Shown piece by piece: positions 1 to 38,623 of a stretch of 38,623 nt of DNA. The DNA is taken from assembly GCA_019118425.1 (NCBI GenBank), contig DWYZ01000152.1, forward strand, positions 1 to 38,623, read 5' to 3'. The number at the start of each line of letters is the position of its first letter. Position 1 is the first letter of the stretch. The stretch is from Candidatus Blautia faecavium (lineage in GTDB: Bacteria > Bacillota > Clostridia > Lachnospirales > Lachnospiraceae). The notes under the pieces are model-generated. The model was not told the DNA's origin and searched no databases. It saw nothing but the letters and a program-made list of their open reading frames with translations. Made by a program: the position numbers and the translations under genes.

Positions 1-15
1 TATATGATTTATTTC

Positions 16-44
16 TTGTTTTACAGAAAACTTGATGCTATAAT
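16..44 (+). promoter_or_regulatory. Promoter of the first secreted-protein gene
   Basis: TTGTTT at 16-21 and TATAAT at 39-44 are separated by 17 bp, a sigma-A-type promoter. The start codon at 109 is preceded by AGGAGG around 95-100. Seen directly in sequence; activity is inferred. Confidence 0.75.
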
Positions 45-108
45 GAAACCGCATTAAGAGTTCTGGACAGAAAGAACCATAATAAGAATAAATCAGGAGG
101 ATTTCAGA

Positions 109-726
109 ATGAAAATCAACAAATTATTTGCAGCAGTATTATCAGCTAGCATGATTATAGGCAGCAGTACAGCGGCTATGGCAGCGCCAAGTATGATGAA
201 TGCCTTAGACACAAATCAGGTTAGCGCTAGCGAGGGAACAGTCACAGTTACAGAAATGTCTGTAGAAGATTTAAGCGCACAGTACGGCGAAGAGGCTGGC
301 GCAGTAGCAGAAGCAATCCAGTCCGCTGACGTAAACAGCACTTTATCTGAAATTTTTGAGACCGCTCTTGGAACAGATGGACTGGCAAGTCTTGAAATCA
401 AACTGTTCACAGACGGCGTAGAAGGAGAGGCAGTTGATCTGGAGAGCATGAAGGTTCTTTCCCCTGTTGTTGACTTACAGCTTGACGGTGTAGAGCCTAC
501 AGAGGAGAATCCGGTAGACGTTACTTTTACAGCAAACAATGCTACAGATGACATTGATGTATATGTACTTCACCTGTGTGATGGCCATGGCTGGGAAATC
601 CTTTCCACAGAGAAGGCAGCAGATAACCAGGTAACAGCTCCGTTCCATTCTTTATCTCCGGTTGCCCTTGTTTATGCAGATGCAGCTGAGGATACAGAGG
701 CAGTGGAGTCTCCGGCTACAAAATAA
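109..726 (+). CDS. Secreted protein of unknown function
   Basis: This 205-residue protein begins with a clear Sec signal peptide: a Lys-containing N-end, a hydrophobic core and an AMA|AP cleavage site near residue 26. The mature chain is acidic. Its second half reads like a beta-sandwich module (VDVTFTANN, then VYVLHLCDGHGWEIL, then FHSLSPVALVYA). I recognise this pattern from many exported Clostridia proteins but cannot name the family. There is no LPXTG motif and no lipobox, so it is probably released or loosely attached. AGGAGG 8 nt upstream supports the ATG at 109. It is monocistronic, with its own promoter at 16-44 and a strong terminator at 797-824. Substrate or partner unknown. Confidence 0.75.
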   Translation: MKINKLFAAVLSASMIIGSSTAAMAAPSMMNALDTNQVSASEGTVTVTEMSVEDLSAQYGEEAGAVAEAIQSADVNSTLSEIFETALGTDGLASLEIKLFTDGVEGEAVDLESMKVLSPVVDLQLDGVEPTEENPVDVTFTANNATDDIDVYVLHLCDGHGWEILSTEKAADNQVTAPFHSLSPVALVYADAAEDTEAVESPATK

Positions 727-796
727 TTTTGTTTCCATACAGTGTATGATGTCTGTACTCCCCGGAAAATTAAGGGATAGTATAAGAATGGATTTT

Positions 797-824
797 GGCG
801 GGACATTTGTCCCGCCTTTTCTTT
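797..824 (+). terminator. Rho-independent terminator
   Basis: A perfect 9-bp stem GGCGGGACA/TGTCCCGCC (797-805 with 808-816) is followed by TTTTCTTT. It ends the transcript of the secreted-protein gene and lies against the 3' end of the convergent small ORF at 823-969. Confidence 0.9.
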
Positions 825-969
825 ATGTCCTTTCCCGCATCCATTTTTGCAGGAATTCCGCCTGTTCCTGGTCGGAGATCATCTGAGAGGCGGCGTCGTT
901 TCCCGCTGCCAGGCAGCAAAACAGGACCAACGCCTGAAGTGCAAAGAATAACAGAAGAAACAAGATCAT
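823..969 (-). CDS. Small membrane or secreted peptide, 48 aa
   Basis: This ORF is too short for the supplied track. On the minus strand an ATG at 969 follows AAGGAGG with a 7-nt spacer, one of the better ribosome sites in the window. The product begins with a hydrophobic run (MILFLLLFFALQALVLFCCL), then GNDAASQ, and ends with a charged tail EFLQKWMRERT. It could be a single-pass membrane peptide or have an uncleaved signal anchor. Two adjacent cysteines lie at the end of the hydrophobic run. The gene is convergent with the secreted-protein gene and its stop codon overlaps the T-tract of that gene's terminator. I do not recognise a family. The overlapping plus-strand ORFs at 662-886 and 795-992 lack ribosome sites and look like shadows. 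Confidence 0.6.
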   Translation of the reverse strand: MILFLLLFFALQALVLFCCLAAGNDAASQMISDQEQAEFLQKWMRERT

Positions 970-1050
970 GTAAAAGCCTCCTTAATTATTGATATTTTAC
1001 AGTATTATCATATTTAAGAAAATTATGCGGCAAATATGGTAAGATTATGA

Positions 1051-1090
1051 TATAATTAAAAATACGTCTGGGTTTAGACGTAATTTTTTC
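1051..1090 (+). promoter_or_regulatory. Extended -10 promoter with a 5'-terminal hairpin
   Basis: TATAAT at 1051-1056 is preceded by TGA (extended -10) and has no good -35. A perfect 7-bp hairpin, TACGTCT (1063-1069) with AGACGTA (1076-1082), begins about where transcription should start. It is followed by ATTTTTTC, so the leader resembles an attenuator or a 5' stabilising stem-loop just ahead of the ribosome site at 1095-1100. Confidence 0.55.
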
Positions 1091-1104
1091 TTTTGGAGGG
1101 AACC

Positions 1105-1653
1105 ATGCGAAAGACAGAATTTAAAGTACATACCATTTATTCCAGAGAGGACATCCTGCAGATGGAAAAGGTGTCAGGGAGAAAAATGCGGCATTTAGGG
1201 CTTGGCATTACCGGCGCTGTTTTTATTTTGTATCTGGCTGTGGTCCTTTGGGAAGTGGTGCAGGGAGACGGACATGCCTGTATTTTTCCTTTTATTTCCG
1301 GCGGAGTTTTAGATGTGGTTCTGCTGGCCATCCTGGCGATCTGCTTTGTCATGATCTTTTGTATGCCGTATTTACAGAGGCATAAGATTTTGAAAGATCT
1401 GCCGGGAGGAGTATTAAAGGCAAACTATTATTTCTATGAAAGAACCTTCCAGTATGGATGGGGCGAGACTTTTACCACGGTAGGCTACGTGGAAATCCAG
1501 GAATTTATCAGTCTTCCAAACAGTTTTTACATCAAAGCAAAGGATGTTTCCTATTGGGTGAAAAAGTCAGACTTTCAGGTAGGCACACCAGAAGAGTTCC
1601 TGGAATTTATGAAGGGAAAAGTAAAATGTAAAGTAATTGAAAAGACGGCCTGA
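1105..1653 (+). CDS. YcxB-like two-helix membrane protein
   Basis: A 182-residue protein with two transmembrane segments (about residues 28-50 and 61-88), separated by a short loop and followed by a roughly 95-residue soluble domain. The domain (NYYFYERTFQYGW, then FISLPNSFYIKAKDVSYWVKK, then TPEEFLEFM) follows the pattern of the YcxB-like C-terminal domain of many small Firmicutes membrane proteins. The domain has no assigned biochemical role. The ORF track starts at a TTG at 1093, but GGAGGG at 1095-1100 lies inside that extension and points to the ATG at 1105. The subtilase gene begins 59 bp downstream and may be co-transcribed. The family call is by pattern recognition and moderately sure. 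Confidence 0.7.
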   Translation: MRKTEFKVHTIYSREDILQMEKVSGRKMRHLGLGITGAVFILYLAVVLWEVVQGDGHACIFPFISGGVLDVVLLAILAICFVMIFCMPYLQRHKILKDLPGGVLKANYYFYERTFQYGWGETFTTVGYVEIQEFISLPNSFYIKAKDVSYWVKKSDFQVGTPEEFLEFMKGKVKCKVIEKTA

Positions 1654-1712
1654 GAAGCAAAAGGCATTGTCCCGGAATAAGGTAAAGAAAGTACATTTTT
1701 TGGAGAGGGACT

Positions 1713-2549
1713 ATGCATCAGGAACGTTATACAGGAAGAGGAATAGGGGTAGCGGTGCTGGACACCGGTATATATCCCCATATGGATTTTGATAACAGGA
1801 TATGGATGTTTTTTGATTTCCTTTCTCATAGAAGCAGCCCCTACGATGACAATGGACACGGAACCTGTGTGGCAGGGATCCTAGGGGGCAGCGGAAAGGC
1901 CTCTTACGGAAAATATAAAGGTATGGCGCCGGGATGCGGCATCGTCGCTCTTAAGGTGCTGGACCGGTTTGGAAACGGAAACAAGGAAGATGTTCTAAGA
2001 GCCTTTCGCTGGCTTTTGCGGTATAAAGAACAGTATCGGATACGTGTAGTCAACATTTCTGTGGGAACTACTTATAAGACAAAAGATGAACATTTCGCCC
2101 TGATCCAGGCAGTGGAAGAGCTGTGGGATGCAGGGCTTATAGTGGTAGCTGCGGCGGGGAACCAGGGACCTTCTCCGGGAAGTGTGACAGCTCCCGGATG
2201 CAGCAAGAAGATCATAACTGTGGGTTCCAGCGATATGCTTCAGGGAAATGGGGCAGTCTCCGGAAGGGGGCCTACCTTTGAATGTGTATGCAAGCCGGAT
2301 CTGGTAGCACCGGGAAGCCGGATCACTTCCTGTGCGCCGGGCAGGGATTTCCCATATGCTGCCAAAAGTGGCACTTCCATGTCCACGCCTCTTGTCTCCG
2401 GGGCAATCGCAAGGGCGCTGGAAAAAAATCCGTCTCTTACCAATGTGGAAATAAAGATGATGCTCAAAGAGAGCGCAGATGACATGGGATTGCCTCATAA
2501 CCAGCAGGGATGGGGGAAATTTAACTGCAAAAGGTTTTTATCCCTTTAA
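1713..2549 (+). CDS. Subtilisin-like serine protease (peptidase S8), no signal peptide
   Basis: The complete Asp-His-Ser triad is visible: Asp17 in AVLDTG, His49 in DDNGHGTCVAG and Ser222 in GTSMSTP. The oxyanion-hole Asn is in AAAGNQGP. At 278 residues it is little more than a catalytic domain: the triad Asp is only 17 residues from the start, so there is no room for a signal peptide or an I9 inhibitory propeptide. This resembles intracellular subtilisins or the compact S8 proteins common in Clostridia. GGAGAGGGAC upstream supports the ATG at 1713. The gene lies 59 bp after the YcxB-like gene, and the next promoter is at 2596. Substrate unknown. How it is kept inactive without a propeptide is an open question. 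Confidence 0.9.
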   Translation: MHQERYTGRGIGVAVLDTGIYPHMDFDNRIWMFFDFLSHRSSPYDDNGHGTCVAGILGGSGKASYGKYKGMAPGCGIVALKVLDRFGNGNKEDVLRAFRWLLRYKEQYRIRVVNISVGTTYKTKDEHFALIQAVEELWDAGLIVVAAAGNQGPSPGSVTAPGCSKKIITVGSSDMLQGNGAVSGRGPTFECVCKPDLVAPGSRITSCAPGRDFPYAAKSGTSMSTPLVSGAIARALEKNPSLTNVEIKMMLKESADDMGLPHNQQGWGKFNCKRFLSL

Positions 2550-2595
2550 AATTCTGCTGTTTTGTATAAATGTGCTGCGGTAAAGTATAAAAGCG

Positions 2596-2624
2596 TTGAC
2601 GGATGAAAAGATTTCCGCTACAAT
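2596..2624 (+). promoter_or_regulatory. Promoter of the citrate synthase-icd pair
   Basis: TTGACG at 2596-2601 and TACAAT at 2619-2624 are spaced 17 bp. The start codon follows at 2688, with GAGGAGAGG upstream. Confidence 0.75.
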
Positions 2625-2687
2625 GATAGACAAAATGATATCAAAGGACGTATTTGGTATCGCAAACATACGAGGAGAGGATAGAAC

Positions 2688-4079
2688 ATGCAGAACAGAC
2701 AAGTAAAAATGGACCAACATACGAATCTTCTTCAATTGGAAGAGCATATGTACCCGCTGGTAGATGTGGAGACTCCAAATGTTTTCCGTAATCTTTTTCC
2801 TTATTCTGAGGTTCCAAAGATTGCCTTTAACGATCGAATCGTTCCCCATCATATGCCGGATGATATCTGGATCACAGACACCACTTTCAGGGACGGACAG
2901 CAGTCCAGGGCGCCCTATTCCACAGAGCAGATCGTAAGGATCTACGATTACCTGCACAAACTTGGGGGACCGGAAGGCAGGATCCGCGCATCCGAATTTT
3001 TCCTGTACAGCAAAAAAGACAGGGACGCGGTAGAAAAGTGTATGGAAAGAGGCTATGAATTTCCGGAAGTAACCAGTTGGATCCGTGCAAGCAAAAAAGA
3101 TTTTGAACTTGTCAGAGACATGGGTATGAAAGAGACCGGGATTTTAGTAAGCTGTTCCGACTATCACATTTTTTATAAGATGAAGATGAGCCGCCGCCAG
3201 GCTATGGAGCATTATTTAAGTATCGTAAAGGAATGTCTGGAGATCGGTGTGGCGGTGAGGTGCCATCTGGAGGACATCACCAGAGCGGATATTTACGGCT
3301 ATGTGATTCCCTTCTGTCTGGAACTTATGAAGCTGCGCCAGGAATACGGCATTCCGGTAAAGGTGCGCTGCTGTGACACCATGGGATATGGCGTGAACTA
3401 TCCTGGTGCTGTGATTCCCCGTTCTGTGCCGGGAATTATCTATGGCATTATGGTCCATGCGGGCGTACCGTCAGAGCTCATCGAGTGGCATGGACATAAC
3501 GATTTTTATAAAGCGGTCAGCAATTCTACCACAGCATGGCTGTACGGTGCCTGCGGTGTGAATACTTCTCTCTTCGGCATTGGTGAGAGAACGGGAAATA
3601 CGCCTTTGGAGGCCATGGTCTTTGAGTACGCCCAGCTTCGCGGAAACCTTGGGGGAATGGATACTACGGTGATCACAGAGCTGGCGGAATACTACGAAAA
3701 AGAAATTGGCTATAAGATTCCGCCCCGTACACCTTTTGTTGGAAAGAACTTTAATGTGACAAGGGCTGGCATCCACGCCGACGGACTTTTAAAAAACGAA
3801 GAGATCTATAATATTTTCGATACGGACAAATTTTTAAACCGTCCGGTAGAAGTGGCTGTTTCCAATACTTCCGGTCTGGCAGGCATTGCCCACTGGATGA
3901 ATACCCACTATCATTTAAAAGGGGAGAAACAGGTGGAGAAAAACTGTGATCTTGTTAAAAAGATCAAGGAATGGGTAGACGCCCAGTATGACGAAGGCCG
4001 TGTGACCGTTATGTCAGACGCCGAGCTAGAGGATATCGTAGCCAGATATTGTGAAGAACTGGGAATTACATTGGCATAG
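2688..4079 (+). CDS. Re-citrate synthase-type enzyme (homocitrate/isopropylmalate synthase superfamily)
   Basis: 463 residues. The DRE-TIM barrel signature is clear: TDTTFRDGQQSR near residue 65, the metal-binding HGHND near residue 270 and a second conserved block GIHADGLLKNEEIYNIF near residue 360. The C-terminal LeuA regulatory domain of isopropylmalate synthases is absent. Members of this subfamily are often misannotated as 2-isopropylmalate synthase. The Clostridium kluyveri representative was shown to be a Re-face citrate synthase, which condenses oxaloacetate and acetyl-CoA. The immediately downstream NADP isocitrate dehydrogenase argues for the citrate reaction and supply of 2-oxoglutarate for glutamate. 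No aconitase gene is in the window. Homocitrate synthase cannot be excluded by eye. Confidence 0.8.
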   Translation: MQNRQVKMDQHTNLLQLEEHMYPLVDVETPNVFRNLFPYSEVPKIAFNDRIVPHHMPDDIWITDTTFRDGQQSRAPYSTEQIVRIYDYLHKLGGPEGRIRASEFFLYSKKDRDAVEKCMERGYEFPEVTSWIRASKKDFELVRDMGMKETGILVSCSDYHIFYKMKMSRRQAMEHYLSIVKECLEIGVAVRCHLEDITRADIYGYVIPFCLELMKLRQEYGIPVKVRCCDTMGYGVNYPGAVIPRSVPGIIYGIMVHAGVPSELIEWHGHNDFYKAVSNSTTAWLYGACGVNTSLFGIGERTGNTPLEAMVFEYAQLRGNLGGMDTTVITELAEYYEKEIGYKIPPRTPFVGKNFNVTRAGIHADGLLKNEEIYNIFDTDKFLNRPVEVAVSNTSGLAGIAHWMNTHYHLKGEKQVEKNCDLVKKIKEWVDAQYDEGRVTVMSDAELEDIVARYCEELGITLA

Positions 4080-4163
4080 AAAGCTGTAATTGATCCGAAA
4101 TGTGCAGACCAGTGAGATATAAATTATTTTGCGGAATGAAAACAAAACAAACAGGAGGAGAAA

Positions 4164-5372
4164 ATGAAGAAAATTCAAATGCAGACGCCCCTTGTGGAGA
4201 TGGACGGCGATGAAATGACAAGAATTCTATGGAAGATCATTAAGGAAGAGCTCCTTCTTCCTTATATCGATCTGAATACAGAGTATTACGACCTGGGTCT
4301 TGCCCATCGTAATGAGACAGACGATCAGGTGACCATAGACGCCGCAGAGGCCACGAAAAAATATAAAGTGGCTGTAAAATGCGCAACCATCACCCCTAAC
4401 AAGGCAAGGATGGAAGAATATGACCTGAAAAAAATGTATAAAAGCCCCAACGGAACCATCCGCGCCATTTTGGATGGAACCGTATTTCGCGCCCCTATCG
4501 TGGTAAAGGGAATCGAGCCTTGCGTAAAGAACTGGAAAAAACCGATCACCCTGGCCCGTCATGCCTACGGAGACATTTATAAAAATACAGAGTTTTATAT
4601 TGATAAGCCAGGTGAGGCAAAGCTGGTATTTACAGCAGACGATGGGGAAGAACGCAGCGAGACGATCCAGCGTTTTGATAAGCCGGGCGTACTTCTTGGC
4701 ATGCATAATCTGGACGCGTCTATTGAAAGCTTTGCGAGAAGCTGTTTCAATTACGCTCTGGACACGAAACAGGACGTTTGGTTTGGCTGTAAGGACACGA
4801 TCTCCAAGACCTATGACGGCCGTTTTAAAGAAATTTTCAACAGGATTTATGAAGAAGAATTTAAGGAGAAATTTGACGCAGAGCATCTGACTTATTTTTA
4901 CAGCCTGATCGATGACATTGTAGCCCGCGTGATGAAAGCGGAGGGCGGATTTATCTGGGCCTGCAAAAATTATGACGGAGATGTAATGAGCGATATGGTT
5001 TCTTCTGCCTTCGGCTCTCTTGCCATGATGACCTCTGTCCTTGTTTCTCCTCATGGCTACTATGAATATGAGGCTGCGCACGGTACAGTACAGCGGCATT
5101 ACTACAGACATCTGGAAGGAAAAGAAACTTCTACTAATTCCGTTGCCACTATATTTGCATGGACGGGAGCCCTTCGAAAGAGAGGGGAGCTGGACGGCAA
5201 TAAAGAACTTTCAGATTTTGCAGATAAGCTGGAAAAAGCTACCAAGTCTACTATAGAAAGCGGAAAAATGACAAAGGATCTGGCTCTTATTACAGAAATG
5301 AAAAATCCGAAAGTCTTAAACAGCAGAGAATTCATCCTGGCAGTAAAAGAAAAGCTGGATAAATCTCTGTAA
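4164..5372 (+). CDS. icd: NADP-dependent isocitrate dehydrogenase, eukaryote-like dimeric type
   Basis: 402 residues that closely follow the homodimeric IDH1/IDH2 type: VEMDGDEMTRILW at the N-end, TPNKARMEEY, KSPNGTIRAILDGTVFR, the DTISKTYDGRFK region, and EAAHGTVQRHYYRH followed by TSTNSVATIFAW. It oxidatively decarboxylates isocitrate to 2-oxoglutarate in the cytoplasm, making NADPH. AGGAGGAG 6 nt upstream fixes the ATG. It lies 84 bp after the Re-citrate synthase gene with no terminator between, so the pair is probably one operon for the oxidative half-TCA branch. The NADPH formed links to the Stn-type transhydrogenase at the other end of the window, which is an inference. Confidence 0.95.
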   Translation: MKKIQMQTPLVEMDGDEMTRILWKIIKEELLLPYIDLNTEYYDLGLAHRNETDDQVTIDAAEATKKYKVAVKCATITPNKARMEEYDLKKMYKSPNGTIRAILDGTVFRAPIVVKGIEPCVKNWKKPITLARHAYGDIYKNTEFYIDKPGEAKLVFTADDGEERSETIQRFDKPGVLLGMHNLDASIESFARSCFNYALDTKQDVWFGCKDTISKTYDGRFKEIFNRIYEEEFKEKFDAEHLTYFYSLIDDIVARVMKAEGGFIWACKNYDGDVMSDMVSSAFGSLAMMTSVLVSPHGYYEYEAAHGTVQRHYYRHLEGKETSTNSVATIFAWTGALRKRGELDGNKELSDFADKLEKATKSTIESGKMTKDLALITEMKNPKVLNSREFILAVKEKLDKSL

Positions 5373-5396
5373 GAAAAGAAAGAGGATAAAGCATAA

Positions 5397-5422
5397 AAGA
5401 ACTGGCGGTTACGCCAGTTCTT
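5397..5422. terminator. Terminator shared by convergent icd and the ABC-F gene
   Basis: A perfect 11-bp stem (AAGAACTGGCG with CGCCAGTTCTT) closes a 4-nt GTTA loop. On the minus strand it is followed by TTTATGCTTT, so it fits best as terminator of the ABC-F transcript. The ABC-F stop codon (5409-5411) lies in the loop and its last codons form one arm. Confidence 0.8.
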
Positions 5423-7316
5423 CCCATTTTTCGTAAAGTTCTTCTAGTTCTTTTTGAAGGGCTTCTTTTTCTTTGCTCAATTCTGTACACCGGGCTACAT
5501 CCGTGCATACCTCAGGAAGGACCAGTGTGGCATCGATCTCCTTATCTCTGGTTTCCAGCTCTTCAATACGGGCTTCTACCTTTTTCAGATCGTTTTCCCT
5601 TTTCCGCTTCATTGCCTGTTCTTCTTTTTGCTGCTGCCAGGTGAGCTTGTTTTCAGAAGGCGCGGCGGAAACTTCTTCCTGTTTTTGAACCGGGGCGTAG
5701 ATTTCTGTAAGTTCTTCTTTTTTCTCAAGATAGTAATCGTAATCCCCGATATAATTTACAATGGCCTGGTTGGTCAGATCCATGATCCTGGTGGCCGTCT
5801 GATTGATAAAGTAACGGTCGTGGGATACATAGAGTACAGTTCCAGTATAGCTGTTTAATGCCTCCTCCAGGATTTCCTTGGAAGTGATGTCCAGATGGTT
5901 AGTAGGCTCGTCCAGGATCAGAAAATTCGCCTCAGAAAGCATGAGCTTGGCCAGTGATACCCGGCCCCGTTCTCCTCCGGAGAGGGAAGAGATCAGGTTA
6001 AATACCTCGTCCCCGGTAAATAAAAAGGCGGCTAGCATGTTTCGTATCTCTGTCTCCGTTAGGGTGGGATAGGTATCGGAAATCTCCTGAAAAATAGTTT
6101 TATCCTGGTGGAGGACATGGTGTTCCTGATCATAATAACCAATCTGCACCTTGGAACCAAGGGTAAACTTTCCTGTATCGGCAGGAAGAAGTCCGTTTAA
6201 AATTTTTAAAAGGGTAGTCTTGCCTGTTCCGTTATTTCCGATGAGGGCTACCCGCTCACCCCGCTTGATCTCAAAGGAGATTCCTGTAAAGAGGGTCTGG
6301 CCAGGAAAGGATTTAGACAGCCCTTCCACAGTCAGCACATCGTTCCCGCTTACATATCTAGGCTCAAGGACAAGGCGCATCTGGTCGTTGATCTCCGTGG
6401 GTTTTTCAAGACGCTGGATCTTGTTCAGCATTTTTTCCCTGCTCTCAGCCCGGCGGATGGATTTTTCACGGTTAAAGGATTTTAGCTTGGCAATGACTGC
6501 TTCCTGGTGTTTGATCTCTCTTTGCTGATTTAAAAAGGCCTTATACTGGGCATCGCGGATCTGGGCCTTTTTTACCGCATAGGCAGAGTAGTTTCCATCG
6601 TATACGCGAACCTGTCCGGCCTCAATTTCCACGATTTTTGATACTACTTTGTCGAGAAAATAGCGGTCGTGGGAGACGATGAAAACCGCTCCGGGATAAT
6701 TGATCAGATAGGTTTCCAGCCAGGATATGCTTTCCATATCCAGGTGGTTGGTGGGCTCGTCCAGAAGAAGAATGTCCGGTTTGGAAAGAAGGAGCTTGCC
6801 TAAGGCAACTCTTGTTTTCTGCCCGCCGGAGAGAGTTTCAATCTCTCTGGAGAAATCTTCTTCTGTAAATCCGAGACCTTTCAACACGCCGGTAAGTTCG
6901 CTTTTATAGGCGTAGCCGTTTTCCGCTTCGAAATCGTGAGTAAGGCGCGTATATGTATTCATCAGGCTTTCCAGAGCTTCTCCCTGGACATGCTTCATGT
7001 CCTGCTCAATTTGCCTCATACGTTTTTCCATATCCAGGATGTGCTGTTTGGTAGTCAAAAGCTCTTCATAGATCGTGCGGCTTCCATGGATGTCCTGATA
7101 CTGAGCCAGGTATCCGATATTTTTATCCCGGGAGATCACTACGGACCCGGAATCTTCAGGGAGCTCATCCATGATGATGCGCAGAAGAGTAGTTTTTCCT
7201 GCGCCGTTGCTGCCGATAAGAGCTGCTTTTTCCCGTTCCTCTATATGAAAAGACGCGTCGTTTAAAATCACTTTATCACCAAAAGCCTTACACAGATTCT
7301 GACATGATAAAATCAT
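5409..7316 (-). CDS. ABC-F family ATP-binding protein (YdiF-like)
   Basis: 635 residues with two ABC domains on one chain and no membrane segments. Domain 1 has Walker A GSNGAGKTT, signature LSGGQKTR and Walker B LLLDEPTNHLD. Domain 2 has GNNGTGKTT, LSGGERGR and LILDEPTNHLD. A charged linker lies between them and a C-terminal coiled coil runs from about residue 560. ABC-F proteins bind the ribosomal E site and act as translation factors or antibiotic-resistance proteins. This one resembles the housekeeping YdiF type, and ydiF also lies near rex in Bacillus subtilis. The ORF track extends 13 codons too far: the extension covers the -10 region, and TTGGAGGAA 5 nt before the ATG at 7316 is the obvious start. 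Confidence 0.9.
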   Translation of the reverse strand: MILSCQNLCKAFGDKVILNDASFHIEEREKAALIGSNGAGKTTLLRIIMDELPEDSGSVVISRDKNIGYLAQYQDIHGSRTIYEELLTTKQHILDMEKRMRQIEQDMKHVQGEALESLMNTYTRLTHDFEAENGYAYKSELTGVLKGLGFTEEDFSREIETLSGGQKTRVALGKLLLSKPDILLLDEPTNHLDMESISWLETYLINYPGAVFIVSHDRYFLDKVVSKIVEIEAGQVRVYDGNYSAYAVKKAQIRDAQYKAFLNQQREIKHQEAVIAKLKSFNREKSIRRAESREKMLNKIQRLEKPTEINDQMRLVLEPRYVSGNDVLTVEGLSKSFPGQTLFTGISFEIKRGERVALIGNNGTGKTTLLKILNGLLPADTGKFTLGSKVQIGYYDQEHHVLHQDKTIFQEISDTYPTLTETEIRNMLAAFLFTGDEVFNLISSLSGGERGRVSLAKLMLSEANFLILDEPTNHLDITSKEILEEALNSYTGTVLYVSHDRYFINQTATRIMDLTNQAIVNYIGDYDYYLEKKEELTEIYAPVQKQEEVSAAPSENKLTWQQQKEEQAMKRKRENDLKKVEARIEELETRDKEIDATLVLPEVCTDVARCTELSKEKEALQKELEELYEKWEELA

Positions 7317-7354
7317 AACGATTCCTCCAAAATTTGATAGTACAAGCACTCTCA

Positions 7355-7382
7355 ATTATAACGGAAACGAAAATTTTGTAAA
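7355..7382 (-). promoter_or_regulatory. Promoter of the ABC-F gene
   Basis: On the minus strand TTTACA (7382-7377) and TATAAT (7360-7355) are spaced 16 bp. The TATAAT sits 39 bp before the ATG at 7316 and argues against the longer ORF. Confidence 0.7.
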
Positions 7383-7482
7383 GTAAAATCGAATATTTAT
7401 AACAAACAGCAAAGAAATTTATGATTTACTATAAAAAAGATAAGGGAAAATGCAAAAACTTGTTATAAGACCTCAACTTTAA

Positions 7483-7511
7483 TTGACAAGAAAATGTCAT
7501 TTCGATATAAT
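7483..7511 (+). promoter_or_regulatory. Consensus promoter of rex with an overlapping palindrome
   Basis: TTGACA (7483-7488), a 17-bp spacer and TATAAT (7506-7511) form a perfect consensus promoter. The -35 box is also the left arm of TGACA-N6-TGTCA (7484-7499), which could be an operator. Autoregulation by Rex is possible but is inferred. Confidence 0.85.
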
Positions 7512-7540
7512 TAGCATAGTATTATAAGGAGGGGAAAATT

Positions 7541-8188
7541 GTGGAGTCAAAAGAAATTTCAAAGGCGGTGATCAAGAGACTGCCACGTTATTACCGCTAT
7601 CTGGGCGAATTAATGGAGGAAAATGTAGAGCGGATCTCTTCCAATGATCTGAGCAAAAAAATGCATGTCACTGCTTCTCAGATCCGTCAGGACCTTAATA
7701 ACTTCGGCGGGTTCGGCCAGCAGGGCTATGGCTATAACGTACGTTATCTTTATACGGAAATCGGTAAGATCCTGGGACTGGATACGGTGCATCCCATGAT
7801 CATCCTGGGAGCGGGAAATTTAGGACAGGCCCTTGCCAATTACGTAGATTTTGAAAAAAGAGGATTTAAGCTGGTGGGGATCTTTGATGTAAACCCGGTG
7901 TTGGAAGGAATTGCAGTACGGGGAATAGAGATCCAGCTTTTAAGCGAGCTTCCTCTGTTTTTGAAGGAGAATCAGGTGGAGATCGCGATCTTGACCCTGC
8001 CTAAGAACAAAGCGAAGGAAATGGCTAATATTTTAGTGGAAAACGGCATCAAGGCGATCTGGAATTTTGCCCACATTGACCTTGACACTCCACAAGACGT
8101 GATCGTAGAAAACGTACATCTGTCAGAGAGCCTGATGACGCTGTCCTATAACCTGAGCCAATACCGCCAGGAGCACATCGAAAAATAA
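7541..8188 (+). CDS. rex: Redox-sensing transcriptional repressor Rex
   Basis: 215 residues, the usual length. The N-terminal winged helix (about 1-80) carries KAVIKRLPRYYRYL, SSNDLSKKMHVTASQIRQDL and GGFGQQGYGYNV, the DNA-recognition region of Rex. The C-terminal Rossmann domain has the NAD(H) motif ILGAGNLGQALANY and a following acidic IFDVNP. High NADH/NAD releases Rex from DNA and derepresses fermentation, hydrogenase and butyrate genes in Clostridia. The start is GTG at 7541 after AAGGAGGGG. The gene is transcribed alone from a consensus promoter and followed by two hairpins. The hydrogenase operon beginning at 15207 and the Stn operon are plausible targets. Confidence 0.97.
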   Translation: MESKEISKAVIKRLPRYYRYLGELMEENVERISSNDLSKKMHVTASQIRQDLNNFGGFGQQGYGYNVRYLYTEIGKILGLDTVHPMIILGAGNLGQALANYVDFEKRGFKLVGIFDVNPVLEGIAVRGIEIQLLSELPLFLKENQVEIAILTLPKNKAKEMANILVENGIKAIWNFAHIDLDTPQDVIVENVHLSESLMTLSYNLSQYRQEHIEK

Positions 8189-8197
8189 AAGCTGTTT

Positions 8198-8275
8198 AGG
8201 AAGAAAGAACCCTTTCTTCCTGTCCATGGAAGTGCGCTGCTGCCTGAAAGAGACTCTGGCAGCAGCCTTTTCTTT
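8198..8275 (+). terminator. Tandem hairpins, the second a rho-independent terminator
   Basis: A 10-bp stem AGGAAGAAAG/CTTTCTTCCT (8198-8221) is followed by a 9-bp stem GCTGCTGCC/GGCAGCAGC (8236-8244 with 8258-8266) and a T-rich run. The second hairpin ends the rex transcript. Confidence 0.85.
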
Positions 8276-8315
8276 TCAGGCTGAAGAAAAATAGTAAAGA
8301 CAAAGGGGTGAGGAT

Positions 8316-9866
8316 ATGAAAGAAATCGTTACTTGCAGTGAAATGAAAGAATTAGATCACAGGACCATAAAGGATATGGGCGTCCCCTCCTGCGTACTTA
8401 TGGAACGTGCAGCCCTTAAAGTAGTGGAGGAGATGGAAAAGGATTTTACAGACAGCGAGCATATCCTTGTGGTATGCGGCAGAGGGAACAATGGCGGAGA
8501 CGGCATTGCCATTGCCAGGCTTCTCCATTTAAAAGGAGTACGGGCGGAGATCCTTCTGGCCGGAGGAGAGAAAGGGATGACAGAGGATGCGGCCCTTCAG
8601 TACAGGATTGCTGAAAATTATGGAGTACCTTTTGTGAATAACCCGCATTGGAGTGAATATACTACTATAGTAGATGCTATATTTGGCGTGGGACTGCAAA
8701 GAGATGTGGAAGGAAAATATTACCAGCTTATCCGTCAGATGAACGAAGCCCATGCCCGGAAGGTTGCAGTTGACATTCCTTCCGGTGTAAACGGGGATAA
8801 CGGAAGAGAGATGGGAATCGCATTCCTTGCAGATCTGACCGTAACCTTTGCATTCCGGAAACGGGGCCTATGCTTTTATCCCGGACGTATGTATGCGGGA
8901 AGGACAGTGGTGGCCGATATCGGCATCTACGGCGGCAAAGACAAGGTAAATCAGACATGGCATCTGGAAAGAAAAGACATGAAGCGCCTGCCTGAAAGAG
9001 TGGCCTACGGAAATAAAGGGACTTTTGGAAAGGTTCTCTTGGTAGCCGGATCGGAAGGAATGTGCGGAGCTGCGTTTTTAAGCGGGGCTGCGTCGTTTGC
9101 GGCAGGAGCAGGTATGGTAAAGATCCAGACTGTGGAGGAAAACAGGATTCCTCTGCAGACCCTGCTTCCGGAGGCGATCGTTTCCTGTGCTTTTAATGAG
9201 GAGGAAAACGAAAAAGCTCTTGACTGGTGCGATGTCATTGTCATAGGACCGGGGCTTGGTATGTCCGGAAAGAGCAGGGAGCGTGCACAGTGGTTTCTTT
9301 CCAGAGGACACAGCGCGGGAAAACCTGTGATCGCCGATGCAGATACATTAAACTTATTGGCAATGTACCCTGAATGGCGTAAGTATCTGGGCGAAAAAAT
9401 GATAGTGACGCCCCATTTAGGTGAAATGAGCCGGCTTTGCGGCAGGAGCATCGGAGAAATCCAGAATACCATGGCTGAGACGGCCGCTGAATTTTCAAGA
9501 GAGACGGGTGCGGTCTGTGTTCTGAAGGACGCATGTACGGTGATCACAGACGCAGTGGGAAACACCTGCCTGAATCTGTCTGGAAATGCAGGAATGGGTA
9601 CTGCAGGCAGCGGCGATGTGCTTTCCGGCGTACTGGCGGCAGTATGCTGTATGTATCTGCCTTATCCTGAGACTGCGCCGGACATGGGAATGCAGGCTGC
9701 CCTTGGAGTTTATCTTCATGGGATTGCCGGAGATATGGCGGCGAAAAAGCTGGGAATGCACGGTATGACAGCAAGAGATATTATCAGGATGCTGCCGGAG
9801 GCTTTAAAAAAAGAGGTAGAAGCTAATGGCAGAATACAGGATGGAGGAAAACATGAAAGAGCATAA
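8316..9866 (+). CDS. nnr: Bifunctional NAD(P)H-hydrate repair enzyme Nnr
   Basis: 516 residues. The N-terminal half is the YjeF_N epimerase fold (residues 1-210: MKELDHRTI, VVCGRGNNGGDG, DAIFGVGL, DIPSGVNGDNG). The C-terminal half is the ADP/ATP-dependent NAD(P)HX dehydratase, a ribokinase-like domain (GNKGTFGKVLLVAGS near 230, VIGPGLGMSG near 310, NAGMGTAGSGDVLSGVLAA near 425). Together they repair hydrated NADH and NADPH, which suits a cell with heavy nicotinamide flux. The start ATG follows AAAGGGGTGAGG. The 3' end overlaps alr by 14 nt when alr starts at 9853, indicating translational coupling. In Bacillus relatives the related dehydratase gene also sits by alr. Confidence 0.95.
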   Translation: MKEIVTCSEMKELDHRTIKDMGVPSCVLMERAALKVVEEMEKDFTDSEHILVVCGRGNNGGDGIAIARLLHLKGVRAEILLAGGEKGMTEDAALQYRIAENYGVPFVNNPHWSEYTTIVDAIFGVGLQRDVEGKYYQLIRQMNEAHARKVAVDIPSGVNGDNGREMGIAFLADLTVTFAFRKRGLCFYPGRMYAGRTVVADIGIYGGKDKVNQTWHLERKDMKRLPERVAYGNKGTFGKVLLVAGSEGMCGAAFLSGAASFAAGAGMVKIQTVEENRIPLQTLLPEAIVSCAFNEEENEKALDWCDVIVIGPGLGMSGKSRERAQWFLSRGHSAGKPVIADADTLNLLAMYPEWRKYLGEKMIVTPHLGEMSRLCGRSIGEIQNTMAETAAEFSRETGAVCVLKDACTVITDAVGNTCLNLSGNAGMGTAGSGDVLSGVLAAVCCMYLPYPETAPDMGMQAALGVYLHGIAGDMAAKKLGMHGMTARDIIRMLPEALKKEVEANGRIQDGGKHERA

Positions 9867-11022
9867 GAGAGTAAGGGCGGTTATATCATTAGATGCCATT
9901 GCCCATAACTTCCAGGAAATGAAAAATCAGATTGCGGAAGGAACAAAGATCATTGCAGTGATCAAGGCAGACGGATACGGACACGGAGCGGACGCAATTG
10001 CCAGACTGATCCATGATTACGATTATATCTGGGGATTTGCCACAGCTACAGCGGAGGAGGCTTTAAAGCTGCGCCAGGCAGGGGTAACGAAGCCTGTGCT
10101 GATTCTGGGGCTTGTGTTTGAAGAATATTTTAAGGAACTTATCGAACAGGATATCCGGATAGCCGTGTGTGATCTGAATACGGCACGGAAGCTGAATGAG
10201 GAAGCAAAAAGGCAAAAGAAAACAGTACATATTCATCTGGCTGTAGACACGGGGATGTCCAGGATCGGTTATGCGGATGTGCCGGATAATATAGACGAGA
10301 TCAAGGAAATTTCCATGCTGCCTTATTTGGATATAGAAGGGATGTTCACTCATTTTGCCAGGGCAGACGAGTATGACAGGAGCCCTGCTCTTTTGCAGCT
10401 GGACAGGTATTTGGTCTTTTTGGATATGCTGGAGCAGGCGGGAATCCATATTCCTGTGCGCCATTGCTCTAACAGTGCCGGGATCATCCGGGTTCCGGAA
10501 GCTAATTTAAGTGCTGTGCGGGCAGGAATTACCATTTACGGGATCTATCCTTCTGACGAGGTGGAAAGGGATGTGATCCGGCTTTGGCCGGCTATGGAAC
10601 TGAAAAGCTCCGTCTCCTATGTGAAAGGAGTAGAGCCGGGGAAAGAAATCAGCTACGGAGGAACCTATGTGACCGATCGCCACTCCAGGATCGCGACTAT
10701 CCCTGTAGGCTATGCGGACGGCTATCCCCGGACCTTATCCGGAAAAGGCTGGGTATTGATCCATGGAAAAAAGGCGCCTATCCGGGGACGCGTCTGCATG
10801 GATCAGTTTATGGTCGATGTGACGGATATTCCGGATGTAAAACCAGGAGATGAGGTGACCCTGATCGGAAGAGACGGAGAGGAATGTATCCATGTGGAAG
10901 AATTAGGAAAACTGAGCGGAAGATTTTCCTATGAATTTGTATGTGAGATCAGTAAGCGCGTTCCCAGAGTTTATATAAAAGACGGAAAGATATGGGAAGA
11001 GCAGGACTATTATAAGGGGTAA
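9853..11022 (+). CDS. alr: Alanine racemase
   Basis: 389 residues of fold type III. The PLP lysine is in AVIKADGYGHGA near residue 37. The catalytic tyrosine lies in ISYGGTY near 265, and RVCMDQFMVDVTD follows near 310. It makes D-alanine for peptidoglycan. I prefer the ATG at 9853 because ATGGAGGAAAAC precedes it with good spacing. The track start at 9826 adds nine residues and has only a weaker AGAGG site. The reading frame overlaps the end of nnr. Next downstream is the mazF gene, the order known from Bacillus subtilis (alr, ndoAI, ndoA), except that the antitoxin gene is missing here. Confidence 0.95.
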   Translation: MKEHKRVRAVISLDAIAHNFQEMKNQIAEGTKIIAVIKADGYGHGADAIARLIHDYDYIWGFATATAEEALKLRQAGVTKPVLILGLVFEEYFKELIEQDIRIAVCDLNTARKLNEEAKRQKKTVHIHLAVDTGMSRIGYADVPDNIDEIKEISMLPYLDIEGMFTHFARADEYDRSPALLQLDRYLVFLDMLEQAGIHIPVRHCSNSAGIIRVPEANLSAVRAGITIYGIYPSDEVERDVIRLWPAMELKSSVSYVKGVEPGKEISYGGTYVTDRHSRIATIPVGYADGYPRTLSGKGWVLIHGKKAPIRGRVCMDQFMVDVTDIPDVKPGDEVTLIGRDGEECIHVEELGKLSGRFSYEFVCEISKRVPRVYIKDGKIWEEQDYYKG

Positions 11023-11124
11023 GACTATTAAGACGATAACCACGCATGTATACACAAGAAAAATATGGAGATACTAATTCTAGAATACGGCGGATGCCGG
11101 AGACAGAATCGGAGTGTGAATTGT

Positions 11125-11472
11125 GTGGTAATAAAAAGAGGGGATATATTTTATGCAGATTTAAGACCAGTGGTGGGAAGTGAACAGGGCGGTGTGCGGC
11201 CGGTCCTGATCATTCAGAATGATGTGGGAAACCGGCACAGTCCCACCGTTATCTGCGCTGCCATTACATCTAAAATGAACAAGGCAAAACTGCCGACACA
11301 TATTGAGATCGATGCTTCTGCTTATGGAATCGAGAAGGATTCCGTGATCCTTTTAGAGCAGCTGCGCACCATTGATAAAAGAAGACTGAAGGATAAGGTT
11401 TGCCACTTGGATCAGGTGATGCTGGACCGGGTGAACCATGCTCTTGAGATCAGTTTGGAACTGACGTTTTAA
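11125..11472 (+). CDS. mazF: MazF/PemK-type mRNA interferase (EndoA family), apparently without MazE
   Basis: 115 residues when read from GTG at 11125, which gives the usual family beginning [20 protein letters not shown]. Other hallmarks are [37 protein letters not shown] and a C-terminal LEISLEL. MazF toxins cleave single-stranded mRNA at short motifs. The track start at 11065 adds an unrelated N-terminus, whereas GGAG at 11111-11114 is 10 nt from the GTG. Only about 100 bp separates it from alr, too little for a normal MazE of about 80 residues. An antitoxin could be encoded elsewhere, or the protein may be tamed in another way. The catalytic Arg/Thr pattern looks intact. Confidence 0.92.
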
Positions 11473-11509
11473 GACGGCAGGAAGGTGTTTATATCTTTTT
11501 GCCTGACAG

Positions 11510-11625
11510 AAGCCGGACCACAGCCCTTTTTGCGCTGAAAAAGATGGACACATGTCACACCGTAACCACGCACCCGCTGCGTGGTTACGGGCTAGTATGA
11601 ATCAGCAAAGGATGTGGTCCGGCTT
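11510..11625. repeat. Interrupted 13-bp inverted repeat around a REP-like palindrome
   Basis: Between convergent mazF and the PHP gene, AAGCCGGACCACA (11510-11522) is perfectly complementary to TGTGGTCCGGCTT (11613-11625). The enclosed sequence contains a T-rich stretch and the palindrome at 11546-11605. The outer repeat reads like terminator arms that have been forced apart by the inner element, which is an inference. It begins right at the PHP stop codon (11624-11626). Confidence 0.7.
11546..11605. repeat. Dispersed palindromic repeat, full copy 1
   Basis: The core is CGTAACCACGCA-CCCGC-TGCGTGGTTACG (11561-11589), a 12-bp perfect hairpin extendable to 13 bp. It is flanked by GGACACATGTCACAC on the left and GGCTAGTATGAATCA on the right. 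Related copies are at 23604-23665, 23143-23163 and 38534-38560. Confidence 0.8.
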
Positions 11626-12349
11626 ATTTCATCCCCCTGGCGCCCAGTGCCTTAAGGATATGAGGGATTTCCCGGGATTCTGACAGAATCTGATAAAAAG
11701 GTTCTTTTATATCCCAGAGATAATGGGCATCCGAACTGCAGAGGATCTGGCAGGAATGAAGATATGGGTTCGCTTTCTGGAGAGAATGCAGGTTCCTAAG
11801 GTCGTGGAGCTCTGCGCAGGTGAAGCTGCTCTTTGGAGGAATAAACCCCAGATTAGAGATCAGACTTGTAGAAGATTTATCCAGATGAGCCGGAAATGCC
11901 AGTCCATGATAGGAAGAGACAAGGGAATCCGTTTGTTCAAAAGAAATGTCTGTGGCATTGATCAGCAGATTTTCCACCCGCCCGGTCTCTTCGTCCTTTT
12001 CGTTTATGATCTGCTGTTTCCCAAAGATATGCTCTTTATTTTTTACAGGAAGCATATGTCCGTAAACATAAGCGTCAAAGGCCATGGCGTCCTCAAGAGA
12101 AGGAAACAGGCAGACCACATGGACCTCCTCGGCGGTACACAGCTCCATGCCCGGGATCACTGTGACTCCATATTCCTTTCCGTGATACATGGCTGCCGGA
12201 CAGTTTTTGCAGGAATTATGATCTGTCAGAGCGATCACGTCCAGCCCTTTTACGGCAGCCATTCCCACTATATTCCCGGGCGTCATGTCATCGTCTCCGC
12301 AGGGAGAGAGACAGGAATGGATATGAAGGTCATAGTACAAGGGGATCAT
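11624..12349 (-). CDS. PHP-domain metal-dependent phosphoesterase
   Basis: 241 residues with PHP motifs: YDLHIHSCLSPCGDDDMTP at the start (HxH), ALTDHNSCKN near 42, PGMELCTAEEVHVVCLF near 67, a central SYHGLAFPAHLDKS near 150 and a terminal SSDAHYL near 205. PHP proteins hydrolyse phosphoesters using a multi-metal centre, on substrates such as nucleotides, 3'-phosphates or histidinol phosphate. The true substrate is unknown. Its start codon overlaps the stop of the DRTGG gene upstream (ATGA), so it is the translationally coupled last gene of the leftward hydrogenase-linked operon. That link suggests a role in the same signalling system, perhaps removing a phosphate or nucleotide signal, which is speculative. 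Confidence 0.9.
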   Translation of the reverse strand: MIPLYYDLHIHSCLSPCGDDDMTPGNIVGMAAVKGLDVIALTDHNSCKNCPAAMYHGKEYGVTVIPGMELCTAEEVHVVCLFPSLEDAMAFDAYVYGHMLPVKNKEHIFGKQQIINEKDEETGRVENLLINATDISFEQTDSLVSSYHGLAFPAHLDKSSTSLISNLGFIPPKSSFTCAELHDLRNLHSLQKANPYLHSCQILCSSDAHYLWDIKEPFYQILSESREIPHILKALGARGMK

Positions 12350-12681
12350 TGTTCCGCCCTCAGCCTGTGGATAGCCAGAGCTGTGTCAAAAATGGGCAGA
12401 TCCGTCTCAAAGACCGTGATGCCTTCGTCTATGGCACACTTCTTATCACTTTCATTTAGATGGACTCCCTCTGCAAGGATCACACAGGCAGTGTCAGTAA
12501 GGGAAGCCACAGCAATGGTATTTTTATTGGCCATTACCGTTACCCAGGCGCAGCCGGAAGGAGCCTTGGACATGGCGATGCTCAGGAGGTCGCAGCAAAA
12601 TACGCCGGTTATGGTTTCTTCCATTTTTCCCTGGGCAGCAAGCCTGCATTCTTTTATCCGGGCAATCTCTTTTACAGTCAT
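12346..12681 (-). CDS. DRTGG-domain protein (first of two)
   Basis: 111 residues. The sequence VKEIARIKECRLAAQ, GVFCCDLLSIAMSKAP, CAWVTVMANKNTIAVASLTD, ACVILAEGVHLN, FETDLPIFDTALAI matches the DRTGG-type fold found in Pta-like proteins and in stand-alone proteins near Fe-hydrogenase genes. These domains are thought to be regulatory and have no proven activity. The ATG at 12681 lies 10 nt after AAAGGA; the GTG at 12690 used in the track is too close to that site. It lies 37 bp downstream of the hydrogenase-like gene and overlaps the PHP gene by 4 nt. It carries two adjacent cysteines (FCCD) whose role is unknown. Confidence 0.8.
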   Translation of the reverse strand: MTVKEIARIKECRLAAQGKMEETITGVFCCDLLSIAMSKAPSGCAWVTVMANKNTIAVASLTDTACVILAEGVHLNESDKKCAIDEGITVFETDLPIFDTALAIHRLRAEQ

Positions 12682-12718
12682 ATTAATCACATCCTTTCTG
12701 GCCGGCAGACAGCAAAGT

Positions 12719-14098
12719 TTAAATCTGCCGGTTTAAGTCTTTTAATTCATCCATTAATCTTTGGATATTTTCTTTTACTTCCGGAGGTGACGGAGCTTTA
12801 GATTCCTGCTGCTGGATGGTTCCGGCCAGGTTTTGTATCTCGTCTGACAGACGGTTTATGGAATCCCGGAATACATAAGTGCAGTCATTGATGCTGGCCT
12901 CTCCGCGGACAATATCCTCTGCAAGTGCCTGACAGGTCGGGGCTCCGCAGGAACCGCAGTCAAGACCGGGAAGCTGTTTGGTGAGGGACTCTACTGTTTT
13001 CATCATGTGCAGACTTTCTTTAAAAGTACTGCCTAAACGGAATACCGGTTCATATTCAATGCGGCCGTTCCATTTCAGATCCAGATCAGGATAAGATTCC
13101 AGGTGATTTTGGGCCACCGGAAGATAGCGGGTGATCTTTTTCGTCTTGCTCTCTGCCACATAAGGATTTTCTACAGTGAGGACGCCGCCTACACAGCCTC
13201 CGTTACAGGCGTTTAATTCTACGAATTTCAACCCATGTATTTTTTCGTCTTCTAATCCCTCCAGAACCCGCAGAACATTGACAATGCCGTCTGCGGCCAG
13301 ATAGCTGTCAGTGATGATGCCTGCCGCTTCTCCGCCGCGGTTGCTCCAGCCAATGCCGATCCGTCCGGATTTAGAAAGAGGTGGCGCGTCTACGGCATGT
13401 TTCATATGAGGAAGAAGGAGGGGATAGACCTCTTTTATAGCTACCACGTTGTCGATATCGCTTTTTTCGATTCCCAGAGGGGCCTTGGCATAGGAAACCT
13501 TGGAAGGACAGGGAGAAATAAAGATGATCCCGATCTCCGAGGGGGAAAGCCCTGTTTTTTTGACAGCATTTTTACGTGCGATTTCCGCCGCAATCTCCAC
13601 AGGGGGCTTCAGGGGAAGCAGCCTGGGAATCAGGGCCGGGAATTTTACCCGTACCAGCCGTACGATGGAAGGACATGCAGTGCTGATAAAGGGCGCTTCA
13701 TCCTGGTGTTCTTTTATGTAGGCGCGGGTGGCTTCCGATACCAGCTCAGCAGCGGCGCTAACCTCAAAGACATCGTCGAAGCCCAGCTTTAATAAGGCGT
13801 TCAGTACAATATCCGGACTGGACAGGTTATTATACTGGGCATACAGAGAGGGAGCAGGAAGAGCAACTGTATATTTAAAGTTGTTCAGCACATCCAAAGA
13901 GTCATATTCCGGTATTTTCGCGTGGTGCGGACAGGACTGGACGCATCTGCCGCAGTCAACGCAGAATTTATCTATAATGTGCGCTTTTCCGTTATGTACC
14001 CGGATAGCCTGGGTAGGACACTGCTTAATGCAGTTGTAACAGCCTCTGCAGGCATTTTCATTCAGGCGTACGGAGCGTATAAATTTGTACATATTCAT
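12719..14098 (-). CDS. HydS-like [FeFe]-hydrogenase-family Fe-S protein without a PAS domain (group D-like)
   Basis: 459 residues. Two [4Fe-4S] motifs (CRGCYNCIKQCP and CVDCGRCVQSCP, residues about 17-57) lead into an Fe-hydrogenase large-subunit domain. Its H-cluster loops are divergent: L1 reads STACPSIV, L2 reads ISPCPSKV, and L3 reads LNACNGGCVGGV where catalytic enzymes have MACxxGCxxGGGQP. After it comes a further Fe-S motif LDCGSCGAPTCQALAED (about 390-405), then a probable coiled coil. I infer an electron-transfer or sensory role rather than turnover. The ATG at 14098 follows AGGAGG by 8 nt, better than the track GTG. Its neighbours (ATPase, two DRTGG proteins, PHP) are signalling-type genes. 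Confidence 0.85.
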   Translation of the reverse strand: MNMYKFIRSVRLNENACRGCYNCIKQCPTQAIRVHNGKAHIIDKFCVDCGRCVQSCPHHAKIPEYDSLDVLNNFKYTVALPAPSLYAQYNNLSSPDIVLNALLKLGFDDVFEVSAAAELVSEATRAYIKEHQDEAPFISTACPSIVRLVRVKFPALIPRLLPLKPPVEIAAEIARKNAVKKTGLSPSEIGIIFISPCPSKVSYAKAPLGIEKSDIDNVVAIKEVYPLLLPHMKHAVDAPPLSKSGRIGIGWSNRGGEAAGIITDSYLAADGIVNVLRVLEGLEDEKIHGLKFVELNACNGGCVGGVLTVENPYVAESKTKKITRYLPVAQNHLESYPDLDLKWNGRIEYEPVFRLGSTFKESLHMMKTVESLTKQLPGLDCGSCGAPTCQALAEDIVRGEASINDCTYVFRDSINRLSDEIQNLAGTIQQQESKAPSPPEVKENIQRLMDELKDLNRQI

Positions 14099-14110
14099 GG
14101 CGTTCACCTC

Positions 14111-14533
14111 CTAGATATGGACATCCATGGTGACAGTGGTACCCTTTCCCAGTGTAGACTCGATTTCCATACGGTCGGAATATTTTTTCATGTTAGGCAG
14201 TCCCATACCGGCTCCGAATCCCAGAGAGCGGACGTTTTCCGGCGCGGTGGAGTAGCCTTCCTCCATTGCCTTGGAGATATCCGGGATTCCTGGTCCTTGG
14301 TCTTTCAGGACGATCTTAATATTATCGTCGCTGATCTCCACAGTGATGATGCCTCCATTGGCATGGATGACCATATTGATTTCCCCTTCATACATGGCAA
14401 TGGCCACCTTTCGGACAACCGTATTGCTGACTCCCATCATTTTCAATTTGTTTTTAATGTCGCTGCTGGCTTCCCCGGCTCTTGTGAAATCATCTCCGGG
14501 GATTTCATAGCGGAATGTGATGCTTTCGCTCAT
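14111..14533 (-). CDS. RsbW/RsbT-like GHKL ATPase (anti-sigma-type kinase)
   Basis: 140 residues forming one HATPase_c domain. The N box is VRKVAIAMYEGEINMVIHANGG, the G1 box is LKDQGPGIPD, and the G2 region is GFGAGMGLPNMKKYSD followed by GKGTTVTMDV. This is the arrangement of the small serine/threonine kinases RsbW, RsbT and SpoIIAB in partner-switching systems. GGAGG within the preceding gene's end is 7 nt from the ATG, and that gene's TAA directly abuts the ATG, so translation is coupled. Together with the SpoIIE-type phosphatase at 21946 it supplies both halves of a Ser/Thr phosphorylation switch. No STAS-domain partner is visible in the window; the DRTGG proteins are candidates for that role, as an inference. 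Confidence 0.88.
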   Translation of the reverse strand: MSESITFRYEIPGDDFTRAGEASSDIKNKLKMMGVSNTVVRKVAIAMYEGEINMVIHANGGIITVEISDDNIKIVLKDQGPGIPDISKAMEEGYSTAPENVRSLGFGAGMGLPNMKKYSDRMEIESTLGKGTTVTMDVHI

Positions 14534-14878
14534 TTACGCACCTCCCCGAAGACCGTTTAAGTACAGGATGCCGCAAGTGGTAAACATATGGTGGGTGGTT
14601 GCAAGGATCACGATATTTTTTTCCCTGGCCAGACGCAGGATAGGCTCGTCCGGACTTTTTCCCCGGACAAAGATGATACAGACGATATCCAGCATTTCGG
14701 CAGTCCTGACTACCTGGGGATTGCATAGGCCAGTTACTAATATAGACTGTTCTTTGGCGTAGGCAAGAACATCGCTCATCATATCTGAGGAAAAAACGAA
14801 TTCTGCATCCTGATCCAGCAGTTCCTCGCCGAATAGCACATGGGCATCCAGCAGTTCTTGAATAGTTCTGATCGTCAT
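14534..14878 (-). CDS. DRTGG-domain protein (second, operon leader)
   Basis: 114 residues, first gene of the leftward operon. It reads IRTIQELLDAHVLFGEELL, FVFSSDMMSDVLAYAKEQS, LVTGLCNPQVVRTAEML, IIFVRGKSPDEPILRLA and ILATTHHMFTTCGILYLNGL. This is the DRTGG layout and resembles the other copy at 12346-12681, though the two are clearly diverged. The ATG at 14878 follows AAGGAGG with a 5-nt spacer; the track extends 25 residues upstream into the leader and promoter region. Such proteins are recurrent partners of [FeFe]-hydrogenase genes in Clostridia and Thermotogae, with unknown function. It is driven by the promoter at 14925-14953. Confidence 0.8.
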   Translation of the reverse strand: MTIRTIQELLDAHVLFGEELLDQDAEFVFSSDMMSDVLAYAKEQSILVTGLCNPQVVRTAEMLDIVCIIFVRGKSPDEPILRLAREKNIVILATTHHMFTTCGILYLNGLRGGA

Positions 14879-14924
14879 AAAGACCTCCTTTTGGTTCAGA
14901 TGTCTGTGGCAAAGATTTTTATTA

Positions 14925-14953
14925 AGTATAACATTCATACTATTTAAAAACAA
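14925..14953 (-). promoter_or_regulatory. Promoter of the leftward signalling operon
   Basis: On the minus strand TTGTTT (14953-14948) and TATACT (14930-14925) are spaced 17 bp. Just upstream is the AT-rich 16-bp palindrome ATTATTTTCAAATAAT (14958-14973), which could be an operator. Confidence 0.65.
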
Positions 14954-15087
14954 TCAAATTATTTTCAAATAATAATGAGAAAAGTAGAGAAAAATGGGAT
15001 GGAATAATGATAAAAACATATTTGTAGTAAAAATAGACAAATCAGTCTCTTGAATTTTGTGCAGAAATGCAGAAAAAATAAAAGAAA

Positions 15088-15138
15088 TAGAAAATAGACT
15101 TGTTCTATGTTATGATAAATTTGTGACAGGAGTGTCAA
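15088..15138 (+). promoter_or_regulatory. Hydrogenase operon promoter with a candidate operator
   Basis: TAGAAA (15088-15093), 17 bp and TATGAT (15111-15116) form a weak promoter. At the expected start site lies TTGTGACAGGAGTGTCAA (15121-15138), containing the perfect TGACA-N4-TGTCA palindrome (15124-15137). Its left half equals the Rex half-site TTGTGA and its right half is imperfect. A repressor site here, Rex or another, is plausible. Confidence 0.55.
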
Positions 15139-15206
15139 TATGTTAACGTGGTTATAGATAAGAGTGAGATGAGTATAAGAAATAAGATTTAAGAGGAGGT
15201 AAGAAA

Positions 15207-15701
15207 ATGCAGCCAAAGAAGCAGACCGTTCCTTTTAAAGGAACAAAAGAGCAGGAAGACGCCCTGAAACAGGCGATCAAGGAGCTCAGAGAGGAAAAAG
15301 GAGCATTGATGCCTGTTCTCCAAAAGGCACAGGAAATCTACGGATATCTGCCCCTGGAGGTACAAAAGATCATTGCCAATGAGATGGAAATTCCTCTGGA
15401 GAGAGTATATGGTGTTTCTACTTTTTATTCACAGTTTACCCTGAATCCCAAGGGAAGAAACCGGATATCCGTCTGTCTTGGAACTGCGTGCTATGTTAAG
15501 GGTTCCGGAGATATTTACAATGCTTTGATGGAAAAGCTTGGGATCGTAGGTGGAGAATGTACGCCGGACGGAAGATTTTCCCTGGATGCCTGCCGCTGCG
15601 TAGGCGCCTGCGGACTGGCGCCCGTCATGATGGTAAACGATGATGTATATGGCCGTCTGACCGTGGATGATATAGACGGCATATTGGAAAAATATCAGTA
15701 A
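15207..15701 (+). CDS. hydC: Bifurcating [FeFe]-hydrogenase NuoE-like subunit
   Basis: 164 residues of the thioredoxin-like [2Fe-2S] NuoE/HndA family. The helical N-terminal region contains ALMPVLQKAQEIYGYLPLE and GVSTFYSQF. The cluster ligands are in VCLGTACYVKGS and DACRCVGACGLAPVMM. It passes electrons within the HydABCD complex that couples NADH and reduced ferredoxin oxidation to H2 formation. AGAGGAGG precedes the ATG. It is the first gene of the rightward operon, whose order (hydC, ATPase, hydD, hydB, hydA) matches that recalled for Acetobacterium woodii. The paralogue at 32694 belongs to a different complex. Confidence 0.93.
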   Translation: MQPKKQTVPFKGTKEQEDALKQAIKELREEKGALMPVLQKAQEIYGYLPLEVQKIIANEMEIPLERVYGVSTFYSQFTLNPKGRNRISVCLGTACYVKGSGDIYNALMEKLGIVGGECTPDGRFSLDACRCVGACGLAPVMMVNDDVYGRLTVDDIDGILEKYQ

Positions 15702-15705
15702 GCTT

Positions 15706-16263
15706 ATGATGCCGGAAATTGCGCTGAATATATTGGATGTGGCGGAAAACTCCATCCGGGCCAAGGCGTCTCTTGTAGAGATCAGTGTGTCTGTCCGTCC
15801 GAAAGAGGACAGAATGGAAGTGATCATTCGGGATAATGGCTGCGGAATGGACACGGAACAGGTAAAAAAGGTACAGGATCCTTTTTTTACCACAAGAAAG
15901 ACAAGGAAAGTAGGTCTGGGAGTACCTTTTTTTAAACAGGCTGCAGAGTGCACAGGAGGAACCTTTTCCATCACCTCAGAGAAGGGAAAGGGCACCCAGG
16001 TAAACGCTTCTTTTGTCTTGTCCAGTATAGACCGCATGCCCTTAGGCGACATCAGCGGGACCATACATACACTTGTGGTGTTTCATCCGGATAGGGATTT
16101 TATTTACCGTTATATCTATGATGATAAAAGTTTTGTTCTGGATACCAGGGAAATGAGAGAAATCTTAGGAGATATTTCTTTTCGGGAACCAGAAGTGTCG
16201 TCCTTTTTGTCGGAGTATCTAACGGAAAATAAGCAGACAGTGGACGGCGGCGTGGAAATTTAA
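15706..16263 (+). CDS. GHKL (histidine-kinase-like) ATPase inside the hydrogenase operon
   Basis: 185 residues. The N box (IALNILDVAENSIRAKASLV), the G1 box (IRDNGCGMD), the PFFTTRKTRKVGLGVPFF segment and SEKGKGTQV show a complete HATPase_c domain of residues 1-105. No dimerisation or phospho-acceptor His domain precedes it. The remaining 80 residues (DRMPLGDISGTIHTLVVFH and on) are unassigned. A similar gene sits at the same position in the A. woodii hydrogenase operon, where I recall it was called hydE and was not part of the purified enzyme. That name is shared with a maturase, so I leave the symbol blank. It starts 4 bp after hydC and probably acts in regulation or assembly. Confidence 0.85.
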   Translation: MMPEIALNILDVAENSIRAKASLVEISVSVRPKEDRMEVIIRDNGCGMDTEQVKKVQDPFFTTRKTRKVGLGVPFFKQAAECTGGTFSITSEKGKGTQVNASFVLSSIDRMPLGDISGTIHTLVVFHPDRDFIYRYIYDDKSFVLDTREMREILGDISFREPEVSSFLSEYLTENKQTVDGGVEI

Positions 16264-16284
16264 CCTTAGAAATGGAGGAAGTTT

Positions 16285-16665
16285 ATGAAGACTCTGGAAG
16301 AATTAAAAGCGATCCGAGAAAAAATGGAAGGCAGGATCCATATGCGTTCGGAAGACGAAAAACAGATCCGCGTAGTTGTAGGAATGGCTACCTGCGGAAT
16401 CGCCAGCGGGGCAAGGCCGGTTCTGACGACTCTCTCAGACGCGGTACAGGAATTGGGTCTGGATAATGTAATGGTGACACAGACAGGGTGCATCGGGCTC
16501 TGCCAGTATGAACCCATCGTAGAGGTGATACAGCCTGGAAAAGAAAAAGTAACTTACGTAAAGATGAATCCCGAGAAAGCCATGGAGGTAGTGAGACTGC
16601 ACCTTGTGGACGGACAGGTGGTTACCAAATATACCCTTGGAGCTGAAAAAATAGGAGAAAAATAA
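16285..16665 (+). CDS. hydD: Bifurcating hydrogenase small [2Fe-2S] subunit
   Basis: 126 residues. After a 30-residue helical start, the core VVVGMATCGIASGARPVL and VTQTGCIGLCQYEPIVEV carries the four Cys of a thioredoxin-like [2Fe-2S] domain, homologous to the N-terminal domain of HydB/NuoF. GGAGGA 7 nt upstream supports the ATG. It lies between the ATPase gene and hydB, as in the A. woodii operon, where HydD is a component of the four-subunit enzyme. The Stn-type NuoF homologue at 33218 carries a similar domain fused at its N-terminus. Confidence 0.88.
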   Translation: MKTLEELKAIREKMEGRIHMRSEDEKQIRVVVGMATCGIASGARPVLTTLSDAVQELGLDNVMVTQTGCIGLCQYEPIVEVIQPGKEKVTYVKMNPEKAMEVVRLHLVDGQVVTKYTLGAEKIGEK

Positions 16666-16684
16666 CGAAGAGGAGGCAAAAGAT

Positions 16685-18472
16685 ATGTATCGTTCACATG
16701 TTTTGGTGTGCGGGGGAACCGGATGTACTTCCTCGGGCAGCAAAAAAATCATAGAAAGATTGCAGCAGGAAATTAACGCGGCAGGTCTTGCCATGGAAGT
16801 TGGGGTTGTACAGACCGGATGTTTTGGCCTTTGTGCGCTTGGCCCTATTATGATCGTATATCCGGAAGGTAGTTTTTATTCCATGGTAAAAGAAGAAGAT
16901 ATTCCGGAGATCGTACAGGAACATCTGTTAAAGGGAAGAGTGGTAAAACGTCTTCTCTATGATGAGACGACGAAACAGGAGGAAGTTCTTCCCCTTCAGG
17001 AAACGAAATTCTATAAAAAGCAGAAAAGAGTGGCGCTTAGAAACTGCGGTGTTATAAATCCGGAAAATATTGAAGAATACATAGGTACAAGAGGATACGA
17101 GGCCTTAGGAAAAGTTCTTACCCAAATGACGCCGGATGAAGTCATACAGACTATGCTGGACAGCGGCTTAAGAGGAAGAGGAGGAGCCGGTTTCCCTACA
17201 GGTCTGAAATGGAAATTCGCAAAGCAGAATGACGCGGATCAGAAATATGTGTGCTGCAATGCAGACGAGGGCGATCCTGGGGCATTTATGGACCGTTCCA
17301 TCCTGGAGGGCGATCCTCATGTGGTTTTAGAGGCAATGGCTATTGCCGGATACGCCATCGGCGCTTCCCAGGGATATATTTATGTACGTGCGGAATATCC
17401 CATTGCGGTAAAGCGGCTTCAGATCGCAATTGACCAGGCAAGAGAGTACGGTCTGCTGGGAAAAGATATTTTCAGCAGCGGCTTTGATTTTGATATTGAG
17501 CTCCGTCTTGGCGCGGGGGCTTTCGTATGCGGTGAGGAGACGGCTCTTATGACTTCCATCGAGGGCCGCAGAGGAGAACCCCGTCCCCGTCCGCCGTTTC
17601 CGGCATTAAAAGGTCTGTTCCAGAAACCGACAATTCTGAACAATGTGGAGACCTATGCCAATGTGCCAAGGATCATCTTAAACGGACCGGAATGGTTCGC
17701 CTCCATGGGAACAGAAAAATCCAAAGGAACGAAGGTATTTGCCCTTGGCGGAAAGATTAACAACACAGGTCTTGTGGAAATTCCTATGGGAACAACCCTC
17801 CGTGAGATCATCGAGGAGATCGGAGGCGGCATTCCTAACGGAAAGAAATTTAAGGCGGCTCAGACGGGAGGTCCGTCCGGCGGATGTATCCCAGCGGAGA
17901 AGATGGATGTTCCCATTGACTACGATAACCTGATCGCGATCGGCTCCATGATGGGATCCGGCGGACTGATCGTTATGGACGAGGATACCTGTATGGTGGA
18001 TATCGCCAAGTTTTTCCTTGAATTTACTGTAGATGAGTCCTGCGGAAAATGTGCTCCCTGCCGTATCGGTACCAGGCGTATGCTGGAAATCCTGGAAAAA
18101 ATCACGAAAGGCCAGGGAACCATGGAAGATCTGGATAAACTGGAAGAGCTCTGCGAGCATTTGAAAGCCAATTCTCTTTGTGCTCTGGGTCAGACAGCGC
18201 CGAATCCTGTAATTTCTACTTTGCGGTATTTCCGGGACGAGTACATTGCTCATATCGTAGATAAAAAATGTCCTGCAGGCGTCTGTAAGGATCTGCTCCA
18301 GTACAGGATCGATGCGGACAAGTGTAAAGGCTGTACCTTGTGTGCAAGAGTATGTCCAAACGGAGCGATCATCGGTGAGAAGAAACAGCCTCATATGATC
18401 AATCAGGATAAGTGTGTGAAATGTGGCGCTTGTATGGAAAAATGCCGCTTCGGCGCGATTTATAAAGAGTAA
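16685..18472 (+). CDS. hydB: Bifurcating hydrogenase NuoF-like subunit, NADH and FMN site
   Basis: 595 residues. Domain order: N-terminal thioredoxin-like [2Fe-2S] domain (VLVCGGTGCTSSGS, VVQTGCFGLCALGPI; residues 1-95), the FMN/NADH Rossmann domain (GLRGRGGAGFPTGLKW near 160, NADEGDPGAFMDRS near 190, GAGAFVCGEETALM near 275), the NuoF [4Fe-4S] site (SCGKCAPCRIGTRR near 450) and two C-terminal ferredoxin-like [4Fe-4S] motifs (CKGCTLCARVCP, CVKCGACMEKCR). HydB holds the FMN where bifurcation is proposed. AGAGGAGG precedes the ATG, and its stop codon abuts the RBS of hydA. Confidence 0.95.
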   Translation: MYRSHVLVCGGTGCTSSGSKKIIERLQQEINAAGLAMEVGVVQTGCFGLCALGPIMIVYPEGSFYSMVKEEDIPEIVQEHLLKGRVVKRLLYDETTKQEEVLPLQETKFYKKQKRVALRNCGVINPENIEEYIGTRGYEALGKVLTQMTPDEVIQTMLDSGLRGRGGAGFPTGLKWKFAKQNDADQKYVCCNADEGDPGAFMDRSILEGDPHVVLEAMAIAGYAIGASQGYIYVRAEYPIAVKRLQIAIDQAREYGLLGKDIFSSGFDFDIELRLGAGAFVCGEETALMTSIEGRRGEPRPRPPFPALKGLFQKPTILNNVETYANVPRIILNGPEWFASMGTEKSKGTKVFALGGKINNTGLVEIPMGTTLREIIEEIGGGIPNGKKFKAAQTGGPSGGCIPAEKMDVPIDYDNLIAIGSMMGSGGLIVMDEDTCMVDIAKFFLEFTVDESCGKCAPCRIGTRRMLEILEKITKGQGTMEDLDKLEELCEHLKANSLCALGQTAPNPVISTLRYFRDEYIAHIVDKKCPAGVCKDLLQYRIDADKCKGCTLCARVCPNGAIIGEKKQPHMINQDKCVKCGACMEKCRFGAIYKE

Positions 18473-18486
18473 TGGAGGAAGCAAAC

Positions 18487-20229
18487 ATGGAAAACGTGAA
18501 TCTTAAGATAAATGGTATCAGTGTATCCGCACCTGCCGACTCTACCATTCTTGAGGCGGCGCATATTGCAGGGATAAAGATCCCTACCCTTTGTTATTTA
18601 AAGGAGATCAATGAGATCGGTGCCTGCCGCATGTGTGTGGTAGAGGTCAAGGGTGCGAGGAATCTTGTGGCAGCCTGCGTGTATCCGGTAAGTGAAGGAA
18701 TGGAAGTGCAGACGAATACGCCCCGGCTGTTAAAATCCAGGAAGCGTACGCTTCAGCTTCTTTTATCCAACCATGATAAAAACTGTCTTTCCTGTGTACG
18801 GAGCGGAAACTGCGAACTGCAGCAGCTTTGTAGAGAGCTGGGCGTGGATGATGAAAATTACTTTGCAGGAGAAAAGAATGAATATGAGCTGGATACTTCC
18901 GCTGCACATATGGTCCGTGACAATAACAAATGTATTCTCTGCAGGCGCTGCAGCGCAGTGTGTGAAAAAGTGCAGGCAGTAGGGATCATCGGTCCCAATA
19001 AAAGAGGCTTTGCTTCTTATATCGGAACAGCCTTTGACATCCCTCTCGGTGAGACAAGCTGCGTATCCTGCGGACAGTGTATTGCGGCCTGTCCTACAGG
19101 TGCCCTTTATGAAAAGGATAACATCGGGGAGGTGCTGGATGCCATCGCGGATCCTTCCAAACATGTGGTGGTACAGACTGCGCCTTCTGTCCGGGCAGCT
19201 CTTGGAGAAGAATTTGGCTATCCCATGGGAACGGATGTGGAAGGAAAAATGGCGGCGGCTCTTAGAAGGATCGGATTTGACAAGGTATTTGACACAGATT
19301 TCGGAGCGGATCTTACCATTATGGAGGAAGCCAATGAATTTCTTGACAGAGTGAAAAACGGCGGCGTTCTTCCAATGATCACCTCCTGCTCTCCGGGATG
19401 GGTGAAATACTGCGAGCATTATTATCCGGATCAGCTTTCCCATCTTTCCAGCTGTAAATCTCCGCAGCAGATGTTCGGGGCAGTCACAAAGACTTATTAC
19501 GCAGAAAAAATGGGACTGGATCCAAAGAATATCGTCTGCGTCAGCGTGATGCCCTGTACAGCTAAGAAATTCGAGATCGGACGTCCGGATCAGGATGCGG
19601 CCGGGGTGCCGGATGTGGATATTTCCATTACCACCAGAGAACTTGCCCGCATGATCAAACGTCTGGGTATTGATTTTACCTCTCTTGGGGAGGAAGGCTT
19701 TGACGATCCTCTCGGAGAATCTACCGGTGCAGGAGTGATCTTCGGAGCCACCGGCGGTGTTATGGAAGCGGCTCTCCGTACAGCAGTAGAAACGCTTACC
19801 GGAGAAGAGCTTTCTAACGTAGAATTTAATGAGGTACGCGGAACGGAAGGCATCAAGGAAGCGGTATACCATGTGGCCGGAATGGACATAAAGGTTGCGG
19901 TAGCTTCCGGAGTGACCAATGCAAAGATCATTATGGATAAGATCCGGGCAGGAGAAGCGGACTATCATTTCGTTGAGATCATGTGCTGCCCGGGCGGATG
20001 CGTAAACGGAGGCGGACAGCCTCAGGTGCCGGGCTATATCCGGAACTTTAGCGACGTACGTGCAGTCCGCGCGAAAGCTCTGTATAAGAACGATGAGAAG
20101 AAGGCGATCCGTAAATCTCATGAGAACCCGTCTATCAAGAAATTGTATGAAGAATTTTTAGGACAGCCGGGAAGTGAAAAAGCACATCATATCCTTCATA
20201 CATCCTATGTGAAGAGGAGTATTAATTAA
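18487..20229 (+). CDS. hydA: Bifurcating [FeFe]-hydrogenase catalytic subunit
   Basis: 580 residues. Domains: plant-type [2Fe-2S] (1-75; CYLKEINEIGACRMCVVEV), the His-ligated [4Fe-4S] segment (SNHDKNCLSCVRSGNC), two [4Fe-4S] motifs (CILCRRCSAVCE, CVSCGQCIAACP) and the H-cluster domain. L1 reads TSCSPGW, L2 reads MPCTAKKFE and L3 reads EIMCCPGGCVNGGGQP. The Ser in L1 is a variant I recall from multimeric bifurcating enzymes. The C-terminal SSU-type tail (ALYKNDEKKAIRKSHENP) is present. It makes or uses H2 in the cytoplasm. The ATG at 18487 has GGAGGAA 6 nt upstream; the track start at 18472 overlaps the hydB stop. Maturation genes hydEFG are not in the window. Confidence 0.96.
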   Translation: MENVNLKINGISVSAPADSTILEAAHIAGIKIPTLCYLKEINEIGACRMCVVEVKGARNLVAACVYPVSEGMEVQTNTPRLLKSRKRTLQLLLSNHDKNCLSCVRSGNCELQQLCRELGVDDENYFAGEKNEYELDTSAAHMVRDNNKCILCRRCSAVCEKVQAVGIIGPNKRGFASYIGTAFDIPLGETSCVSCGQCIAACPTGALYEKDNIGEVLDAIADPSKHVVVQTAPSVRAALGEEFGYPMGTDVEGKMAAALRRIGFDKVFDTDFGADLTIMEEANEFLDRVKNGGVLPMITSCSPGWVKYCEHYYPDQLSHLSSCKSPQQMFGAVTKTYYAEKMGLDPKNIVCVSVMPCTAKKFEIGRPDQDAAGVPDVDISITTRELARMIKRLGIDFTSLGEEGFDDPLGESTGAGVIFGATGGVMEAALRTAVETLTGEELSNVEFNEVRGTEGIKEAVYHVAGMDIKVAVASGVTNAKIIMDKIRAGEADYHFVEIMCCPGGCVNGGGQPQVPGYIRNFSDVRAVRAKALYKNDEKKAIRKSHENPSIKKLYEEFLGQPGSEKAHHILHTSYVKRSIN

Positions 20230-20231
20230 AA

Positions 20232-21944
20232 TTGAAGGTAATAGATTTTCGTGATGCAAGCTGCAGGCATTGCTATAAGTGCGTGAGAAACTGCAGCGTA
20301 AAAGCCATTTCCGTAAAAAATGCCCAGGCACACATTATTACGGAAAATTGTATCCACTGCGGTCACTGCCTGGAAGTCTGTCCCCAAAACGCCAAGACTT
20401 TTTCCAGTGATCTTGACCGGATAAAAAGCTGGCTCAGGCAGGGGACAAAAATCGTGGTTTCCATTGCCCCTTCTTATTTGAGCGTACTTTCCTATGATAA
20501 ACCGGGGCAGGTAGTGGACGCTCTTTTACGCCTGGGATTTTATGAGGTGCGTGAGACAGCGGAAGGCGCTGCCTATGTGACAAGAGAATACCAGAAGCTG
20601 ATCAAAGAGGGCGGCATGAAAAACATCATTACCACCTGCTGTCCCAGCGTGAACGACCTGGTGGAAAAATATTATCCCAGCCTTGCCTCACAGATGGCTC
20701 CGGTGGTGTCGCCTATGATCGCCCATGGGCGCCTTATTAAAAAGATATATAAGGATACGGTAAAGGTTGTGTTTTTAGGCCCCTGTATAGCGAAAAAGGC
20801 GGAAGCAGAGGGGGACGAAAGAGTCGCAGGAGCGATCGATGCCATCCTTACCTTTGATGAATTGACAGAATGGCTGAAGGCAGAAGGAATCCGCATCATT
20901 GACTGTGAGGAAAAAGCCCTCGGCAATCCCAATCCGGAGGTGAACCGCCTGTATCCTGTAAGCGGCGGTATCGTAAAATCCGTTTTGGCGGAGGAAGAGG
21001 CGGAGAACTACAAAAAGGTATATGTGGATGGCCTCAATGCCTGCATGGAACTATTTGAAAGTATGGAAAGGGACGAGATAAGCGGCTGTTTTTTAGAGGT
21101 AAATATTTGTGAGGGAGGCTGCATTAAAGGGCCTGCCTCACATAATTGGAACCGTTCCTTTGTAAAGGGAAAGCTGAAGGTGGAAAGCTATGTACCCAGG
21201 GAGACTGCGCCTAGGCAGGAAACACCGGATGTGGAAATGGAGAAACATTTCTGCGACCGGAGGATCAAGGAGCCTGTGCCTTCTGAGCGGGAGCTTTCAG
21301 GCATTTTGCATGCTATGGGAAAATATACAAAAGAAGATGAGCTGAACTGCGGGGCCTGCGGCTATCCTTCCTGCCGGGCAAAGGCAGAGGCTGTTTATAG
21401 GAATAAGGCGGAGATCAGCATGTGCCTGCCTTATGCCCTGGCTCAGGCGGAATCTATGTCCAATGTGATCCTGGATGCTACGCCTAATCTGAATTTCGTG
21501 GTAGACCGGGAACTTAGGATACGGGAATGCAATAAGAGGGCCCAGGAATTTCTGAACATTTCCAGAGAAGAGGCATTGGAAAGCTATATATTTGAATATA
21601 TCAATGAAGAGGACGTGGAAGAGGTATTTAAAGAAAAGGCTCCTGTGATACGTAAAAAGCTGGATTTAAAGGAGCTTGGCATCATCGCTTTAGAGACCGT
21701 AGTGTATATTGAGAAAAAAGACTGTGTCCTTGTGATCCTTCAGGACGTGACGCGGGAGGAGAAGGCAAGGGAACAGAGGTTTAAGCAGAAACTGGAAACC
21801 ATGGAGATCGCCCAGCAGGTGATCAATAAGCAGATGATGGTGGCCCAGGAGATCGCAGGGCTTTTAGGAGAGACTACAGCGGAAACAAAGGTAACCCTTA
21901 CAAAGCTTCGGGATTCTGTCCTTTCAGAGGAAGAGGGGGATTAG
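20232..21944 (+). CDS. hydS: Putative sensory [FeFe]-hydrogenase with PAS domain
   Basis: 570 residues. Two [4Fe-4S] motifs (CRHCYKCVRNCS, CIHCGHCLEVCP), a hydrogenase H-domain (L1 TTCCPSVND, L2 GPCIAKKAE, L3 NICEGGCIKGP, which lacks the GGGQP of catalytic enzymes), a further Fe-S motif (LNCGACGYPSCRAKAE near 372), a PAS domain (about 405-495) and a C-terminal helix suited to dimerisation. This is the layout of group C/HydS proteins, proposed H2 sensors. The start is a TTG 2 bp after hydA, behind GAGGAG, so it is in the same operon. The SpoIIE phosphatase gene follows after 1 bp, so H2 or redox binding is likely to control that enzyme (inference). Confidence 0.9.
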   Translation: MKVIDFRDASCRHCYKCVRNCSVKAISVKNAQAHIITENCIHCGHCLEVCPQNAKTFSSDLDRIKSWLRQGTKIVVSIAPSYLSVLSYDKPGQVVDALLRLGFYEVRETAEGAAYVTREYQKLIKEGGMKNIITTCCPSVNDLVEKYYPSLASQMAPVVSPMIAHGRLIKKIYKDTVKVVFLGPCIAKKAEAEGDERVAGAIDAILTFDELTEWLKAEGIRIIDCEEKALGNPNPEVNRLYPVSGGIVKSVLAEEEAENYKKVYVDGLNACMELFESMERDEISGCFLEVNICEGGCIKGPASHNWNRSFVKGKLKVESYVPRETAPRQETPDVEMEKHFCDRRIKEPVPSERELSGILHAMGKYTKEDELNCGACGYPSCRAKAEAVYRNKAEISMCLPYALAQAESMSNVILDATPNLNFVVDRELRIRECNKRAQEFLNISREEALESYIFEYINEEDVEEVFKEKAPVIRKKLDLKELGIIALETVVYIEKKDCVLVILQDVTREEKAREQRFKQKLETMEIAQQVINKQMMVAQEIAGLLGETTAETKVTLTKLRDSVLSEEEGD

Positions 21945-21945
21945 G

Positions 21946-23118
21946 ATGAATGTCTGTATCGATGCGGCATGGAAAAGCCTGAACAAATTTGAAGAGGAGC
22001 TTTGCGGGGATAAGGTGGAAGTACATAAAACAGAGACGTCAGATATCGTGATCCTGGCGGACGGCATGGGAAGCGGGGTAAAGGCAAATATACTGGCGAC
22101 CCTTACCTCTAAAATCCTGGGGACTATGTTTTTAGAAGGCGCTTCCATTGAGGACTGTGTGGAGACCATAGCTAAGACGCTGCCTGTCTGTCAGGAAAGA
22201 AAAACCGCATACGCTACCTTCAGTATCCTGCAGATTTTTCATGACGGAAACGCTTACCTTGCGGAGTTTGATAATCCAGTGTGCGTGTTTGTGCGGGATG
22301 GAAAGATCGTGGATTATCCCTATACAGAGCGGATCATAGAGGAGAAGAAAATCCGGGAATACCGTTTTCGCGTACAAAAGAACGACTGTTTTGTGCTTAT
22401 GAGCGATGGAGTGATCTATGCAGGGGCTGGGGAAATCCTGAATTTCGGGTGGACCTGGGAAAATATGGCAGAGTATACGCTGAAGTGTACCAGGCAGACA
22501 CTTTCTGCCGCCCGTTTGGCCAGTCTTTTAAGCGATGCCTGCAATGATCTGTATGAGCAGAAGCCGGGAGATGACACGACTGTGGCTGTGGTGCGGGTAC
22601 GTGAGCGCCAGGTAGTGAATATCTTTACCGGTCCTCCTGAGAAAAAAGAAGACGATGAGCGGCTTATGTATGATTTTATGCATTCTCCGGGAAGGAAGAT
22701 CGTCTGCGGCGGGACTACGGCGAATATCGCGGCGCGTGTTTTAGGAAAAGAGATCGTTACTTCTGTAAATTATGCCAATCCGGATGTTCCCCCCACGGCG
22801 TCCCTTGAGGGAATCGACCTGGTAACGGAGGGGGTTCTGACTCTTGGAAAAACCTTAAAGCTTTTAAAGCGTTATGCGGAAGATGATTTTGACGTGGATT
22901 TCTTTGATGAGCTGGATGCGGATAATGGAGCGTCCCGTCTGGCAAAGATCATAATAGAAGAATGTACGGACCTTTGTCTTTTTGTGGGAAGAGCGGTGAA
23001 TACCGCCCACAAGGATTCCAGCCTGCCCTTTGATCTGAGCATGCGGATGAATCTGGTGGAGCAGTTAAAAGAGACGGCAGAGAAGCTGGACCGGCAGGTG
23101 ACAGTGTCTTATTACTAG
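21946..23118 (+). CDS. SpoIIE/PP2C-type Ser/Thr phosphatase
   Basis: 390 residues. The N-terminal PP2C-like domain (about 1-225) has the metal-binding IVILADGMGSGVKANILA, TAYATFSILQI, FVLMSDGVIYAGAG and the terminal PGDDTTVAVVRV. These match the phosphatase domain of SpoIIE and RsbU. The C-terminal 160 residues (KIVCGGTTANIAARVLGKEI, then EGIDLVTEGVLTLGKTLKLL) form a conserved-looking extra domain that I cannot name. It lies 1 bp after the PAS-containing sensory hydrogenase and ends the operon. PP2C phosphatases of this class dephosphorylate anti-sigma antagonists. Here the substrate may be a DRTGG or ATPase-linked protein, which is an inference. Confidence 0.9.
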   Translation: MNVCIDAAWKSLNKFEEELCGDKVEVHKTETSDIVILADGMGSGVKANILATLTSKILGTMFLEGASIEDCVETIAKTLPVCQERKTAYATFSILQIFHDGNAYLAEFDNPVCVFVRDGKIVDYPYTERIIEEKKIREYRFRVQKNDCFVLMSDGVIYAGAGEILNFGWTWENMAEYTLKCTRQTLSAARLASLLSDACNDLYEQKPGDDTTVAVVRVRERQVVNIFTGPPEKKEDDERLMYDFMHSPGRKIVCGGTTANIAARVLGKEIVTSVNYANPDVPPTASLEGIDLVTEGVLTLGKTLKLLKRYAEDDFDVDFFDELDADNGASRLAKIIIEECTDLCLFVGRAVNTAHKDSSLPFDLSMRMNLVEQLKETAEKLDRQVTVSYY

Positions 23119-23124
23119 GATGAT

Positions 23125-23171
23125 CATACAGGCCCGAATCATGCAGCAGGTGTGTGGTTCGGGCCTGTATG
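23125..23171 (+). terminator. Hairpin after the hydrogenase operon, partly built from a repeat copy
   Basis: Arms ATACAGGCCCGAA (23126-23138) and TTCGGGCCTGTAT (23158-23170) pair perfectly and extend by one C-G. There is no U-tract, so it may block 3' exonuclease rather than terminate. GCAGCAGGTGTGTGGTTCGGG (23143-23163) matches the reverse strand of the dispersed palindrome at 19 of 21 positions. Confidence 0.65.
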
Positions 23172-23212
23172 CAACCTGATTAAAAGGAACATAGGAAAAA
23201 GAAAAGATTGCC

Positions 23213-23240
23213 CAAAATGGGCTGAAATGATACAATAAAT
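23213..23240 (+). promoter_or_regulatory. Promoter of the tiny toxin gene
   Basis: TTGCCC near 23210-23215, a 17-bp spacer and TACAAT near 23231-23236 place the start at about 23240. The mRNA would then begin with AAGAACAACCG, the same sequence as the start of the antisense RNA. Confidence 0.65.
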
Positions 23241-23500
23241 AAGAACAACCGTGTTGCAGGGTGGCTGACCTCTATTCTTACATAGAATGGGGGTAGTGCT
23301 GATGGACAAGAAACATTTTGATTTCAAAAACTTGATGGCCTTTGGTATGTTCATCCTGGCATTGCTGACATTCGTATTTACGTTTATCAGATAATGTTTT
23401 AAAGCATAGAAAAACCACCCTCATAACTTTGACCGGTTTAGGGTGGCATTTCTATGTACACTTTTTAACTTGGTCAACCACTTTGTGGGCGGTTGTTCTT
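23241..23500. repeat. Inverted repeat at both ends of the toxin locus
   Basis: The 5' arm at 23241-23270 starts AAGAACAACCG and ends CTGACC. The 3' arm at 23472-23500 starts GGTCAACCAC and ends CGGTTGTTCTT. The outer 11 bp pair perfectly, with further pairing at GGTCA and CCAC. In the toxin mRNA this would fold the 5' leader onto the 3' end. Confidence 0.7.
23302..23394 (+). CDS. Putative holin-like toxin peptide, 30 aa (type I toxin-antitoxin)
   Basis: This ORF is absent from the track. It encodes a short basic head (MDKKHFDFKN) and one hydrophobic helix (FGMFILALLTFVFTFIR) that closely follows the consensus of the Firmicutes 'putative holin-like toxin' peptides (TxpA/BsrG relatives). GGGGGT 7 nt upstream can serve as the ribosome site. 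In-frame starts at 23287 (ATG) and 23296 (GTG) are possible. Such peptides insert in the membrane and are silenced by an antisense RNA. A promoter upstream, a convergent promoter downstream and a terminator for the antisense strand support this. Overexpression toxicity is inferred from the family. Confidence 0.72.
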   Translation: MDKKHFDFKNLMAFGMFILALLTFVFTFIR

Positions 23501-23503
23501 TCT
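23405..23503 (-). ncRNA. Predicted cis-antisense RNA opposing the toxin mRNA 3' end
   Basis: On the minus strand TTGTAA (23538-23533), a 17-bp spacer and TATAAT (23515-23510) predict a start near 23503. About 85-100 nt downstream a hairpin (CCACCCT/AGGGTGG arms at 23446-23440 and 23421-23415) is followed by five U. The RNA would overlap the 3' part of the toxin transcript. Its first 11 or so bases are identical to the first bases of the toxin mRNA because the ends form an inverted repeat. Seen as sequence signals only; transcription is untested. Confidence 0.65.
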
Positions 23504-23509
23504 ATTTGT

Positions 23510-23538
23510 ATTATAAAGCACACTGAAATAAATTACAA
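23510..23538 (-). promoter_or_regulatory. Antisense RNA promoter
   Basis: TTGTAA and TATAAT on the minus strand with 17-bp spacing. This is stronger than the opposing toxin promoter, as expected if the antisense RNA is in excess. Confidence 0.68.
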
Positions 23539-23603
23539 CAGAAATTTGATGTTTGTGGTGCAATCCCTTATATTCCATTATCGTCCCATTTTAGGATTGT
23601 AAA

Positions 23604-23665
23604 CGAGTGTTATATGTTACACTCGAACCACGCACCTGCTGCGTGGTTACGAGCCAATATGATTC
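23604..23665. repeat. Dispersed palindromic repeat, full copy 2
   Basis: AACCACGCA-CCTGC-TGCGTGGTT with outer CTCG/CGAG pairs (23622-23653), preceded by GTTATATGTTACACT and followed by CCAATATGATTCA. Homologous to copy 1 at 11546-11605. The 8-bp direct repeat AAACGAGT flanks it (23601-23608 and 23669-23676). Confidence 0.8.
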
Positions 23666-23725
23666 AATAAACGAGTCGTTCAGTCACAGGGCATTTGCGG
23701 AAAGCCTTGAAAAAAGGAGTTTTTC

Positions 23726-23754
23726 TTGACTAACATATAAGAAAGTGCTATATT
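23726..23754 (+). promoter_or_regulatory. yebC promoter
   Basis: TTGACT (23726-23731), 17-bp spacer, TATATT (23749-23754). The leader carries AAAAGGAG before the ATG at 23840. The stretch 23119-23839 has no other gene: it holds the hairpin, the toxin locus, repeat copy 2 and this promoter. Confidence 0.75.
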
Positions 23755-23839
23755 TTAGCAGGAACTGTGCAGACAGACAGACTTTTTAAAGGGCTGCCGG
23801 CCGAAAACATATAGAAATAAGAAAAGGAGAACAGAAGAG

Positions 23840-24568
23840 ATGTCAGGACATTCAAAATTCGCAAACATAAAGCATAAAAAAGAAAAAAATGATGCCAAAA
23901 AAGGAAAAATCTTTACCGTGATCGGTCGTGAGATCGTTATGGCAGTAAAAGCAGGCGGTCCGGACCCTAATAATAACAGCAAACTTCGTGACGTGATCGC
24001 TAAGGCAAAAGCCAACAATATGCCAAACGATACCATCGAAAGAGGAATTAAAAAAGCTGCAGGAGCAGACTCAGCGGACAACTATGAAAGAGCGGTATAT
24101 GAAGGATACGGCCCGAATGGAGTGGCGATTATTGTAGAGACTTTGACGGATAATAAAAACCGTACGGCAGGAAATGTGAGAAGCGCCTTTACCAAGGGAA
24201 ATGGAAGCATTGGAACCCAGGGCTGTGTTTCTTTCATGTTCGATCAGAAGGGCCAGATCCTGATCGATAAGGAAGAATGTGAAATGGATGCGGATGAGCT
24301 GATGATGATCGCTCTGGACGCTGGCGCGGAGGACTTTAATGAGGAAGAGGACAGTTACGAAGTACTCACAGCACCGGATGATTTCAGTGCAGTACGTGAA
24401 GCACTGGAAGAAGCAGGCGTACCTCTTCTGGAAGCGCAGGTGGCAATGATCCCTCAGACCTATGTGGAGCTTACAGATGAAAAGGCGATCAAAGATCTGC
24501 AGAAGACTCTGGACCTTCTGGATGACGATGACGACGTAACGGACGTATGGCATAATTGGGATGAATAA
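23840..24568 (+). CDS. yebC: YebC/PmpR family protein (TACO1-like)
   Basis: 242 residues, the usual length. It opens with the family signature [14 protein letters not shown], then [61 protein letters not shown] and FMFDQKGQI. The C-terminal part is highly acidic and ends in a [15 protein letters not shown] tail. Members were named as transcriptional regulators; recent work on several homologues, including mitochondrial TACO1, points to a role in translation of polyproline stretches. The canonical HSKW has Phe (HSKF) in this protein. It is monocistronic, with its own promoter and a strong terminator. Confidence 0.95.
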
Positions 24569-24585
24569 TTTTCCTGTATAAACAA

Positions 24586-24630
24586 TGAAAAAGACCCTCG
24601 TTCTTGTAGAAGGGGTCTTTTTCATTTTTG
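24586..24630 (+). terminator. yebC terminator
   Basis: TGAAAAAGACCC (24586-24597) pairs with GGGTCTTTTTCA (24613-24624), and TTTTTG follows. The stem has 12 pairs and is likely to work on both strands. Confidence 0.9.
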
Positions 24631-24747
24631 AAAGAGATTTTCTATGCTGTTTATTTTTCTATAAAAATTTATCTTTAAATCTTATTCCTACAAAATTGTA
24701 GGCTTGCTGTTATCTTGCAGTAGGTTTCCTATGGTACTCTTTCTGTA

Positions 24748-24920
24748 TAGTCAAAAATCCCGCAGCAGGCTGTAGGGCATCAAATTTGCGGCGCAGCAGA
24801 GCTGCTGGATTTTTGGTCTACGCTTGGCGTGAAACATGTGCCGCTGGCACAAAGCGCCCCTCGCGGCAGCCGCTAAGTGGACATGCAAGCATGTCTGCTT
24901 GACTCGCTGCTCGCGGGAAT
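24748..24920. repeat. Multi-hairpin structured intergenic element
   Basis: The gap 24627-24944 has no convincing gene but is full of hairpins: arms around TAGTCAAAAATCC-CGCAGCAG (24748-24768) and CTGCTGGATTTTTGGTCTA (24802-24820), then CAGCAG-AG-CTGCTG, GTGCC-GCT-GGCAC, GCGGC-A-GCCGC and GACATGC-AA-GCATGTC. The minus-strand ORFs across it (24751-24957, 24818-25006) are Ser/Arg/Ala-rich and look spurious. From memory, similar sequence recurs in related genomes as an intergenic repeat, unverified. Confidence 0.5.
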
Positions 24921-24944
24921 AAATAGAAAGAGGTGTTAAAAACA

Positions 24945-25058
24945 ATGGATATAACAAAAGTATCCGGCAGGATCCTTACAGGAACCTTACAGAACAGCAG
25001 CCGCATTCATCTGATTTCCTGCGGTGCTCTGAAACAATCGCGGAGGTGTTGGAAATGA
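24945..25058 (+). CDS. 37-aa ORF overlapping the permease start
   Basis: It begins MDITKVSGRILTGT and ends SRRCWK, and its stop overlaps the permease ATG (ATGA). AGAGGTG lies about 12 nt before its ATG. I do not recognise a family. The MDITKVS beginning faintly recalls the start of the ABC ATPases that normally precede such permeases. It could be a remnant of a deleted ATPase gene or a small leader peptide coupling translation to the permease. Either view is inference and coding status is uncertain. Confidence 0.3.
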   Translation: MDITKVSGRILTGTLQNSSRIHLISCGALKQSRRCWK

Positions 25059-27382
25059 AAAGCTATTTAAGTCTGATCCCGATATCAGCAAAGGTACATC
25101 GCAGACAAAACCGTATGACACTTTTGTGCATTATCTTCGCTGTATTTCTTGTGACTGCAATTTTTTCGATGATGGAAATGTGGACAGATTCGGAAGTTAC
25201 ATCCATGCGCAGAAAACATGGAGACTGGCACATTGTTGTACAAAATGTTTCGGAGGATAAAGGCGGGCAGATCAGGGAAAATCCGGATATCGCATATTTT
25301 TCCTGGTATGAGGAGATCAATGCAGACGCTGATGAAGGGTATTTTATCAATGGGAAAAACGCTGTTCTTTATGGAACTGAGGAAACTTACCTTGCAGATA
25401 TCAGAAAATATCCTCTGGAAGGAAGGTATCCTGAAAGTGAAAAGGAAGCGGCACTCAGCGCTGATGCAAAAGAGCTTTTCGGTATACAGACCGGTGAACA
25501 GATCATTTTGCAGACACCTGCAGGAAATGTGGAATATACAGTTTCTGGCTTTTATGAAGATGACAGCGAATTTAATGATATTATTGGCGGATGCTGCGTA
25601 TATATGGGTCAGACCGCGTTTGACAAAATAAGGGATATGAATAATGTGGATCCTGCGCCGCAGTTTTATGTCCGATTTCAGAAGGAAAATGGATTAAAGG
25701 ATAGGATTGCCGATTTTAAACAGCAATATGACCTTACGGAGGAAAACGTAGAAGAAAATACGGCTGTATTGCTGCCGCTTGGAGCCAGCGGCAGCAGCAG
25801 TGTAAATGACCTGTATCCTCTGGCGGCCGTTTGTTTCCTTATTATACTGTTTGCAGGTATTTTTATGATCTCAAGCTGTATGAATAGTAATGTGGCGCAG
25901 CGGACTGCATTTTTCGGTATGATGCGCTGTATCGGGGCAAGTAAACAGCAGATCATACGTTTCGTGAGACTTGAGGCTCTGAACTGGTGTAAAACGGCTA
26001 TTCCTATCGGATGTCTGCTGGGAGCGGTGACTTGCTGGATCTTATGCGCGATACTGCGTTTCTTCGTAAAAGGTGAATTTGCGGATATGCCGCTTTTTAC
26101 GGTCAGTATACAGGGAATCCTCTGGGGTGTTGCCGTCGGGATCATTACCGTGTTTCTTGCGGCGCATTCTCCTGCAAAGCAGGCGGCAAAGGTTTCCCCG
26201 GTCGCGGCGGTATCAGGGAATATTGAAATGTCCCAGAAAATTCACCGAGCCGCCAATACCAGGCTGTTTAAAGTAGAAACCTCCCTTGGAGTGAAACATG
26301 CGGTGGAATCAAAAAAAAATCTGCTGCTGATGACCGGATCTTTTGCATTGATGATCGTGCTGTTTCTGGTATTTTCTGCCTGCCTTGATCTAGTGCATAA
26401 GCTTTTGCCTTCTGTGAGCGATTTTACGCCGGATATCATGATTTCAAGCCAGGATGAGGAGAATTCCATTGAACTTAACCTGCCAAAAGAGCTTTCTCAG
26501 ATTCCAGGTGTAGACAGTGCATTTGGCATAATGTATCATGCTGCCTTTCCTGTTGAAGTCAATGGCCAGTCCTCTGCCATAGATCTGTTTTCTTATGATT
26601 ATGTTATGATGGAACAATTTAAAGACTCTGTGATCAGCGGAAATCTGGAGAAGGTTATGGAAGAAGAGGGATTTGCCCTGGCTGTCTACAACCAAGATGT
26701 CCGTTTAAATGTGGGAGATAAGGTCAAGATCGGAGAAAAAGAATTAGAAATTGCCTGCGTCACATCAGAAGGAGTGGGAAGCATCAGCGGCTCGCCCATC
26801 GTGGTGTGCTCTGAGGAAACTTTTACCTATGTGACAGGAGAGAAGGACTGTGGCATGGTAGGTGTTGTACTGAACAAAGAGGTTTCAGACCAAGCAGTCA
26901 GCAGGATCAAAGATCTTGCCGGGGATAATAATTTCGTGGATAACCGTGAAGCAAACAGTGACAACTATGGCTCCTATTGGGTTTTCAGGATTGCCGCATA
27001 TGGCTTTTTGGCTATTATTTCTTTTATCACTATGCTTAATATCATGAACAGCATTTCCATGAGCGTTTCGGCAAGGCTGAGACAGTACGGCGCCATGCGG
27101 GCAGTTGGTATGAGCGTAGGCCAGGTCACCAGAATGATTGCGGCAGAGGCAGTTACTTATGCGGTCTGCGGGACGATTGCGGGATATGTTTTTGGATTAT
27201 TTTTTCATCATTTATTTTACAGAAAGATAATTATTACACATTTTGGGGGTGGATGGAGTGTTCCTTTGTTTCCTATGGCGATAATTTTAGCCTTGGTTTC
27301 TGTTTCCTGTATTCTGGCAATATATTCTCCTTCTAAACGGATGAAAAATTTGTCTGTCACAGAAACAATCAATGAACTGTAA
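25055..27382 (+). CDS. FtsX/MacB-type ABC transporter permease
   Basis: 775 residues with the double-FtsX plan: TM1 near residue 25, a large extracytoplasmic domain (about 50-250), three TMs around 250-370, a central TM near 430, a second extracytoplasmic domain and three C-terminal TMs near 640-765. The RQYGAMRAVGMS and GMMRCIGASKQQ coupling segments are typical. These permeases act with a separate ATPase to export or sense peptides and antibiotics. No ATPase gene adjoins it; only the short ORF at 24945 precedes. GGAGG 8 nt upstream favours the ATG at 25055 rather than the GTG at 25046. There is no linked two-component system in the window. Confidence 0.9.
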   Translation: MKSYLSLIPISAKVHRRQNRMTLLCIIFAVFLVTAIFSMMEMWTDSEVTSMRRKHGDWHIVVQNVSEDKGGQIRENPDIAYFSWYEEINADADEGYFINGKNAVLYGTEETYLADIRKYPLEGRYPESEKEAALSADAKELFGIQTGEQIILQTPAGNVEYTVSGFYEDDSEFNDIIGGCCVYMGQTAFDKIRDMNNVDPAPQFYVRFQKENGLKDRIADFKQQYDLTEENVEENTAVLLPLGASGSSSVNDLYPLAAVCFLIILFAGIFMISSCMNSNVAQRTAFFGMMRCIGASKQQIIRFVRLEALNWCKTAIPIGCLLGAVTCWILCAILRFFVKGEFADMPLFTVSIQGILWGVAVGIITVFLAAHSPAKQAAKVSPVAAVSGNIEMSQKIHRAANTRLFKVETSLGVKHAVESKKNLLLMTGSFALMIVLFLVFSACLDLVHKLLPSVSDFTPDIMISSQDEENSIELNLPKELSQIPGVDSAFGIMYHAAFPVEVNGQSSAIDLFSYDYVMMEQFKDSVISGNLEKVMEEEGFALAVYNQDVRLNVGDKVKIGEKELEIACVTSEGVGSISGSPIVVCSEETFTYVTGEKDCGMVGVVLNKEVSDQAVSRIKDLAGDNNFVDNREANSDNYGSYWVFRIAAYGFLAIISFITMLNIMNSISMSVSARLRQYGAMRAVGMSVGQVTRMIAAEAVTYAVCGTIAGYVFGLFFHHLFYRKIIITHFGGGWSVPLFPMAIILALVSVSCILAIYSPSKRMKNLSVTETINEL

Positions 27383-27510
27383 GCGGGGATATATGTATTA
27401 GGAAGTAAGACTATATGCGAAGGAGTTAAAGTAAATAGTTGCGGGTCATGTCATGTGCGCGGCTGAGAGAAACTTTTTTAAAGGAAGCAGTCTGCCGCTG
27501 TATTTAAATT

Positions 27511-27549
27511 GCCGGGGCTGTCTTTGACAGTTCCGGTATTATTTTTTTG
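27511..27549 (+). terminator. Terminator downstream of the permease
   Basis: GCCGGGGCTGTC (27511-27522) pairs with GACAGTTCCGGT (27526-27537), including three G-U pairs, with a T-rich run ending in TTTTTTT. The rest of the gap 27383-27744 shows no gene I can support; it is AT-rich near the next start, with a loose ATCTTC/GAAGAT inverted repeat. Confidence 0.8.
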
Positions 27550-27744
27550 TAGAGGGATGTACTGGCTTTTTTGTTGATTCCTTGCTGGATGTTTTCCAAA
27601 AATGAATGGGAATGGCAGCTATTACTTGAGCGGAGAAGAAATATAAGCTAAAATAATAGTTATATAGAACATCTTCCAAATGACATAAAAAGAATATTAT
27701 TTAAGAAGATATTTTATTATAGAAAAGGAGTGAAGCAAACAACG

Positions 27745-28890
27745 ATGAAGATAACCATTGCAATTGACTCTTTAAAAGGCAGCCTTACTTCTTTAGAGGC
27801 AGGCCGCGGGGCAGAAGAAGGAATAAAAAGAGTGTTCCCGGATGCGGAAATTAAAGTCCTACCCATAGCGGACGGAGGGGAGGGAACTGCAGAAGCATTG
27901 GTATACAGTATGAACGGCGGCTGGGAAATGGTGACAGTAAAAGATCCGCTGGGAAGAAAAATCACAGCTCGTTACGGAAGAATTGAAAAGAAAAAAATGG
28001 CTGTGATGGAAATGGCGTCTGCTGCCGGACTTACTCTTTTAAAGCCGGAGGAGAGGAATCCTCTGAAAGCAACTACTTTTGGCGTGGGACAGATGATCCG
28101 TGATGCCATACAAAAGGGCTGTCGTAATTTTTTGCTTGGAATTGGAGGAAGCGCCACAAATGACGGGGGCACAGGCATGCTGGCCGCTCTGGGATATGAA
28201 CTGCTTGACCAGGAGGGAAAACAGATACGTCCAGGGGCAGAAGGACTGGCCAAGCTGCATCGCATTGAGACAAAGCATGTGATTCCGGAACTTTCAGAAT
28301 GTACCTTCCGTATTGCCTGCGATGTAACGAATCCTTTATGCGGGAAAAATGGATGCAGCGCAGTTTTTGGCCCTCAAAAAGGGGCGGATCCGGAAATGAT
28401 CCGGCAGATGGACGGATGGCTGGAACATTTTGCCGAATTGACGGAAGAAATTTATCAAGCCATCACCAGAGACCATCCGGGCGCAGGAGCGGCTGGCGGA
28501 CTTGGGTTTGCATTTTTGGCTTACACGAAGGCAAGGCTGGAATCAGGAATACATATGGTACTGCAGGAATCCGGCGTGGAAGAGTATATACGGGAATCGG
28601 ATTTTGTGATCACCGGAGAGGGAAAGCTGGACGAGCAGACTGCCATGGGAAAAGCACCCATTGGCGTAGCAGGGCTCGCAAAATCATACCACAAACCAGT
28701 CATTGCATTTTCCGGAGCTGCAGGGGAAAATGCGAAGATCTGCAACGAGAAAGGAATTGATGCGTTTTTCCCTATCGTACGAAAGCCTGTATCTGTGGAA
28801 GAGGCCATGGATAAGGAGAATGCAAAGAAAAATATGGCGGATACTGCAGAACAGGTATTCCGCTTGATTTGTGCTTTGAGAAAACAGTAA
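27745..28890 (+). CDS. Glycerate 2-kinase (GarK/GlxK family)
   Basis: 381 residues. The family signature is clear: ITIAIDSLKGSLTSLEAG at the start, VLPIADGGEGTAEAL, LGIGGSATNDGGTGMLAALG near 140, IACDVTNPLCG near 200, GAGAAGGLGFAFLAY near 255 and FVITGEGKLDEQTAMGKAPIGVA near 295. It phosphorylates D-glycerate with ATP, feeding it to glycolysis. The ATG at 27745 lies 14 nt after AAAGGAG, rather far; the GTG at 27730 in the track overlaps that site. It stands alone, with no glyoxylate or glucarate genes nearby, so the source of glycerate is not evident. Confidence 0.93.
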   Translation: MKITIAIDSLKGSLTSLEAGRGAEEGIKRVFPDAEIKVLPIADGGEGTAEALVYSMNGGWEMVTVKDPLGRKITARYGRIEKKKMAVMEMASAAGLTLLKPEERNPLKATTFGVGQMIRDAIQKGCRNFLLGIGGSATNDGGTGMLAALGYELLDQEGKQIRPGAEGLAKLHRIETKHVIPELSECTFRIACDVTNPLCGKNGCSAVFGPQKGADPEMIRQMDGWLEHFAELTEEIYQAITRDHPGAGAAGGLGFAFLAYTKARLESGIHMVLQESGVEEYIRESDFVITGEGKLDEQTAMGKAPIGVAGLAKSYHKPVIAFSGAAGENAKICNEKGIDAFFPIVRKPVSVEEAMDKENAKKNMADTAEQVFRLICALRKQ

Positions 28891-29060
28891 GAGGCTCTCC
28901 ATAGTTAATAATATATATGAGTTAGTCCTTGAAAAGACAGAAGATTTGGGATAAAATATCATATATAAACAAATTTGGGCTTTGAAAGCGAAATATAAAA
29001 TAAATCAGCGAATTTGTTGCGAAAATTATCTGAAATATTCAAAAAAGTATCACGAAACTG

Positions 29061-29130
29061 CTTAGTGCGCTGCTGGTTTAGGCAAGTGTTTACTATGATT
29101 CTCAGCTTGACAGCACACTAGGCAAAGGCA
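29061..29130 (+). promoter_or_regulatory. Leader structure upstream of the LRR gene
   Basis: CTTAGTGCGCTG (29061-29072) pairs with CAGCACACTAGG (29111-29122) in 11 of 12 positions, enclosing 38 nt. GGCAAAGG-type repeats follow, up to the ribosome site GGAGGAAGG before 29158. A regulatory leader is possible. No clear promoter was identified in 28891-29157. Confidence 0.4.
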
Positions 29131-29157
29131 AGCCGGTATAAGGCAAAGGAGGAAGGT

Positions 29158-30915
29158 ATGAAAAGAAAATTTGTACTATGGCTTTGTGCCGCCGCAATGC
29201 TTTTGGGAAGTGAAGGGGCGGTGTATGCTTCGGATTTTGGTGATGTGGGAGAAGTGGTCTTTACAGATGACTTTGACAGCACAGATTTAAGAGATGCAAG
29301 GGCTGAATTTACAGACGGATCATCGTTTCTTTCAGATACGGCAGATTCCGGAGAGAATTTACAGGATCCACAAGAACCGGCGCAGGATTTGGAGGATGGC
29401 AGGATCGTAGAAAATGGTCTGGTTTATCAAAAAATCAATGAGTATTCATTAGGCCTGGTTGGCTATGAAGGAGAACCTGTGGATTGCGTGATCCCTTCTG
29501 AAGTACAGGGAATGACAGTGGTGCGCATCGGGGAAGGCGCCTTTTGGAGCTGTAATACTTTAAGAAGTGTACAAATGCCGGATACGATACGAATTATTGG
29601 AAGAAATACCTTTCGAAACTGCCGGAACCTGGAGCAGATAAGACTTTCAAATAATCTGGAAGGGATTCCCCGGGATGCGTTTGCCCTTTGTACAGGATTG
29701 CTGGAAATACGGATTCCCGGCAGTGTAAAAGGGATTTCCATAGAGGCGTTTGCTCTCTGTGCTTCTTTGAAAAAAGTGGAATTAGGGGAAGGACTGCGCA
29801 CGATCCGTGATACGTCTTTTAGTTACTGCAAGAGTTTGAAAGAAATTGTGATCCCAAGTTCCGTACAGAAGATAGAGGGTTCTGCTTTTGATGGAAGCGG
29901 TCTTGAAAAGGTTACTTTTAGGAATCGCAGCTGTGTTCTCCAGGGAAATTATATATTTCCTTCAAAAACCGTAATATACGGTTATAATGCCTCCACTGCC
30001 CAGGCATATGCAAAACAAAACGGAAATCCTTTTGTATTTATGGAACTTCCCGAATTAGAAAGGGTCAGCCTGCGAAGCATGGCAAATGTAAAAGGAGATT
30101 CCATACGGATTACGTGGAATCCAGTGGTAAATGCAGATGGTTATGAAGTTTTTCGGAAGAAAAACGGAAAGTGGGTAAAAATCGGAGAGCGTACAGCCGA
30201 TACCTGTTCTTATATAGACAGAGATACGAAGATTGGGTATGACTATGTTTATACAGTCAGAGCATATGCAAAAATGCCAGGGGGAACAGTCTATGGGAAA
30301 TATTATGAATATGTTTCTCCGCTGAAACAGGTTTTTGACGATATACCTGTGGAGATCACAGATAGCAGACGTCTTGCAGACAGCTCTCTTGGAATTAAAT
30401 GGAACACCCGGAAAAAAGCAGAGGGTTATCAGATCCTTCGCCGAGAAGCGGGCGGCTCCTGGAAATTATTGAAAACAGTAGGAAAGATCAATTCCTATCG
30501 GGATAAAACCTGTATACCAGGCACACGGTATTATTATCGTGTCAGAGCTTTTGCCCGTGGGGCGGATGGAAAATATTCCTACAGCGATGATAAGGCCGTC
30601 AGCTTGATTTCACGCCTGCGGCAGCCGTCTGTAAAAGTAATGGCTGCAGGAAGCGGACAGGTCTTTGTTTCCTGGTCAAAACAGCCTGGAGTGAGCGGCT
30701 ATCTGATCTGCCGCAGGGATAAAGGAACCGCTGGGTGGACATGTATTTATACTGCCGGCGCAAATTCTTCTTCCTATATGGACAAAACAGTAACGTCCGG
30801 CAAATCTTATTATTATACGGTCCGTCCATATAAAAAAGCAGATAAAGCAGACGAAATAGAAAAAACGATATATGGTCCGTATTTAAAGGAAGGAAAACCT
30901 GTAACCATACAATAA
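29158..30915 (+). CDS. Secreted BspA-like leucine-rich-repeat protein with FN3 domains
   Basis: 585 residues. A signal peptide (MKRKFVLWLCAAAMLLG, cleavage near VYA|SD) is followed by an acidic linker. About five LRR_5/BspA repeats follow (residues 100-285; for example CVIPSEVQGMTVVRIGEGAF, VQMPDTIRIIGRNTFRNC, RIPGSVKGISIEAF, IVIPSSVQKIEGSAF). Three fibronectin-III-like domains follow (about 300-385, 395-480, 485-580), each with a W or K-x-A-x-GY pattern and YYYTVR or YYYRVR near the end. There is no LPXTG or SLH anchor. Such proteins are surface or adhesion-type proteins in gut Clostridia. GGAGGAAGGT precedes the ATG. Ligand unknown. Confidence 0.9.
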   Translation: MKRKFVLWLCAAAMLLGSEGAVYASDFGDVGEVVFTDDFDSTDLRDARAEFTDGSSFLSDTADSGENLQDPQEPAQDLEDGRIVENGLVYQKINEYSLGLVGYEGEPVDCVIPSEVQGMTVVRIGEGAFWSCNTLRSVQMPDTIRIIGRNTFRNCRNLEQIRLSNNLEGIPRDAFALCTGLLEIRIPGSVKGISIEAFALCASLKKVELGEGLRTIRDTSFSYCKSLKEIVIPSSVQKIEGSAFDGSGLEKVTFRNRSCVLQGNYIFPSKTVIYGYNASTAQAYAKQNGNPFVFMELPELERVSLRSMANVKGDSIRITWNPVVNADGYEVFRKKNGKWVKIGERTADTCSYIDRDTKIGYDYVYTVRAYAKMPGGTVYGKYYEYVSPLKQVFDDIPVEITDSRRLADSSLGIKWNTRKKAEGYQILRREAGGSWKLLKTVGKINSYRDKTCIPGTRYYYRVRAFARGADGKYSYSDDKAVSLISRLRQPSVKVMAAGSGQVFVSWSKQPGVSGYLICRRDKGTAGWTCIYTAGANSSSYMDKTVTSGKSYYYTVRPYKKADKADEIEKTIYGPYLKEGKPVTIQ

Positions 30916-30954
30916 GACTATAGCAAACGTCATAATTCTTATCATTTTGCACAT

Positions 30955-30988
30955 ACTACCTCCAGGATAAAATCTTGGAGGTAGTTTT
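30955..30988 (+). promoter_or_regulatory. Hairpin that buries the tepA ribosome site
   Basis: ACTACCTCCA (30955-30964) pairs perfectly with TGGAGGTAGT (30976-30985). Inner G-U, G-C and A-T pairs extend it to 13 bp with a 5-nt loop. The right arm contains GGAGG (30977-30981), the only ribosome site for the ATG at 30989. TTTTATG follows, so the same hairpin may also terminate the upstream transcript. Confidence 0.75.
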
Positions 30989-31705
30989 ATGTCAGAAGAA
31001 GCAAAGAAACAGGAACTGGATCAGGAAAACGAGCAGAATGAACAGATTAAGGATATGGGGCAGGTCCTCTTGGACGGAAATGAAAAGAAATATAAAGTAG
31101 AACTTTTGACCATCATCGGGGAGGTGGAGGGGCACGAATCTGCACCTGCGCACAGCAAAACTACAAAATACGAGCACGTGCTTCCAAAACTTGCCATGAT
31201 AGAGGACGATGCCTCTGTGGACGGACTTTTGATCCTTTTAAATACAGTGGGAGGAGATGTGGAGGCAGGGCTTGCCATTGCAGAAATGATTGCTTCTTTA
31301 AGTGTGCCTACGGTTTCTCTTGTGCTTGGAGGGGGACATTCTATCGGTGTCCCTATGGCAGTTTCCGCAGACTATTCTTTTGTAGTACCGAGCGCTACCA
31401 TGGTGATCCACCCGGTACGTTCCAGCGGAATGTTTATCGGCGTGGCACAAACTTACCGGAATATGGAAAAAATACAGGACCGGATCACCACCTTTATCTC
31501 AGATCACTCTAACACCACTCAGGAACGGCTGGAAGAACTGATGCTGGATACCACTCAGCTTGTAAAAGATGTGGGTACTATGCTGGAAGGCAGAGAGGCA
31601 GTGGAAGAAGGTTTGATTGACGAAGTAGGGGGAATGAAAGAAGCGCTGAAAAAGCTGTATGAATTGATCGAGGATAAGAATAACCCAGTATCCATAGGAA
31701 AGTGA
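30989..31705 (+). CDS. tepA: ClpP-class serine protease, TepA/YmfB type
   Basis: 238 residues. A charged leader (1-35) precedes a ClpP/crotonase fold: LLILLNTVGGDVEAGLAIAE, the nucleophile region LVLGGGHSIGVPMAVSA (Ser in GGHS near 118), and the His-containing MVIHPVRSSG near 140. A helical C-terminal part holds EGREAVEEGLIDEVGG. TepA (YmfB) was linked to protein translocation in Bacillus and is a cytoplasmic or membrane-associated peptidase. In many Firmicutes it lies near spoIIIE/ftsK, but not here. Translation is probably controlled by the hairpin at 30955-30985. Confidence 0.9.
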   Translation: MSEEAKKQELDQENEQNEQIKDMGQVLLDGNEKKYKVELLTIIGEVEGHESAPAHSKTTKYEHVLPKLAMIEDDASVDGLLILLNTVGGDVEAGLAIAEMIASLSVPTVSLVLGGGHSIGVPMAVSADYSFVVPSATMVIHPVRSSGMFIGVAQTYRNMEKIQDRITTFISDHSNTTQERLEELMLDTTQLVKDVGTMLEGREAVEEGLIDEVGGMKEALKKLYELIEDKNNPVSIGK

Positions 31706-31794
31706 CAGATAAGAGCACCGCAGCGGATACAGGGTGAATGTACGGTAAAAATTCTCCTGCCTTTAGGAAAATCAGGATTGGTTTCTATGAAAAG

Positions 31795-31812
31795 ATAAAG
31801 TTTCATGGTATA
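31795..31812 (+). promoter_or_regulatory. Extended -10 promoter of the YczE-type gene
   Basis: TGGTATACT (about 31805-31813) is an extended -10 element without a convincing -35. If used, the transcript starts near 31820. This rules out the upstream ORF start at 31738 and supports starts at 31834 or 31852. Confidence 0.5.
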
Positions 31813-31851
31813 CTGAGACTGAAAAATATAAAGATGCAGGGGGAAAGAAAA

Positions 31852-32517
31852 TTGAAAGAAAATAAAAGGAAATTTGCGGCAGATACTTCCCAGAGAAGTA
31901 TCAAGGATTGGGTCAAGGCTCTTCTGGTCTTGCTTTTAGGGCTTATTATTGCGCATTTAGGAGTGACTCTTTTTCTTTTATCGGAATTAGGTACGGATAC
32001 GTTTACCGTATTTATCCAGGGATTATCCAGAGTATTTGGCCTGACCGTGGGTACCGTTCATGTGATCGTTCTTTGCATACTGATGTTTTTGATGCTTATC
32101 AGCACAAAAGGATATGTAAAACCAGGTACAGTTGTATGCGCTTTTTGCGGAGGACCGATCATAGATTTTTTTACATGGCTCCTGGGAGAAGCGGTAAACG
32201 GAGCGTCCTTTATGCCGGTAAGAATAGGAAGTATGCTTTTGGGATGTGTGATCCTGTCTCTGGGTATGTCTGTAGTTATCAACAGCAATGCCGGGACGGG
32301 ACCCAACGACCTGGTTGCTATTATCCTGTCGGATAAAATAGAAAAAATGGAATTCCGCTGGGTCAGAGTAGCCTGTGACTTATTCTTTGTAGTGCTGGGC
32401 TTTTTCCTTGGGGGAACAGTCGGTGTGGGAACGGTCTGCGCTGTGTTCCTTACAGGACCGCTGGTACAGTTTTGGCTTCCTATTACCAAAAAATTTACAG
32501 AATCTGCCGGATGCTGA
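31852..32517 (+). CDS. YczE/YyaS/YitT-type integral membrane protein
   Basis: 221 residues with about five hydrophobic segments. The family pattern is visible: GLIIAHLGVTLFLLSELGTDTFTVF near 25, LTVGTVHVIVLCILMFLM, VCAFCGGPIIDFF, LSLGMSVVINSNAGTGPNDLVA near 145 and FFLGGTVGVGTVCAVFLTGP. Function is unknown; relatives are YczE of the surfactin region in Bacillus. The track start at 31738 adds 38 residues unlike the family. I prefer the TTG at 31852 because AGGGGGAAAG is 8 nt away; the ATG at 31834 is the alternative. It lies between tepA and the Stn operon with its own likely promoter. Confidence 0.82.
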   Translation: MKENKRKFAADTSQRSIKDWVKALLVLLLGLIIAHLGVTLFLLSELGTDTFTVFIQGLSRVFGLTVGTVHVIVLCILMFLMLISTKGYVKPGTVVCAFCGGPIIDFFTWLLGEAVNGASFMPVRIGSMLLGCVILSLGMSVVINSNAGTGPNDLVAIILSDKIEKMEFRWVRVACDLFFVVLGFFLGGTVGVGTVCAVFLTGPLVQFWLPITKKFTESAGC

Positions 32518-32592
32518 TCTTTCTATAGTAATATAGGGAAAGAATTTGGTTTTTTGACGGGGGAGACGGAAAGAAAGTTAACGGATTCCTGT

Positions 32593-32640
32593 AAAAAAAT
32601 CTAGTTTTTTCTTTGATTGTCTATTCTTTTGTGCTATAAT
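32593..32640 (+). promoter_or_regulatory. Stn operon promoter with an UP-like element
   Basis: TTGATT (32613-32618), a 16-bp spacer and TATAAT (32635-32640). Directly upstream AAAAAAATCTAGTTTTTT (32593-32610) gives A- and T-tracts as in UP elements. GTTAACG occurs just before (about 32577) and also near the hydrogenase promoter. Confidence 0.7.
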
Positions 32641-32693
32641 GCTAAAGAATGAATATTTATGTTTAAAATCATTTATATAGGAGGGACAATCAT

Positions 32694-33206
32694 ATGAGCA
32701 ATACGTGTGGATGTCAAAACGGCGGAAATGCAGATTTCGCTGAATTGGCTCCTGTACTGGAGAAGTATGCAAAAGTGCCAGGAAGCCTGATCACCATTCT
32801 TCAGCAGACACAGGATATTTACGGTTATCTTTCTCTGGATGCCATTAACTATATCGCAGAGAGAACCGGTATCATGCCTGCAAAAATTTACGGCGTGGCT
32901 ACTTTCTATGCTCAGTTCCGCTTACAGCCTGTAGGCAAATACCTTATCATGCTTTGCAAGGGTACTGCCTGTCATGTAAACGGTTCTGACATGATAGAGG
33001 AAGCTGTCTGTGAACACCTGGGCATCAAGGACGGCGAGACAACAGAGGATGGATTGTTTACCCTGAATAATGTTGCCTGTCTTGGCTGCTGTTCTCTGGC
33101 TCCCGTAATGATGGTGAAGACTGTGGACGGCGAGGAAACATTCGGTAACCTGACGAAATCTTCCGTTCAGAAGATTCTTGATGATTACAAAGCACAGAAT
33201 GCATAG
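32694..33206 (+). CDS. stnC: Stn-type transhydrogenase NuoE-like subunit
   Basis: 170 residues of the NuoE/HndA [2Fe-2S] family: LITILQQTQDIYGYLSLDA, GVATFYAQFRLQPVGKY, ligands in CKGTACHVNGSD and VACLGCCSLAPVMM. The N-terminus has an additional CGCQNGG cysteine pair. AGGAGGG precedes the ATG. It leads a three-gene operon (32694-38488) whose third gene identifies it as the StnABC-type bifurcating transhydrogenase described from Sporomusa ovata, not a hydrogenase: there is no H-cluster subunit. It is paralogous to hydC at 15207. Confidence 0.85.
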   Translation: MSNTCGCQNGGNADFAELAPVLEKYAKVPGSLITILQQTQDIYGYLSLDAINYIAERTGIMPAKIYGVATFYAQFRLQPVGKYLIMLCKGTACHVNGSDMIEEAVCEHLGIKDGETTEDGLFTLNNVACLGCCSLAPVMMVKTVDGEETFGNLTKSSVQKILDDYKAQNA

Positions 33207-33217
33207 GAGGTAGAAGT

Positions 33218-34972
33218 ATGAAGGTTGTTGTAGGACAGGGCAGCTGCGGCATTGCCACCGGTGCAAAGAAAACCTCTAACGAATTTGAAAGAATCGTAGC
33301 GGAGAAAAATCTGTCAAACGTTGTCGTTGACAAGACCGGATGTATCGGTACCTGTTACCTGGAGCCCATCGTAGATGTCTATAATGACGAAGGCGCTCTG
33401 GAAGCAAGATATGTAAAATGTACCACAGATAAAGTGGAAGAAATTGTAGATGAACATCTTATAGGCGGAAAGCCTGTTGAAAAATATGTGATCCCTAAAG
33501 AGGACGAAGCCTTTTTGTCCCAGCAGCAGAGGATCGTGCTGCGCAACTGCGGACAGATCAATCCGGAAAAGATTGAAGAGTACATTGCGGTCGGCGGTTA
33601 TGAGGCTGCAAAAAAAGTTGTTACTTCCATGACCCCGGATGAAGTGATTGAAGAAATCAAGGTTTCTGGACTCAGAGGCCGCGGCGGCGCGGGATTCCCC
33701 ACTTGGTTTAAATGGAACGCCATTAAATCAAACAGCGGTCCTAAGAAATACATGGTCTGTAATGCGGACGAGGGCGACCCGGGCGCGTTCATGGACCGTT
33801 CCGTATTGGAAGGCGATCCCCATTCCGTTCTGGAAGGAATGATCATCGGCGGTTTCGCAGCAGGAGCTACAGAAGGCATCATCTACTGCCGTGCTGAGTA
33901 TCCGCTGGCTATTGCCAGACTGGAAATTGCTATGGAGCAGGCAAGAGAAAAAGGATTTTTAGGAAAGAATCTTTTTGGCACAGATTTTAATTTTGATATC
34001 CGCATTAAAGCGGGCGCCGGAGCATTTGTCTGCGGTGAGGAAACTGCTCTTATCGCATCCCTGGAAGGTGAGCGAGGCATGCCTCGTCTGAAACCTCCAT
34101 TCCCGGCAGCAAAGGGTTATTGGAAGCTTCCTACCAATATTAATAACGTAGAAACTTACGCAAACGTTGCTTGGATCATGTTAAACGGCGGACAGGCATT
34201 CGCTGCCAGAGGATCTGAAAAGTCAAACGGTTCCAAAGTATTTGCCCTTGCTGGAAAGATCAAGAAGGGCGGTCTTGTGGAAGTTCCTATGGGAATGACT
34301 CTGAAAGAAGTTATTTATAACATCGGCGGAGGCATTAAAAACGATAAGAAATTTAAGGCAGTTCAGATGGGCGGTCCTTCCGGCGGATGTATCCCGGCAG
34401 AACTTATCGATACCCCGGTTACATATGAAGATATTAATAAAACAGGTGCTATCGTTGGTTCCGGCGGTATGATCGTTATGGACGAAGATACCTGTATGGT
34501 AGATATGGCGCGTTTCTTCCTGGATTTCACCAAGAAGGAATCCTGCGGTAAATGTAACTACTGCCGTATCGGTACAAAGAGAATGCTTGAAATCCTGGAA
34601 AGGATCACAAAAGGAGAAGGAAAAGACGGAGACATTGAGCTTTTGGAAGAGCTGGCAGGAAAGATTAAAGACGGCGCTATGTGCGGTCTTGGCCAGACAG
34701 CTCCGAACCCTGTCCTTACCACTTTAAAATACTTCCGTAACGAGTATGAAGACCATATTTATAACCATAAATGTACAGCGAAATCCTGTAAAGCTCTTAT
34801 CCATTATGAGATCACTGACAACTGTAAAGGATGCGGCGCATGTGCAAGGAAATGTCCGGTGGGAGCGATCAGCGGTGAGAAGAAACAGATCCATAAGATC
34901 GATCCGGCTGTATGTATCAAGTGCGGCAAGTGTGAAGAGTCCTGTAAGTTTGACGCAGTAAAGAGAGTGTAA
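33218..34972 (+). CDS. stnB: Stn-type transhydrogenase NuoF-like subunit, NADH and FMN site
   Basis: 584 residues. Domains: N-terminal thioredoxin-like [2Fe-2S] (VVGQGSCGIATGAKK, DKTGCIGTCYLEPI), the NADH/FMN domain (GLRGRGGAGFPTWFKW near 150, NADEGDPGAFMDRS, GAGAFVCGEETALI near 265), the [4Fe-4S] site SCGKCNYCRIGTKRM near 440 and two C-terminal [4Fe-4S] motifs (CKGCGACARKCP, CIKCGKCEESCK). It is strikingly similar in layout to hydB of the hydrogenase locus and would oxidise or reduce NADH while splitting electrons. TAGGAGG is 6 nt before the ATG, and it starts 11 bp after stnC. Confidence 0.9.
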   Translation: MKVVVGQGSCGIATGAKKTSNEFERIVAEKNLSNVVVDKTGCIGTCYLEPIVDVYNDEGALEARYVKCTTDKVEEIVDEHLIGGKPVEKYVIPKEDEAFLSQQQRIVLRNCGQINPEKIEEYIAVGGYEAAKKVVTSMTPDEVIEEIKVSGLRGRGGAGFPTWFKWNAIKSNSGPKKYMVCNADEGDPGAFMDRSVLEGDPHSVLEGMIIGGFAAGATEGIIYCRAEYPLAIARLEIAMEQAREKGFLGKNLFGTDFNFDIRIKAGAGAFVCGEETALIASLEGERGMPRLKPPFPAAKGYWKLPTNINNVETYANVAWIMLNGGQAFAARGSEKSNGSKVFALAGKIKKGGLVEVPMGMTLKEVIYNIGGGIKNDKKFKAVQMGGPSGGCIPAELIDTPVTYEDINKTGAIVGSGGMIVMDEDTCMVDMARFFLDFTKKESCGKCNYCRIGTKRMLEILERITKGEGKDGDIELLEELAGKIKDGAMCGLGQTAPNPVLTTLKYFRNEYEDHIYNHKCTAKSCKALIHYEITDNCKGCGACARKCPVGAISGEKKQIHKIDPAVCIKCGKCEESCKFDAVKRV

Positions 34973-34987
34973 TAGGAGGTGCAGACT

Positions 34988-37900
34988 GTGAATAAGTACA
35001 GATTAAATATTGACGGAAAAGAAGTTTACGGACTTCCCGGTCAAACAATTCTCGAAGTTTGCAGAGAGAACGACATTTTCATCCCGACTCTTTGCTACGA
35101 CGAAAGAACAGAAATTTACGGCGCCTGCGGTTTATGTATGGTGGAGCTGGAAGGAAATCCGAAACTTTGGAAAGCCTGTGCCACTGAGATCGCACCAAAC
35201 ATGGTGATCCGTACCAATACCCAGCGTGTTATCGAATCCAGAAAGACGAACCTTGAGCTTCTTCTTTCCAACCATAAGGGTGACTGCCGTCCCCCATGTA
35301 TGCTTGCATGTCCGGCAGGTACAGACTGCCAGGGCTATGTAGGCCTGATCGCAAACGGACAGTACGAAGAAGCCATTAAACTGATCAGAGAAAATATTCC
35401 TCTTCCAGGTTCCATCGGACGTGTCTGCCCGCATCCGTGTGAGACAGCCTGCCGCCGCGGCTTAGTGGACGAGCCGGTTGCTATTGCAAATCTTAAGAGA
35501 TTTGCAGCGGATACTGACGAATTCGGGGAAGATCCGTTTATGCCGGAATGTGAGCCGGATACAGGAAAGAACGTGGCTATCATCGGCGGTGGTCCTTACG
35601 GTTTATCCATGGCATACTTTTTACGCCAGTTAGGCCATGATGTGACCATCTATGAGGCAATGCCGAAACTTGGCGGTATGCTTCGCTATGGTATCCCGGA
35701 ATATCGTCTGCCTAAGGAAGTGCTTGACGAAGAAATCGCACTGATCGAAAGAATGGGCGTTACCATGGTAACAAACACTAAGATCGGTGAGGATATTTCC
35801 TTTGAGACCATCAAGAGAGATTTCGATGCAGTTTGTATCGGTATCGGTGCGTGGGTATCCACAGGCGTACGCTGCAAAGGAGAGGATGCCAACGGCGTGA
35901 TCGGCGGTATCGACTTCCTGCGCAAAGTAGTCCGCAATGAGCCAATCGACCTTGGAAAGAACGTAGCCATCGTAGGCGGCGGAAATACAGCTATGGACGC
36001 ATGCCGTACAGCTGTACGTCTGGGTGCAGAAAATGTTTATAATATTTACAGAAGAACAAAGGACGAAATGCCTGCAGATATGGTAGAAATCGAAGAGGCA
36101 GAAGAAGAAGGCGTAATCTTCCTGAACCTGACCAATCCTCTGGAGATTATCTCCGATGAAAACGGACATTGCCGTCAGATGGTTCTTCAGGTTATGAAGC
36201 TTGGCGAGCCGGATGCTTCCGGACGTCGTGCGCCTATTCCTGTAGAAGGTGAGACAAAGACTATTGACGTAGATACTGTTATCCTTGCTATCGGCCAGAA
36301 AGTAAACGCAGCCGGCATCGAAGGCGTAGAGCTGACAAGAAAGGGCGGCATCGTTTACGATACCAAGACCTTTATGACAGCAATCCCAGGCGTATTTGCC
36401 GGCGGTGACTGCGGTAATGACAAGATTTCCATCGCAGTAGAGTCTATTGCAGATGCGAAAAAAGGATGTCTGGTAGTAGACGCATACCTTCGCGGAGAAG
36501 AGATCGCATATGAGCCAAACTACTATGTGACTAAGAAGGATGTGACTGCAGCAACCTTTGAAGACCGTGAGAGAATGTGCCGTCCTACTATGGAACAGTT
36601 AAATGCCGAGGAGAGAAAGGATAACTTTACAGAAGTTGTCTTCGGCTATGACGAAGAGCAGGCGGTGGAAGAAGCACATCGCTGTCTGGAATGTGGATGT
36701 AAAGATTACTTTGAATGTAAATTGATCTCCTATGCAAATATGTACAATGTAGATCCGGATCGTTTTGCAGGTGATGTGAACGAAGTAGACTATGAAGATG
36801 AACATCCGTTTATCTTAAGAGATCCGAATAAGTGTATCCTCTGCGGTCTGTGTGTTCGTGCCTGTGATGAGGTTATGGGTGTAGGTGCCCTTGGCCTTAT
36901 AAAACGTGGATTTGACACAGTGGTTATGCCTGCACTGGAACAGCCTCTGGCTGAGACTGGATGTATTTCCTGCGGTCAGTGTGTAAGCGTCTGCCCGACA
37001 GGTGCATTACAGGAAAGACTTTCCATTGAAAAATCTGTTCCGCTTGATACAGAAGTTACAGACACCACCTGTTCCCATTGTTCTGTGGGCTGCTCGATCC
37101 ATCTGGAAACTTATGGCGATATGCTCATAAAGGCAGTTCCGGATAAAGAGGGTGCAGTAAACAAAGGACTTCTCTGCGGAAGAGGTAAGTTTGGATTTGA
37201 CTGCTCCGTTATGGACGGAAAGATTCTTGAGCCAATGGCAAGAAAGAACGGCGAGCTGACAGAGGTAGACTACCATGAGGCATTTGTCCTTGTAGCGAAA
37301 AAGGCAGAATCCCTTGCTGCAAAATATGGAAAAGATGCAGTAGCGGTAGCGATCTCCGACAGATATACAAACGAGGAAGCTTATGTAATGAAGAAATTCG
37401 CGGATTCCATCGGTGCAAAGACACTGTGCTTTAACAACCGCGAAAATGGTCTGACAAAGGTTCTGGGTGTAAATGCATCCCCGAATACGATCGACGAACT
37501 TCTTTCTGCAGAAGTAATCCTCTGCGCAGGCTTTGTTGCAAAAGAAAATCAGGTAATCCGCCTGAAACTGAAACAGGCTGCAGCAAACGGCGCTAAGGTG
37601 ATCCTTGTAAATCCGGAAGGTTATGAGCAGGATCATATGAGCTTTGCTTACAAGACTATTTCTACAAGCAACAGCCTTGCGTTCTTTAAAGGCGTTGCAA
37701 AAGTTCTGGCAGATATGGGCAAAGGCGCAGGCGTAGAAGGCTACGATGCATTTAAAGCTTCCGTAGAAAATGCAGATGTATGCGAAGAGATCAAAGCAGT
37801 TGCAGAGCTTTATGCAAACGCAAAGAAAGCTATGATCGTATTCCAGCAGAATGTAGTTTCTGTTGAGGCTGCAACCCTTCTGGCAGACATTGCAGTTCTG

Positions 37901-38488
37901 TCCGGACATATTGGAAAAGCACGTGACGGTATCCTTGAATTAAAGGCTAAGAATAACAGCCAGGGTATCATTGATCTTGGCATCACTGCTGGCGCTGAGG
38001 CAATGGAAGGAGTAAAAGCACTCCTTGTATTTGGCGAGGATGTTCCGGCTGAAGCATTAAAAGAGCTGGTATTCCTGATGGTATGCGATACGCATATGAC
38101 AGAGACCGCTAAGATGGCAGATGTTGTGATCCCAGGTACAGGTTTTGCATCTACCTATGGTACTTATACCAATACCGAGCGCAGGCTTCAGGTAGTAGAG
38201 CAGGCAATCGAAGAAGATGTTGTATTTAACAACTGGGAAGTAGCTGCAGAACTGGCTCATGTATATGAGATCGAAATGCCATACGATGACATTGAGGATA
38301 TCTCCGATGAAATGAATGAGAAACTTCCTGTTTACCGTTACGGTGAAATGGGTGAGATTTCCGGAGGCGTTCTGGAATGTAAGGACGCGAAACTGGTTCC
38401 AGTGGCTGATGCCGCTCTCGTTGCACCTCTGAAATGTACGGATCATCTTACCAATATGATCGATGAGAGACTGCCTAAGGCGAACTAA
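34988..38488 (+). CDS. stnA: Stn-type transhydrogenase large subunit: NADPH (GltD/NfnB-like) module fused to a NuoG-like chain
   Basis: 1166 residues. [2Fe-2S] domain (1-75); a cysteine-rich segment around CMLACPAGTDCQGY; a GltD/NfnB-like flavoprotein (FAD motif NVAIIGGGPYGLSMAYFL near 190, NADP motif NVAIVGGGNTAMDACRTA near 320, GVFAGGDCGND near 460); Fe-S motifs RCLECGCKDYFEC, CILCGLCVRACDE and CISCGQCVSVCP; and a C-terminal molybdopterin-oxidoreductase fold (about 705-1140). That last domain keeps its Fe-S site (CSHCSVGC) but lacks the Cys/Sec of formate dehydrogenases, so it is structural. GTG at 34988 has AGGAGG 8 nt away. The complex is expected to couple NADPH to NAD and ferredoxin. 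Confidence 0.88.
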   Translation: MNKYRLNIDGKEVYGLPGQTILEVCRENDIFIPTLCYDERTEIYGACGLCMVELEGNPKLWKACATEIAPNMVIRTNTQRVIESRKTNLELLLSNHKGDCRPPCMLACPAGTDCQGYVGLIANGQYEEAIKLIRENIPLPGSIGRVCPHPCETACRRGLVDEPVAIANLKRFAADTDEFGEDPFMPECEPDTGKNVAIIGGGPYGLSMAYFLRQLGHDVTIYEAMPKLGGMLRYGIPEYRLPKEVLDEEIALIERMGVTMVTNTKIGEDISFETIKRDFDAVCIGIGAWVSTGVRCKGEDANGVIGGIDFLRKVVRNEPIDLGKNVAIVGGGNTAMDACRTAVRLGAENVYNIYRRTKDEMPADMVEIEEAEEEGVIFLNLTNPLEIISDENGHCRQMVLQVMKLGEPDASGRRAPIPVEGETKTIDVDTVILAIGQKVNAAGIEGVELTRKGGIVYDTKTFMTAIPGVFAGGDCGNDKISIAVESIADAKKGCLVVDAYLRGEEIAYEPNYYVTKKDVTAATFEDRERMCRPTMEQLNAEERKDNFTEVVFGYDEEQAVEEAHRCLECGCKDYFECKLISYANMYNVDPDRFAGDVNEVDYEDEHPFILRDPNKCILCGLCVRACDEVMGVGALGLIKRGFDTVVMPALEQPLAETGCISCGQCVSVCPTGALQERLSIEKSVPLDTEVTDTTCSHCSVGCSIHLETYGDMLIKAVPDKEGAVNKGLLCGRGKFGFDCSVMDGKILEPMARKNGELTEVDYHEAFVLVAKKAESLAAKYGKDAVAVAISDRYTNEEAYVMKKFADSIGAKTLCFNNRENGLTKVLGVNASPNTIDELLSAEVILCAGFVAKENQVIRLKLKQAAANGAKVILVNPEGYEQDHMSFAYKTISTSNSLAFFKGVAKVLADMGKGAGVEGYDAFKASVENADVCEEIKAVAELYANAKKAMIVFQQNVVSVEAATLLADIAVLSGHIGKARDGILELKAKNNSQGIIDLGITAGAEAMEGVKALLVFGEDVPAEALKELVFLMVCDTHMTETAKMADVVIPGTGFASTYGTYTNTERRLQVVEQAIEEDVVFNNWEVAAELAHVYEIEMPYDDIEDISDEMNEKLPVYRYGEMGEISGGVLECKDAKLVPVADAALVAPLKCTDHLTNMIDERLPKAN

Positions 38489-38504
38489 TAAACAGATTTT
38501 TTCG

Positions 38505-38533
38505 GGCTGGCCGGATTTTCGGCCAGCCTTTTT
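38505..38533 (+). terminator. Terminator of the Stn operon
   Basis: GGCTGGCCG (38505-38513) pairs with CGGCCAGCC (38520-38528), with five T after it. Strong rho-independent terminator. Confidence 0.92.
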
Positions 38534-38560
38534 GCGTGGTTCGGGTGTGACATGTATCCA
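38534..38560 (-). repeat. Dispersed palindromic repeat, half copy
   Basis: GCGTGGTTCGGGTGTGACAT and the following ATCCA match the reverse strand of copy 1 (25 of 27 positions). It directly follows the T-run of the Stn terminator, and the other arm of the palindrome is absent. Confidence 0.65.
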
Positions 38561-38586
38561 GAAGCTTTTCTGTTTTTTCTGCTGTC

Positions 38587-38615
38587 TTGTAAGTTTACCG
38601 GGAATATGCTATAAT
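38587..38615 (+). promoter_or_regulatory. Promoter of a gene beyond the window
   Basis: TTGTAA (38587-38592), 17-bp spacer, TATAAT (38610-38615). The start codon is outside the window. Confidence 0.7.
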
Positions 38616-38623
38616 GTGGAAGA

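Follow-up and report, generated by a model that had tools for sequence, protein, structure and literature searches.

The window under study is a stretch of 38,623 nucleotides from Candidatus Blautia faecavium, and it carries on its minus strand a gene, here called HydD, for an [FeFe]-hydrogenase-like protein whose active-site loops differ from those of the catalytic enzymes and in which an earlier note on this DNA had seen no PAS output domain. The question raised by the locus is what kind of hydrogenase HydD is, and which proteins could carry the output of an enzyme of this type. The features on which the argument rests are as follows.

11624-12349, minus strand: PHP-domain phosphoesterase (Pfam PHP, 8.2e-9), overlapping the end of DRTGG2
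12346-12690, minus strand: DRTGG2, divergent paralogue of DRTGG1 (Pfam DRTGG, 6.6e-4, below the cut-off)
12719-14107, minus strand: HydD, group D (M2e) [FeFe]-hydrogenase, TamHydS-like (Pfam, H-domain tree, residue table, AlphaFold2/Foldseek)
12881-12958, minus strand: C-terminal [4Fe-4S] site of HydD, Cx2Cx4Cx16C, with Cys384, Cys387, Cys392 and Cys409 (Pfam, alignment, codon coordinates)
13193-13207, minus strand: L3 of HydD, CNGGC, with ligands Cys301 and Cys305 and without the GGGQP tail (alignment, codon coordinates)
13217-13339, minus strand: proton-path residues Arg257 (TamHydS S249), Glu260 (E252), Asp273 (D265) and Glu297 (E289) (alignment; path as in PMC10407848)
13499-13516, minus strand: L2 of HydD, SPCPSK, with Ser198 (CpI Met353 position), ligand Cys200 and Lys203 (K358) (alignment, codon coordinates)
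13667-13687, minus strand: L1 of HydD, STACPSI, with Ala144 (CpI Cys299 position) and Cys145, ligand of [4Fe-4S]H (alignment, codon coordinates)
14111-14533, minus strand: GHKL ATPase of the SpoIIAB/RsbW type and putative Ser/Thr kinase, directly upstream of HydD (Pfam HATPase_c, 2e-12)
14534-14953, minus strand: DRTGG1, single-domain DRTGG protein (Pfam DRTGG, 2.5e-11; co-occurrence with HydD)
15207-20229, plus strand: bifurcating HydABC operon of the A. woodii type, divergent from the cassette (Pfam, comparison with A. woodii)
15207-15701, plus strand: NuoE-like gene of the HydABC operon
15706-16263, plus strand: HATPase gene of the HydABC operon
16285-16665, plus strand: 2Fe-2S gene of the HydABC operon
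16685-18472, plus strand: HydB
18472-20229, plus strand: HydA, L1 TSCSPGW
20232-21944, plus strand: group C sensor HydS with PAS domain, L1 TTCCPS (Pfam, H-domain tree)
21946-23118, plus strand: SpoIIE-type phosphatase beside the group C HydS (Pfam)

The open reading frame of HydD encodes 462 residues from a GTG start and 459 from the ATG at 14098, and the latter start, which the earlier note had also adopted, is favoured because AGGAGG lies 8 bases upstream of it. Pfam scanning of the protein returned Fe_hyd_lg_C (3.4e-30), the FeS domain PF04060 (6.5e-15) and Fer4, and no PAS domain. Its three accessory [4Fe-4S] motifs are the N-terminal CRGCYNCIKQCP and CVDCGRCVQSCP and the C-terminal Cx2Cx4Cx16C; the three motifs, the absent PAS domain and the loop readings STACPSI, SPCPSK and an L3 without GGGQP had all been read off beforehand and were borne out by Pfam and alignment. 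The AlphaFold2 model (mean pLDDT 93.2) ends in two helices, 410-435 and 442-461, and was matched by Foldseek to CbA5H, DdH and CpI with E values of about 1e-19 to 1e-16. The closest proteins, one from Blautia schinkii and one from a Eubacteriales MAG, are 80-81% identical to HydD.

A scan of the contigs of close relatives gave three loci only, one of them unrelated, and six-frame genome searches were therefore used, from which a set of 95 group D-like proteins at about 100 loci was obtained. A sample of 245 genomes from the class contained 117 with HydD. In the H-domain tree, HydD and 35 other group D sequences, among them the match to TamHydS, form one clade with support of 100/100 (100% of bootstraps) distinct from the group A, B and C sequences; some long branches meet in this tree, and how A, B and C are related to one another is less certain than the group D clade. 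Constraining HydD with catalytic group A was rejected (p-AU 0.017). The TamHydS match, at locus L152, agrees with TamHydS at 24 of 24 residues numbered in PMC10407848, PMC11803613 and PMC13104023, and on the strength of this agreement the L152 protein is TamHydS or a near-identical orthologue. HydD is 48% identical to it over 432 aligned residues and shares with it the domains, the Ala in L1, the Ser at the M353 position, the Glu252/Glu289/Asp265 path and the C-terminal Cx2Cx4Cx16C; it differs in having Asn299 for Leu291 (M497 position) and Arg257 for Ser249, and its nearest named relative is that of Blautia schinkii. The features of group D, namely two N-terminal [4Fe-4S] motifs together with the C-terminal Cx2Cx4Cx16C, no PAS domain, no Cys299 and a replaced Met353, are all found in HydD, and by tree and residues it is to be classed as a canonical group D (M2e, TamHydS-type) [FeFe]-hydrogenase, as the earlier note had supposed.

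TamHydS is the group D (M2e) enzyme of Thermoanaerobacter mathranii (PMC8163306, PMC10407848, PMC11803613, PMC13104023), a slow yet active hydrogenase for which a sensory role has been proposed (PMC8163306, PMC10407848), and which interconverts H+ and H2 reversibly (PMC8163306) with a specific activity of around 10^-1 umol H2 per mg per min (PMC10407848). It has a raised affinity for H2 and undergoes an H2-induced change of secondary structure (PMC8163306, PMC13104023); the conformational change is triggered by H2 and by photoreduction, and H2 does not reduce its C-terminal cluster (PMC13104023), an observation that speaks against simple redox relaying by way of that cluster. The suggestion of a slow or signalling enzyme made earlier for HydD fits this picture. 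The label of a poorly studied type given with it needs qualification: spectroscopy and mutagenesis of group D, including Ala137, run from 2019 to 2026, and the label holds for the physiological role; physiological or genetic evidence of sensing by any group D enzyme was found nowhere in the literature examined.

The loops of HydD read ISTACPSI (L1), FISPCPSK (L2) and NACNGGCVGGVL / KFVELNACNGGCVGGVLTVE (L3, CNGGCVGGVL), and the group A motifs TSC[C/S]P, MPCxxK and GGGQP are not found in it (STACPS, SPCPSK and CNGGCVGGVL stand in their place). The H-cluster ligands Cys145, Cys200, Cys301 and Cys305 are invariant in 95/95 group D-like proteins. Ala144, the equivalent of TamHydS Ala137, is Ala in 78 of the 95 relatives, so that STACPSI as a divergent one-off was rejected and the L1 Ala is taken as the family norm; Ser198 stands at the Met353 position, where 94/95 carry Ser or Thr, and Asn299 at the Met497 position. 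The sequences of groups B and C in the comparison likewise have no GGGQP tail. The proton path Glu252/Glu289/Asp265 described for group D, in which Ser/Thr at position 249 is "moderately conserved" (PMC10407848), is kept as Glu260/Glu297/Asp273, with Arg257 (CGC) at the position of Ser249. Arg occurs there in 2/95 relatives and Ser or Thr in 69/95, and the Arg is absent from the two closest relatives of HydD; roughly one in four of the clear members of group D has neither Ser nor Thr at this position, and Ser/Thr there is thus not group D-defining. By this comparison Ala in L1 and the absence of GGGQP are ordinary group D traits and Arg257 is the one odd residue of HydD, which may alter its turnover. 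Genes for the maturases HydG and HydF, both scoring above curated cut-offs, lie in other parts of the genome, and every known ligand and maturation gene looked for in connection with the diiron cofactor is present.

HydD on its own would be one more TamHydS-type enzyme, and it is the gene cassette around it that is the interesting part. The order is DRTGG1, SpoIIAB-like ATPase, HydD, DRTGG2 and PHP, all on the strand of HydD, and is complete in 77/97 HydD loci; eight of the 20 loci without the full order lie at contig ends and most of the others miss only the PHP gene beside DRTGG2. In the 245-genome sample, DRTGG1 is present in 115 and PHP in 113 of the 117 HydD-positive genomes, and presence or absence agrees in 241 genomes for HydD with DRTGG1 and in 240 for HydD with PHP, counts for which co-occurrence p-values overstate independence since related genomes share history. 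HydB lies inside the retrieved stretch in 61/97 HydD loci. At the TamHydS-like L152 locus the same five-gene cassette is followed by NuoE-HATPase-2Fe2S-HydB-HydA, the cassette being upstream of HydABC there, whereas in the window it is divergent from it. Group D HydD is thus a member of a fixed cassette, usually beside a bifurcating HydABC, and not a lone enzyme.

Two arrangements depart from this order. At locus L125 HydD stands apart, and a HydD-less DRTGG1-ATPase-DRTGG2-PHP set lies on another contig of the same genome (L156, G269:C1:297000-312000), which makes this genome a natural test of the dependence of the cassette on HydD; in another genome (L155, G254:C81) a pair of DRTGG1 and ATPase was seen, and no HydD was found in that genome. 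An apparent HydD-DRTGG fusion in a further genome (G246) was dismissed as a read-through artefact, the genes being separate.

Part of this context is already known. The TamHydS gene adjoins a HATPase gene and has a bifurcating hydrogenase downstream of it (PMC8163306, PMC13104023), and in PMC3561251, citing Calusinska 2010, sensory [FeFe]-hydrogenases including M2e are placed near kinases and bifurcating hydrogenases, with M2e genes adjoining the latter and a kinase between. The fixed five-gene cassette is new here, no description of it having been found in the literature searched, the coverage of which is incomplete; a search for DRTGG linked with hydrogenase gave a single, unrelated paper, and no paper on "PHP domain" with hydrogenase was found among the matches listed. 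The signal output of TamHydS was posed as a question, with the HATPase and an "AraC" neighbour named (PMC8163306). The near-absolute gene linkage names four candidate partners for the output of PAS-less group D, and in this way the conserved cassette turns the question of the TamHydS papers into one of specific partners. At the TamHydS-like locus a HATPase gene lies on one side of the hydrogenase gene and DRTGG2 on the other, and a Pfam scan of ORFs around it picked out no AraC-type domain. The "AraC family regulator" described beside TamHydS is therefore probably an annotation of DRTGG2.

As regards the partner proteins, the cassette ATPase resembles the SpoIIAB/RsbW anti-sigma factor kinases in fold and in the aligned N-box Glu and Asn; its N-box residues Glu49 and Asn53 and its G1 and G2 boxes are invariant among cassette ATPases, and its profile matched only SpoIIAB (anti-sigma F factor) in the PDB, at E of about 6e-12. 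It differs from these kinases in occurring together with a hydrogenase and DRTGG proteins, and SpoIIAB, which ranks first for it in NCBIfam (5.6e-18), scores 65.2 bits, below the curated cut-off of 135. Among the genes of the window that were scanned, none for a sigma or STAS partner was found. The two DRTGG proteins are paralogues of each other by hhalign (99.3%), and both carry an invariant Ser in a D-L/M-L/M-S motif (DRTGG1 Ser60, DRTGG2 Ser37). The conserved start of DRTGG1 is probably the ATG at 14878, from a conserved Met26, and the AlphaFold2 model of DRTGG2 (pLDDT 96.4) has the DRTGG protein AF1212 as its best Foldseek match (2ioj, TM 0.79). The NCBIfam relatives of the PHP protein are a nucleoside bisphosphatase and RNase RNM, and its metal-ligand residues D7, H9, H11, D43, H44, E69 and H155 are invariant, with D207 and H209 near-invariant. 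It is from these sequence facts that we infer the biochemical roles of the ATPase, the DRTGG proteins and the PHP enzyme.

On the other side of the divergent promoter region, HydA carries TSCSPGW, with Ser at the position of the CpI ligand Cys300 as in the solved A. woodii HydA1 (7q4v). This is the norm in the HydABC-type HydA examined here, and the motif was rejected as an anomaly, since A. woodii HydA1 and most of these proteins share it. The coexistence of three L1 variants in one locus was confirmed, STACPSI in HydD, TTCCPS in the protein at 20232 and TSCSPGW in HydA at 18472. The group C (M2f) PAS sensors of the TmHydS type, including the protein at 20232, have the FeS layout of HydD, also without GGGQP, and adjoin bifurcating HydABC as HydD does; they differ in having a PAS domain and in forming a clade of their own (96/89), and the protein at 20232 differs further in its adjoining SpoIIE phosphatase and in L2, where it reads GPC against SPC in HydD. 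A group C and a group D sensor thus flank one bifurcating hydrogenase in the window, the group C gene and its SpoIIE phosphatase gene lying on the HydABC operon itself. Orthologues of the group C HydS adjoin HydA also in B. schinkii and in the genome of locus L007, and locus L139 is another with both group C and group D sensors. A gene for a Rex-type redox repressor lies at 7541-8188 on the plus strand. In the divergent promoter region, TTGTGACAGGAGTGTCAA at 15121-15138 is a weak Rex-like site, agreeing at 10/12 positions with a Rex consensus; it is partly kept at L007 and not at L008.

The reading which we prefer, and which appears likely, is that HydD is a group D enzyme in a conserved cassette that gives slow H2/redox input to an ATPase/PHP/DRTGG switch tuning HydABC. 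HydD would bind the diiron cofactor and turn over H2 slowly, and instead of carrying metabolic flux it would report H2 pressure or electron load by the redox state of its clusters and by its conformation. Its C-terminal FeS and helical region could pass the change to the adjoining ATPase, which together with the PHP enzyme would determine whether the DRTGG proteins are phosphorylated or have nucleotide bound, and the state of the DRTGG proteins would tune the neighbouring bifurcating HydABC. We infer both the sensing by HydD and every step after the H-cluster. A more specific version, a five-protein H2-signalling module in which HydD controls a SpoIIAB-type kinase, DRTGG1 Ser60 and DRTGG2 Ser37 are the phospho-acceptors and PHP is the opposing phosphatase, is rather unlikely; if true, it would be a previously unnamed circuit resembling a partner switch, in which the receptor is a hydrogenase and neither a PAS nor a STAS domain takes part.

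Three other explanations bear on the enzyme itself. HydD might sense ferredoxin or the cell redox state by its [4Fe-4S] clusters, with the H-cluster only an equilibrating site and H2 not the physiological signal, an explanation consistent with the invariant Cys of the two ferredoxin-type clusters in group D, with the triggering of the TamHydS change by both H2 and photoreduction (PMC13104023) and with the Rex gene and weak Rex-like site nearby. Redox and H2 sensing are hard to tell apart by sequence. The conservation of the diiron-site residues and of the proton path typical of group D implies that H2 chemistry has been under selection, and we regard pure redox sensing as unlikely. That HydD is instead a slow but metabolic hydrogenase, for minor H2 evolution or uptake, and not a sensor would agree with the reversible catalysis of TamHydS (PMC8163306) and with the retention in HydD of all H-cluster ligands and of two F-clusters for electron input; the low activity of TamHydS (PMC10407848), the presence in the genome of four further hydrogenases, of groups A and B, and the resemblance of the cassette partners to signalling proteins speak against it, and it seems quite improbable.

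Loss of diiron cofactor binding, with HydD a degenerate or structural subunit, of HydABC for example, would account for the Asn at the Met497 position, the Ser at the Met353 position, an L1 without the proton-relay Cys, an L3 without GGGQP and the unusual Arg257 (2/95). TamHydS is active despite equivalent replacements in L1 and L2, the four cubane ligands are invariant throughout the 95 proteins, and 41 columns have stayed invariant despite long divergence, a fact that speaks against decay; this explanation we consider very improbable, and a slow H2/redox input to the cassette stays the preferred reading of HydD.

Two further observations concern the flanks of the locus. At 32694-38488 on the plus strand a second NuoE/NuoF pair is followed by a formate-dehydrogenase-like molybdopterin and pyridine-nucleotide oxidoreductase of 1169 residues, and a gene for a MazF/PemK-type toxin (11065-11472, plus strand) lies downstream of an alanine racemase gene and converges on the cassette at its PHP end.
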